The notes under the pieces: generated by a model
What the model was told of the DNA's origin: nothing
The model's database searches: none
Seen by the model: the letters and a program-made list of their open reading frames with translations, nothing else
Source of the DNA: Nitrospira sp.
GTDB lineage: Bacteria; Nitrospirota; Nitrospiria; Nitrospirales; Nitrospiraceae
DNA length: 47,544 nt
NCBI GenBank assembly: GCA_030444405.1
Contig: JARFPM010000011.1
Span: 1-47,544 of the forward strand
Reading direction: 5' to 3'
Position numbers and translations under genes: made by a program
Part shown: in pieces, positions 1 through 47,544 of the stretch
Position numbering within the stretch: the first letter of the stretch is position 1
Layout: the number at the start of each line of letters is the position of its first letter

Positions 1-459
1 ATTGTACCGTTCTACTGGAATGCTGTTCATATCGCTGAAGACTTTCTCTCGTTCATCCGCATTGATCACGTTATCGATTGCCGGATAGAGCGCCCGCTCT
101 TCCTTCCTATTATGAGAGCTCAATAGGTTTAACAGCGCCTGCTCGTCCTGATCGGTATCGAGATTCTGCCCTTCCACCTTTTGGTGAATCGCGTCAAGCA
201 ACTGCTTGATTTGGCTATGCTCATGCCGCATTATGGGCGTCGGTCCGTCCTCGATCATGCCGGTTTTCTCTTCCCACATCGGGAACAGCAGCTCCTCCTC
301 CCACACGATATGCCGCTGAAGGCCGACTTTGAATTCCTTGAAGGCTTCCCTGGCCTTGGCAAAGTCCGATCGCTTCGATGTTTGAAAGGTCTTGAACAAC
401 TCATCCAGCCGATCGTGGTCCTTTTCATAAAACGCTGTAACGGTCTCCTGCTCATTCAT
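1..459 (-). CDS. Hemerythrin-like HHE-domain protein (3' end cut by window edge)
   Basis: The frame is open from ATG at 459 to the left edge (153 codons, no stop), so the C-terminus is missing. The start is preceded by AAAGGAGAAGG about 9 bases upstream. The product is a hydrophilic alpha-helical protein with the spaced His/Glu pattern of hemerythrin HHE domains: DHDRLDEL near residue 14, RHIVWEEELLFPMW near 49, MRHEHSQIK near 77 and SHNRKEERALYP near 120. In this family these residues bind a non-haem di-iron centre that senses or carries O2 or handles NO. The next gene upstream encodes a cytochrome c'-like lipoprotein, which suggests a shared role with NO or O2; that is inference. The family call is fairly secure, the ligand is not known. 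Confidence 0.8.
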   Translation of the reverse strand, partial: MNEQETVTAFYEKDHDRLDELFKTFQTSKRSDFAKAREAFKEFKVGLQRHIVWEEELLFPMWEEKTGMIEDGPTPIMRHEHSQIKQLLDAIHQKVEGQNLDTDQDEQALLNLLSSHNRKEERALYPAIDNVINADEREKVFSDMNSIPVERYN

Positions 460-575
460 GACGCCGTCCTTCTCCTTTGCAGATAGAGATATGAGCCTAT
501 AGCCGATCACGGGTCACACAAGCAAGCCCGTTCTTTGATGTGGGCCATCTCCCTAAACCATTCGCGGGTGGCGGT

Positions 576-1097
576 TCACGACCGATCCCTGACTTTGTAC
601 TCTTGATGACAGGCCACACAGGTCTTCAAGACGTTGTTGAACGGCGTGAGGATTTGTTTCAGATCCCGGGTCGGGATGCTGCGCGCCAATTCTACCGCGG
701 CTTCATGATGCGCCATGGTCAGGTCGTGATAGGCCGATGGGAATTTGTCCAACTCTTGCAGGGCCATCGCCTGCCGATGTGTGAAGTAGCCGAGATGGGA
801 TTCGGCGAGGCCTTGTGCCAACTCATAGTCCTCTTCAACCAACGCGTTCACGATCGCTTGAATCGTTTCGAGGTGCTGCAGCATCACCGCACGATGCTCC
901 TTCCCGGCCGGTGATGACAACGGAATCGAGTACCTCGTATCTGGGGTCAGATACGGATTCGGTCGCGCGACGGTATGCGCAGGTGCACCTCCAGTACAAC
1001 CAGCTGATAACGAAATGGATAGCGCACCCAGAAGCAATCCGGGAAGGAGAATTCCTTTCGCCTTACTCATAAATGGCAGAGGCACAACTTGAAACAT
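576..1097 (-). CDS. Cytochrome c'-like lipoprotein with C-terminal CXXCH
   Basis: A 173-residue exported protein. The N-terminus has a hydrophobic stretch ending in a lipobox (LSAGC, Cys near residue 34), so it is probably anchored in a membrane facing the periplasm. The middle is helical and His-rich, and a single haem motif TCVACH lies about 10 residues from the C-terminus. A haem site at the very end of a helical bundle is the hallmark of cytochrome c' proteins, which bind NO or serve in electron transfer. ATG at 1097 is chosen because GAAGGTCGAG precedes it; an internal ATG at 1070 would give a more classical signal peptide but has no ribosome-binding site. Its neighbour on the same strand is a hemerythrin. 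No close relative is recognised. Confidence 0.72.
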   Translation of the reverse strand: MFQVVPLPFMSKAKGILLPGLLLGALSISLSAGCTGGAPAHTVARPNPYLTPDTRYSIPLSSPAGKEHRAVMLQHLETIQAIVNALVEEDYELAQGLAESHLGYFTHRQAMALQELDKFPSAYHDLTMAHHEAAVELARSIPTRDLKQILTPFNNVLKTCVACHQEYKVRDRS

Positions 1098-1397
1098 CTC
1101 GACCTTCGCTCAATACAATCAATCAGTTAACAGTATCAGGCCCGCTCGGCCAGTCTTGCGTCGTCGTCTCATTCCCTTCCGGAATCAAAAGATGTACAAG
1201 CGACTTATCATTGATATCACCTCGAGCAATGCGCGTGCCTCCGCTCCGCGTGTCAGGAGCACGGTGGTTGTCTTGCATCGACAAGGATTTCATGGCCCCT
1301 TCAGACCGAGGGCACTGATGCAGAACGCACCAATTGGAACCCTCGCTTTGTTAACCCAGGGGTGCTGATGCCGGCATTGCTGACAGGTTGTTGCTGA
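1098..1397. other. Intergenic region without recognisable gene
   Basis: About 300 bases between the cytochrome c'-like gene and a fragmentary ORF. Short open frames exist on both strands but none has a ribosome-binding site or recognisable protein features. The minus-strand part nearest 1097 should hold the promoter of the cytochrome gene; no convincing -35/-10 pair was found. Confidence 0.5.
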
Positions 1398-1505
1398 TCA
1401 GCCAAGCCTGTGGTTCAATTTCAGCGCGGCGTAGATTGTTTCGTAAACCTGCGGTTCCAGCATTGCATGGATTCCACTCAGCTTACTATTAGCACTTTCA
1501 CGTGC
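1398..1505 (-). pseudogene. Unidentified 35-codon gene fragment beside the arsD remnant
   Basis: Directly downstream of the arsD remnant, in another frame, 35 codons stay open between a TAA at 1506-1508 and a TGA at 1398-1400. The translation includes the stretch SGIHAMLEPQVYETIYAALK, which reads like a genuine helical protein C-terminus rather than random sequence. There is no start signal; the only ATG (1463) is internal and lacks a Shine-Dalgarno sequence. I do not recognise the parent protein. It may be the tail of a gene brought to this place by the rearrangement that broke arsD. This is inference and could be chance. Confidence 0.3.
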
Positions 1506-1629
1506 TTATGGTCCGCTGCCACGCCGACTCGAGGTCTGCGGCAAAGTTCACCAATCCCTGATCCACATCGACGCCGCACACACCAGTGTTGCAGCATATC
1601 GCTGGGTCATAGACCTCAATCTTAACTAT
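1498..1629 (-). pseudogene. arsD: arsD remnant (truncated arsenic metallochaperone), ATA at the start position
   Basis: Minus-strand translation gives 43 codons that match the N-terminus of ArsD, the As(III) metallochaperone and weak repressor that normally hands As(III) to ArsA. Visible features are KIEVYDPAICC, then TGVCG, then LVNFAADLE. Cysteines fall at residues 12, 13 and 18, exactly the As(III)-binding positions of classical ArsD. After FAADLE the similarity stops and a TGA follows at 1498-1500; family members run to roughly 100-120 residues. GGAGG sits six bases before codon 1, but codon 1 reads ATA instead of ATG. No arsA is present nearby. It lies 47 bases beyond the arsC stop on the same strand, the expected place in an ars operon. 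Best read as a decayed gene. Confidence 0.75.
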
Positions 1630-1676
1630 GGTGATCCTCCATGACATCTCGAAACACGAGTGACCCTCAATGCTGG

Positions 1677-2159
1677 CTATGGAAGCTTGGCAATGTTGTC
1701 CAGCTCCACCTTGAACGGCTCACGATCCTTCCAGAGCCAGTCGAACGGCAATTTTAGGAACGCTTCGATGCGGGCTCGTAACGTGCGATAGGCCTGCTCG
1801 AACTTCGCGTCAATTTCAGCGTCGCTCCCGGTCGCTTTGGCCGGATCTTCCACTCCCCAATGGGCACGCAATGCCGGGCCGAGATAGGCCGGGCAGGCTT
1901 CTCCGGCTGCATTCCCACACACCGTGATGACGAGATCCGGAATGGCCGGAAGGTCGTCCCACGACTTACTATGCAAGCCAGCGGTCGCAATCCCTTCGCG
2001 CTGTAGTAAGGCCAGGGAGCGCGGATGGACCATCCCAGTCGGATGGCTCCCCGCACTCATGGCGCGCCACTCAGGCCCTGCGAGGGCATTAAATGTGGCC
2101 TCCGCCAACACGGAGCGGCAGGAGTTGCCGGTGCACAGAAATAAGACGGAGCGTGTCAT
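1677..2159 (-). CDS. arsC: Arsenate reductase, low-molecular-weight phosphatase type
   Basis: A 160-residue enzyme of the low-molecular-weight protein tyrosine phosphatase fold, predicted to reduce arsenate to arsenite with thiol donors. The P-loop CTGNSCR (Cys9-X5-Arg15) is at the N-terminus and the segment IPDLVITVCGNA (near residue 75) carries a further Cys typical of thioredoxin-coupled ArsC. The C-terminal DP-containing loop (VEDPAKA) matches the family. ATG at 2159 is chosen because it overlaps the TGA of the upstream arsenite exporter (ATGA), which implies translational coupling. An earlier ATG at 2183 would lie inside the exporter gene. Product arsenite would then leave through that exporter. 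Confidence 0.9.
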   Translation of the reverse strand: MTRSVLFLCTGNSCRSVLAEATFNALAGPEWRAMSAGSHPTGMVHPRSLALLQREGIATAGLHSKSWDDLPAIPDLVITVCGNAAGEACPAYLGPALRAHWGVEDPAKATGSDAEIDAKFEQAYRTLRARIEAFLKLPFDWLWKDREPFKVELDNIAKLP

Positions 2160-3253
2160 GCGGAGCCCTCCGCTGGGAACCAATCACGAGTCCGATTGCA
2201 CACAGCGCAGACGGACAACATGACCGGGACTTCCACCAACACTCCCACCACCGTGACCAGCGCGGCTCCTGATTCGGGTCCGTACAACGCGATGGCCGTG
2301 GCCACCGCAAGTTCAAAGAAGTTGCTCGCCCCAATGAGCGCCCCTGGTGCGGCCACAGCGTAGGGCACGCCCAGCCATTTCATCAGGCCATAGGCCAGCG
2401 ACGAATTGAAATAGACCTGAACAAGGATCGGGATGGCAATCAAGAGTACATGAAATGTCTTCCCCAGAATATTCTCGGCCTGGAAGGCAAAGATCAGGAC
2501 GAGCGTGGCAAGAAGAGCACCGATGGTGACGGGCGCAAAGCGCGGAAGCAGACTCTGTTCAAACCAGGTCTTCCCGCGTCGGCGGATGAGCCACCGCCGA
2601 AGCAGGACTCCGAGACTCAAGGGAATCACAATGAAGGCCATCACCGAGTACAGCAAGACTTCGAACGGAACGCTCAAGGATGACGCGCCGCTGACGAGAA
2701 ACCCCACCAGGGGAGCAAAGAGGACCAGCATGATGAGATCGTTCACTGATACCTGCACCAGGGTATAGGCCGGATCGCCATCCGTGAGATAGCTCCAGAC
2801 GAACACCATGGCAGTACAGGGTGCCGCAGCCAGGATGATCGCCCCGGCAATGTATTGATCCGCGTCCCCTGGAGTAATCCAGGCCGAGAACACATACCGG
2901 AAAAAGAGCCACGCCAAGAAGGCCATGGAAAAGGGCTTCACGACCCAGTTGACGAACAACGTGACCAGCAAGCCTCGTGGCCGTTTCCCCACATCGCGCA
3001 GCGCCGCAAAATCGACCTTCATCATCATCGGGATGATCATCAGCCAGATCAAAACGGCAATCGGGACATTGACGTGACTCCCTTGGCCAAATTCGAGGCT
3101 TCTGAGCACCTGCATGGTCTCCGGCGCCCACTGCCCCAACAGAATTCCCGCCACCATACAGAGCCCCACCCAGACAGTGAGGAAGCGTTCGAAGACATTG
3201 AGCCGTTTTTCACTCGGCTCCGCACAGAGCTCAGGATGTATGGCAATATCCAT
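2156..3253 (-). CDS. acr3: ACR3-family arsenite efflux permease
   Basis: A 365-residue inner-membrane protein with about ten hydrophobic segments, predicted to extrude As(III) (or antimonite). ACR3 hallmarks are present: the conserved Cys in APCTAMVFVWS near residue 146, followed by SVNDLIML, and EVPVMLSVC near the C-terminus. ATG at 3253 has GGGGAGGTC about 6 bases upstream; the preceding in-frame GTG is less likely. It sits between arsR and arsC on the same strand, and its stop overlaps the arsC start. Length is normal for the family. Expression should be released by ArsR when arsenite binds. Confidence 0.92.
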   Translation of the reverse strand: MDIAIHPELCAEPSEKRLNVFERFLTVWVGLCMVAGILLGQWAPETMQVLRSLEFGQGSHVNVPIAVLIWLMIIPMMMKVDFAALRDVGKRPRGLLVTLFVNWVVKPFSMAFLAWLFFRYVFSAWITPGDADQYIAGAIILAAAPCTAMVFVWSYLTDGDPAYTLVQVSVNDLIMLVLFAPLVGFLVSGASSLSVPFEVLLYSVMAFIVIPLSLGVLLRRWLIRRRGKTWFEQSLLPRFAPVTIGALLATLVLIFAFQAENILGKTFHVLLIAIPILVQVYFNSSLAYGLMKWLGVPYAVAAPGALIGASNFFELAVATAIALYGPESGAALVTVVGVLVEVPVMLSVCAVCNRTRDWFPAEGSA

Positions 3254-3306
3254 CACACGACCTCCCCTGACCGTATTCGATCTCTCATTGGGTATCCCCT
3301 CTACTG

Positions 3307-3322
3307 ATCAACCAAAGTTGAT
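3307..3322. promoter_or_regulatory. Inverted repeat between arsR and acr3, possible ArsR operator
   Basis: ATCAACCAAAGTTGAT is a perfect 6+6 inverted repeat with a 4-base centre, located between the arsR stop and the acr3 start. ArsR/SmtB operators are imperfect dyads of ATCAA/TTGAT type, so this may be a second operator or an internal regulatory site. It could also form a short RNA hairpin. Binding is inferred. Confidence 0.45.
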
Positions 3323-3340
3323 TGCTCAGCGCTAAAACAA

Positions 3341-3664
3341 TTACAAACACCGGGATGAGGTGCCGACTCGTCGGCGTGAGCCTCGTAACGACTCGACGAC
3401 CGCCTCCAACTCCTCCAGGGTTTCTTGATCGAGGGAATAGTAGATCCACCGCCCCTCGGGACGATCCATAATGAGTCCTGCGTCCTTGAGCACTTTCAAA
3501 TGAAAGGATAGGCGCGACTGCGCCGTCTTCATCACGTCGGTGAGGTCGCACACACATTGCTCACCGCCCTTCAGACGCTCCATGATCTCCAACCTCGTGG
3601 GGTCTGACAGCGCGTGGAAGAGACTTACACCTTTGTCTCGTCGCTTGGGAATGGTGGTTGCCAT
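3341..3664 (-). CDS. arsR: ArsR-family arsenic-responsive repressor
   Basis: A 107-residue winged-helix repressor of the ArsR/SmtB family. The N-terminal dimerisation helix is followed by LSDPTRLEIM, the metal-site motif CVC (Cys37, Cys39), a recognition helix region TAQSRLSFHLKVLKDAGLI and a beta-wing RPEGRWIYYSL. As(III) binding to the Cys pair releases DNA in characterised members. It is the first gene of the ars operon. The ATG at 3664 has no Shine-Dalgarno sequence, and a strong promoter ends only about 9 bases upstream, so the mRNA may be leaderless. A downstream start would cut into the dimerisation helix. The C-terminus carries one more Cys near the end. Confidence 0.9.
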   Translation of the reverse strand: MATTIPKRRDKGVSLFHALSDPTRLEIMERLKGGEQCVCDLTDVMKTAQSRLSFHLKVLKDAGLIMDRPEGRWIYYSLDQETLEELEAVVESLRGSRRRVGTSSRCL

Positions 3665-3672
3665 GCGTCATT

Positions 3673-3700
3673 CATATAACAACAATTATTGATGTGTCAA
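3673..3700 (-). promoter_or_regulatory. arsR promoter with overlapping dyad operator
   Basis: On the minus strand TTGACA (3700-3695) and TATATG (3678-3673) are separated by 16 bases, a strong sigma-70 pattern. The spacer holds ATCAATAATTGTTG with the dyad CAAT-A-ATTG, resembling ArsR/SmtB operators, so repressor binding would block polymerase. The -10 element ends about 9 bases before the arsR ATG. Confidence 0.65.
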
Positions 3701-3776
3701 GAGCGGAGGCGATGGATGTGGAAACGAGTGGCAGTACAAGCTCGTTGGGACCTTCAACAGGAACAGATAAGATAGG

Positions 3777-4121
3777 ATGATGATAGAAGAAGAGCGGGAA
3801 CACTTCCGCGCGAAACTGACCGCGATGCAGGGCGAGATCCGCGCCATCAGCGGGTCTGCGGCCCAGGATCTCAAGCCGCTGGTGCTCGATCACACCAGCG
3901 TCGGCCGGGTGTCTCGTATAGACGCGATACAGCTTCAGCAGATGTCCCAGGAAGCCACGCGCCGACGGCAGCAACATCTGGTCAAAATTGATGGGGCGTT
4001 GCGCCGCATCGAATCAGGGCGCTTTGGCCTGTGCTTTCTGTGCAGAATAGAGATCGACCTTCGCCGCCTGAGCGCGGACCTCACGATCACGCGATGCCGC
4101 GACTGCGTTGAGGCGTTGTAA
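3777..4121 (+). CDS. DksA/TraR-type C4 zinc-finger protein
   Basis: A 114-residue protein with an N-terminal coiled-coil (residues about 1-78, rich in Glu, Gln and Arg) and a C-terminal four-Cys zinc finger: CFLC (86, 89) and CRDC (107, 110). This is the DksA/TraR architecture; such proteins enter the RNA polymerase secondary channel and tune transcription under stress. It is shorter than DksA (about 150), closer to the TraR/YbiI-like class. Two tandem ATGs (3777, 3780) are possible starts; only a weak AGG precedes. It is divergent from arsR with 112 bases between them. The next gene in the same direction is a truncated ZIP transporter, so a deletion may have fused this gene's 3' flank to that relic. 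Confidence 0.8.
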   Translation: MMIEEEREHFRAKLTAMQGEIRAISGSAAQDLKPLVLDHTSVGRVSRIDAIQLQQMSQEATRRRQQHLVKIDGALRRIESGRFGLCFLCRIEIDLRRLSADLTITRCRDCVEAL

Positions 4122-4184
4122 CGGACCACTGTCCTATTCCACGCTGTTGACCATCTCGGCGTCGTCCCCAGCCTGTCGTTCGTA

Positions 4185-4715
4185 TTGGGTGGACTCGTGC
4201 TCTTCTTCATCCTTGAACGTCTGATGATTTGGCGGCATTGCCATGTGGTCGGGCGCTGCGAGACCCACCGGACTTCCGGCCACCTCATCTTGATTGGGGA
4301 TACGCTCCACAACTTCGTGGACGGCATCGTGTTGGCCGCGGCATTTCTCTCCTCCATTCCCCTCGGCATTGCAACTGGGCTCGCCATCATCGCCCATGAG
4401 GTCCCGCAAGAGGTCGGTGATTTTGCCATCCTGATCGAGAGTGGGTTCTCAAAGAAACGCGCCTTCATCTGGAACATGCTCTCCGGAAGCGCCACCATTC
4501 CTGGCGCGCTCGTGAGTCTCGTGGCACTCGACTCGATCCAACCTGCCACACCCTACGTCCTTTCACTCTCGGCCGCGGGTTTCCTGTATATCGGTCTCGC
4601 CGACTTGATCCCGGGATTGCATGAGCGACTACGGCCTGGTATCGGCATCGCACAGTTCCTGTTCATCATGCTTGGGATCGCCCCGATTCTGCTTCTCCAA
4701 GGCGGCCATGGCTAA
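4185..4715 (+). CDS. ZIP-family metal transporter, N-terminally truncated (probable pseudogene)
   Basis: The frame encodes the C-terminal part of a ZIP (GufA-like) divalent-metal transporter. The metal-site helices are intact: HNFVDG (TM4, residues 42-47) and HEVPQE (TM5, 71-76), with further hydrophobic helices to the end. ZIP proteins of this class are about 240-270 residues; here only 177 follow the TTG at 4185. Recognisable ZIP-like sequence continues upstream in frame (FHAVDHLGVVPS) back to 4122, where the stop codon of the zinc-finger gene closes the frame. So the first two or three helices, roughly 75-80 residues, are absent and no ribosome-binding site is visible. The downstream part has no frameshift. 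A complete ZIP gene is present at 19872-20666. Confidence 0.75.
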   Translation: MGGLVLFFILERLMIWRHCHVVGRCETHRTSGHLILIGDTLHNFVDGIVLAAAFLSSIPLGIATGLAIIAHEVPQEVGDFAILIESGFSKKRAFIWNMLSGSATIPGALVSLVALDSIQPATPYVLSLSAAGFLYIGLADLIPGLHERLRPGIGIAQFLFIMLGIAPILLLQGGHG

Positions 4716-4721
4716 ACCCCG

Positions 4722-5567
4722 TTAGGAGCAGAGACCCAATGCCGCCTCGATCGCCTGGAGATGTGCCTGAACCTGCCTCTGTAGCGGCGACCGGCCTGCC
4801 TCAAGAGTTAGGGAACAGGGGATTCCTTGGGCGAATCCATACAACGCCATGGGCCACCCATTAGGATTTCCAAACGTGGGATGCCTCACAATGACTCCGC
4901 CATCGGTTGACCTCCCGTCGATCGTCGCATCAAGATTCACGGGCATAATCGTGCGAATCCGTTCGAGCACACGGTGTCCGATATCCGCCCCAGGCCGAAC
5001 CGTCTCGTACAGATAATAGCCGGCGCTATCTGCATCTACGTGGAGCTCCAGGCTCAGATCAAACCGTTGTTGTGCCACCGACTGAACGAACAGGACCTCT
5101 TGCGGCGGGTGCGACGAGTTGAACTCCCGGTTCAGATCGCGCCCGTCACCGTTTTCACGTGTGTCATGTTCATAGCCCCACGGGTTGAGGCAGGGAAGCA
5201 TCGTGATATCCCACCGATGAAGAAACTTCATATAGGCGTGAGACTCAAGCCATTCACACAACCCTTCCACTCCGGCGAGCTCATCGCCATGAATGCCGGC
5301 AGACAGCAACACGCGCTGCGGCGCGCCGCTTCCCAGGACGACTTGCATGAACTCATAGGTCTTGCCTGCCGCGGTGAACTCATGAAGACCCAACCTCGCC
5401 TCGCGATCCATACTCACAGCCAAACGGACCCTTTCGACCAGGTGGGTATACCCTCGTAGGGCTGCGGGGTTCATGAGAGACCGAGCGTCATGAGGATCAG
5501 ATTGTTTCAAGGACATGCCGATCCGCGTCGTGTCGCAGGCATCGGGCTTGAAGCACTCGGGGCGCAT
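4722..5567 (-). CDS. M14-type zinc carboxypeptidase / AstE-aspartoacylase-like hydrolase
   Basis: A 281-residue soluble protein with the zinc site of the M14 / succinylglutamate desuccinylase superfamily: GIHGDELAGVEGL (His-x-x-Glu, near residue 92), LNREF near 145, SLELHVDA (second zinc His, near 174) and the catalytic Glu in TLEAG near 257. Members hydrolyse amide bonds in C-terminal amino acids or N-acyl amino acids; which one applies here cannot be told. The start is uncertain: ATG at 5567 gives the longest frame but lacks a clear ribosome-binding site, and ATG at 5516 is an alternative. The gene converges on the truncated ZIP with 6 bases between stops. Confidence 0.75.
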   Translation of the reverse strand: MRPECFKPDACDTTRIGMSLKQSDPHDARSLMNPAALRGYTHLVERVRLAVSMDREARLGLHEFTAAGKTYEFMQVVLGSGAPQRVLLSAGIHGDELAGVEGLCEWLESHAYMKFLHRWDITMLPCLNPWGYEHDTRENGDGRDLNREFNSSHPPQEVLFVQSVAQQRFDLSLELHVDADSAGYYLYETVRPGADIGHRVLERIRTIMPVNLDATIDGRSTDGGVIVRHPTFGNPNGWPMALYGFAQGIPCSLTLEAGRSPLQRQVQAHLQAIEAALGLCS

Positions 5568-5676
5568 TATTCAAAAGCCGCACCATCACGTGGATTCCAA
5601 TAACTGTGGCACAAGCCTCATCCTGGACGTCTTTCCGGGGATGTGCCCAAGATATACATTATCTCCTCGTTCAGCG

Positions 5677-6690
5677 TTAGCTGCTTGACCGCTCGGTCGT
5701 ACTATGCCAGCTGTGCAACACTCGCATGTAATTGACTCGCTCAAAGGCCTGCGGATCGGGGCACCGCATAAGATTCATGCTGCCCTGCATCTGGCCCAAC
5801 GAGTGATATTCGTGCTCTTCCATCCAGCGGACCATCTCCTGTCGAATCGTTTGGAGACGCTCCGGTCCATGCTGGAGCAGAGCCGACACCAATTGCACCG
5901 CATGGGCCCCGGCCATGACGGCTTTGATGGCATCCACGGCAGTATGGACGCCGCCGGTTACCGCCAGCGAGGCGCGAATGTGTCCAGACAGCACCGCGAG
6001 CCAGCGCAGCCGGAGCAAGAGTTCTGACGAATCGGAAAGTTGCAACCGGGATACGACCTCCAACGTCTCCACATCGATATCGGGCTGATAGAAGCGATTA
6101 AACAGCACAAGTCCGTCTGCGCCGAGGCCATCCAGCTGTGAGGCCATGTGCGCGAAGGAGCCGAAAAATGGGGAAAGTTTGACGGCGACCGGAATCGTGA
6201 CGGAAGCCTTGACCTTGCGCAAGATGTCCAAGGCCCGTTGCTCGACGGCCTGTCCGTCTTCCTGCGGATTGGTGGCGATGACGTAAAAGTTGAGTTCGAG
6301 CGCATCTGCGCCAGCCTGTTGGATCATGCGCGCATAGTCCAGCCAACCGGTCGCCGTCGTGCCGTTCAAGGAGCCGATGACCGGCACATGGACCGCGGCT
6401 TTAATCCGCCGGATCTGTTCCAAATAGGGTTCCGGACCGACTGAGAGTTCATCGCAACAAGGAAAGTACGAGGGCGCTTCCGAGAAGGAGTCGGTATGCG
6501 CTTCGATGTGACCGAGCGTCTGTGCGCGTTCCCCGGTGATCTGCTCCTCAAAGAGCGAGTGCATGACAATCGCCGCCGCGCCGGCGTCCTCCAAACGTTT
6601 CACCATGTCCAGATCATCGACCAGGGGCGATGCGCCGGGCATGAGCGGGTGCGGCAGCGACAAGCCGAGATACGTCGTGGATAGGTCCAT
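5677..6690 (-). CDS. Dihydroorotate dehydrogenase-like FMN protein (nifJ partner)
   Basis: A 337-residue TIM-barrel protein resembling class 1 dihydroorotate dehydrogenase: MDLSTTYLGLSLPHPLMPGA at the start, DALELNFYV near 135, VAVKLSPFF near 170, FNRFYQPDID near 197 and the C-terminal FMN-phosphate region LAVTGGVHT near 240. It lies 14 bases beyond the nifJ stop, on the same strand, and so is almost surely cotranscribed with it. Proteins of this type often accompany pyruvate:ferredoxin oxidoreductase, and their substrate is not established. ATG at 6690 has GAGGGAAG upstream. A true pyrimidine-synthesis role is possible, but the nifJ linkage argues for a different redox role; this is inference. 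Confidence 0.82.
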   Translation of the reverse strand: MDLSTTYLGLSLPHPLMPGASPLVDDLDMVKRLEDAGAAAIVMHSLFEEQITGERAQTLGHIEAHTDSFSEAPSYFPCCDELSVGPEPYLEQIRRIKAAVHVPVIGSLNGTTATGWLDYARMIQQAGADALELNFYVIATNPQEDGQAVEQRALDILRKVKASVTIPVAVKLSPFFGSFAHMASQLDGLGADGLVLFNRFYQPDIDVETLEVVSRLQLSDSSELLLRLRWLAVLSGHIRASLAVTGGVHTAVDAIKAVMAGAHAVQLVSALLQHGPERLQTIRQEMVRWMEEHEYHSLGQMQGSMNLMRCPDPQAFERVNYMRVLHSWHSTTERSSS

Positions 6691-6704
6691 GCTGACTTCC
6701 CTCT

Positions 6705-9700
6705 CTATGACGACGATGACCGCTCGCCACGTCTCGCAACGGTCGAGGGCACCACGGTGGCCAGCTGTTGGTAAAGCGCGGTGCGGTAGGCATTGTGTCG
6801 TTGAGCCGCAGCCGCCAACTCGCGAAAGCGCTCCGGATCTTGATGCTCAACGATTCTAAATCTGGTCTCGTTGCGCATGAACTCTGTCAGATCCGGGCGG
6901 CTTGGTACTGAGTCAAGCTGCAAGGCGGGCACTCCTTGCTCGATCCGGCGCGGGTCGAATCGATACAGCGGCCAATAGCCCGATTCCACTGCCAGCTTCT
7001 GCTGGTCAAGACCAAATTTCAAATCGTAGCCATGGGCGATACAGGGGCTGTAAGCGATCAGAAGTGAGGGACCGGGATACGATTCCGCTTCCTGAAATGC
7101 GCGCACCGTCTGGGTGTCTTTGCCCCCGAAGGCGATCCGCGCCACATAGGCGGTGCCGTACGTCATCGCCAGTAAGCCCAGATCCTTCTTCGGCGTCGCC
7201 TTGCCGGCGGCCGCGAACTTCGCGGCTGCGCCCAATGGTGTGGCCTTCGACTGCTGTCCTCCCGTATTAGAGTAGACCTCCGTGTCGAGTACAAGGATGT
7301 TCACGTTCTGCCCCATCGCCAACACGTGGTCCAGTCCTCCGTAGCCGATGTCATAGGCCCAGCCGTCACCGCCGACGATCCAGACGCTCTTTTGCACCAG
7401 ATAGTCTGCCAGTGTCATGAGCCGACGCGCTTCCGAAGATGTCAACGCCGACAACTTTTGCTTCAGGGCCGTGACTCGCTGCCGTTGGACGGCCAGATCG
7501 GCCTCACTCTGCTGATCAACCTGCAGAAGGTCATCGACTAACGTCGTGCCAAGCTGTGGAGCGAGATACTTGAGCAGTGCCCGCGCCTGCTCGCTGTGCT
7601 GGTCAAGTGCCAGTCGAAAGCCGACCCCGAATTCCGCGTTGTCCTCAAAGAGCGAGTTCGACCAGGCCGGGCCGCGTCCGTCCCGATTGACGCTATAGGG
7701 GGTTGTTGGCAAATTTCCTCCGTAGATCGATGAGCAGCCGGTGGCATTGGCGATCAACGCCCGGTCGCCGAAGAGCTGGGTCAACAGTTTGAGGTAGGGT
7801 GTCTCGCCACAGCCCGGACAGGCACTCGAATATTCAAACAGGGGTTCAAGAAACTGAATGCCCTTCACATCCGGTTTGACGATCGTCCGATCGGCCTCGG
7901 GAAGCTGGAGAAAGAACGCGTAGTTGTTTCGTTCGGCCTCACGCAATGGACGTTGTGCCTGCATATCGATCGCTTTGTGCTTCGGATTGGATTTGTCTTT
8001 AGCAGGACAGACCATCACGCAGAGGTGGCAGCCGGTGCAATCCTCGGGGGCGACCTGGATGGTATAGCGGAACCCGGGAAACTCATGCGCTTTGTAGCCC
8101 ACGACCTTGAACGTCGAGGGCGCACCCGTTAAAGCCTCAGAGGCATAGACCTTGGCGCGAATGGCCGCATGGGGACAAACCATCGCGCACTTGTTGCACT
8201 GGATGCAGATGGTCGGATCCCAGACGGGAATTTCTTGGGCCAGATTGCGCTTGTCCCATTTGGCCGTGCCCACAGGCCAGGTTCCGTCCACGGGAAAGGC
8301 ACTCACCGGGAGCCAGTTACCTTTGCCGGCCAGCAGGAGCGCCGTGACTGTTTTGACAAAGTCCGGCGCGTCCTCGGAAATCAAGGGCGCGCATGAGCGA
8401 GTCGCGGTGACGTGGTCGGAGAGATGGACTTCGTGCAGATGCGCAAGCGCCTGATCCACGGCGGCCAGATTCTGCCGCACTGTCTCAGCCCCCCATTTGC
8501 CATACGTCTCCTGGATCGCCTGTTTAATCTCGGCGATTGCTCGCTCTATCGGCAGAATCTCGGAGAGGGCGAAGAAACAGGTCTGCATGATCGTATTGAT
8601 GCGTCGGCCCAACCCCGTGTCGCCGGCGACGCGATAGGCGTCAATCACATAAAACCGGAGGCGCTTGTCGAGGATCTGCGTCTGGGCTTCACGTGGAAGC
8701 TGATCCCAGACTCTGTCGGCGGCAGCAGGCGCGTTTAACAAGAAGATGCCGCCGGGCGCTGCATATTCCAGCACATCGTACCGATCCAGAAAGTCAAACT
8801 GATGGCAGGCCAGAAAGCCCGCCTGTCGAATGAGCGAGGCCGAGCGGATCGGACGGGGGCTCATCCGGAGATGCGAGATCGTCATCGCGCCGGCTTTGCG
8901 CGAGTCGTAGACGAAATAGCCCTGCACCCAACGGTTGGTGCCTTCGCCAATGATCTTGATCGAGTTCTTGTTGGCACCGACCGTTCCATCGGAGCCGAGT
9001 CCGAAGAACACGGCTCGGAGCACTTCAGGCGGTTCAATGTCAAACTCAGGATCTACCGGGAGCGAAGTCCGGCTGATATCGTCCGTGATGCCAACAGTGA
9101 AATGACGCGCCGGACGGGCCTTGGCGAGTTCATCGAAGATGGCTTTGACCATGGCCGGCGTGAATTCTTTCGAGGAAAGCCCATACCGCCCCCCGATAAC
9201 GGTCGGCTTTTCCGTAAAGCGGCTCAGTCCCTCGGCACGTCCCTCATGCAAGGCGGCGACCACATCGAGATAGAGCGGCTCGCCCACCGAACCAGGCTCC
9301 TTCGTCCGGTCCAGCACAGCGAGGGCCTGGGTGGTCGGTGGAAGGGCGGCCAGGAACTGCTGAACTGCGAACGGACGATAGAGGCGGACCTTCAGCACGC
9401 CGACGCGCTCGCCACGTTCGAGCAGCCAGTCGACCGTCTCATGAACGGTGTCAGCACCTGAGCCCATCAGCACGATCACGCGGTTGGCGTCAGGATGGCC
9501 AGCGTAGTCGAACAGGTGGTACTGACGGCCAGTGAGTGCGGCGAACTGGTCCATGACTCTTTGCACGCGGTCTGGACAGGCCGAGTAAAACGGGTTACAG
9601 GCTTCGCGTGCCTGGAAGAAGGCGTCCGGATTCTGGGCTGTGCCGCGCAGGACCGGACGGTCCGGGGTCAAGGCCCGCTCCCGGTGGGCCTGAATGGAGC

Positions 9701-10295
9701 CCTCGTCGATCATGGCGAGGAGATCTGCATCCTTCAGTTCCTCGATCTTGGCGATTTCATGGGACGTGCGGAAGCCGTCGAAGCAATGGATGAAGGGAAT
9801 CCTCGTGGCAAGGGTCGCGGCCTGGGCGACGCAGGCGAGGTCATGCGCCTCCTGTACGGAGCCGGAGGTCAGGATGGCGAACCCGGTTTGGCGACAGGCC
9901 ATCACATCGGAATGATCGCCGAAGATGGACAGGGCGTGAGTGGCGACGGTGCGCGTGGCCACATGCATGCAGAAGGCCGTGAGTTCTCCGGCGATCTTGT
10001 AGAGGTTGGGAATCATGAGTAGAAGGCCCTGCGAGGCCGTGAAGGTCGTGGTCAAGGCGCCGGCCTGCAGGGCTCCGTGGACCGCCCCGGCGGCTCCGCC
10101 TTCCGACTGCATCTGCGCAATGGTGGGAATCGTCCCCCAGAGATTCGGCTTCTGTTGCGTCGCCCATTCGTCGGCCAGTTCGCCCATCGCAGAGGCGGGG
10201 GTGATCGGATAGATCGCGATGACCTCGTTCGTCCGGTAGGCGACCGAGGCCACGGCTTCATTGCCGTCTATCGTGAGTATTCGTCGTTCGTTCAT
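6705..10295 (-). CDS. nifJ: Pyruvate:ferredoxin (flavodoxin) oxidoreductase, single-chain
   Basis: A 1196-residue fused enzyme, full length for the family. It interconverts pyruvate and CoA with acetyl-CoA and CO2, using ferredoxin or flavodoxin. Domains in order: N-terminal pyrimidine-binding/alpha domain (YPITPASAMGEL near 30), transketolase-C-like domain, gamma domain (FFGLGSDGTVGANKNSIKII near 430), 2x[4Fe-4S] ferredoxin domain (CIQCNKCAMVCPH and CTGCHLCVMVCPAK, about 690-760) and the C-terminal TPP/[4Fe-4S] domain (SACPGCGETPYLKLL, then NATGCSSIYGGN). In an autotroph it could act as pyruvate synthase. A second, multi-subunit oxidoreductase is encoded at 13999-17133. ATG at 10295 has a GAGGAC-type site upstream. 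Confidence 0.95.
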   Translation of the reverse strand: MNERRILTIDGNEAVASVAYRTNEVIAIYPITPASAMGELADEWATQQKPNLWGTIPTIAQMQSEGGAAGAVHGALQAGALTTTFTASQGLLLMIPNLYKIAGELTAFCMHVATRTVATHALSIFGDHSDVMACRQTGFAILTSGSVQEAHDLACVAQAATLATRIPFIHCFDGFRTSHEIAKIEELKDADLLAMIDEGSIQAHRERALTPDRPVLRGTAQNPDAFFQAREACNPFYSACPDRVQRVMDQFAALTGRQYHLFDYAGHPDANRVIVLMGSGADTVHETVDWLLERGERVGVLKVRLYRPFAVQQFLAALPPTTQALAVLDRTKEPGSVGEPLYLDVVAALHEGRAEGLSRFTEKPTVIGGRYGLSSKEFTPAMVKAIFDELAKARPARHFTVGITDDISRTSLPVDPEFDIEPPEVLRAVFFGLGSDGTVGANKNSIKIIGEGTNRWVQGYFVYDSRKAGAMTISHLRMSPRPIRSASLIRQAGFLACHQFDFLDRYDVLEYAAPGGIFLLNAPAAADRVWDQLPREAQTQILDKRLRFYVIDAYRVAGDTGLGRRINTIMQTCFFALSEILPIERAIAEIKQAIQETYGKWGAETVRQNLAAVDQALAHLHEVHLSDHVTATRSCAPLISEDAPDFVKTVTALLLAGKGNWLPVSAFPVDGTWPVGTAKWDKRNLAQEIPVWDPTICIQCNKCAMVCPHAAIRAKVYASEALTGAPSTFKVVGYKAHEFPGFRYTIQVAPEDCTGCHLCVMVCPAKDKSNPKHKAIDMQAQRPLREAERNNYAFFLQLPEADRTIVKPDVKGIQFLEPLFEYSSACPGCGETPYLKLLTQLFGDRALIANATGCSSIYGGNLPTTPYSVNRDGRGPAWSNSLFEDNAEFGVGFRLALDQHSEQARALLKYLAPQLGTTLVDDLLQVDQQSEADLAVQRQRVTALKQKLSALTSSEARRLMTLADYLVQKSVWIVGGDGWAYDIGYGGLDHVLAMGQNVNILVLDTEVYSNTGGQQSKATPLGAAAKFAAAGKATPKKDLGLLAMTYGTAYVARIAFGGKDTQTVRAFQEAESYPGPSLLIAYSPCIAHGYDLKFGLDQQKLAVESGYWPLYRFDPRRIEQGVPALQLDSVPSRPDLTEFMRNETRFRIVEHQDPERFRELAAAAQRHNAYRTALYQQLATVVPSTVARRGERSSSS

Positions 10296-10374
10296 CGCAA
10301 AGAGTCCTCAGTTCTGGGTTGACCACGGAGCGCAAGGAGCAGAAGGTTCATCTTGCCGTCCTCCCTCCTCCTGC

Positions 10375-10632
10375 TCACGCCACCGGTCCGACATCCGCAC
10401 CCATTGTGATCACCACGTCACGCACACCGGGCAGCCGCCGGACTGCTTCCTCGCACCGTTCCTGGAATTCCATCCCCAGCGGGCAGGCCGGCGTCGTGAG
10501 GACGACAGTGAAGGAGACCCGTTCGCCGTCGATCCGAATGTTCCGGATCATGTCGAGACTGACCAGATCCTGGCCCAGTTCCGGGTCCTGCACGGTTCGC
10601 AGCGCGTCCAGCACGGCCTCGGTTGTGATCAT
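10375..10632 (-). CDS. MIP18/DUF59-family Fe-S assembly factor, copy 1
   Basis: An 85-residue protein of the MIP18/PaaD-like family (DUF59), which helps assemble or deliver iron-sulfur clusters. It shows EAVLDALRTVQDPEL at the start, DLVSLDMIR, and the family's conserved Cys in TTPACPLGMEF. It is about 70% identical over its length to the product of 11265-11528, so the two arose by duplication. It lies directly upstream of nifJ, whose product carries three clusters. ATG at 10632 is preferred because its paralogue starts at the same residue; a GTG at 10650 would add six residues. Confidence 0.85.
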   Translation of the reverse strand: MITTEAVLDALRTVQDPELGQDLVSLDMIRNIRIDGERVSFTVVLTTPACPLGMEFQERCEEAVRRLPGVRDVVITMGADVGPVA

Positions 10633-10708
10633 TGTGGAGGACCCTCTCACCCTATCAGGAATGCTCAGCGGTTGCTGCGTTGCCTCTTTGGGAAGGCTGC
10701 ATAGGTCG

Positions 10709-10783
10709 CTAATTATCTATCTTCGATACGATCGGCATGCTGACCAGTGCCGTTACCGACGCGACCGTGACGACCGGACGCAT
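10709..10783 (-). CDS. Small hydrophobic peptide ORF (24 residues)
   Basis: ATG at 10783 is preceded by AGGAGGACCGAC, a near-perfect ribosome-binding site at ideal spacing. The frame encodes a 24-residue peptide with a hydrophobic middle (VVTVASVTALVSMPIV) and a polar end, finishing in TAG. It sits between the AhpD-like gene and MIP18 copy 1 on the same strand. It could be a membrane-associated microprotein, a leader peptide or a chance ORF. Only the strong start signal and the position support it. Confidence 0.4.
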   Translation of the reverse strand: MRPVVTVASVTALVSMPIVSKIDN

Positions 10784-10872
10784 GTCGGTCCTCCTGAACC
10801 CACAAGAACCTTCTCTCTGCAAACAATGGGTAGATAAGGCATTCCCATTTCTGACCAACACTTGATCCGGTA

Positions 10873-11142
10873 TTACGCGTGTGGTTCGGATGCGCCGCAA
10901 CAGGAACCACTCTTGTCCGGTTGAGAACCCACGGACACCAACTGTCTAGCCGTCTCATACACATTGCTCGCAGGAACCTGCTTCACTTTGTTCGCCAGTT
11001 CGATCGCCTCTCCAATCTGTGCGTCCGTCAAGCCGGTCTTTCGCGCGACAGGGATGTGGTATTCGACGCAAGGGACGCAGTTGCTTCCAATGGCGGCACC
11101 GATGGCCACCAGCTCTCTTTCGCGTGGGCTCAACTCATTCAT
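10873..11142 (-). CDS. Carboxymuconolactone decarboxylase / AhpD-like protein
   Basis: An 89-residue all-helical protein of the CMD/AhpD family. It has the motif ELVAIGAAIGSNCVPCVEYH: Glu, then CxxC (residues 24-27) and His three residues later, the redox-active thiol arrangement of AhpD-type alkylhydroperoxidase proteins. The C-terminus carries a further Cys pair (SGSCCG), which may bind metal or form a disulfide. ATG at 11142 has GGAAGGAA about 8 bases upstream, so the longer frame to 11226 is rejected. It lies between the two MIP18-like genes, which suggests protection or repair of Fe-S enzymes such as NifJ; that role is inferred. Confidence 0.85.
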   Translation of the reverse strand: MNELSPRERELVAIGAAIGSNCVPCVEYHIPVARKTGLTDAQIGEAIELANKVKQVPASNVYETARQLVSVGSQPDKSGSCCGASEPHA

Positions 11143-11264
11143 TATGTGTTCCTTCCCTTGTTGTTCTATCGGAAACGTGGGGCAACGCGGCTGCCGTGAC
11201 CTCGCCTTACCAATCACACACTGCACGGCCGCCAGATATCGACGGGCCAGGTATATATTTCCAG

Positions 11265-11528
11265 TTACGAAGCCCCAGCCATCGTTTCACTGTCACTCAC
11301 GGTGATTGTCACGTGCTGCACACCAGGCAGTTGCCGAACCGCCTCCTCGCACCGTTCCTGAATCTCCATACCCAGCGGACAGAACGACGTGGTGAGGACC
11401 AGGGTGAACCGGACCTTATCCCCGTCGATCTCAACGTCTCGAATCATGTCAAGACTGACCAGGTCATCTCCCAGTTCCGGCTCTTGCACCGTTCGCAACG
11501 CGTCAAGCACCGCTTCTTTCGTAATCAT
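11265..11528 (-). CDS. MIP18/DUF59-family Fe-S assembly factor, copy 2
   Basis: An 87-residue MIP18/PaaD-like protein, paralogous to the product of 10375-10632. The N-terminus EAVLDALRTVQEPELG, DLVSLDMIR and the conserved Cys in TTSFCPLGMEI are visible. ATG at 11528 has GAAGGA upstream. The stop of sufB lies 18 bases upstream on the same strand, so this copy is probably cotranscribed with sufCB and acts as a cluster carrier or SufBC partner. Copy 1 lies nearer nifJ, perhaps serving that enzyme; the split is speculative. Confidence 0.85.
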   Translation of the reverse strand: MITKEAVLDALRTVQEPELGDDLVSLDMIRDVEIDGDKVRFTLVLTTSFCPLGMEIQERCEEAVRQLPGVQHVTITVSDSETMAGAS

Positions 11529-11546
11529 CCGCGTCCTTCGTCTCTG

Positions 11547-12824
11547 TTAGAGGGAGTGTTCAGCCGTGGCTGCGAGCACCCGCTGGATGTGCTTGGTCAA
11601 GATCTCGGGAAGACCCGGCAGATCGATCTGCATGAAGCCGCGGACCAGGGTTGAAATTGCGACATCGCGCGGGAGCCCGCGCGTCATGAGATATTCCACG
11701 GCTTCTTCGGCGATCGGGCCGACAGCGGCCTCATGTGACAACTGACTCCGTGGCGCCGAGTCAGCCAGCAATTCGGGGATCGCATGCATCCTGGCATGCT
11801 CCGAGAGCAGCATGCCGCGGCAGTCCAGATGCCCCCGACTCTCGTTGTGCTGACCGACTAACTCACCCCGCAAATACATCGTGGACCGGTCTCTGGCAAC
11901 GGCCCGTGAAATGGCATCGGCCCGGGTGCCCTGGCCCGTCAGCTCCACGTAAGTCCCCATATCGATGAGGGACTCCTTGAGGCCCACCATGATGCTGTTG
12001 AACTGGGCCCGTGCACCCGCTCCACGGAGGAAGACACGTGGATAGGCCTGCACCGAGCGTACGGGGCGCAGCAGGATATAGTTACTCACAAACGTCGCAT
12101 TCTCTTCGGCAATGACGCCGGTTCTGGGCCGGACATGGAACCCTTCAGCCCAGTTATGGATCATCGTCTCCGATAGTGTCGTGCCCTTTTTGAGGAACAC
12201 TTCGGTCACACCGATGTGGAGCCCCGTTTCAACGCGCGGATGCAGCGTACAACCGGTAATGAGTTGGGCCTCGGCGCCTGCTTCGAGAATGATGACGTTG
12301 TGGACGTTCTGGCTGATGTTGTTCTCCTGCACGAGCAGGCAGGCCTGGATGGCTTCCTTGACGCGTTGGCCGGCGAACACTCGCAAGAAGAACCCGCCCG
12401 TTTGAGCCAGCTCCACCGCTGCGGTGTACTTGTCCTGATCGACCGCAACCGCCTGCCACCAATAGTCTCGTAACCAGTCATAGGTCTTAAGAGCCTCAGC
12501 TGTGGTCATGAGCTCGAGCTGGCCCTGGTAGCGGCGCTGAATGCGCTCGTAGATCGCGGAGTAGTCGACTTGGAAATACGACGCCGCGCGGCCAACTTCC
12601 TCGCTGTCGATACCGGCCAGCAACGCGGCCTCTCGCATCTGCTGCTCAAGCGATCGCAGGGCCTCGACCCGTTGGCGTTGCTGTTCAACAGGGTGACTGA
12701 ACCTCGTCAGGTCCAAATCGGGGCCATAGAGTGCCGGTTGCGATTGAGCCTGGATGGCCCGAGCACGGAGCGATTCCTCCCTGGCGCCTATTGGACTGGG
12801 ATGTGCGAGCGACAGATCGGACAT
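11547..12824 (-). CDS. sufB: SufB/SufD-family Fe-S cluster scaffold
   Basis: A 425-residue SufBD-family protein, which with the SufC ATPase builds iron-sulfur clusters in the cytoplasm. The N-terminal helical part (1-140) is followed by the beta-helix core with NNISQNVHNVIILE near 168, HNWAEGFHVRPRTGV near 218 and the conserved C-terminal region SRGHLDCRGMLLS and LSHEAAVGPI near 365. No separate sufD, sufS or sufU lies here, so this is a minimal two-gene SufBC (SMS-like) system as in archaea and deep-branching bacteria. Its start overlaps the end of sufC by 37 bases, which suggests coupled translation. Confidence 0.9.
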   Translation of the reverse strand: MSDLSLAHPSPIGAREESLRARAIQAQSQPALYGPDLDLTRFSHPVEQQRQRVEALRSLEQQMREAALLAGIDSEEVGRAASYFQVDYSAIYERIQRRYQGQLELMTTAEALKTYDWLRDYWWQAVAVDQDKYTAAVELAQTGGFFLRVFAGQRVKEAIQACLLVQENNISQNVHNVIILEAGAEAQLITGCTLHPRVETGLHIGVTEVFLKKGTTLSETMIHNWAEGFHVRPRTGVIAEENATFVSNYILLRPVRSVQAYPRVFLRGAGARAQFNSIMVGLKESLIDMGTYVELTGQGTRADAISRAVARDRSTMYLRGELVGQHNESRGHLDCRGMLLSEHARMHAIPELLADSAPRSQLSHEAAVGPIAEEAVEYLMTRGLPRDVAISTLVRGFMQIDLPGLPEILTKHIQRVLAATAEHSL

Positions 12825-13546
12825 TTCCCGTACCCGTGTTTGCGAATTTCTTCCAGTAACTGGAGTCCTTCCCCTTCGCCGACGAGCGTGCCGCCGTAGA
12901 GCACATGCCCCACATCCGCCCGCAGATAATTGAGGATGTGGCCCGTGTGCGTAATGATCAGCGCCGCCGGAGCGAGTGCCGCGGCACTGGACTGCTTCAC
13001 CAGACAGGCGAGCGCTTGCCCCACCACCGCAATACTGTCCAGATCAACCCCGGCGTCCGGTTCGTCGACTAGGGCCAACGCTGGCTGCTGGGCCATGAGC
13101 TGAAGCAATTCGGCTTTCTTGATTTCGCCGCCTGAAAACCCCACGTTCACATCTCGCGCGAGCAAACTAGAGCACCCAAGCTGGTCGGCTAGTTCGACAA
13201 TCCTGGTCCCATTTTTCCCATGTGCGGAGACTTCCGCGAGCTGTCCCAACGGAATGCCACGCACACTCGGAGGGCGCTGCTGCATGAGGCCGATCCCCAG
13301 GCGCGCTCGCTCATCGACAGAGCGATGGGTCATGTCCTGGCCCTGAAACAGGATCCTGCCCTTCGTGACGCGATAGCGACTCAGTCCCATGATGGCCATC
13401 AGCAACGAGGACTTGCCCGATCCGTTGGGCCCGAAGAGCACATGCGTCTCTCCCGGCCTGATCCGCACGCTGACATCGTGGAGGATCAGTCGTCCGCCGA
13501 CCGCAACGCTCACCTCCTCAAGCTGGAGAATGTCGCTCATGTCCAT
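12788..13546 (-). CDS. sufC: SufC-type Fe-S assembly ATPase with C-terminal CPIC motif
   Basis: A 252-residue ABC ATPase without membrane domain. Walker A GPNGSGKS is near residue 39, the Q-loop is LMQQRPP, the signature is FSGGEIKKAELLQL and Walker B is ALVDEPDAGVDLDS; the D-loop follows, and the switch His is in IITHTGHIL. The SGGEIKK form of the signature is typical of SufC. The last 12 residues read KCPICRSHIPVQ, a Cys-x-x-Cys plus His tail that looks like half a zinc or Fe-S site and is not usual in SufC. ATG at 13546 (or 13540) starts the gene; the ribosome-binding site is weak. It overlaps sufB by 37 bases. Confidence 0.9.
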   Translation of the reverse strand: MDMSDILQLEEVSVAVGGRLILHDVSVRIRPGETHVLFGPNGSGKSSLLMAIMGLSRYRVTKGRILFQGQDMTHRSVDERARLGIGLMQQRPPSVRGIPLGQLAEVSAHGKNGTRIVELADQLGCSSLLARDVNVGFSGGEIKKAELLQLMAQQPALALVDEPDAGVDLDSIAVVGQALACLVKQSSAAALAPAALIITHTGHILNYLRADVGHVLYGGTLVGEGEGLQLLEEIRKHGYGKCPICRSHIPVQ

Positions 13547-13579
13547 CGTATTCGCGAGGTGCCCTGCAGATCGCTTTCG

Positions 13580-13972
13580 TTATGTCGCAGGACTCGGCTC
13601 GGCTTCCGCCTGCTTAAGAATGCCTTCGACAGATTCACGCAGACGATCCAGAATTCCCGCGTTGTCGGTGCCTCGGATATCGACCGGCACGAAATGCTTG
13701 TCATTGAACCTGGTCGCCCGAATGAGTTTCTTGAAGAGCTTCTCCTGGGCCTTCGGGGCGCAGGCGCCCACGAGCAGGTAGCTGTCCGGGCTTGCCGTCT
13801 TCATGGCCTCTTCCAAAATGGCATTCCCCCCCTGACCACATAACTGCGGGCTCAGGACCGTGTACTTCACGTCCAGATCAGACTCGACCTCGAAGGGGAG
13901 TTTGTTCATGTCGGAATCTTTGAATGAATCACAGAGCCCCTTGCAGTTGCACAACAACACCTTGATCTCCAT
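13580..13972 (-). CDS. Small HdrA-N-terminus-like protein, probable accessory (epsilon-like) subunit of POR
   Basis: A 130-residue soluble protein starting VLLCNCKGLCDSF, with LSPQLCGQGG near 40, a LLVGACAPKAQEKLFKK segment near 65 and HFVPVDIRGTDN near 92. The order Cys-rich start, LC..G, and GACAPK..LF resembles the N-terminal domain of heterodisulfide reductase HdrA, here without its FAD and ferredoxin domains. It has the best ribosome-binding site in the window (GGAGGTGATCC) and lies 26 bases after porB. Hydrogenobacter-type oxoacid oxidoreductases carry a fifth small subunit of unclear role; this may be the equivalent, but I cannot confirm homology. It could bind a cluster through its five Cys. 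Confidence 0.65.
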   Translation of the reverse strand: MEIKVLLCNCKGLCDSFKDSDMNKLPFEVESDLDVKYTVLSPQLCGQGGNAILEEAMKTASPDSYLLVGACAPKAQEKLFKKLIRATRFNDKHFVPVDIRGTDNAGILDRLRESVEGILKQAEAEPSPAT

Positions 13973-13998
13973 GGATCACCTCCATACAGCTGTGAATG

Positions 13999-14928
13999 TT
14001 ATCCGCTGACCCGTTTCCAATAGGCATCGACCCGCTCCTGAATGTGTCGAATGGCTTCGTCTTGTCTCGTCGGCTCAAAGAGATGGCGGAACCGGCCCTG
14101 AAGCTTGAGATAGTCTTCCACCGGCTTCAGCTTGGGAATATAGGTGTGGGTGACCTGACCGTTGATCGCCTCCTTCAATGGCCACAGACCGGTCTCGACC
14201 GCCAGCCTCGCGACCTCCGGTGTCTCACCCGGATCGTACAACCAGCCGGTAGGACAGGCGGACAATGCGAGGAAAAGTTTCGGCCCCGTAAACTTGGCCG
14301 CACGTGCGAATTTTTCTTCCAGATCCAAAGGATACCGCGGTGCCACTGTCGCAATGTACGGCGGTGTGTGGGCCCGCCAGATCTCAAAAATATCCTTCTT
14401 CTCCTGGATCGTGCCCGCCGGATGTTGCAGGCTGCAAGGCGATGTAGCCGTCCGCGCGCCGTACGGCGTGGAGGACGAAAGCTGCATCCCGGTATTGCCG
14501 TAGGCTTCGTTGTCATAACAGAAATAGTAGAAATCGAGCCCGCGATAGAGGGCGCCGGACGTCGAAGAGAGCGCCATATCGTAGGTGGAGCCGTCGCCTC
14601 CCAACACCACGACTTTCAGATCTTCTTCCTTCGGCAACCGCCCTTTCGCGATCAAGACGTCGAGAGCGTCGCGCACACCCTGTGCGCCGGCGGGCGCCGA
14701 CCCCATGGTCGTATACAACCAGGACCCCTTGAAGGGAGTAAACGGATAGGCGGCCAGCATCGTAAAGCACCCGGCGGCATTCACATAGAGAACGTCGTCG
14801 CCTAACACCTTGGCGGCCAGTCGCAGCGACTCTAAGCCCCCGCATCCGGCGCAAAGAGATGTTCCCGGGAACACGTGCTCTTCGCTGGGAATCTGTTTGA
14901 TCTTTTTGAATGTCTCGCGTTGCCACAT
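13999..14928 (-). CDS. porB: 2-oxoacid (pyruvate):ferredoxin oxidoreductase, beta subunit
   Basis: A 309-residue TPP-binding subunit. The cluster-ligand and TPP motifs are present: LCAGCGGLESLRLA near 25, YVNAAGCFTML near 48, the GDGSTYD TPP motif near 113 and the Mg-ligand region YDNEAYGNTGMQLS near 138, with a late cluster Cys in SACPTGW. Together with alpha and gamma-delta it forms the CoA-acylating oxidoreductase that couples pyruvate (or another 2-oxoacid) to ferredoxin. ATG at 14928 has AAGGA upstream. The exact substrate, pyruvate or 2-oxoglutarate, cannot be told from motifs alone. Confidence 0.9.
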   Translation of the reverse strand: MWQRETFKKIKQIPSEEHVFPGTSLCAGCGGLESLRLAAKVLGDDVLYVNAAGCFTMLAAYPFTPFKGSWLYTTMGSAPAGAQGVRDALDVLIAKGRLPKEEDLKVVVLGGDGSTYDMALSSTSGALYRGLDFYYFCYDNEAYGNTGMQLSSSTPYGARTATSPCSLQHPAGTIQEKKDIFEIWRAHTPPYIATVAPRYPLDLEEKFARAAKFTGPKLFLALSACPTGWLYDPGETPEVARLAVETGLWPLKEAINGQVTHTYIPKLKPVEDYLKLQGRFRHLFEPTRQDEAIRHIQERVDAYWKRVSG

Positions 14929-15001
14929 GGCTATCGTCCTTCGTCATTCGTGAAGCGTATCGCGCAGGCCCGAATACGAGCGCCAAGATACAAACGACGT
15001 T

Positions 15002-16231
15002 TCACGATCCCGGTGCTGCTGCCAACATTTGCAGCTGCGTCATCTCGCGGTGCTCGGCTTCCGTGTACAGGAGGACCGGCCCGATGCCTTTTTCTCGGAC
15101 GCCGGCCTCTGCCGTTTGCTCAAAGATCGTCCTGAACTCGCCTTCGGAGAGATTCTTTCCTCCCAGGCCGCCGATGAAGGAGCAGAGCGCCCGTGGCCGC
15201 AGCGCCTCATGATAGAGACAGGCCGCGATTTCCTGGAAGAGGATACCGCCCTGCCCCGGAGCCAAATTCTGATCGAGCACCGCAACGGCCCGGCGGCTTC
15301 TCAGCGCGCCCCGGATGGCATCCGCCGGCCAGGGACGGATCATGCGCAGCCGGAGCAGGCCCACACGCCTGCCCTCCGCCCTGGCGGCATCAACCGCAAC
15401 CTTGCCTCTGCTCGCAAAAGCGTTGGTCATGACGAGCACATCCTCCGCATCGTCAAGCCGATAGCCCTCGACCACGTCGTACCGCCGTCCGAACAGTCGT
15501 TCGAATGCCGCAGCCGTCTCACTATGCACGTCCAAGGCGTTCATGGCGGCCAGATGCATTTGATGCCGGAAATAGGAATATGGTGTCCCGCCGAGCACCG
15601 CCACACCGAGCGCATGCGGGGCCGAGGCTTTGAAACCCAGGTGGGCAGGTCGAAACGGCGGCAGGAACTGCGCGACCTGCTCCGGGGCCGGCAGAATCAC
15701 CGGCTCCCGGGTGAAGGACAGATAGAAGCCGTCCAGATTGACGATCACCGGCAACATGACTCTCTCATCCTCCGCAATCCGATAGGCTATGAGAATGGAA
15801 TCCAGCACTTCCTGGCAGGTCTCGGCGTGGATTTGAAGAAAGCCGGAGTCCCGCGCGGCCAGCACATCGTTGTGATCCGGTTCCAATGTGATCGGGGAAG
15901 CCAGCGCCCGGGAGACATTGACCAGCACCAGCGGCGCGCGCCATCCGGAGATCGAATAGAGCACTTCCATGGCATACAACAGACCCTGACTGGACGTCGC
16001 CGTGAACACCCGGGCCCCCGTGGCCGCGGCAGCCCCGGCAGCCGTCATCATGGAATGCTCGGAATCCATGGTCACAAACCGCGCAGCCATCACACCGCTC
16101 TCGCACCATTTGGCCAACGCCTCCACGATTTCCGTCTGGGGCGTGATGGGAAACGCGGGAATGTAGTCCACCGCAGACAGCCGCGCGCCCCACGCGGCCG
16201 CCAGATTGCCGGTCATCATTTCGCCCGCCAT
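15002..16231 (-). CDS. porA: 2-oxoacid (pyruvate):ferredoxin oxidoreductase, alpha subunit
   Basis: A 409-residue alpha subunit. The N-terminal substrate/TPP domain has FPITPQTEIVEALAKW near 25, then TMDSEHSMMTAAGAAAATGA near 54, TATSSQGLLYAMEVLY near 78, and the transketolase-C-like C-terminal half with ALRSRRAVAVLDQNLAPGQ near 311. ATG at 16231 has GGGAGGAGG upstream and overlaps the end of the gamma-delta gene by 16 bases, so translation is probably coupled. The order gamma-delta, alpha, beta, small HdrA-like protein makes a compact operon feeding into sufCB. Confidence 0.92.
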   Translation of the reverse strand: MAGEMMTGNLAAAWGARLSAVDYIPAFPITPQTEIVEALAKWCESGVMAARFVTMDSEHSMMTAAGAAAATGARVFTATSSQGLLYAMEVLYSISGWRAPLVLVNVSRALASPITLEPDHNDVLAARDSGFLQIHAETCQEVLDSILIAYRIAEDERVMLPVIVNLDGFYLSFTREPVILPAPEQVAQFLPPFRPAHLGFKASAPHALGVAVLGGTPYSYFRHQMHLAAMNALDVHSETAAAFERLFGRRYDVVEGYRLDDAEDVLVMTNAFASRGKVAVDAARAEGRRVGLLRLRMIRPWPADAIRGALRSRRAVAVLDQNLAPGQGGILFQEIAACLYHEALRPRALCSFIGGLGGKNLSEGEFRTIFEQTAEAGVREKGIGPVLLYTEAEHREMTQLQMLAAAPGS

Positions 16232-17133
16232 GCCACGCCTCCTCCCTTCTCCCGCTCAGCCACCAGGGCATCGGTCGGACACTCATGGACGCAGATCTGG
16301 CATCCCTTGCAATGATCATAATCGATCACCGGCTTATCGTCTTTGGTCATCGAGATGACACCGTCGGGGCAATAGACGAAACAGAGCCAGCAGCCGTTGC
16401 ACTTGTCGGGAACCAGGACTGGCCGGAAGGTCCGCCAGCCGCCTGTTTCGCGCAGCACCGAATTCGCTGCTGCGCTGATCCTGGCAGTTCCTCTGGTCGG
16501 TGGTTCATACATCGGCGCTTGAAGCTGTGCGGGAACGATCGGCTGCGGGACACCTGTTTCGATCGCGACTGGCTGAACTGTTTCATAAGATTGGTGCGCG
16601 ACCGCCTGATTGCGCTCGATGTCTGAAGTGGCAAGCCCAAGTTCCGCCAGCTCCCGTGCAATTGCCTCATGGATTGATCCCTGTCGGAGCCCTACGAGTC
16701 GTCCGGCGACGGCGCCGAGCAGCGCACTGATCGCGCCTCGCTTGCCAAAGTGTTGGACCACGATCTCGGTCAAATCCAATGTGGTGAGGCGACCGGGAAG
16801 GGATGTTTCGGCACGAAATTGTTCGGCGGACAATGGTGAATTGACGAACACAACCGTCTTCTCGCCGACTCCCTGGAGCACCCGGGCTGCAGGATCCCCG
16901 ATGAGAGAGGCATCAGCGACAACCACGAGATTGGGGTGAGCGACGATCCCTCGTTCACGGATCGGTTCTCGCGCGATACGAGTAAATGCCGCTACCGGAG
17001 CCCCACGCCGCTCGGCTCCATAGATCGGCGAGTCCTGCGCCACGAACCCTTCCAGGAAGGCGGCGGTTCCCAGAATGCGGCTGGCAGTCTTTGCACCCTG
17101 CCCACCTCGGCCATGAAAGCGAATAGCTAGCAT
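16216..17133 (-). CDS. porCD: 2-oxoacid (pyruvate):ferredoxin oxidoreductase, fused gamma-delta subunit
   Basis: A 305-residue fusion. Residues 1-180 are the gamma subunit (MLAIRFHGRGGQGAKTAS, then YGAERRGAPV and VNSPL), and the C-terminal 75 residues form a two-cluster ferredoxin (delta): CNGCWLCFVYCPDG and CKGCQICVHECPTDA, each with CxxCxxCxxxCP. A Pro/Ala/Thr-rich linker (about 180-225) joins them. Gamma and delta are separate genes in many organisms. ATG at 17133 lies 8 bases after the ytxH-like stop, so that gene is likely in the same transcript. No strong ribosome-binding site is visible, which fits coupling. Confidence 0.9.
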   Translation of the reverse strand: MLAIRFHGRGGQGAKTASRILGTAAFLEGFVAQDSPIYGAERRGAPVAAFTRIAREPIRERGIVAHPNLVVVADASLIGDPAARVLQGVGEKTVVFVNSPLSAEQFRAETSLPGRLTTLDLTEIVVQHFGKRGAISALLGAVAGRLVGLRQGSIHEAIARELAELGLATSDIERNQAVAHQSYETVQPVAIETGVPQPIVPAQLQAPMYEPPTRGTARISAAANSVLRETGGWRTFRPVLVPDKCNGCWLCFVYCPDGVISMTKDDKPVIDYDHCKGCQICVHECPTDALVAEREKGGGVAWRAK

Positions 17134-17141
17134 GGCGTGTC

Positions 17142-17453
17142 TCAGTCACAACACTTCTCCATTCTCTCTTTCATCGCCTCCCTCCCGGCCTTCACCGCCG
17201 CTTCGACATCGGCCCGCCTCTCATCTACGAAATGTTTCCCGCGTTCGATCACTTCATCAAGAGCGGCTCGTGCCTCCTTGGCTTTCTCGATGAGCTCTTC
17301 TTCTGTCTTTCTCGCATAGCCCTTTAGTTCGCGACGTGTTTCCTCGCCCGACCTCGGAGCGAGAAGGATACCGGCTATCATCCCTCCGATTGCTCCGCCG
17401 AGAAATGCGAGGACAACGGTTTCCGGTGAACACTTGGCGTCCTGATCTGTCAT
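17142..17453 (-). CDS. YtxH-domain small membrane protein
   Basis: A 103-residue protein. One N-terminal membrane segment (VVLAFLGGAIGGMIAGILLA) carries the glycine zipper and LAPRSGEETRRE signature of YtxH-domain proteins. It is followed by a long charged amphipathic helix (KTEEELIEKAKEARAALDEV and on) and ends in KCCD. YtxH proteins are general-stress envelope proteins with no defined chemistry. ATG at 17453 is chosen because GGAGG precedes it; the longer frame to 17510 has no such signal. It leads into porCD with an 8-base gap. A role in the oxidoreductase operon is not evident. Confidence 0.82.
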   Translation of the reverse strand: MTDQDAKCSPETVVLAFLGGAIGGMIAGILLAPRSGEETRRELKGYARKTEEELIEKAKEARAALDEVIERGKHFVDERRADVEAAVKAGREAMKERMEKCCD

Positions 17454-17618
17454 GGTGGACCTCCATTTGATAGGAATATTTCTTTCACTAAAAAGCCAAG
17501 TCCGTGCCAAGGAAGTTACGAGTGGGGCGGGAATTGTTGTGATATGACGAGACCTTGCCGAACGATTCGCATGAGAGACCTCTCGCCCTGTGGCGTTCTA
17601 GGCCTGAACACGAAATAC

Positions 17619-17641
17619 CCCTGTCGCAGAATGCGACAGGG
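17619..17641. terminator. Hairpin after the cytochrome c gene, possible terminator
   Basis: A perfect 10-bp stem (CCCTGTCGCA-type arms) with a 3-base GAA loop lies between the cytochrome c gene ending at 17667 and the ytxH-like gene starting at 17453. On the minus strand it is followed by GGTATTTCG, only a weak T tract. It could terminate transcription of the cytochrome gene. Confidence 0.5.
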
Positions 17642-17666
17642 ATCCATGAGTCATAGCGAGGCGGAA

Positions 17667-18026
17667 TTAGCCGAGTGGGTTGAACGGAGCCAACGTACGG
17701 ATGTAGCTCAAGGCGTCCCACATTTCCTGGTTTGATAGCCGATCCGCCCAGCCGTGCATCGGGCTGAAGAGGACTCCCTGCTTGATCGCAAGATACAGCT
17801 CCATATCGGTTTTGGTACGAGATTTCACTGCCCGAAAATTCGCAGGGGGAACGATCAACTCCTTGATATCAGGCCCCAGTCCATCACCGGAAGTTCCGTG
17901 GCAGCCGACACAGTGTTGTTGGAAAATTCTTTCTCCATTCTTCGGATTTCCCCTGTGGCTTTGAGCCAGAGCCCACGAAGCAGTCAGCGCCACCACGACG
18001 AGGCAAATCACAATACGTAAGGACAT
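17667..18026 (-). CDS. Monohaem class I cytochrome c
   Basis: A 119-residue exported cytochrome. The signal peptide is the first 20 or so residues (MSLRIVICLVVVALTASWALA), then GERIFQQHCVGCHG with the haem site near residue 39, and the Met ligand is probably in FSPMHGWADRL near 90. WDALSYIRTL is the usual C-terminal helix of such domains. It is periplasmic and carries electrons between membrane complexes and a terminal oxidase; the partner is unknown. ATG at 18026 has AGGGGAGAG upstream. Confidence 0.88.
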   Translation of the reverse strand: MSLRIVICLVVVALTASWALAQSHRGNPKNGERIFQQHCVGCHGTSGDGLGPDIKELIVPPANFRAVKSRTKTDMELYLAIKQGVLFSPMHGWADRLSNQEMWDALSYIRTLAPFNPLG

Positions 18027-18111
18027 GCGCTCTCCCCTTCTCATGTTCGTTCCTCATGCAAGCGTAACCGGCGCTGCCCCTCTTTCAAGCACGGACAGCG
18101 TCACTCGATGC

Positions 18112-18735
18112 TCAATGTTGGTGTTGCTGGCTTCCGCCTGACCCTCCACTCCCATGATCGCCACCGCCCTGTCCATGCCCGCTACCTCCCATCATTCCAC
18201 CTCCCATGCTACCCATCATCCCTCCCCCTCCATGCTGTCCTCCACCCTTCATCTGTTCATGAGCTACACGTTCTTTTTCCCGCTGCTCAGGAGTCAACAT
18301 GGCCATAGCGTTACGCTTACTCTTGATGGCCGCGACCAACTGAGTCCCTTCCGCCTTTTTCAGCTGGTCGACTCTTGCCTGGATTGCATTGAGATCGGCC
18401 TGATCATCTTCCAATAAGGCGTGCAGTTCGAGCTTTGCGATCTTGGTGTCAGCTTCCAACCGGGCCTCTGTACGTTTGAAGTCCAGCTGCATGGCCTTAA
18501 GCTTGCCGATTTGCTCCGGCGTCAGGCCGATCTCCTTGGCATGTTTCAGGAGATGCTTCAGGTAGTGCCCGCTATCGCCCCCTTCGTCCTGCTCATGCTG
18601 ATCATGGCCACTCTGCGTCTGTCCATGCATCATGCACCCATGGCACGCCTCCGCAAAGCTCGGGAACGCGGTCATCGATACGATCAACGTGGCTCCCCCC
18701 AACCCAACAATCCAGCGTCTCCTCAACTTGGTCAT
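18112..18735 (-). CDS. Spy/CpxP-like periplasmic metal-binding protein
   Basis: A 207-residue exported protein. After a signal peptide (about 1-30, ending SFAEA) comes CHGCMMHG, then a His/Asp/Glu-rich spacer, a helical core (EIGLTPEQIGKLKAMQLDFK, then TEARLEADTKIAKLELHALL, and MLTPEQREKERVAHEQM) typical of Spy/CpxP-type chaperones and of the LTxxQ family, and a tail very rich in Gly, Met and His (GGGMMGSMGGGMMGGSGHG). The LTPEQ repeats appear twice. The tail and CHGCM motif look like soft-metal (Cu/Ag) ligands; CHGCM is not a haem site. ATG at 18735 has GGAGG upstream. Neighbours are SOD, ZIP and cytochromes, consistent with metal or redox stress. The long open frame upstream of this ATG is not used. 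Confidence 0.82.
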   Translation of the reverse strand: MTKLRRRWIVGLGGATLIVSMTAFPSFAEACHGCMMHGQTQSGHDQHEQDEGGDSGHYLKHLLKHAKEIGLTPEQIGKLKAMQLDFKRTEARLEADTKIAKLELHALLEDDQADLNAIQARVDQLKKAEGTQLVAAIKSKRNAMAMLTPEQREKERVAHEQMKGGGQHGGGGMMGSMGGGMMGGSGHGQGGGDHGSGGSGGSQQHQH

Positions 18736-19081
18736 AACCAGCACCTCCAGCGTTAGATTAATGACACCCGACTTAGTGGCTTCCAACCCAATCAAGCTAC
18801 GCCGGGAACCTGCATCCTCTGAGATGGGATTCAGAAAAATGGAGTGCGATTCTAATGCCGTCGGCACGTTTGAGGATCTATGCGACGGATATTCGGTGAA
18901 ACAGCGGCTTGAGGTGACTTGAGGCAGCGAGACCACGCGAGGGTGATGCCGATGTGATGCAGGAATACTCAGGGGAATATTCTCAGATGGGGAAAAACGC
19001 AACAGTTGGATTGGAGGAAAGAGCTGGCGCGCTGCCGTAAGTAGGTGCGCCATTAGAGTGCCAGTGACTTTTCGACGCTGG
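18736..19081. other. Intergenic region upstream of the Spy-like gene
   Basis: About 345 bases between the Spy-like gene and sodC. It contains GAATA(n7)GAATATTC and should hold the promoter of the Spy-like gene. No gene, hairpin with T tract or named regulatory site is convincing. Confidence 0.5.
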
Positions 19082-19663
19082 TTATTGCTTGACAATGACT
19101 CCACAAGCGATCCTGGGCCCGCCGGGTGCGTCCTTAGTCGGTGGGTCAGGCAAGTACTTGTCCTGCAGCTCGTGGATGATGAATGCGCTCCCATCTTGAT
19201 CGAAGAGGGTATTCAGTCCATCGGACAGTGTGACCCGGCTCGTGACGGTATAGAGAGAACCTTTTCGGTCACTATCGACAGACAGATTCTGCAGATCCCC
19301 AAGATGATAGGGGTGATTGCCAAGACCGGAGTTAACGGAAGCTTCCGGGTTGACCTGTGGATCGAAGTTGCCGTCGTAATGCCCCTTGGCTGATGAAAAT
19401 GGCTCGCAGCTTCCAGTTTCATGGATATGGATCGCGTGCAGACCGGGGGTCAATTTGCTTTCGGACGTCCCTTGGACTTTCAGCTTGATCCGCACACGCC
19501 CTTCGTATTCTTCATACAGATGGGCCTCCCCGGTGATGCCAGGTCCCGCAATCGCCGCTTTTGCCTTGAGCTTGGTATCATGCTTCCCTGTGTGATAAGA
19601 AGAACAGCCGCTCAGCAGTAGCCCAATCACCAACCCTGTTCCCACCGTTGTCACGGTACGCAT
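19082..19663 (-). CDS. sodC: Cu-Zn superoxide dismutase, lipoprotein form
   Basis: A 193-residue periplasmic enzyme that converts superoxide to O2 and H2O2. A lipobox LLLSGCSS follows the hydrophobic N-terminus. Copper-site residues appear in HAIHIHETGSC (with the disulfide Cys) near 81, zinc-site region GHYDGNFDP near 99 and HPYHLGDL near 116, FIIHELQD near 165, and the catalytic Arg with second disulfide Cys in GGPRIACGVI at the end. ATG at 19663 has GGGAGG upstream. Bacterial lipoprotein SodC protects against external superoxide, fitting its neighbours. Confidence 0.92.
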   Translation of the reverse strand: MRTVTTVGTGLVIGLLLSGCSSYHTGKHDTKLKAKAAIAGPGITGEAHLYEEYEGRVRIKLKVQGTSESKLTPGLHAIHIHETGSCEPFSSAKGHYDGNFDPQVNPEASVNSGLGNHPYHLGDLQNLSVDSDRKGSLYTVTSRVTLSDGLNTLFDQDGSAFIIHELQDKYLPDPPTKDAPGGPRIACGVIVKQ

Positions 19664-19797
19664 TTTGGCCCTCCCTACCGGTTGCTTCCTTCAGCACCGA
19701 CCCGCATCAAGAGATCTATAGGGATCATAGCCGGAGCGACCGAACTGGTTCAAATCCTTTTTGCTCACCGTCACAAAGACATGTGCCGCTCACTTAT

Positions 19798-19875
19798 TCA
19801 TTTCATCCCTTCCGCCCCGGCTCTGTCCATCGCCTTGGGATCGGTCAACAGGTACTTGTCGAAGGGGTTGGTCAT
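19798..19875 (-). CDS. 25-residue ORF translationally coupled to the ZIP gene
   Basis: ATG at 19875 overlaps the TGA of the ZIP gene (ATGA), the classical arrangement for coupled genes. The frame encodes 25 residues starting MTNPFDKYLLTDPKAMDRAG and ending in EGMK, then TGA. Codon use is G/C-rich at third positions like neighbouring genes. It is not hydrophobic and has no recognised motif. It could be a microprotein regulating ZIP, or the start of a longer gene that has decayed. Confidence 0.45.
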   Translation of the reverse strand: MTNPFDKYLLTDPKAMDRAGAEGMK

Positions 19876-20666
19876 CGTACCGTAGGGATGAACGGCCATT
19901 TGATTGCACTACTTTCATTTGGCAAGATTGCGTGCAAGGCGAAATAGACGATGGCGCTGGCGGCCACACCCAGCGAGAAGGATCCCAGCCTGCCATACTT
20001 CTTGGCCATGGGGACCAGCTCGAAGAAGGAAACCATGAGCATTGCGCCGGCGGCGAATGCCATAAAGGATGGATTGAGCGCGGGACTTACACGGACCGCC
20101 ACTAAACCCAGTATCGCACCGGTCGGCTCGGCGAGTCCTGAGAGTATCGCTGCCTTAAACAAGAGCGCACGGTTCTTGATGGCGACCGCGGGCACCGCTA
20201 TGGCGAATTCCTCCGGAATATTATGAATCGCGATCGCCGCAGCAACCAACAGGCCCAGGGAGGGTGAAGATAAGAAGGCGTTGGCCATCGCAAAGCCTTC
20301 CGGGACATCGTGCAGGATCATGCCAATCCCCGCGAGGTAGGCGGCCCGTAGCTCCACGGTCGGCATAGTCTGCTCGTCACCCAGATGGATGTGCGGAATG
20401 AGGACATGCAGAGTGAGAATCAGTGCGGATCCCAGGCCGACTGAGAGGCTCGTGATGGCAGGCCCTGCCACGCTTAAGGATTCCGGCACCAGTTCGCAGA
20501 GAGAAATCAGGACCATGATGCCGGTCGAGAATCCTATTCCGACCGCGGTCATCTGGGGGTTCTCACCGAGAGCGATGGCAAGGACAACGCCAAGGAGGGT
20601 CGTGCTACCCGATAAGAAGGCGAGAACGACCACCGCGATGGAGGAGGTCGTGAGGGAGTCGATCAT
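19872..20666 (-). CDS. ZIP-family divalent metal transporter (GufA-like), complete
   Basis: A 264-residue membrane protein with eight hydrophobic segments. The metal-binding helices carry HDVPEG (TM4) and HNIPEEFAIAVP (TM5), the ZIP bi-metal signature, and a HIHLGD loop before TM4 may bind metal. It imports Zn, Fe or Mn into the cytoplasm. ATG at 20666 is chosen because the first membrane segment follows closely; a GTG at 20732 would add 22 residues (RRIVAAATDGSYYAAFQHLK) that look like a universal-stress-protein start. Neither start has a good ribosome-binding site. A truncated relative lies at 4185-4715. Confidence 0.88.
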   Translation of the reverse strand: MIDSLTTSSIAVVVLAFLSGSTTLLGVVLAIALGENPQMTAVGIGFSTGIMVLISLCELVPESLSVAGPAITSLSVGLGSALILTLHVLIPHIHLGDEQTMPTVELRAAYLAGIGMILHDVPEGFAMANAFLSSPSLGLLVAAAIAIHNIPEEFAIAVPAVAIKNRALLFKAAILSGLAEPTGAILGLVAVRVSPALNPSFMAFAAGAMLMVSFFELVPMAKKYGRLGSFSLGVAASAIVYFALHAILPNESSAIKWPFIPTVR

Positions 20667-20792
20667 GCACTTCAGGTGCTGAAATGCCGCATAGTAGGAA
20701 CCGTCTGTGGCCGCTGCCACAATACGCCGCACATGCCGAAGAGCCTAGTTCAAGTCATCCTCATCCTCAGCGACCGATCGGAGGCGACGCTC

Positions 20793-21338
20793 TTACTCGC
20801 CCATCCCGTCTCCCTGCTTTCCATGCCCCATCCCTTCCATCCCACCCATGCCGCCGGGTCCCATCATAGGTCCCATACCTCCTCGATGCCCCCTCATGCC
20901 CGGTCCGTGCCTTCCCGCGAAGGTGCGCTCGTATTGAATGAGGGCCCAGATCTCCTCATCGGACAATACTGAACCGAATGCGATCATGGCGGTACCGGGT
21001 GATCCATATTTGATAGCCCAGAACACTTCGCCTTCGGTGCGGTGTCGCCAGAATCCGTGGTGTTGGAAATTACGGGGTGCGGGGTTCATATTTGCAGCAC
21101 CTGGTCCTTTGCCGTCTCCGTCTATTCCATGACAGGTGACGCAACCACCCTTGCCGTTGTACACCGACTTGCCCTTCTCGATCACCTCAGGAGAATTCGA
21201 CAAGGGGCTCTTGAGAGCCCTCGCTTCAGCCAACTTATCGGCAGGCACGACTTGTTGCATCATGTGTCGCTCTGCAGCACCGGCAGGGAGCGCAAAGCAC
21301 ATCACGACGATCATTACCGTGGACAGACTCGTCTTCAT
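20793..21338 (-). CDS. Monohaem cytochrome c with Met/Gly/His-rich tail
   Basis: A 181-residue exported cytochrome. The signal peptide ends near AGA (about 22). The haem motif is GGCVTCHGIDGDGKG near residue 65; GSPGTAMIAFGSVLSDEEIW near 112 supplies the Met ligand and C-terminal helix. After the domain comes a 45-residue tail rich in Gly, Met and His (HGPGMRGHRGGMGPMMGPGG and on), very like the tail of the Spy-like protein at 18112-18735. The tail may bind copper or another soft metal. ATG at 21338 has GGAAGGAA upstream. Its electron partner is unknown. Confidence 0.88.
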   Translation of the reverse strand: MKTSLSTVMIVVMCFALPAGAAERHMMQQVVPADKLAEARALKSPLSNSPEVIEKGKSVYNGKGGCVTCHGIDGDGKGPGAANMNPAPRNFQHHGFWRHRTEGEVFWAIKYGSPGTAMIAFGSVLSDEEIWALIQYERTFAGRHGPGMRGHRGGMGPMMGPGGMGGMEGMGHGKQGDGMGE

Positions 21339-21380
21339 CCTTGTGTTCCTTCCAACGTTGGTGCCAACGGCTTCCCGACG

Positions 21381-22439
21381 TTACAGGTCCAATTCCACCA
21401 TTTTGCGGTGGAATCGAACGATCACATTCGGATCGGGCGTCAGCCTGATCTGGGCTTCGTCCTTTCCTTTGTAGGGGAGAAGGTTCAGGACATAGCGCAA
21501 GCTTTCCAGTCGAGCTGCCTGTTTGTCGTTCGCCTGCACGATGATCCAGGGGCTAAAGGTCGAGTGCGTTTTGCTGAACATTTCCTCTTTGCAGCGGGTA
21601 TACGCGTCCCACAGCTCCTGCGCCTTCTCATCGACCGGGCTGAGCTTCCACTGCTTGAGCGGATTCTGCCGCCTCGCTTCGAATCGCCTGGCTTGTTCGT
21701 CCTTGGAGATGGAGAACCAGAACTTGATGATGGTCACACCGTCTTCATAGAGCATATGCTCGAATTCGGGAACCTGCTGCAGGAACCGTTGATGTTCCTT
21801 CTTGGTGCAGAATCCCATCACCGGTTCGACCACGGCGCGGTTGTACCAACTGCGGTCGAAGAACACGATTTCACCCCTGTTGGGGAGTTGGTGAATATAG
21901 CGCTGGAAATACCACTGACCCCGTTCTGCGTCGGTCGGCTTCGGCAGAGCCACAACGCGCATCGCGCGAGGATTCAGATGCTCGGTGAACCGGCGGATCG
22001 TACCGCCCTTCCCGGCCGCATCCCGTCCTTCGACCAAAATTGCAATACGCTCCCCACTGCTCTGAACCCACCGTTGCAGCCTGACCAATTCAACCTGCAA
22101 CTGTTGTAATTCCTGTTCGTACAGCAGGGTCTTGCGCACTTCCTCGATATCGACGGCTTTGTTTTTGAGGAGCTTCAGAAACCCTTTCCTTGTGTTGACC
22201 CTTCGGAGATCATCCGCGGTCAAGCTGTGGCCCGGCTCGCCGATACGTCCGAGCCCCTGGGCGATCAAGGTGCTGCGCGGGACCTGGTACCCGTCCCCCT
22301 CCCGGGGAACTTTCGTGGGAATCGTCTCCAGCTCATTCATATCTTCGTCGACCTGCTTCCCTACATCGCCGACGTTTGCCAGATCCCTCCGCTCTTTCCG
22401 TTCTTTAGACTTATCGGCCGATTCGCCGTCAGCTGCCAT
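21381..22439 (-). CDS. ppk2: Polyphosphate kinase 2
   Basis: A 352-residue PPK2-family enzyme, which moves phosphate between polyphosphate and nucleotides. Walker A is GRDAAGKGGTIRRF near residue 138; the ALPKPTDAERGQWYFQRYI segment and Walker B IVFFDRSWYNRAVVEPVMGF near 192 and the lid region ISKDEQARRFEARRQNPLKQ follow. An 85-residue charged N-terminal extension precedes the core. It has a strong ribosome-binding site (AAGGAGG). The class (AMP, ADP or GDP specificity) cannot be fixed by eye. It follows the DsrE gene by 27 bases on the same strand. Confidence 0.93.
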   Translation of the reverse strand: MAADGESADKSKERKERRDLANVGDVGKQVDEDMNELETIPTKVPREGDGYQVPRSTLIAQGLGRIGEPGHSLTADDLRRVNTRKGFLKLLKNKAVDIEEVRKTLLYEQELQQLQVELVRLQRWVQSSGERIAILVEGRDAAGKGGTIRRFTEHLNPRAMRVVALPKPTDAERGQWYFQRYIHQLPNRGEIVFFDRSWYNRAVVEPVMGFCTKKEHQRFLQQVPEFEHMLYEDGVTIIKFWFSISKDEQARRFEARRQNPLKQWKLSPVDEKAQELWDAYTRCKEEMFSKTHSTFSPWIIVQANDKQAARLESLRYVLNLLPYKGKDEAQIRLTPDPNVIVRFHRKMVELDL

Positions 22440-22466
22440 TCGAGGCCTCCTTCATTTCGTCTTGGA

Positions 22467-22826
22467 TCAGAATGTTACGCTTCGATCACGCTCCGCCACA
22501 GCCTTGATGTAATCGGGCATCCCTTTGATTGAGGCGCCGGCGACAAGATCGGCAGCACCAATCTGCCTGGCCACGGCACAGGCGCCGCAGACCCAGATCG
22601 GCACGCCCGCCGCCTGGATAGCGGCAAGCAGCTCTTTCAGCGGCGTGAGATTCACGCCGGTTATATGATCAGCCACGCCTTTCCGCCCCAATGTGACGGC
22701 CTCGTTCCACAGCCACAGCACCACGTCGTGGCCTTGTTCCTTGGCCGTCTTGGCGGCCATGAACGGCAACGTTGCCATGGTGGGATCATCAGTTCCTCGA
22801 CTGCCCGAAATAATGAAGGTCGACAT
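22467..22826 (-). CDS. DsrE-family protein (cytoplasmic)
   Basis: A 119-residue alpha/beta protein of the DsrE/DsrF-like fold (STFIISGSRGTDDPTMATLP at the start). The conserved thiols are in VPIWVCGACAVARQIG near 78. DsrE-type proteins transfer sulfane sulfur or act as small thiol redox proteins; here CxxC-like spacing (CGAC) is visible. There is no signal peptide, unlike the second DsrE-like protein at 37579-38049. Start at 22826 has GAGGAG upstream, and that site may be paired in a small hairpin. It lies between the tetrahaem cytochrome and ppk2. Confidence 0.82.
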   Translation of the reverse strand: MSTFIISGSRGTDDPTMATLPFMAAKTAKEQGHDVVLWLWNEAVTLGRKGVADHITGVNLTPLKELLAAIQAAGVPIWVCGACAVARQIGAADLVAGASIKGMPDYIKAVAERDRSVTF

Positions 22827-22832
22827 GATGGA

Positions 22833-22848
22833 CTCCTCAAATTAGGAG
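22833..22848 (-). promoter_or_regulatory. Hairpin that could hide the DsrE ribosome-binding site
   Basis: On the minus strand CTCCT-AATTTG-AGGAG forms a 5-bp stem with a 6-base loop in which the AGGAG arm is the Shine-Dalgarno sequence of the DsrE gene at 22826. It might sequester the site. The stem is short and may be chance. Confidence 0.3.
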
Positions 22849-22852
22849 GCTG

Positions 22853-22881
22853 TCAGCGTTCAGTTGACGGCTGAACGCTGA
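22853..22881. repeat. Perfect 11-bp inverted repeat after the tetrahaem cytochrome gene
   Basis: TCAGCGTTCAG and CTGAACGCTGA are separated by 7 bases, starting 5 bases beyond the cytochrome stop codon. It may be a transcription terminator without a T tract, an mRNA stabiliser, or a dispersed palindromic repeat. Confidence 0.55.
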
Positions 22882-22885
22882 TCGC

Positions 22886-24295
22886 TCATTTTGCTAACGA
22901 CCGAATGTAATGAACCAACTGCCACACTTGCTCGTCCGGCAACCCGGTAAATGCCATCATCCCGGTACCCGGCGAGCCGTTCTTGATGATCCAGTACAAT
23001 TGACCATCAGGAATGTCGCGCATCATCGTTCCACAGGTAAAATTTCTTGGCGGTGGCACCAACGCCGCGCCCATCAATCCTTTGCCGTCTCCTTGCTCGC
23101 CATGACACATGACGCATGCGACGGGCTGCGCTGTCTTGAGAAACAACTCCTTGCCCGCTTGGATTGAACCCGCCGAGGATGAAAGCGGATTTGTCTTAGT
23201 CAGGAAGTCTTCTGGCGCCTTGGTCGTCTTGCGCGGTTGCACGCAAGCACCGCCCTGACCACCTCCTGATGCAGCGGCTACATCCGGTATTCCCTTGAAC
23301 GTCACCTTCAGATAGGCGATCACATCAGCCACGCCCTGCTGCCCGATGGTCAGACCCCAGTAGGGCATGTTCGGCGACTTCCCGATGGCCGGCCCTCCAT
23401 GGTTGATCACATTATAGAGATATTCCATCGGAAGTTTTTCAAACGGCATGTTGGCGTGAATGGCCGGCTTGGGTTCCAATCCCGATGCGGCAGGACCATC
23501 GCCTTTGCCGCTCATGCCGTGACACTGGGCACAGTATTCCTTGTAGAGCACCTTGCCGCGCCCCGCGTCAGCCCTGCCGAACTCAGAACTTGTCCACGGC
23601 TCATAATACTGAAAGTCCGGTACCCCTTGGACCATCAAGTATCCGATCACGGCACGCAGCTGCGGTTCCGTCGCATCAGCTAGGAATTCACCGCTGTGCG
23701 GGACGAAGTCTTGTGGGTTCAGACCGAATCGAAACAGCCAGTCCTTGTCATATCGCTGACCGGACTTCTGCAGAGCCGCGCTCTGTTGCCCTCCAATCAG
23801 TTTGCCGTTCTCCTCGATCGTATGGCAGCCGAGACAGGCATGGGCTTTATAGGCCGCCGCACCAAATTTGACGTCGAATTTGGTGACTTTCGAGAGATCG
23901 AACGCGCCGATGGTGACGCGCGGATCTCTGTTGTGTTGGGCGAAGTAATCGGCAATCGCATTGGCTTCAGCCTCCGTCACCATCGGGTGTTTCGCCGGAA
24001 CATCCGTGAGATCCCACCGATACCCCTTGGCGTAGAGCGGGGCCTCTTTTCCAGTGAGCCACCGAATGAGCCATGCCCGTTGATATTTAGTGCCGGCCCA
24101 CATCAAGTCGGGGGCTCGGAGATTGAATCGAGAATCGGCCGTTCCTTCCAACCGGTGACATTGCACACAGGTTTGTTGGAGAAGATCCTTCGCACGGGAT
24201 TGATCGCTCCCAAAGGATGGATCCTGAAATAGGACCAGTCCTGCTGTCAGAGTCATGGTGGCTGCAATCACTCTCCTGATTCCTCCGAAACCCAT
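22886..24295 (-). CDS. Tetrahaem c-type cytochrome
   Basis: A 469-residue exported protein. After a signal peptide (about 1-30) there are four CXXCH sites: TCVQCHR near 45, ACLGCHT near 155, YCAQCHG near 257 and ACVMCHG near 413. Each belongs to a class I-like domain with a downstream Met (GTGMMAFTGLPDEQVWQLVH at the end). It is periplasmic. Such a chain of cytochrome domains fits electron shuttling between donors in the periplasm and a terminal oxidase or membrane complex; no catalytic motif was seen. ATG at 24295 has AAGGAGG upstream. The first domain has RAPDLMWAGTKYQRAWLIRW, which looks like a membrane-complex cytochrome subunit. Confidence 0.88.
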   Translation of the reverse strand: MGFGGIRRVIAATMTLTAGLVLFQDPSFGSDQSRAKDLLQQTCVQCHRLEGTADSRFNLRAPDLMWAGTKYQRAWLIRWLTGKEAPLYAKGYRWDLTDVPAKHPMVTEAEANAIADYFAQHNRDPRVTIGAFDLSKVTKFDVKFGAAAYKAHACLGCHTIEENGKLIGGQQSAALQKSGQRYDKDWLFRFGLNPQDFVPHSGEFLADATEPQLRAVIGYLMVQGVPDFQYYEPWTSSEFGRADAGRGKVLYKEYCAQCHGMSGKGDGPAASGLEPKPAIHANMPFEKLPMEYLYNVINHGGPAIGKSPNMPYWGLTIGQQGVADVIAYLKVTFKGIPDVAAASGGGQGGACVQPRKTTKAPEDFLTKTNPLSSSAGSIQAGKELFLKTAQPVACVMCHGEQGDGKGLMGAALVPPPRNFTCGTMMRDIPDGQLYWIIKNGSPGTGMMAFTGLPDEQVWQLVHYIRSLAK

Positions 24296-24351
24296 CTCGC
24301 CCTCCTTCGATTGATGACGCCCTAATTCCGCGCTGTGTCTTGTGTGTGCTC

Positions 24352-24771
24352 TCACGACCCGCTGGCTTTCTGATGCGTGGGCGGGTTCAACTTAATCCCG
24401 ATGTTCGGCGTCACGGCGATGGACTGATGCACCGTGCAGCCATGAGCTACTCTCAATAGTCGCTCTTTTTGCTCGGCGCTGATTCGATGGGGAAGATGGA
24501 TTCCGATGTCGATACGACCGACGCGGTGTGGATTCTCGGCCATCGTCCATTCCGCATCGACTACCAAGCCCTCTCGGGGAATGCCGTGCCGTCCGCAGAA
24601 TTGCCCGACGAAATACCCGACACAACCGGCGACGGACCCGACAAACAGTTCAACCGGTCCCATTCCGGCATCCTGTCCCCCGTCCTCCAACGCTTGGTCG
24701 GTGATGATTCGATGCTTGCCGCTCACGATGTCGTAGCGCGTTCCGCCGTGAAAGGTCGCCGTGAGTTTCAT
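24352..24771 (-). CDS. OsmC-family protein, copy 1
   Basis: A 139-residue OsmC/Ohr-fold protein. The family's Cys sites are in VGSVAGCVGYFVGQFCGRHG (near 45-60) and HGCTVHQSI near 110, and the C-terminal strand order matches. OsmC-type proteins are thiol-dependent peroxidases, and some are involved in sulfur handling. A ribosome-binding site AGGTGAT precedes ATG at 24771. It sits between the tetrahaem and diheme cytochrome genes. A second family member is at 37107-37541. Confidence 0.88.
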   Translation of the reverse strand: MKLTATFHGGTRYDIVSGKHRIITDQALEDGGQDAGMGPVELFVGSVAGCVGYFVGQFCGRHGIPREGLVVDAEWTMAENPHRVGRIDIGIHLPHRISAEQKERLLRVAHGCTVHQSIAVTPNIGIKLNPPTHQKASGS

Positions 24772-24881
24772 GTCATATCACCTGGTCTGGGAAGTTTCGC
24801 CGCTGCCCACAGACACAGCACACCCCGCAGCGCCGCATGGCCGGTCGATGCCCTGGACACCGCTTGTGAGTCGACGGACGC

Positions 24882-24966
24882 CGTCACACGTCATTCGTTA
24901 ATCCTCATTGGAAACATTGCAACCTTTTGACTCCGCTCATTTACGGTTGACGAATGACCAGTGACG
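24882..24966. repeat. 17-bp imperfect inverted repeat between OsmC and diheme cytochrome genes
   Basis: Arms 24882-24898 and 24950-24966 match at 15 of 17 positions as inverted copies (cores GTCATTCGT and ACGAATGAC), with 51 bases between. This is in the 205-base gap upstream of the OsmC gene. It looks like a palindromic or miniature inverted-repeat element rather than an operator. A second partial match to the end of the right arm (TGACGATTGAC) occurs near 40680. Confidence 0.45.
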
Positions 24967-24976
24967 ATTGACCTCC

Positions 24977-25831
24977 TCAATACGGCACATCGCCCGGCTT
25001 GTTGCCCTTCGGCCAATCATGAATCTTGTCAGGAAAGTCCGGTCGAGGCTGAGTATTGATATAGGCCGCAGCATCGAATGCTTCATCATCCGTCACCGTC
25101 CACCCCCAGCCTCGCGGCATGTTGGCCTTGATATATGCGGCGGCCACGGTGATCCGCGCCATTCCCGCACCGATGTTGTACGAACGCGGTCCCCATACGG
25201 GCGGCGCCGCCATGGTGCCCTGCCCGTCGGAGCCGTGACAGAAGAGGCATTTTTTCTCAAAGACTTTTTTCCCGTTGAGAGGATCAGGCTGATGGGTCGA
25301 GGCGAGGCGAGGGATTCCTCGCCACGGGACCGAACTGCCGGGAGGCACATTCTGCGATAACCATTCGATGTAGGCGACGATGCCCGTCAGCTTCACACTG
25401 TCGGGGGGGAGAGGCTTCCCGTTCATACTTCGTTCGAAACACTCGTTGATTTGATCGGCCAACGTCATCTGTCGGCCGGCTCGTTCACGATACTGTGGAT
25501 AGAGCGTGCTGATGCCGACAAATGATGCGGAATTCGGATTGAGACCCGCATCCAAATGACAGCTATTGCAGTTGAGGGCATTCCCGATGTAGCGCTTCCC
25601 ATATTCTTGTGTTTCGACGATCATCTTGTAGCCCAGGCGAATCTGCTCGCCCCTCAAATCACCTGGAATAGTTTCAGGCGACGGCGGGGAAAACAACGCG
25701 TCGACTGGCGACTCCGTGCTCTGACGACCAGCCGCCTCCTCACTCCCCGTCACCCGTGGAGGCGGGACACAACTACTCGTCGCCAACAGCATACTCACGA
25801 GCACGAGGCCTGCAATCAACGGTCGGCTCAT
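24977..25831 (-). CDS. Diheme cytochrome c, TsdA-like (thiosulfate dehydrogenase family)
   Basis: A 284-residue exported protein with a lipobox-like Cys at 21 (ATSSC). Haem sites are CNSCH (88-92) and CLFCHG (195-200). Between them the segment YPQYRERAGRQMTLADQINE followed by CFERSMNGKPLPPDS (Cys131) matches TsdA proteins, where this Cys is the unusual axial ligand of the catalytic haem. TsdA oxidises thiosulfate to tetrathionate (or the reverse). The second domain has NMPRGWG (Met238) as likely ligand. AAGGT precedes ATG at 25831. Sulfur neighbours (DsrE, OsmC) agree with that role, but other diheme cytochromes share this layout, so the reaction remains an inference. Confidence 0.75.
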   Translation of the reverse strand: MSRPLIAGLVLVSMLLATSSCVPPPRVTGSEEAAGRQSTESPVDALFSPPSPETIPGDLRGEQIRLGYKMIVETQEYGKRYIGNALNCNSCHLDAGLNPNSASFVGISTLYPQYRERAGRQMTLADQINECFERSMNGKPLPPDSVKLTGIVAYIEWLSQNVPPGSSVPWRGIPRLASTHQPDPLNGKKVFEKKCLFCHGSDGQGTMAAPPVWGPRSYNIGAGMARITVAAAYIKANMPRGWGWTVTDDEAFDAAAYINTQPRPDFPDKIHDWPKGNKPGDVPY

Positions 25832-25841
25832 AGAATGGACC

Positions 25842-26060
25842 TTACTTCTTCACACCGGACGCCGGAGAGCAGGTATTGATCCCCAACAGCGTGAACAGCG
25901 GGCAATACCCCACCGCCCCGGTGAGCAGCAGTATAACCCCCACCGCAAGTGCCACTCCCGCAACAGCCGTCGAAAACCCAGCAAAGAGGCCGAAGATGAT
26001 CGCCACGAGCCCTGTTCCAATTCGTATAGGTCTCTCACTCCCTCCGACATTACACATCAT
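25842..26060 (-). CDS. DUF2892 (YgaP-like) small membrane protein
   Basis: A 72-residue protein starting MMCNVGGSERPIRIGTG, then two membrane helices (AIIFGLFAGFSTAVAGVALA, then VGVILLLTGAVGYCPLFTLL) and GINTC near the end. This is the DUF2892 layout, also found as the C-terminal membrane part of the YgaP rhodanese. A Cys sits in YCPLFTLLGINTC. ATG at 26060 has AGGAGGT upstream. It lies 10 bases before the TsdA-like gene on the same strand. Its function is unknown. Confidence 0.85.
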   Translation of the reverse strand: MMCNVGGSERPIRIGTGLVAIIFGLFAGFSTAVAGVALAVGVILLLTGAVGYCPLFTLLGINTCSPASGVKK

Positions 26061-26147
26061 GGCACTACCTCCTCGTCTTATGAATGACGTTGATCTTATC
26101 TCCATCACACACGAGTAGGAGACATCTCCTGCCCATTGGATTCATCG

Positions 26148-26537
26148 TTATGGTTGCCCACCGGACTCGATCCCAAGTCTGCGGACATAGGCCAAGACAT
26201 CCCAGATTTCTTCGTCAGAGAGAGAATGCTTCCACGCTCCCATGGCGGTATTCGGCTTGCCTTCGTGAATACGTCGAAAGAGTGTCCCGTCGAGCCGGCT
26301 CTGAACGGCGAGCGAGGTGAGGTCCGCCGGAGGTGGAACAAGTTTGATTCCGAGTGCACCTTTCCCGTCGATTCCGTGGCAACGGATGCAGGTGTTCACG
26401 TAGATTTCCCGTCCACTGACTGGATCACCACCTTTTGCCGTAGCAGCAAGCTCTTTCACCCCAAGATTGCTAAACCCCAGCCCGAACATGACAGTTAACA
26501 GCGCGCACAACAGCATCCTTCGTCCAGTGATATGCAT
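26148..26537 (-). CDS. Monohaem cytochrome c, paralogue of 38577-38927
   Basis: A 129-residue exported cytochrome. The signal peptide is followed by SGREIYVNTCIRCHG (haem site near 55), PPPADLT and FRRIHEGKPNTAMGAWKHSL, where the Met ligand lies near 100. The last part DEEIWDVLAYVRRL is the usual helix. It closely resembles the product of 38577-38927, which has the same IHEG.PNTAM.AWK segment. ATG at 26537 has AGGGAGT upstream. It is the last minus-strand gene before the NRPS gene, which is divergent. Confidence 0.88.
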   Translation of the reverse strand: MHITGRRMLLCALLTVMFGLGFSNLGVKELAATAKGGDPVSGREIYVNTCIRCHGIDGKGALGIKLVPPPADLTSLAVQSRLDGTLFRRIHEGKPNTAMGAWKHSLSDEEIWDVLAYVRRLGIESGGQP

Positions 26538-26949
26538 TTTTACTCCCTTCGAGGACCAAACCTTGCGATCAGTGTGCCATCGTCTCCCAACGCATCTGGA
26601 GACATTTCCCATTATTTGTCGATGGGTTAGATGGTTTTGCTAAGATGCTGCGGAGAATAGGGGACTGAACTGGCGATAAATACCCCGGGGCCTCATCGCC
26701 CACTGGTGCAAGATGCTACAGCCCTAATTGCGGAGTGTGACCTGCGCATAGGTTTGCGGGAGTGTCCTCGTTCGGGCATGACGGCTCGACACAATAGGCG
26801 GTGGCCCTTATCTGCACTGCTCGAAAAACGAGAATTCTTCTCATTTATGATCAGTCATTCTATATTTATACCTACGCTTATACGCCAGTAGACGGATGGT
26901 TAATAGCGGATATTCTTAGCGGTTGAGAAACCGTCAGTGTCTCGCTTAC
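26538..26949. other. Intergenic region between cytochrome c and the NRPS gene
   Basis: About 410 bases that must hold promoters for the minus-strand cytochrome and the plus-strand NRPS gene. The half nearest the NRPS start is AT-rich. It includes GAGAA-TTC-TTCTC (26830-26842 region), a TATATTTATAC run near 26865 that could be a -10 region, and a CGGTT-GAGA-AACCG hairpin at 26920-26933 just before the start codon. No good -35 or operator was identified. Confidence 0.45.
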
Positions 26950-29900
26950 ATGTTTAGACTTCCTCCTCGGATTATCCACAACCTCCCTGATCTCTTCGAG
27001 CTGCGATGCCAGCAACAGCCGGAGGAGCTTGCCTATGCCTTTGTTCGCGATACCCTCGAACTTGAAAATCAGCTGACCTATGGTCAGCTTGAACGTCGGG
27101 TGCGATCGCTTGCCAGCCATCTCACGCACGAAGTCGCACCAGGAACCAAAGTCCTCCTGCTCTACTCACAGGGACTCGATGCCGCATGCGCCTTTTGGGC
27201 CTGTACCCTTGCTGGTCTCGTACCGGTTCCCGCTCCAGCACCTGACCCCATCAGGCTGAAATACGGACTGCCCAGACTACGCAGTATTATCGAGGATGCC
27301 CAAGTGTCGCTGGTGCTCACGACCTCAAGTATCACAGCTCTGTCTGCTGAGCTTTCCCTCGCCAAGGAGGCAGGTTCGATCAAGTGGATGGCGACGGATC
27401 AACCCTACAATTCGCTCGATTCGGTTGAGTTGCCAGGGCCTCATAGCGACGCCCTAGCCTACTTGCAATATACCTCTGGGTCGACGGCCACTCCTCGCGG
27501 CGTCATGATCAGCCACGGGAACGTGCTTTCACACTGCAGGGCCTTGAGTCTGGCCGGAGAAGTGTCGGACAGCAGCCGGTCGCTCTGCTGGTTGCCGTAT
27601 TTCCATGACTATGGGTTACTGCACGGAATCATTGCCCCGTTCTATGCCGGTATTCCCGCCTATTTGATGTCACCCGTCACGTTTCTTCGGCGGCCATTAC
27701 GTTGGCTCGAAGCGGTGTCTCGATTTGCGATTACCCACAGCGGGGGACCGAATTTTTCCTATGAGGCTTGTCTCAGGGCTGTGCGGCAACAGGAAGGGTG
27801 GCGGGTTGACTTGGGCACATGGATGGTTGCCAGTTGCGGCGCCGAACCCATCCATCCGGATACGGTTGAGCAGTTTATCGACACCTTTGGTCCACGTGGC
27901 TTCCGGCGAAAAGCGTTTGCCCCCGGATATGGACTTGCAGAAGCCACGCTATTGGTGACGATGAAACGGGCCGGAGCAGAGCCGAGCTTCTTGCATGTTG
28001 AGGCCGACGCGTTAGCCGACTCGATCGTCAAAGAGTCTCCCTCATCGGAACGGGGAACGCGGACATTGGTCGGATGCGGAGAGCCCCTCGAAGAGACTTA
28101 TGTACGGATTGTGAATCCTACGACTCACCGCGAATGCCCGCCGGGCGTCGTGGGAGAAGTGTGGCTGGCCGGAGCCGGGGTCGGCGCCGGATATTGGGGC
28201 AAACCGGAAGAAACTGACGCCACATTCAATGCCACAATCGCTGGGTCAGGAGAGAGTCCCTATTTGCGGACCGGCGATCTGGGATTCCTCCACCGCGGAG
28301 AGCTGTTCCTGACCGGACGCCTCAAAGATCTGATCATCGTGCGTGGGCGGAACTATTATCCCCATGACCTGGAGTGGGCGGCCCAACAGGCGCATCCCGG
28401 CTTGCGACGAGGATATGGCGCGGCCTTCTCCATTGAGGGCAAGACCGGCGAGCGTGTGGTGCTGGTCCATGAGATCGAGAAGCAGGTGCCTGAATCCGAC
28501 CTGACGGACGTGGTGAGCTGCATCCGTCGCGCGCTGGCTGACGAATATGAACTCGAAATCCACAATGTGGTGCTGATCAAGTCCGGCACGATTCCAAGAA
28601 CCTCCAGCGGAAAAATTCAGCGGGGCGCCTGCAGAGCCGCCTTTGAGTCCGGCCAACTCGCTGTCGTCGCAACGAGCACGCTGGACCTAGCTCTGGAAGC
28701 TGAAACCAATGAATTACTGAACGAGACTCCGCAAACCGCTTTTGAGAAAAGGCTGGCCGATATCTGGCAAGAGGTGCTGGGAGGATATCCTCCGCATCGC
28801 CATGCGAACTTCTTTGCGCTCGGAGGCAATTCGCTCCTCGCGGCACAGGTTGTTGCGCGCATCCTCGATGTCTTCCACGTCGAGCTCCCGCTGAGCGTGC
28901 TGTTCGAATGTCCGACATTGTCCGCACTGGCCGGTCGGATCGGTGAACCGAGCACGAGTTCGAATGACGCGGACTCGGCCGGGGAGAGGCGTGGGTACCT
29001 ACATGGCGACGGCGAACCACGGATTCCCCTCGTTCCGCTTCCCTCGGCATCCACAAGAGAAGGCAGGATTCCTCTCAGTCCCTCGCAGCAGCGACTGTGG
29101 TTCTTGGAGCAAGTTCATCCAGGGAGCGCGATCAACCATATTTCCATGGATGTGCGTATACGGGGGTCGGTCAACCCCGAGGTGGTGGAGCGGTCGGTGC
29201 GGGAAATCGCCCGTCGTCATGAGATTCTTCGAACTCGTTTCGGATCGGAGCGCGGTGAGGGATTCGCGGAAGTTTCCTCCGAGGCGATCGTCACGATAGG
29301 ACGGCAAGATTTCCAGGTATTGGACCCTGCAGAGCAAGCAATTCAGGTGCGGCAATTCCTACGAGCGGAGAGGAGTCGCCCGTTCGACCTGCGCCGGGGG
29401 CCGTTATTTAGAGTGACTCTGTTGGCGCTTGAACCGGGTGTGCATGTCTTGGCGCTGACATTCCACCGTCTGGTCGCCGATGGATGGTCACTCCGTATCT
29501 TCTGGAAGGAATTGGCCCTTCTTTGGGAAGCCGGTGGGGATGTGCAAGGGGCTCGACTTCCCGCGCTGACCGTTCAGTATGCGGACTATGCCGCTTGGCA
29601 GAGAACCAGGCTGGATCAAGGCCTTCGTGAGGTCGATCGAGCCTACTGGATTCGGCAGTTGAGCGGCGTCCGCTCTCCCGCCGAGCTACCTATCGATCGT
29701 CAGCGGCCACGAGTGCGCACGTTCGAAGGAGGCGCGCGGTTACGATCGCTTTCTCCAGAACTTTCAGCCAGCCTCGGTGTCTTCTGTCGGCGCCAGAACG
29801 TCACGACGTTCATGGTGCTGTACGCCGTCTTTGCGACGTGGCTGCATCGCTACACACAAGAGTCGGATGTCGTCATTGGATCGATCGTGGCCGGTAGGCG

Positions 29901-32900
29901 TCGGAGAGAGCTCGAAGACGTGATGGGATATTGCGTCAATACGGTGGCGTTGCGGTCCGAACTTTCGGATGGGCTAACAGGACAAGAGTTGTTGAAGCAG
30001 ATACGCCAGGTGGTGCTGGAGGCTTATGACCATCAGGAACTACCGTTTGAAGAGGTCATCGAGGCGCTGTCGTTAGAGCGAGCGCGTCAGCTGTCCCCGC
30101 TGTTTAACGTGATGATGGTGTGTGAAGACGATCCCTTGTCCACGTTCACCGTCAGGGATCTTGAGGTCGCTCATCTCCCCTGGGAGCCGACTGCGTCGGA
30201 GTTCGACCTCGTGTTGATGGTGGTCAACAAGGTGGACGGCCTGGACTTGGCGTTTCTCCATGATTCTACGATTTTCGACGACTCGACGATCGACCGAATG
30301 TTGGGACAGCTAGAGCTCCTTCTTGAAGAGTTTCTTAAGAAATCTGAAGCCCGTCTTGACCAACTTTCGTTGCTGACCGCCGAGGAGAGACGGAACATTC
30401 AACTGACCTGGAATGAGCCACCTCACTCGGCGTCCGGTATCCATGCACTCATTGAGGCGCAGGTTGAGCGAACTCCCCATGCACCCGCTGTGACGTGTGG
30501 AGACCAGTCCATCAGCTACCAAGAGCTGAACCGACGAGCGAATCGAGTTGCTCGCGCACTCCAGAATTTAGGAGTCGGCGCAGATCTCCCCGTGGGCCTT
30601 TGTGTGGAGCGGTCGGTGGATGCTCTCGTGGGCCTCTTGGGTATTCTCAAAGCAGGGGGCGGTTATGTTCCCCTGGATCCGTCCTTTCCCAGTCACCGCC
30701 TCCAACTCATGCTGGAGGATGCGCAAGTGTCCATCGTGGTCACACAGGCTCACCTCCGTAGCCATTTACAAGGCTACCGCGGCCAAATCTGTGACGTGGA
30801 GACTCTGTCGACATCCATCGTGGGTGGGGCGGAGGAGGAGGAGCCGGCACCTTCCGTTTCCCCGGATCAGCTCGCCTATATCATCTACACGTCGGGCTCG
30901 ACGGGGCGGCCTAAGGGTGTGGCCGTGACACACCGCAGTCTTGTGACTTCTCTTCATGCCAGACTTCAGTATTATCCGGAACCGGTTTCCCGGTTTTTGC
31001 TGACCTTCTCTCTGGCCTTTGATGGATCCGTGACAGGCATATTTTGGACGTTGCTGCAGGGGGGGGAACTGGTCATCCCATCAGAGACCGCCCACCGCGA
31101 CCCAACGGGGCTAGCTGCGCTCATCGAGCGTCATCGCATCTCGCACGTCGTGTCGGTGCCTTCTTTGTACCATGCCGTGCTTGGTGAGGCGTTGAGTGCT
31201 CAGCTGGAATCGCTCCGTGTCATCGTTACTGCCGGCGAGAGCCTGTCCCTTGAACTCGTGCGCCGACATTACCAGCTCCTGCCTCATGCCACACTATACA
31301 ACGAATATGGACCGACAGAGGCCACGGTCTGGTGCAGCGTGTATCAAACGACTCGTGAGGAAGCAGGGGCTCGAGTCCCGATCGGCAAACCCATCGACCA
31401 TATGCAGCTCTATGTGCTGGATGCGAGCCTGCAACCGATGCCTATCGGCATACCGGGAGAGCTCTATATCGCGGGAGAGTGTCTGGCCCGCGGCTATGTC
31501 AACCAGCCGCAGCTGACCCAAGAGCGGTTTGTTGCGAATCCCTTCGTGGCCGGCACAAGGCTGTATCGGACTGGTGACCTGGCTCGGTATCGCGCCGACG
31601 GCAATGTGGAGTTTCTCGGACGGGTGGACCAGCAGGTCAAACTGCGTGGCTACCGGATCGAACTAGGAGAAATCGAGTATGTGTTGAGTAACTCCCCGGG
31701 CGTGCATCAAGCGGCGGTGCTGCTCCGGCAGGATAAGCCGGACCAGCATCGGTTGGTCGCCTATGTCTCCGGCGAGTCGTCGATCAAAGAGCGGCTCGAC
31801 CAGCTTCGCAGTTCTCTCGCAGCTCGATTGCCGCACTACATGGTGCCATCCGTCATTCTGTGGCTGGAAACGATGCCGCTCAGTGCCACCGGAAAAGTGA
31901 ATCGCAATGCTCTTCCTGCACCCGAACAGACAGACGGTCGGGCGGCAGCCATGATTGCTCCGAGGAACCAGGTCGAAGAATCCCTGGCTGAGCTGTGGAA
32001 ATCTGTTCTCGCAGTACCTGCTGTCGGCATCCAGGACAATTTCTTCGAGCAAGGAGGCCACTCCCTCTTGGCCACCCAGCTCGTCTCCCGGATACGCGAG
32101 CTCTTTGAGGTCGACGTCTCTCTACCGGCGCTGTTTGAGCGACCGACTATCGCGGCATTGGCCGAAGAAGTGATGGAGTTGCGCCACAGGGAGCGGAAGG
32201 TTTCCGTGATACCGCCAATCATTCCGGTGCCCAGAGATCAGCCGCTCCCCCTTTCCTATTCCCAGCAACGTATGTGGTTGATGTATCAGCTGGCTCCTCA
32301 GAGCACGGCGTATAACATGCCGTTTGCGTCGCGGCAGATGGGACGCCTCAACAAGTCAGCCCTCCGGAGCACGATCGATGCCATCTGTAGCCGCCATGAG
32401 GCATTTCGAACGACTTTTATTATGAGGGATGAGGGACCGGTTCAAATCATCCACCCCTTTCGCCCCCCTCATTGGGTCGAAGTGGATCTCAGACACCTGC
32501 CTACCGAACAGCGAAGACAGCAGGCGGCTCAGCTGGTGGAGCAGGAAGCGAACCAGCCGTTCGATCTCGAGAGTGGCCCTCTGGTACGGTTCCTATTGAT
32601 TGAGATCGAGCCTGAGGACCATATCTTGGTACTCACGATGCATCACATCATCGGAGACCAGTGGTCGTTCGGGGTCATCGGTTATGAATTTGCCTTCTTC
32701 TACAACGCGTATTGCCGAGGAGAAGTTCCTTCGGCAAAACCGATCCCCCTTCAGTATGCCGACTACGCGGTGTGGCAGCGGCGTTGCTTGACCGACGACT
32801 GGCTCAGCACACAATCGGATTATTGGCAGAAGAAGCTAGCCGGGCTTTCCAAGCTTTCGTTGCCGACCGATCATCCACGGCCCGTGGTGCAGACATTTAA

Positions 32901-35900
32901 CGGCTCACATCGCATGCTGGAGTTGCCCGCGTCGTTGATCGAACGGCTGAAACAATTCAGCGCAGAACTCAATGCGACGGTGTTCATGACCCTGTTGGCT
33001 TGTTTCCAGATTCTCTTGAGTCGCTATTCCGGCCAAACCGATGTGGCCGTGGGCTCTCCTATCGCCAACCGCACTCAATCCGCGGTCGAGTCGATCATCG
33101 GCTCGTTTGTCAATACACTCGTCTTGCGTTCCGATCTCTCCGGAGATCCGACGTTCATCGAGTTGATGGCACGGGTGCGTGAAACGGCGTTAGAGGCCTA
33201 CGCCAATCAGGACTTCCCCTTCGATAAGCTGGTCGAGACGATGCACTCAACTCGCGACCATAGCTCCGCCCCGCTGGTGCAGGTCCTCTTCAATGTGCCG
33301 AATGCTCCTATCGGGGAGATCAACGTCCAAGGGTTGAGTTGGGTCCCGTTCGAGGTAGAGACGCAAGCTGCACAATTCGATTTAAGCTTGACGATCGAGA
33401 CAGAGTTCTCACGAAAAGCCTACTTAACGTTCAATACCGATCTCTTCGAGCCTCAGACCGCTGAACGGATGTTGGGACAGTATAAGACCCTGCTCCAGAG
33501 CGCATTGGCGAATCCCCAGAGCAAGTTGTCGGAACTTGCGATGCTGACGGCGGTCGAGCGCCAACAGATGTTGCAGGATTGGAACCGCACGCAGAGAGCG
33601 TATCCTCAATCCGAATGCTTTCCTCAACTATTTGAACAACAAGTTGCCAGGACGCCCGGTGCCGTTGCCGTGTCGATGGGACAGAAAGCGCTGCGGTACG
33701 GTGAGCTCAATGCCAGGGCGAATCGGCTGGCACGCTATCTCCAACCGCTGGGCGCCAAGCCTGGTGTGACGGTGGGGATTGGTCTCGAGCGATCCTTGGA
33801 GATGGTCATTGCGTTGCTGGCCGTGCTGAAAACCGGTGCGGCCTATGTCCCTCTCGACCCTGAATTTCCACGGGATCGGCTTCGGTTTATGGCACAGGAT
33901 GCATCCGTCGCCGCTGTGCTGACAACCGGGAACCTAACCGATCGGTTTGATGCTCAAATCTGCCGCTTGCTGTGTCTTGATCGGGAGGAGGAGAGTATCG
34001 CGCAGGAGGCTGACCACGATCTTGGCCCGATCGCCACGCCTCAAAACCTGGCGTACATCCTGTACACATCGGGGTCGACGGGACAGCCCAAGGGGGTGGA
34101 GATCCCGCACCGAGCACTGGTGAACTTCCTGTGTTCAATTCGGCAAGAGCCAGGATGTTCGGCTCACGATGTCATGCTCTCTGTCACCACCATCTCTTTC
34201 GATATCTTCGGCTTGGAATTATATGTGCCATTGCTGGTTGGAGCCCGTGTCGAGATCGCCAGCCGAACGGTCGCAATGGACGGGCGACAATTACGAGCCC
34301 TCTGTGAGACCGTACAGCCGACGATCATGCAAGCAACCCCGGCGACATGGCGCATGTTGGTGGAGGCTGGGTGGCTTGGCAGTAAGAACTTGACGGTCCT
34401 CTGCGGAGGGGAGGGCCTGCCTCCTGATCTGGCGGCATTATTGTTGGACCGGAGCCTCGCCTTGTGGAACATGTATGGGCCGACCGAAACGACGATCTGG
34501 TCCACGATCGAGAGAATCGAACGGACTGATCGGGAAATTACTATCGGAAGACCAATCGCCAACACGGACGTGTATATCTTGGATCAGTTCCTCCAACCTG
34601 CTCCAATCGGAGTTTCTGGCGACCTCTATATCGGAGGCCATGGATTGGCCCGAGGCTATCACGGGCGGCCTGAGTTAACAAAAGATCGGTTCATCTCTCA
34701 TCCCTTTTCTCCAGAGCCCCTCGCGAAACTGTATCGAACGGGAGACCTGGCTCGTTATCAGCCGGATGGACGCATCGTGCATCTGGGTCGAATGGATAAC
34801 CAGGTCAAGATTAGAGGGTTCAGAATCGAATTGGGCGAGATTGAGACAGCCCTGAGCCGTCATCAGGCCGTCCTGCAGGCGGTGGTCACGGCACGAGAAG
34901 ATCAGCAGGGCATTAAACAGCTCGTGGCTTATGTGGTCTACCAGGACGGCGCTGCTCCAAGCCAGGCGGAACTCCGCTCGTTTCTGCAATCCGAAATTCC
35001 AGATTATATGGTCCCATCGCTCTTCGTCCTCCTCAAGGCCATGCCCTTAACGGCCAACAACAAGGTCGACAGGCAAGCATTACCAGCCCCAGCCTCCACC
35101 GTCCCAGTTGCTGCTGCTCATGTCGCACCGATCGATCGAATGGCTGTACAAATGGCGGCTTTGTGGCAGCAGGTATTCGGCGTCAATAATATTGGGATTC
35201 ACGATAACTTCTTTGATCTCGGCGGCCACTCGCTCAAAGCAGCCCAGCTGTTCCATCTCATCGAACAGGTTTATGGGAGACATCTTCCTCTTGCCACACT
35301 GTTCCAGGCGCCGACCATCGCCACGCTCACGTCGCTCCTTACCCAGGAACAGTGGGTACCGCCATGGCAATGTCTGGTCGCCATTCAGCCCAGTGGGTCG
35401 GGCATCCCTATCTTTCTGGTTCCAGGGGTGGACGGCAATGTGTTGTGGTTCGCTCAGTTGGCGAAGGTCCTGAGCCAGGCTCACCCGGTGTACGGCTTAC
35501 AAGCCAGAGGATTTGATGGGAAGGCGGAACCGTTTGGCTCGGTACCGGAGATGGCACAGCAGTACATTGCTGAGATTCGCGCCTGCCGTCCACAAGGGCC
35601 ATACATCATTATTGGTGCATGTGTTGGTGGACTGGTCGCCTACGAAATGGCACAACAATTGGTCAAGCAGGGGGCAGCGGTCACCCTGATTATCATGAAT
35701 AGCTGGCTTCCAGCTTCGTATAGCTCGTATAAGCATAGGTATGATCTTCCAACCGGACTTGCGTTCCCGTTGGGAATCCTCTCGATGACTTTGAGCGCAT
35801 TTGGCGAACTCCGGCGTATGCCCATGAAAGATTGGGCCCCTGTCATGCAGCGTAAAAGCGGGACATTCTTGTCACTGTTCCGAAAACCGCCTGAGAATGA

Positions 35901-36207
35901 ACTGAAACGCAATCTGCGCAAACGCATTCGGCGAGCGATGTTCCGGGCAGCTGCGGGCTATACAGTGCTTAGATATCCGGGGCGCATTCTGACCATCGTG
36001 GCTTCCCAACAGATTGACACACAAGATACCAGATATGGTTGGAGGGAACTTGCAGGCGGAGGGTGTGAGACTGTAGAGGTTACGGCTCTTCATACAGCAG
36101 ATCTTCTTGTTCCACCGCATGTCGAAGCGGTATCCTCGCACATTCGGCGCTTCATCGCCGACAACTTTCAGGATACACCAGTCCGTCCTCGTAATAGGGC
36201 TGCATGA
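26950..36207 (+). CDS. Hybrid FAAL-NRPS: FAAL-PCP-C-A-PCP-C-A-PCP-TE, predicted lipodipeptide synthetase
   Basis: One 3085-residue chain. Residues 1-585 are a fatty acyl-AMP ligase (YLQYTSGSTATPRG; WLPYFHDYGLL) that should load a fatty acid. PCP1 has GGNS (Ser628). C1 follows, with HRLVADG at 29464-29484 instead of HHxxxDG. A1 reads D-G-T-S-V-A-E-V-W-K at the specificity positions, which I cannot assign. PCP2 has GGHS (Ser1705). C2 has an intact HHIIGD (1898-1903). A2 reads D-I-L-Q-L-G-M-I-W-K, a glycine-type code. PCP3 has GGHS (Ser2761). The TE has GACVGG with Cys2891 in the nucleophile place, Asn2917 where Asp is usual and His3048. ATG at 26950 is preferred over TTG at 26923; no clear ribosome-binding site precedes either. 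There is no epimerase domain, MbtH gene or transporter nearby. The specificities are read by eye. Confidence 0.93.
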   Translation: MFRLPPRIIHNLPDLFELRCQQQPEELAYAFVRDTLELENQLTYGQLERRVRSLASHLTHEVAPGTKVLLLYSQGLDAACAFWACTLAGLVPVPAPAPDPIRLKYGLPRLRSIIEDAQVSLVLTTSSITALSAELSLAKEAGSIKWMATDQPYNSLDSVELPGPHSDALAYLQYTSGSTATPRGVMISHGNVLSHCRALSLAGEVSDSSRSLCWLPYFHDYGLLHGIIAPFYAGIPAYLMSPVTFLRRPLRWLEAVSRFAITHSGGPNFSYEACLRAVRQQEGWRVDLGTWMVASCGAEPIHPDTVEQFIDTFGPRGFRRKAFAPGYGLAEATLLVTMKRAGAEPSFLHVEADALADSIVKESPSSERGTRTLVGCGEPLEETYVRIVNPTTHRECPPGVVGEVWLAGAGVGAGYWGKPEETDATFNATIAGSGESPYLRTGDLGFLHRGELFLTGRLKDLIIVRGRNYYPHDLEWAAQQAHPGLRRGYGAAFSIEGKTGERVVLVHEIEKQVPESDLTDVVSCIRRALADEYELEIHNVVLIKSGTIPRTSSGKIQRGACRAAFESGQLAVVATSTLDLALEAETNELLNETPQTAFEKRLADIWQEVLGGYPPHRHANFFALGGNSLLAAQVVARILDVFHVELPLSVLFECPTLSALAGRIGEPSTSSNDADSAGERRGYLHGDGEPRIPLVPLPSASTREGRIPLSPSQQRLWFLEQVHPGSAINHISMDVRIRGSVNPEVVERSVREIARRHEILRTRFGSERGEGFAEVSSEAIVTIGRQDFQVLDPAEQAIQVRQFLRAERSRPFDLRRGPLFRVTLLALEPGVHVLALTFHRLVADGWSLRIFWKELALLWEAGGDVQGARLPALTVQYADYAAWQRTRLDQGLREVDRAYWIRQLSGVRSPAELPIDRQRPRVRTFEGGARLRSLSPELSASLGVFCRRQNVTTFMVLYAVFATWLHRYTQESDVVIGSIVAGRRRRELEDVMGYCVNTVALRSELSDGLTGQELLKQIRQVVLEAYDHQELPFEEVIEALSLERARQLSPLFNVMMVCEDDPLSTFTVRDLEVAHLPWEPTASEFDLVLMVVNKVDGLDLAFLHDSTIFDDSTIDRMLGQLELLLEEFLKKSEARLDQLSLLTAEERRNIQLTWNEPPHSASGIHALIEAQVERTPHAPAVTCGDQSISYQELNRRANRVARALQNLGVGADLPVGLCVERSVDALVGLLGILKAGGGYVPLDPSFPSHRLQLMLEDAQVSIVVTQAHLRSHLQGYRGQICDVETLSTSIVGGAEEEEPAPSVSPDQLAYIIYTSGSTGRPKGVAVTHRSLVTSLHARLQYYPEPVSRFLLTFSLAFDGSVTGIFWTLLQGGELVIPSETAHRDPTGLAALIERHRISHVVSVPSLYHAVLGEALSAQLESLRVIVTAGESLSLELVRRHYQLLPHATLYNEYGPTEATVWCSVYQTTREEAGARVPIGKPIDHMQLYVLDASLQPMPIGIPGELYIAGECLARGYVNQPQLTQERFVANPFVAGTRLYRTGDLARYRADGNVEFLGRVDQQVKLRGYRIELGEIEYVLSNSPGVHQAAVLLRQDKPDQHRLVAYVSGESSIKERLDQLRSSLAARLPHYMVPSVILWLETMPLSATGKVNRNALPAPEQTDGRAAAMIAPRNQVEESLAELWKSVLAVPAVGIQDNFFEQGGHSLLATQLVSRIRELFEVDVSLPALFERPTIAALAEEVMELRHRERKVSVIPPIIPVPRDQPLPLSYSQQRMWLMYQLAPQSTAYNMPFASRQMGRLNKSALRSTIDAICSRHEAFRTTFIMRDEGPVQIIHPFRPPHWVEVDLRHLPTEQRRQQAAQLVEQEANQPFDLESGPLVRFLLIEIEPEDHILVLTMHHIIGDQWSFGVIGYEFAFFYNAYCRGEVPSAKPIPLQYADYAVWQRRCLTDDWLSTQSDYWQKKLAGLSKLSLPTDHPRPVVQTFNGSHRMLELPASLIERLKQFSAELNATVFMTLLACFQILLSRYSGQTDVAVGSPIANRTQSAVESIIGSFVNTLVLRSDLSGDPTFIELMARVRETALEAYANQDFPFDKLVETMHSTRDHSSAPLVQVLFNVPNAPIGEINVQGLSWVPFEVETQAAQFDLSLTIETEFSRKAYLTFNTDLFEPQTAERMLGQYKTLLQSALANPQSKLSELAMLTAVERQQMLQDWNRTQRAYPQSECFPQLFEQQVARTPGAVAVSMGQKALRYGELNARANRLARYLQPLGAKPGVTVGIGLERSLEMVIALLAVLKTGAAYVPLDPEFPRDRLRFMAQDASVAAVLTTGNLTDRFDAQICRLLCLDREEESIAQEADHDLGPIATPQNLAYILYTSGSTGQPKGVEIPHRALVNFLCSIRQEPGCSAHDVMLSVTTISFDIFGLELYVPLLVGARVEIASRTVAMDGRQLRALCETVQPTIMQATPATWRMLVEAGWLGSKNLTVLCGGEGLPPDLAALLLDRSLALWNMYGPTETTIWSTIERIERTDREITIGRPIANTDVYILDQFLQPAPIGVSGDLYIGGHGLARGYHGRPELTKDRFISHPFSPEPLAKLYRTGDLARYQPDGRIVHLGRMDNQVKIRGFRIELGEIETALSRHQAVLQAVVTAREDQQGIKQLVAYVVYQDGAAPSQAELRSFLQSEIPDYMVPSLFVLLKAMPLTANNKVDRQALPAPASTVPVAAAHVAPIDRMAVQMAALWQQVFGVNNIGIHDNFFDLGGHSLKAAQLFHLIEQVYGRHLPLATLFQAPTIATLTSLLTQEQWVPPWQCLVAIQPSGSGIPIFLVPGVDGNVLWFAQLAKVLSQAHPVYGLQARGFDGKAEPFGSVPEMAQQYIAEIRACRPQGPYIIIGACVGGLVAYEMAQQLVKQGAAVTLIIMNSWLPASYSSYKHRYDLPTGLAFPLGILSMTLSAFGELRRMPMKDWAPVMQRKSGTFLSLFRKPPENELKRNLRKRIRRAMFRAAAGYTVLRYPGRILTIVASQQIDTQDTRYGWRELAGGGCETVEVTALHTADLLVPPHVEAVSSHIRRFIADNFQDTPVRPRNRAA

Positions 36208-36260
36208 TCTTCACCACCTTCCTTGCCGAACAACAAGGGTGATGCATTCAAGGTAGCAAT

Positions 36261-37025
36261 GTGCGGATCTCATTCCAGTCAATTGAACGCCTCGCCGATA
36301 CAGGTCGGCAGGATCATATCCGTCTGGAACCGAACACCGTTCACCTCTGGGGGATCGAGCTCGACGGCTCGCAACACTGCCTGGAACGATGCACGGGCTG
36401 GTTGGATGAAGTCGAGCGGCACCGAGCGGCTCGCCTTGTTCGGGAGGATATCCGGCAGCGCTACGTACTGGCTCACGGAGGCCTCAGGGCAGTGCTGAGT
36501 CGGTACCTTGGAGTCGACCCGAATGTGGTCGCGCTGGATCGCAGTGCAACAGGCAAACCCTTCCTGACGAGGGAACTACGAGATCAGTCGGCGATCACGT
36601 TCAATCTGTCCCATGCCCATGACCATGCACTCATTGCCGTCTCAAAAGCCCAAGAGGTGGGAGTCGATCTTGAATTCGTTCGTGCGGATGTCGAGGTTGC
36701 GAACCTATCCAAGCGCTTTTTTACTCTCTCCGAACATACAGCGATCATGCAGGCTCCTAAGGAGCAGCGCGCAACAAGATTCTTCCGCTACTGGGTCGCC
36801 AAAGAGGCGCTGCTCAAGGCACAAGGTATCGGCCTCCGGGGGCTGCCCGACTGCGAGATCTTCCTTGAGGCGGACGGAGTCGACGGGGAAGTTCGGGCCC
36901 GATTGGGTGCTCAGTTCCCCAATACGCTGCGGGTTCGGCTTCTCCCTTGTGAAAAGGGATGGGAAGCAGCGGTGGCTGCTCAGAGGTTAGACTCGGTTCA
37001 CCAGTGCGGCCTCGAGCAGCAGTAA
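36261..37025 (+). CDS. Sfp-type 4'-phosphopantetheinyl transferase
   Basis: A 254-residue enzyme that attaches phosphopantetheine to the Ser of carrier domains. The family motifs are GKPFLT near 93, FNLSHAHDHALIAV near 113, VGVDLEFV near 132 (Mg-binding Asp and Glu) and FRYWVAKEALLKAQGIGL near 173. GTG at 36261 is the start, with AAGG upstream. It lies 53 bases after the NRPS stop on the same strand and no other carrier-protein gene is present, so its most likely targets are the three NRPS carriers. The last 10 residues are not conserved. Confidence 0.92.
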   Translation: MRISFQSIERLADTGRQDHIRLEPNTVHLWGIELDGSQHCLERCTGWLDEVERHRAARLVREDIRQRYVLAHGGLRAVLSRYLGVDPNVVALDRSATGKPFLTRELRDQSAITFNLSHAHDHALIAVSKAQEVGVDLEFVRADVEVANLSKRFFTLSEHTAIMQAPKEQRATRFFRYWVAKEALLKAQGIGLRGLPDCEIFLEADGVDGEVRARLGAQFPNTLRVRLLPCEKGWEAAVAAQRLDSVHQCGLEQQ

Positions 37026-37106
37026 CCGCTCTCTGTTGACTGTGACCTCACAACTCAACACTCCTGCTCACAAACAAAAGCCTCGACGGCAAGCTGTTCC
37101 GCAGTG

Positions 37107-37541
37107 CTAGCGAATGACTGGTTCCAAGGTCACTTTAGCTTTCATCGAGTTGGAAATCAGGCAATTCGCTTCGGCTTTTTCAATCAGCTCTTTGGCTTTG
37201 CCCGCATCATCCCCGGACTTCAAGGTGATGGTGGGTCTGATCGTGATCGCGGTGAATTGAAATTTCCCCTCCACCAACTCCAACCGGCCCTCGGCCCTGC
37301 TCTCATAGGCGGAGAAGGCGAGTCCGGCTCGTTCTGCCACAGCGAGAAATGTCGTCATCAAACAGACGTTAGCGGACGCTACAAAGAGATCCTCAGGAGA
37401 CCAAATGCCCTCATGCCCCTTAAACTCAGGAGGTGTCGCGACCTGCACCTCCGGCTTTCCTGCACAGGAGATCACGCCCTTGCGCTGCTCCCTCCACTTC
37501 ACGGCGGTTTGATAGAGATACACTTTGCTCTTTTGTTCCAT
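37107..37541 (-). CDS. OsmC-family protein, copy 2
   Basis: A 144-residue OsmC-fold protein. It starts MEQKSKVYLYQTAVKWREQR; the active-site region is SPEDLFVASANVCLMTTFLA near 67, and a second Cys is in ANCLISNSMKAKV near 128. OsmC/Ohr proteins reduce peroxides with a Cys pair. ATG at 37541 has AGGAGG upstream. It ends 82 bases from the convergent phosphopantetheinyl transferase and lies next to a DsrE-like gene. The similarity to copy 1 (24352-24771) is only at family level. Confidence 0.9.
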   Translation of the reverse strand: MEQKSKVYLYQTAVKWREQRKGVISCAGKPEVQVATPPEFKGHEGIWSPEDLFVASANVCLMTTFLAVAERAGLAFSAYESRAEGRLELVEGKFQFTAITIRPTITLKSGDDAGKAKELIEKAEANCLISNSMKAKVTLEPVIR

Positions 37542-37578
37542 TCGTCCTCCTAGATGTCGGGCTCGTCAGAACCCTTTG

Positions 37579-38049
37579 CTATCGCTTGATAGAGACCCAC
37601 CCTTGTTCTTGTCGCTCCATCAGACGGACCATCGCCGGCACCGTATCGTCCACTTCGCTGATCAAATCCTCCTTCGTCACCTTCATGGCCTTCATCGTGG
37701 TGGAGCAGGCCGTATAGGTTACTCCATAGGTGCGTCTCAGCTCAGTCAACTCGTCGGCAAATGCCGTGCCTTTCTTCGTCAGAAGCGGGAGACCTGCCCC
37801 ATGCGCCACCAGTTTAACCGTGAGGTTCTGCGGCCCGAGTTCCTGATAGAGATCCTTGATGATGTTGTTGAGGGCGCCGCGCTGAACCTTTTCGTCGCCG
37901 GAGTTGAGGTGCATGACAACACGATGCGGCTGGTTGGTCGGTAGTTCCTCGGCAGGGCCCGTTCCCCAGGTCGGTTGCTGAAACGTGAGAGACGCACAAC
38001 ATGTGATCCAGAGCATGGCCCATTTCCTTGCCACGCATTGTATGATCAT
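37579..38049 (-). CDS. Exported DsrE-like protein
   Basis: A 156-residue DsrE-like protein with an N-terminal hydrophobic stretch (about 1-30) that looks like a signal peptide. The core starts HRVVMHLNSGDEKVQRGALN near 42 and the family Cys is in GVTYTACSTTMKAMKV near 113. Periplasmic DsrE-like proteins of this type occur beside sulfur and redox genes. Their chemistry is unclear; sulfane sulfur binding at the single Cys is plausible. GAGGAG lies upstream of ATG at 38049. It lies 37 bases from OsmC copy 2 on the same strand. Confidence 0.82.
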   Translation of the reverse strand: MIIQCVARKWAMLWITCCASLTFQQPTWGTGPAEELPTNQPHRVVMHLNSGDEKVQRGALNNIIKDLYQELGPQNLTVKLVAHGAGLPLLTKKGTAFADELTELRRTYGVTYTACSTTMKAMKVTKEDLISEVDDTVPAMVRLMERQEQGWVSIKR

Positions 38050-38075
38050 GCTTCGTCACTCCTCGCTTCGCCCAA

Positions 38076-38558
38076 TCATTCCGCTTTCACGAACGTCTTC
38101 ACCCAATCGCCGATTGCATGGGTCATCGCAACCACGCACAGAGCGATCAAGAGGTGTTCGCCTATCACCTTCCAAGGAGCGATCGCCTGCGCCCGAGCGA
38201 CAAAGAAGCTGAGAACCGTCAGCAAGAGTAGCCCCCAGGCCACGCTGAGAACGATCGCCTGATCGAGCGGTGCGAATATGACCGGGATGATGAAGGTGGC
38301 CGAGACCACAAATTTCGCAGCGAATGTGGCGAGCGTTGCTTCCCAGATCTGGCTCGTGGGAGCGCTGTTCTTCGACTCTTCGGATACATGGATGCCCAGG
38401 GCATCGGACATGGCGTCGGCGATGGCGATCGTCAGAATGCCACCGATCACGATAACGCGCGAATGCGTTCCCGAGTGCAGTCCTACCATCAGCCCGAGCG
38501 TGGTAATGACCCCCGACGTTAATCCGAAACTGATTCCTGTTTTCCAGGAGGTTTTCAT
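38076..38558 (-). CDS. VIT1/CCC1-family transporter, short form
   Basis: A 160-residue membrane protein with about five hydrophobic segments. The VIT1/CCC1 signature is visible at the N-terminus: GISFGLTSGVITTLGLMVGL, then GGILTIAIADAMSDALGIHV and SEES. Family members move Fe(II) or Mn(II). This form is shorter than most (about 230 residues) and lacks the cytoplasmic metal-binding insert. It follows the cytochrome c gene by 18 bases and precedes the DsrE-like gene by 26 bases, so the three are probably cotranscribed. No strong ribosome-binding site is visible. Confidence 0.8.
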   Translation of the reverse strand: MKTSWKTGISFGLTSGVITTLGLMVGLHSGTHSRVIVIGGILTIAIADAMSDALGIHVSEESKNSAPTSQIWEATLATFAAKFVVSATFIIPVIFAPLDQAIVLSVAWGLLLLTVLSFFVARAQAIAPWKVIGEHLLIALCVVAMTHAIGDWVKTFVKAE

Positions 38559-38576
38559 GCCGGTTCATCGGCTCAA

Positions 38577-38927
38577 TCAGCGCGAGAAGGTCAGAACATA
38601 GGCCAGAACATCGCGGATGGCCTCGTCTGATAATTTGGATTTCCAGGCATCCATGGCGGTGTTTGGTCGTCCCTCATGGATGCTCTTCAAGAGGCGAGAA
38701 TCCGGCTTCAAGAGCACGTCGCTCGATGTCAGATCCGCCACAGGAGGATCAAACTTCGTCGCTCCATCTCCCCGCCCCTGCGGGCCATGGCAGGCCAGAC
38801 AATACTTCTCATAGAGCTTTTTGCCTCGTGCGAGATTTCGCTCACCCGCGGCGAGGTCGGATGTCGAAGCCACGAGCCAACAGGCAGTCGTCAACACGCA
38901 AAAGACATAGAGGCCGCGGCCTTTCAC
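38577..38927 (-). CDS. Monohaem cytochrome c, paralogue of 26148-26537
   Basis: A 116-residue exported cytochrome starting at GTG (38927), with AAGGGA upstream. The signal peptide is about 26 residues, then GKKLYEKYCLACHGPQGRGD (haem site near 43), PPVADLT, IHEGRPNTAMDAWKSKLSDE (Met ligand near 92) and the C-terminal helix DVLAYVLTFSR. The match to the product of 26148-26537 is clear over the whole domain. It starts a small operon with the VIT1-like and DsrE-like genes. Confidence 0.87.
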   Translation of the reverse strand: MKGRGLYVFCVLTTACWLVASTSDLAAGERNLARGKKLYEKYCLACHGPQGRGDGATKFDPPVADLTSSDVLLKPDSRLLKSIHEGRPNTAMDAWKSKLSDEAIRDVLAYVLTFSR

Positions 38928-38963
38928 GACGTTCCCTTTCTCTTTGGTCTTGCAAGCACCCCA

Positions 38964-39599
38964 TTAACGACGGCATTCCGGCGAGTGCCGAACACATTCC
39001 CCAAGCCACGAGGCAATCTGATCGAGCAGCGCCGCGACCGCTCGGTTGGCGGCCTGCACACCCCCATAGGCATCCTCGCTCGGGGCGTTCTCCACGACCT
39101 CAAAAGCCCGCATGCTCAGGATGGTCGACTCTTTCAGATCGACCAGCTGCGTTCGGACCATCACCCTCACGCGACTGGGTTGTTGGAGAAACTCCTGCTG
39201 TAACAGAAATCCGTGCGTATCAAGACGATAGTCTCCGCGGATCGAGCTCGGTAGTGGCATCACGGCACGCCACACATCATTCTGATTGAGCGCCTGGACC
39301 ATCAACGGACCGAACATGCGCACCGGTGTGTCGGCCCATTGATTCATCGCGTAGTACTCCAGTTCGTACGGCCGCTTGAGGTAGATCATTCGCTGCGTCT
39401 CAAATCCGGGCTCGGCTTGAGGATGACTCACCAGCAGCACCGGACCGTCAAGCTTGCCGGAACGAGCTTCGCTGGGCCATCCATCAAGGCTCAGCTGATA
39501 GGTATGGATCCCCGAAGAATCCGTGCGGGGCGACAGGCAACCAGCCGCCGTCAACGCCAACAGCCCACACATGACCTGTGCCAGTCGATATTTCATCAT
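38964..39599 (-). CDS. PqiC/YmbA-like ABC-transport auxiliary lipoprotein
   Basis: A 211-residue lipoprotein. The signal peptide ends in the lipobox TAAGC (Cys21 or so), followed by a periplasmic domain with YQLSLDGW, a LVSHPQAEPGFETQRMIYLK segment and YELEYYAMNQWADTPVRMFG, the pattern of ABC-type transport auxiliary lipoproteins. Such proteins sit in the outer membrane and work with an MlaD/PqiB ring in lipid trafficking. ATG at 39599 (or 39596) follows the mlaD stop by 25 bases, so it is the last gene of the mlaEFD operon. Confidence 0.85.
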   Translation of the reverse strand: MMKYRLAQVMCGLLALTAAGCLSPRTDSSGIHTYQLSLDGWPSEARSGKLDGPVLLVSHPQAEPGFETQRMIYLKRPYELEYYAMNQWADTPVRMFGPLMVQALNQNDVWRAVMPLPSSIRGDYRLDTHGFLLQQEFLQQPSRVRVMVRTQLVDLKESTILSMRAFEVVENAPSEDAYGGVQAANRAVAALLDQIASWLGECVRHSPECRR

Positions 39600-39624
39600 C
39601 TCATGACCGCTCGCGTTTTCGATG

Positions 39625-40587
39625 CTATTCTCCCGGGCCGCGTGACGGGGCCTTTCGTCCAAACACCAGCGAGTTCGGCTCTCGCTCCAGATCCCGGGCC
39701 ACACGGCTCAATGTACCCGTGAGCTGGCGCAGCTCCGTGACCAATAAACCGACCTCGGGCAGAGTCCGTTGGGTGAACTCTTGCAATTCAGGTCTGGCTT
39801 CATTGACGAGCGCTCCAACGGTCTTGCTCGTGCGAGCCAGCTCGTCCGCCGCTGTACCCAGCGCCGCGACGCTCTTCTTGATTCCGTCGAGTAAGGTCGG
39901 AACCTCCGCATTCAACGACGCCGACATCTTGACGAGATTGTCGGCACTCCTGGCCGAGCCGTTCAAGCTTTGCTCAATCTGAGGCTTGTGGGCCGCAATG
40001 GTCTGGGCCACATCCGAGAGATCCTTGATCGTTCGCTTCAGCATGGTGCGATTGTCGTCATCCAGGACCTTCGCCGCCCCTTTTGCCGCCGCATCAAGAT
40101 CGACCAGTAGTTGAGCCAGACTTTCTTCTGAAAGTAAACGGGAGACGGCGTCATCCAAGCGGGAGAAGAGGGAGGGCCCGGTCTTGATGACCGGATACGC
40201 TTGCCCCTCTTGGGCCTGCAACGAGGGAGCATCTCGGCTTCCACCTTTCAAATTGATTGTGGCCAGACCAGTGAGCCCCTGAGTCTCGAGTACGGCAATC
40301 GTGTCGGTCTTGATCGGCGTCCCACGCACAATATCCAGGGACAGCAGAACTTCCTCTGGGTTATTGGGATTTAAGGCAATGCTCTTGACCCGGCCCACGT
40401 CGACGCCGCGATATCTGACGGTGGAATCGACGCTCAATCCTGCAACCGATTCCCTCATATAGGCCTCGTACCGGTCGTACGCACCCCGGTAGTCCATTTT
40501 CCCCATCCACAGAACGCCGATCAACACCGCCGCGCCGAGGATCGCGACAAAGGTACCGACGAGGATATAGTTGACCTTTGGTTCCAT
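39625..40587 (-). CDS. mlaD: MlaD-family lipid-binding protein
   Basis: A 320-residue protein with one N-terminal membrane helix (VNYILVGTFVAILGAAVLIG) and an MCE/MlaD domain (GLSVDSTVRYRGVDVGRVKS near 50, ETQGLTGLATINLKGGS near 101). A long helical C-terminal part follows (about 150-310) with periodic Leu/Ala and few Cys, as in longer MCE proteins that make a periplasmic tunnel. It carries phospholipid between membranes with MlaE and MlaF. ATG at 40587 has GAAGGC upstream; the longer frame to 40635 has no signal. The C-terminus is rich in Pro and Arg. Confidence 0.9.
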   Translation of the reverse strand: MEPKVNYILVGTFVAILGAAVLIGVLWMGKMDYRGAYDRYEAYMRESVAGLSVDSTVRYRGVDVGRVKSIALNPNNPEEVLLSLDIVRGTPIKTDTIAVLETQGLTGLATINLKGGSRDAPSLQAQEGQAYPVIKTGPSLFSRLDDAVSRLLSEESLAQLLVDLDAAAKGAAKVLDDDNRTMLKRTIKDLSDVAQTIAAHKPQIEQSLNGSARSADNLVKMSASLNAEVPTLLDGIKKSVAALGTAADELARTSKTVGALVNEARPELQEFTQRTLPEVGLLVTELRQLTGTLSRVARDLEREPNSLVFGRKAPSRGPGE

Positions 40588-40696
40588 CCTTTGTGCCTTC
40601 AGTCCATCGTCATCGCCGAGCAGGATGATCGTCAAACATCAATGGTAAACCGTCGAGATCATAACCGTCTTGTCCGCACGGATGACGATTGACACT

Positions 40697-41506
40697 TCAC
40701 GTCTGACGCTCTCGGGTGTTCCACGCCGCCTGTTCATGTGCCACGCGCCCCCGTGGACCGTGGAAGTATTCACGGATGATGCGATCGTCGGACTGCGACA
40801 GTTCCCGCATGGTTCCGACTCCCAGCACCTTCCCATTACCCAACACCGCCACACGAGTGGCGATCTGCCACAAGGAGTCGAGGTCATGCGTCACCATGAC
40901 GACCGTCAGTCCCAAGTGAGTTTTCAACGAGAGCACGAGATCATCGAATCCGGCCGCGATCATCGGATCCAGCCCGGCCGTCGGCTCATCCAGAAAGAGC
41001 AGCTGGGGGTCCATCACGATCGCGCGGGCAAGGGCAGCTCGCCGCCTCATGCCTCCGCTGAGCTCGTTGGGAAATTTACCGGCGCTGTCCGGCGGCAATC
41101 CTACCATGGCAATCTTGACGTCGACGATCTCCCGAATCAACCGTGGATTCAGGTCCGTATGCTCACGCAACGGCACGGCCACGTTTTCCGCCAGCGTGAG
41201 CGAGCTGAACAGGGCGCCGTGCTGGAACATCACGCCGAACCGGCGGTGGATGGGATGGCCATCACCCGCTTCCAATCGCCGGCTGTCTATTCCGAACAGC
41301 CGTATCGTTCCCGCCGAAGGTGTGATCAGGCCGATGATTTCCCGTAACAACGTGGTCTTGCCGCACCCGTTACCGCCCGCAATCGCGAAGATTTCGCCTT
41401 GACGAATACACAAACTGACGTCCTCATGCACGACAGCCTGTCCAAACTTCGTCACGACGTGCCTCACGTCAATCACCGGTGTTTCGATGTTCGTGGCCGA
41501 CGGCAT
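40697..41506 (-). CDS. mlaF: MlaF-family ABC ATPase
   Basis: A 269-residue ATPase of the Mla lipid transporter. Walker A is GGNGCGKTTL near 45, the Q-loop is VMFQHGALFSSLT, the signature is ELSGGMRRRAALARA near 148 and Walker B is LLFLDEPTAGLDP; the switch His is in MVTHDLDSL. The FQHGALFSSLT stretch is characteristic of MlaF. AGAGGT precedes ATG at 41506. It powers lipid movement by the MlaE permease encoded just upstream on the same strand. Confidence 0.93.
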   Translation of the reverse strand: MPSATNIETPVIDVRHVVTKFGQAVVHEDVSLCIRQGEIFAIAGGNGCGKTTLLREIIGLITPSAGTIRLFGIDSRRLEAGDGHPIHRRFGVMFQHGALFSSLTLAENVAVPLREHTDLNPRLIREIVDVKIAMVGLPPDSAGKFPNELSGGMRRRAALARAIVMDPQLLFLDEPTAGLDPMIAAGFDDLVLSLKTHLGLTVVMVTHDLDSLWQIATRVAVLGNGKVLGVGTMRELSQSDDRIIREYFHGPRGRVAHEQAAWNTRERQT

Positions 41507-41592
41507 CAGAGACTACCTCTTACACGGACGAGACAGAAGGCTAAGGTTATGGGTCATGCTTTAGCTCGAACCTCAATCTTCATGCTGCTCTT

Positions 41593-42708
41593 CTATAAAT
41601 CCCACCAATTGAGCAGGATGCTGCAGATCGCGTCGAACACGATCACCAGAAAAATCCCCTGCACGACACTGATGGTGGTGTGTCGGCCGACATCGTCCAC
41701 GCCGCCTCTGATCTGAAATCCCTGATAACAGCCCACCAAAGCGATGAGTGCCGCAAAGAACGGCGCCTTCCCTAAGCCGATGAGAAAATGGCGCACAGGA
41801 ACGGCTTCTTCGAATCGAGAGACAAACTCTACAAAACTCACGTTGAGCTCCCCCAAAGCAATCAGCATGCCGCCGAATACCCCCACGACGTCCGCATACA
41901 CCGTCAAGAGAGGGAGGGCTATGACCAAGCCCAGCGCTCTCGGCAACACGAGCAGATTCATGGGCGAGATCCCCAGGGTCCGAACCGCGTCCAATTCTTC
42001 CGTCACCTTCATGGTGCCGATCTCGGCAGCATAGGCCGATCCCGACCGTCCGGCAATGAGGATCGCGACAATCAGCGGCGCGATTTCACGCAGCAGAGAA
42101 ATGCCGACGAGATCGACGATAAAGATGTTCGTGCCGAACTTGCGCAGCTGTTCCGCACCTTGATAGGCGATCACGATGCCGACGAGGAACGTCAGCAGGC
42201 CGGTGATCGGCAAGGCGCGCACGCCGTCCAGCTCCACGATCCGCAAGAGCGCCCGCCATCGAATGGAACGTGGCCGTATCAGCGTTCGGCCAAACGCGAT
42301 GGTGCTTTCTCCAAGAAAAGCAAGCGCGTGAACGGCCGCATCTTTTCGACTCTGGACATGCGGGATAAGCCGTTCCTCCCATCCGTCCCGCCGGAGTTCG
42401 GCTGCGTGATTGAGGCGCGACCGGGTTTCAACCAGCCGGACCAGCTCCGCGAATTCGGGTTTCAGACCTTCGATGGACACGGTTCGGCCCGTGCGACGCA
42501 GGCCGTCGATGCCCCGTTGCAGCAACAGAGCCCCGCCGGTATCCATGGCGGTCACCTCTCCGACCTCGCATATTACGTCGGGAGCGTCGGGCCATTGGAG
42601 CCTCTCGCTGCGACGCTCCAGTTCAGTCAAATTCGGAAGGGTCCAGGCCCCACGACACTGAACCACGTTGTCACTGACGGAGATGGTTGCCTGTTGTTCC
42701 ACTAGCAT
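41593..42708 (-). CDS. mlaE: MlaE-family permease with N-terminal STAS domain
   Basis: A 371-residue protein. Residues 1-100 are a STAS (MlaB-like) domain with VTAMDTGGALLLQRGIDGLR, so MlaB is fused to the permease rather than encoded separately. The membrane domain starts near 150 and has the family motifs GVRALPITGLLTFLVGIVIA and ILIAGRSGSAYAAEIGTMKV followed by TEELDAVRTLGI. It works with the MlaF ATPase and MlaD. ATG at 42708 is chosen; TTG at 42732 would add eight residues, and neither has a strong ribosome-binding site. Spacing of 86 bases separates it from mlaF. Confidence 0.92.
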   Translation of the reverse strand: MLVEQQATISVSDNVVQCRGAWTLPNLTELERRSERLQWPDAPDVICEVGEVTAMDTGGALLLQRGIDGLRRTGRTVSIEGLKPEFAELVRLVETRSRLNHAAELRRDGWEERLIPHVQSRKDAAVHALAFLGESTIAFGRTLIRPRSIRWRALLRIVELDGVRALPITGLLTFLVGIVIAYQGAEQLRKFGTNIFIVDLVGISLLREIAPLIVAILIAGRSGSAYAAEIGTMKVTEELDAVRTLGISPMNLLVLPRALGLVIALPLLTVYADVVGVFGGMLIALGELNVSFVEFVSRFEEAVPVRHFLIGLGKAPFFAALIALVGCYQGFQIRGGVDDVGRHTTISVVQGIFLVIVFDAICSILLNWWDL

Positions 42709-42790
42709 CGTCCGCTCGGCAGCCGCCCTCAACCTCGCTATCGAGGACCGCGCCGCTCACCTTGTACCTACCTTAGGGCCGGCGGTGTGC

Positions 42791-44593
42791 TCAAACCTTT
42801 TCCATGATGGTTTTCAGCTCCGCCCCGGTGATCACTTCTCGTTCCAACAAGAGCGTTGCTCCTTGCTGCAATGCCGCTCTCCTCTCTTCCAGCAATCGCT
42901 TCACCCGGCCGTACTGCTCGTCGATAATCCGCCGCACTTCGCAGTCTATTTCACGGGCGGTCTCTTCGGAATAATCGCCCTTTTCCGACGCAAGCGGAAG
43001 TTGGAGAAATTGGGGCTGTCGTTCTCGCTCCAAGGTGATTGTGCCCAATTTTTCGCTCATCCCGTAGGCCTTCACCATACTTTTTGCGATGTCGGTGGCT
43101 TTCACGAGATCGTTCTGCGCTCCCGTCGAAGCTTCGCCGAAGATCGTTTCTTCGGCGATCCGCCCGCCTAGTAAGACGGCAACTTTATTCTCCAATTCCG
43201 ATTTCGTCATGAGAAACCGGTCTTCCGTCGGAAGCTGTAATGTGTAGCCGAGCGCCGCCACGCCGCGCGGAATGATCGAGATTTTCTGCACCTGATCCAT
43301 CCCCGGCAAAGACATGGCAATGAGGGCATGGCCCGTCTCATGGTAGGCAACCCGCTCCTTCTCCATCTTATTCAGGACGCGATTCTTCTTCTCTAGTCCG
43401 GCAATGACTCGCTCGACCGCCTCGTGTAATTCGGAAATACCGACCTGATCCTTGCCACGGCGCACAGCCAGCAACGCCGCCTCGTTGATGATGTTGGCCA
43501 AATCGGCTCCGGAGAACCCAGGGGTCATCGCTGCGATGTTTTCGAGATCGGCATCGGGGCCAAGCGTCACCTGTTTGGCATGCACACGAAGAATGGCCAG
43601 GCGACCGATCTTGTCCGGACGGTCCACCACTACATGACGATCGAACCGGCCGGCCCGCAGCAACGCAGGATCAAGAATCTCGGGGCGATTGGTCGCGGCC
43701 ATGAGAATGACCCCGATGCGAGGATCGAAGCCGTCCATCTCGACCAGCAACTGATTGAGCGTTTGCTCCCGCTCCTCATGCCCCATGGGCCCCGCGCCAC
43801 GCGCTTTTCCGAGCGCATCTAATTCATCGATGAAAATAATGCAGGGGGCTTTGAGCTTTGCCTGATCGAAGAGATCACGGACCCGGGCCGCCCCGACTCC
43901 GACGAACATTTCCACAAATTCAGATCCGCTGATGCTGAAGAACGTCACGCCGGCCTCACCGGCCACAGCACGGGCCAGCAACGTCTTGCCGGTCCCTGGT
44001 GGACCGACCAGGAGTATTCCCTTGGGAATCTTGCCGCCAAGCTTGGTGAACTTTTCCGGCGTCTTGAGGAACTCGATCACCTCACGCAGTTCTTCCTTGG
44101 CTTCGTCTACGCCCGCGACATCCGCGAACGTCACCTTGATGTCCTTCTCTACGTAGATCTTTGCTTTGGATTGCCCCACCTGCATGAAGCCGCCTTGGGC
44201 TTGGCCAAACCTGCGCAAAATGAAGAACCAGATGCCAGCGAACAGGGCGACCGGGATGATCCAGGAGAGAAGATCCCGCCAGAATGTTGACTCAATGACA
44301 CCGGTAAAGGTGACTCCACGTTCGTTGAGTTCCCGGACGAGATCCGGATCCTCGACCCGCACGGTCGCAAAAGCTTTCTGTTCTTTGGATTCCCCCTCAG
44401 GCTTCATCTTACCGGTCAGCACTTGGCTGGTCAGCGAGACTTCCGCCACCTTGCCGCCAGCCACCAACTTCTTGAATTCACTGTAGGGAAGTTCTTCGAC
44501 TTTGTTGAGAGCAAGTATGAAGTCATGCACGAACACCACCGCCATGATGGCGAGAAGCACATACCAAATGGAAAAGGAGGTTGTTTTATTCAT
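42791..44593 (-). CDS. ftsH: ATP-dependent zinc metalloprotease FtsH
   Basis: A 600-residue membrane-bound AAA+ protease that degrades misfolded membrane and some soluble proteins. Two N-terminal helices (about 10-28 and 108-128) flank a periplasmic domain. The AAA part has Walker [11 protein letters not shown] near 199, the pore motif [12 protein letters not shown], Walker [12 protein letters not shown] near 260 and the second region of homology [20 protein letters not shown]. The zinc site HETGH is near 416 with a third ligand (Asp) later. GAGGAG precedes ATG at 44593. The upstream DUF1207 gene is in the same direction, 84 bases away. Confidence 0.96.
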
Positions 44594-44677
44594 CGGCTTT
44601 GCTCCTCGGTGCTGAGCGGACTTTACCCCAGCACCGGCAGGTTGAACATTGACCGTTTTTCACGTCCCCCCACAATG

Positions 44678-45661
44678 CTAAAACATGAAATAGGCGCCGG
44701 CTCCGAACGCTTCGGTCTTCTGCGAGTAGAAGAATTGCCCATAGGGAAAATATCCGTGATAGTAGTTGAAGAGAATCCGAAGGCGCTTCAAGGAACCGGT
44801 CCGAAACATATCGAAGCCTAACAGGAGATTCGTGTTGATGTACCAGTTCTGCTCCTCAACCGACTTAAAGTCCGCCGTCAGGAGGGGTGAAAAGATGATC
44901 GGATTAGAGAGCAGACCAAATACGTGGGATCGCCCCAGTGACGTTGGTGTCCGCGCTTCGAATCCCCAATGCACTGTATTCCGGTCGATCGTGGACGGCT
45001 GGCGATTGACCATCACCGCTCCTCCCCCATACAGACGCATCCATTTCCGGAAGTCATAGGACACAATCATGTCGACTTCTTCAAACTGGAGATTAATCGA
45101 CTGAAAGTCAGGGTTGAGCCCCAGGAATTCATCCCCAAGGTGACTGCTCTGGTGATAATAGCGTAGGCGCGCAGACCAGTTTCCCTGACGCCAGGTCAGC
45201 GGTATGCCCACGTTGAAATCGATGTTGACTAGTGCCGCATTCGACGTATCTAAGTCAAATTGCGCGAAAACTCCGGTCAGGACGCTGATCTGCCATCCAT
45301 TACATCCCTTACGCCTGGTATAAAACCCAAAATTCTCTCCGACAGCAACCGATCCGATGTTCGAAGAGGTGCCTGCAGTGAGTGATCGCGTGAACTGCCA
45401 GAGAGCAAACCACTGCGGCTGCTTTGGGTCGGCCAAGAGGGGACGGAAGACGTCGTCCGAGGGAAATGTTTCGCTGGTCGGCCCGTCAACAGCTTGCTCA
45501 GGACTTTGCTGATACCGGCAATCCAGCACCTCCCTTGGCTTCGTGTCATCTGGCTTATTCTCATTCGACTCGTCCGCATACGCTTGTCCTGCCAGCAAGA
45601 CAAAACCCATGGCGAGCAATCCGATAATCCACCGATCGCAAGAGACCAGACTCCGGCCCAT
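44678..45661 (-). CDS. DUF1207 outer-membrane beta-barrel protein
   Basis: A 327-residue exported protein. The signal peptide ends near QAYA (about 30). The DUF1207 signature FPSDDVFRPLLADPKQPQWF follows near 68. The rest alternates strands of hydrophobic and polar residues typical of an outer-membrane barrel and ends in Phe (GAGAYFMF), the usual C-terminal signal for the Bam machinery. HQSSHLGDEFL near 170 is conserved in related barrels. The function of DUF1207 is unknown. ATG at 45661 is chosen because AAGGAGAAGG precedes it. Confidence 0.85.
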   Translation of the reverse strand: MGRSLVSCDRWIIGLLAMGFVLLAGQAYADESNENKPDDTKPREVLDCRYQQSPEQAVDGPTSETFPSDDVFRPLLADPKQPQWFALWQFTRSLTAGTSSNIGSVAVGENFGFYTRRKGCNGWQISVLTGVFAQFDLDTSNAALVNIDFNVGIPLTWRQGNWSARLRYYHQSSHLGDEFLGLNPDFQSINLQFEEVDMIVSYDFRKWMRLYGGGAVMVNRQPSTIDRNTVHWGFEARTPTSLGRSHVFGLLSNPIIFSPLLTADFKSVEEQNWYINTNLLLGFDMFRTGSLKRLRILFNYYHGYFPYGQFFYSQKTEAFGAGAYFMF

Positions 45662-45963
45662 CCTTCTCCTTCCCCTCCGGCGTGCTTGTATGGCGCAAGC
45701 TGCACGCCGTTCACAGCGCCCCTTCGATAGCATATTTGTGATGGGCAATTCATGTGTTTTTTGTCGGAGAAGGCTGCCGTCCGCCTATGTGCACAAAGAT
45801 AACAAGGAAGCACATCGAATCAGCTGTGTGGCAATCTTTCAATCTTGTTGGAGTACGAGCGCGGTCGTCGACTAGGGTCGTTGACATGGGCAAGATGGAG
45901 GAGTAGAGGATATCGCTCATCACTGCTACGTCACGGGGAACCATGGTTGGGCCCGCAGCGGAC
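45662..45963. other. Intergenic region before the DUF1207 gene
   Basis: About 300 bases between the end of the glucan phosphorylase gene and DUF1207. It should hold the DUF1207 promoter. Apart from the ribosome-binding site next to 45661, no clear promoter, hairpin or gene was found. Confidence 0.45.
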
Positions 45964-47544
45964 CTATTCACCGACCAGTCGATAGGCATTGTGGAGATAC
46001 TGGCCCATCATTCTCTGTGTATTGAAGAACCCGCCGTTCAATGCAATCGCTTGCCGCATGATCTCGGTAAAGCGTTCACGATCCTTGTAGAAACACGGCA
46101 ATACTTTCTGTTCCAGCTTGTCATACAGCGCCGCAGCATGGCAGGCATCCGTGCCCCCGCTCGGCTCCATGCAAGCCTCCACCCGATCACCGATCGACCA
46201 GCCGGTCACGTCTTCCACATGCCCTTCGATCCACCAGCCGTCGAGCACACTGAGGCTGGGCACACCATTGACCGCCGCCTTCATGCCACTGGTCCCTGAG
46301 GCCTCCATCGGAGGGAGCGGCGTGTTAAGCCAGACATCCACACCGGCACAGAGCAGCTTCGCCAGCGTCATGTCATAATTTGTAAGATAGGCGACCGGGA
46401 TCTTGCCCCGCAGGGCATCGCGGAACTCGTGGATGCCGTGAATCATGTTCTTTCCATCCTGATCACGTGGATGGGCCTTGCCGCTAAAGACGATTTGGAC
46501 CGGTCCGATCTGTTCGGCAATCTTGGCTAACCGTTCGATATCGTGAAAAATCAAGGTCCCCCGTTTGTACGCCGCTGCTCGCCTGGCAAACCCCAGCGTC
46601 AGCACGTCCCGGTCGAATCCCGCGTTGGTCTCATGATTCACATGTTCGACCAATACCCGTTTCGCCTCCTGATGAGCGTTCCAAATCTCTTCGCCGGGAA
46701 TGCTGATCGCGTAACGAAGGGAGAGCTGATCCCGCCGCCAGTCCGGAAGATATCGATCGTAAAGCGCTTGAAACGAGGGCGCGGCCCACGTGACCGCATG
46801 GACTCCATTGGTAATCGAGTGAATCGGATAGCCGGGGAAGAGGCTGTGGGACACCTCACCGTGCTTCATGGCAACGCCGTTGACAAACCGCGAGCCACGC
46901 AGCGCCAGCTGGGTCATGTTCAAGCTATGGTCATGGCCGCAGGCTTTGAGCCAGGCGCAGCGCCGGTCGCCGAGCACTTGATGCGCAAGGTCAGGGGGAA
47001 ATTGATCGTGACCTGCCGGCACCGGCGTATGGGTCGTAAACACACATTGCTCCCGGACGGCATCAATAAGATCAGCGGGAATCGACGCTTCTTGGACGCG
47101 GGAAGCCAGTTTCTCCTCCAGCAGAGCGAGCACAAGCAACGCCGCGTGTCCTTCATTCATATGAAACCGGCGAATGTGGCTGTATCCGAGCGCACGCAAC
47201 AGGCGGTACCCCCCGAATCCCAGCACCATCTCCTGGCAGAGCCGATAGTAATCGTCGCCTCCGTAGAGGATGTCGGTCAGAGTCCGGTCCCAGGGCTGAT
47301 TCTCGGGAAGATCCGTGTCGAGAAAGTAGATTGGCACCTCACCGCCCGACTCGCCCCTCACTCGAATCTGCCACGCTCCGACATGGACAGCGCGATCCTC
47401 GAGTTCGACAATGACACGCTTGTCCACAGGTTTGCAGAAATCGTTGATCGGCCAGGCTACGGGCTCTTCATGCTGCCAACCCCGCTCGTCCAGCCGTTGA
47501 TAAAAATAGCCCCGCCGGTGCAACAGCGTCACCGCAACCATGGG
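45964..47544 (-). CDS. Alpha-glucan phosphorylase (GT35), 5' end cut by window edge
   Basis: The frame is open to the right edge. It encodes 526 codons of an alpha-glucan phosphorylase, which releases glucose-1-phosphate from glycogen or starch. It starts at the edge with PMVAVTLLHRRGYFYQ, an internal part of the family. It continues with HMNEGHAALLVLALLEEK, FTTHTPVPAGHDQFP, SITNGVHAVTWAAP, RRAAAYKRGTLIFHD and the pyridoxal-phosphate-lysine region MEASGTSGMKAAVNGVPSLS. The visible Met near the edge is not the true start; roughly the first 90-100 residues lie outside the window. Glycogen breakdown is the probable role. Confidence 0.92.
   Translation of the reverse strand, partial: PMVAVTLLHRRGYFYQRLDERGWQHEEPVAWPINDFCKPVDKRVIVELEDRAVHVGAWQIRVRGESGGEVPIYFLDTDLPENQPWDRTLTDILYGGDDYYRLCQEMVLGFGGYRLLRALGYSHIRRFHMNEGHAALLVLALLEEKLASRVQEASIPADLIDAVREQCVFTTHTPVPAGHDQFPPDLAHQVLGDRRCAWLKACGHDHSLNMTQLALRGSRFVNGVAMKHGEVSHSLFPGYPIHSITNGVHAVTWAAPSFQALYDRYLPDWRRDQLSLRYAISIPGEEIWNAHQEAKRVLVEHVNHETNAGFDRDVLTLGFARRAAAYKRGTLIFHDIERLAKIAEQIGPVQIVFSGKAHPRDQDGKNMIHGIHEFRDALRGKIPVAYLTNYDMTLAKLLCAGVDVWLNTPLPPMEASGTSGMKAAVNGVPSLSVLDGWWIEGHVEDVTGWSIGDRVEACMEPSGGTDACHAAALYDKLEQKVLPCFYKDRERFTEIMRQAIALNGGFFNTQRMMGQYLHNAYRLVGE

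Follow-up and report, generated by a model that had tools for sequence, protein, structure and literature searches.

The hdrN locus

The window (the whole stretch of 47,544 nucleotides of a Nitrospira contig analysed here) carries an ATG-initiated open reading frame (ORF) on the minus strand at 13972–13580, stop codon included, which was given the working name hdrN. Its 130-residue product, a stand-alone homologue of the HdrA N-terminal domain, contains five cysteines (C8, C10, C14, C45, and C71). The gene follows porB at a distance of 26 bp and precedes sufC by 33 bp, and both neighbours share its strand; the original prediction had placed a 130-residue, cysteine-containing protein between these two genes without naming a strand, and both the ORF and the five cysteines were found. 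It had also credited the gene with the strongest ribosome-binding site in the window, and this holds for the 38 window genes compared, with gene starts as set by the ORF list: the Shine–Dalgarno sequence GGAGGTGATC (13974–13983, minus strand) forms a duplex of -19.2 kcal/mol with the anti-Shine–Dalgarno motif, ranking first, and the next-best gene reaches -12.3 kcal/mol. hdrN is single-copy in the source genome (G000, 3.46 Mb), and its codons are under purifying selection, with dN/dS of 0.036–0.13 in the 29 pairs listed out of 55 between intact Nitrospira copies.

All the genes of the run around hdrN are on the minus strand. Before it stand the genes of a 2-oxoacid:ferredoxin oxidoreductase, namely porCD (16216–17133), which encodes a fused gamma and dicluster ferredoxin-type delta subunit, porA (15002–16231, alpha subunit), and porB (13999–14928, beta subunit). 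Directly after it come a sufC-like gene (12788–13546), whose ATPase product has a C-terminal CPIC extension (YGKCPICRSHIPVQ) and falls below the TIGR01978 cut-off, and a sufB-like gene (11547–12824), whose best match is SmsB, far under the cut-off of that model. The run continues with a DUF59/FeS_assembly_P protein (11265–11528), an AhpD-family protein ending in SCCGASEPHA (10873–11226), a second DUF59/FeS_assembly_P protein (10375–10650), and a single-chain pyruvate:ferredoxin (flavodoxin) oxidoreductase (PFOR; 6705–10295; TIGR02176, 1734 bits, above cut-off). These are followed by a dihydroorotate-dehydrogenase-like gene and by a gene for an AstE/AspA-like protein of the succinylglutamate desuccinylase fold (4722–5567), which also lies between hdrN and arsR in several Nitrospira. 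The run then reaches an ArsR/SmtB-family metalloregulator (3341–3664; NF033788, E 1.1e-28, above cut-off), an ACR3 arsenite efflux transporter (2156–3256; TIGR00832, E 4.1e-115, above cut-off), and a thioredoxin-type arsenate reductase ArsC (1677–2183; TIGR02691, E 3.2e-23, below cut-off). Elsewhere in the window, the plus strand holds an ORF of 3,094 residues at 26923–36207.

Homology of HdrN to the HdrA N-terminal domain

As a single sequence, the hdrN product matches only HdrA models in NCBIfam, at their N termini and far under their cut-offs; the match to NF041778 (HdrA) spans model positions 10–96 of 771 with E 9.6e-6 and scores 23.7 bits where the cut-off is 1400. When a profile built from 20 relatives (A2) is run against PDB sequences, the five top matches are HdrA chains (E 3.1e-6 to 0.0067), and hhalign aligns HdrN with one HdrA at 97.4% and E 1.1e-11. 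The AlphaFold model (pLDDT 89.1, pTM 0.83) is built of alternating strands and helices; with this model, all five Foldseek matches at E ≤0.001 are HdrA, and the seven top rows of a VIA structure search are HdrA at Z 12.0–14.0, followed by a designed Rossmann protein at Z 9.3. No Pfam family matches at E 1, PHROGs gives no match, and a search of plasmids yields a single match, to a protein annotated as HdrA-family, at E 0.5.

The likeness to HdrA is thus beyond chance, and HdrN is a homologue of the HdrA N-terminal iron–sulfur domain, recognised by homology; at 130 residues, it is without the FAD/thioredoxin-reductase and ferredoxin domains of the ~650-residue HdrA. That it resembles the first domain of HdrA without the FAD and ferredoxin parts had been predicted originally, and NCBIfam, profile, hhalign, and fold all agree. 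The profile comparison with HdrA that was proposed at the time bears the similarity out, and the distinct known domain that would have spoken against it is absent from the Pfam results, with NCBIfam giving HdrA models only. Considered as a dicluster ferredoxin-like protein, HdrN has no Fer4 match; considered as a catalytic subunit of ferredoxin:thioredoxin reductase, it matches no Pfam family at E 1 by sequence; and considered as ArsD, it has no Pfam match at E 1 and no NCBIfam ArsD match at E 0.1.

Extent and distribution of the HdrN family

A pattern scan of contigs recovered 40 HdrN loci, which their record titles assign to Nitrospira, Acidobacteria, an Armatimonadetes metagenome-assembled genome, Geobacter and other Desulfuromonadales, Caldatribacterium, Caldiserica, Omnitrophota, Anaerolineaceae, Margulisiibacteriota, and Sumerlaeota. 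Pattern-free profile searches found stand-alone HdrN in 10 of 117 genomes in the class of G318, all at E ≤4.8e-55, with a 672-residue HdrA-type frame following far behind at E 3.9e-13; in the class of G309, they found matches in 18 of 200 genomes, four of them degenerate paralogues. In the phylum of G314, 10 of 251 genomes match at 1e-8, with one stand-alone protein, eight matches inside frames of 617–1,079 residues, and one 164-residue frame at a contig start. Among 79 Nitrospira genomes, seven have a full-length match, one of these with an in-frame stop, and two more have a partial match.

After removal of three duplicate contigs (L131, L134, and L136), 66 loci were retained, many of them close relatives, and 58 of these reach E <1e-30. 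This set of 58 includes L036, which has an in-frame stop; outside it stand the fragments L040, L042, L064, and L065 and the degenerate L186–L189. Clustering at 70% identity gives 15 clusters from 56 HdrN sequences, and in a FastTree phylogeny of 60 HdrN and 29 HdrA sequences, the HdrN sequences form one group, set off by a long branch and modestly supported (0.75).

Pfam, NCBIfam, and PHROGs have no model for HdrN itself. A literature search found no description of such a protein, nor did the paper listings for arsEFG and SAO terms; the search covered few subscription papers, so this silence is weak evidence of absence. In papers containing both 'HdrA' and 'ars operon', the two terms stand in unrelated sections; passages of PMC8097209 do not describe the HdrA N-terminal domain, and passages of PMC9144182 cite ArsEFG work.

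Two further observations concern related frames. An 866-residue ORF with Fer4 and hydantoinase/oxoprolinase domains (L184:5434-8034, minus strand) carries half an HdrN at its C terminus and adjoins an intact HdrN. The HdrA genes of other Nitrospirota at L044:8150, L046:6822, and L047:5665 have an in-frame TGA at codon 195, following TFPTMDCSA, beyond which the frame runs on to about codon 667; such a pattern is of the selenocysteine type.

Cysteines and the putative cluster

Across 60 aligned HdrN sequences, C8 is kept in all 60 and C10, C45, and C71 in 56 each, and HdrA has cysteine at these same four positions in 29 of 29 sequences. Position 14 is cysteine in 51 of 60 HdrN and isoleucine or leucine in all 29 HdrA. 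L036 was left out of this alignment and L070, which has C14, was lost in trimming, so both are also absent from the counts over 60 and 56 sequences. The scan patterns contained C8, C10, and C14, and the conservation of these residues in L050–L089 is therefore built in; the pattern-free figures come from profile searches.

C14 is missing from five Terriglobia proteins (L178, L179, L180, L182, and L183), and C10, C14, C45, and C71 are all missing from four degenerate Terriglobia paralogues (L186–L189), which keep the remainder of the domain; no ferredoxin match was found within 8 kb of the latter, on stretches that are short. Acidobacterial HdrN from L063 and L173–L176 have C-terminal CxC tails, a possible further metal site. 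Among 56 sequences, those with C14 are linked to ars genes in 38 of 51 cases and those without it in 1 of 5, but the latter are kin and count as one or two events, on which this association rests.

C8, C10/C14, C45, and C71 stand at or after strands 1, 2, and 3, so in the predicted fold the cysteines would lie along one edge of the sheet, a placement taken from the secondary structure of the AlphaFold model. According to PMC9012536, the iron–sulfur cluster of the methanogen HdrA N-terminal domain is held by cysteines of the domain itself and by Cys197 of the other HdrA subunit, and lies on the electron route to free ferredoxin. C14 of HdrN may provide, from within the chain, the ligand that Cys197 contributes from a second subunit.

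HdrN in arsenic-resistance gene clusters

HdrN genes recur in the arsenic-resistance gene clusters of bacteria, a neighbourhood that the original prediction overlooked. An ars gene (counting ArsR, ACR3, ArsC, ArsA, ArsF, ArsG, and DUF2703) lies within 8 kb of 41 of the 58 HdrN loci and of none of 29 HdrA control loci (9 regions from one set and 20 from another), and in the window ArsR, ACR3, and ArsC belong to the same-strand run. With at least 12 kb of flank, 27 of 35 HdrN loci have an ars gene (Fisher p 4.5e-11 against the 29 controls, a value that ignores relatedness). Loci found by profile alone show it in 13 of 17 cases, and 12 of the 15 clusters at 70% identity (56 sequences) have an ars-linked member. 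Other families within reach include ArsE-type thioredoxins (27/58 within 8 kb), ArsF (8/58) and ArsG (5/58), likewise within 8 kb, and ArsP-type permeases (21/58), all with no occurrence in the controls; most neighbour seeds were drawn from HdrN loci, a choice that biases the counts towards those loci, and each family name rests on one or two representatives. AhpD relatives occur within 8 kb of 12 of 58 HdrN loci and of none of the 29 controls, and the AhpD protein of the window may thus be another arsenic accessory.

Ars genes were seen in the examined DNA of 7 of 13 Nitrospira loci (the window, L037, L051, L056, L057, L058, and L036); none was found within 17–25 kb downstream in three (L050, L054, and L055), and the contigs of the other three (L052, L053, and L059) are too short for the search. 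Three Nitrospira loci, named here by genome (G006, G019, and G101), show no ars gene in 17–25 kb downstream or 8 kb upstream. The gene series of the window recurs in G196 with ArsD and ArsA added; in G017, the PFOR is missing, but the AstE-like gene is present, followed by ArsR-ACR3-ArsC. In L056–L058, the order is hdrN, the AstE-like gene, ArsR, a 276-residue gene, ArsC, a small gene, and ArsA; in L057, the 276-residue gene is ArsM and the small gene is ArsD. HdrN as ArsE itself was considered and ruled out, because ArsE is the TIGR00412 thioredoxin and the small protein encoded alongside HdrN is the member of that family.

Ferredoxin and oxidoreductase neighbours

Outside Nitrospira, 38 of 45 HdrN loci have a ferredoxin gene on their own strand at a distance of 300 bp or less, whereas no small ferredoxin gene adjoins hdrN by this measure in any of 13 Nitrospira loci. 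The originally proposed docking to ferredoxin is thus plausible from the former group, with the Nitrospira loci speaking against it. Within 8 kb and on either strand, a ferredoxin gene is present at 47 of 58 HdrN loci and 5 of 29 controls. POR-like genes occur within 8 kb of 11 of 58 HdrN loci, all Nitrospira, and of 2 of 29 controls. Other 2-oxoacid:ferredoxin oxidoreductase genes lie about 2–4 kb from the hdrN–ferredoxin pair in L178, L179, L182, and L183, with Pfam support for L179 and L182.

Two other partners suggested for the window protein fared less well. As the small fifth subunit of Hydrogenobacter-type enzymes (ForE/PorE), HdrN was rejected, the comparison having been made with enzymes of its own genome. 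Aquifex has dicluster ferredoxins of 9 kDa as epsilon subunits and CODH/ACS-like proteins of 21–28 kDa as delta subunits, according to PMC10052474. Other contigs of the source genome carry genes resembling such enzymes (L216 and L217, with alpha and beta subunits in L218), which we read from their ORFs as putative five-subunit enzymes. HdrN has no HMMER match at E 10 to the 13 subunit ORFs concerned, and BLAST gives two matches of 16–18 residues at E 0.93 and 4.5, so that no meaningful similarity was seen. Docking to a heterodisulfide-reductase-like complex was likewise set aside: seeds for HdrB, HdrC, and MvhD, whose genes would be expected near an HdrA, match at none of the HdrN loci examined versus 13, 16, and 29 of the 29 HdrA controls; the source genome yields no second copy of the HdrN domain at E values up to 10; and the CCG domain matches it twice, both times within one 951-residue frame.

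A proposed role for HdrN

Frequent ferredoxin neighbours, descent from an HdrA domain, and the nearness of 2-oxoacid oxidoreductase genes, which adjoin hdrN in Nitrospira and stand about 2–4 kb off in four Terriglobia loci without C14, together make a ferredoxin-linked [4Fe-4S] relay the likeliest role. We estimate at a little under one half (about 0.48) the probability that HdrN is a [4Fe-4S] protein that passes electrons from ferredoxin to arsenical or disulfide reduction. HdrN would then be a stand-alone HdrA N-terminal domain turned accessory of arsenic-resistance clusters, most likely with a single [4Fe-4S] cluster bound along the C-terminal edge of the Rossmann-like sheet, with putative ligands among C8, C10, C45, and C71 and with C14 replacing the ligand that HdrA takes from its partner subunit. 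It would exchange electrons with the dicluster ferredoxin encoded adjacent to it in most relatives outside Nitrospira, and in the window the ferredoxin domain of PorCD could act in this capacity. Electrons might thus run from a 2-oxoacid:ferredoxin oxidoreductase via ferredoxin and HdrN to thiol or arsenical reduction. Candidate end steps, judged by gene company, are the regeneration of an ArsE-type thioredoxin or arsenate reductase, or an ArsE/ArsF nitroreductase; the acceptor is a guess, since ArsE and ArsF are present in only part of the clusters.

Several observations weigh against the relay. HdrN has no known catalytic site, the 13 Nitrospira loci have no adjoining small ferredoxin gene, three Nitrospira loci (G006, G019, and G101) have no nearby ars gene, and only 7 of 79 Nitrospira genomes carry full-length HdrN; moreover, ferredoxin and thioredoxin genes could be common passengers of the ars islands of anaerobes. 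A more elaborate form of the proposal is less likely than not: HdrN and its ferredoxin may constitute a dedicated low-potential reductase branch of arsenic resistance that taps the POR/KOR ferredoxin of central metabolism for reducing ArsE or pentavalent and aromatic arsenicals, its [4Fe-4S] cluster including C14 and being kept loaded under arsenite stress, in some gene clusters, by the SufBC-like genes.

Weighing the alternatives

That HdrN serves the PorABCD of the window as a subunit or docking factor is highly improbable. The gene does lie between porB and sufC here, and porABCD adjoins it in several Nitrospira; however, hdrN is intact in L054 and L055 with no porABCD in the examined stretch, and in L056 and L058, where intact hdrN stands beside ars genes directly after a C-terminal remnant of porB (with an in-frame stop in L058), while G180 and G201 keep porABCD with hdrN broken or fragmentary. 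In G030, hdrN is well conserved apart from a single in-frame stop. It is distinctly doubtful, too, that HdrN works with the SufC/SufB-like pair and the DUF59 proteins as a scaffold or carrier in rebuilding iron–sulfur clusters damaged by arsenite. In Nitrospira, sufC-sufB comes immediately behind hdrN or with one or two genes between, and the same arrangement, in divergent sequence, is seen in L062, L077, L173, and L175; a sufB-like gene is found within 8 kb of 12 of 58 HdrN loci (outside Nitrospira, at L062, L077, L173, L175, and L180) and of none of 29 controls; and in the first Nitrospira set, intact hdrN and sufCB are mostly kept or lost jointly, with G101 a clear exception. Against this, 46 of 58 loci have no sufB match within 8 kb, some on short contigs, the homologous domain of HdrA serves electron transfer, and L055–L058 have intact hdrN without sufCB beside it, for which reason the idea that hdrN simply tracks sufCB was dropped. 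Since lineages keep hdrN or porABCD singly and hdrN is under purifying selection, the gene is probably retained for a reason other than the PorABCD or SufCB of the window.

The best rival to the relay, unlikely as it is, is the binding of As(III) by the CxCxxxC triad. HdrN would here act on As(III)/Sb(III) as a thiol metallochaperone, or else as a sink, its C8-x-C10-x3-C14 motif binding trivalent arsenic and passing it to ACR3, ArsA, or ArsP, for which ArsD, which hands arsenic to ArsA, provides the model. The ars context would fit, as would the presence of the triad in most members, its third cysteine being the one that HdrA is without, the loss of C14 in five Terriglobia mostly outside ars clusters, and the CxC tails of L063 and L173–L176. 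The four cysteine positions of the HdrA domain are nevertheless all conserved, even C45 and C71, which lie well away from the triad, the commonest neighbour of HdrN is a ferredoxin, L057 and G196 encode a true ArsD as well, and the sequences without C14 are related and amount to one or two events. About as improbable as iron–sulfur repair is the reading that HdrN is a general electron carrier for ferredoxin with no special link to arsenic, the redox pair having been captured by ars islands. In its favour, ars genes are missing from the 8 kb around 17 of the 58 loci, among them a clade (L179, L182, and L183) that is near 2-oxoacid:ferredoxin oxidoreductase genes, and ars genes do not adjoin three of the Nitrospira loci. 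Yet the window and G196, both among the 17, have ars genes further along the run, several others of the 17 are short contigs, and 12 of 15 sequence clusters have ars linkage, with 0 of 29 in HdrA controls.

Significance and comparison with known systems

Arsenic-resistance clusters are already well catalogued, and the recurrence in such clusters of about ten phyla (by record title) of a family without a Pfam or NCBIfam model, often beside a gene for ferredoxin, suggests that ferredoxin can supply electrons for arsenic detoxification. If the relay reading is true, detoxification in anaerobes and microaerophiles would be tied directly to ferredoxin and not to NADPH–thioredoxin alone. HdrN may also indicate what the HdrA N-terminal domain can do by itself, which bears on HdrA assembly.

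Like the epsilon subunit (ForE/PorE) of five-subunit POR/OGOR enzymes, HdrN is small and encoded beside 2-oxoacid oxidoreductase genes; epsilon, however, is a dicluster ferredoxin according to PMC10052474, and HdrN has no meaningful similarity to the 13 subunit ORFs of its genome with which it was compared. With the arsenite metallochaperone ArsD it has in common that both are small cysteine-rich proteins of ars operons, but HdrN matches no ArsD model, and L057 and G196 encode ArsD separately. At several loci, hdrN sits in one cluster with genes of the ArsE/ArsF/ArsG system, whose components are the thioredoxin-like TIGR00412 (ArsE), NF040494 (ArsF), and NF040495 (ArsG), none of which HdrN matches. 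The closest relative is HdrA itself. HdrN stands alone, mostly at 113–150 residues, without FAD, thioredoxin-reductase, or ferredoxin domains, and is found in ars clusters with no HdrB, HdrC, or MvhD match nearby; it has in common with the HdrA N-terminal domain (PDB 5odc, 7bkb, 8rvu, and 9sfi) the fold and four of the five HdrN cysteine positions, the fifth, C14, being additional in most HdrN members.
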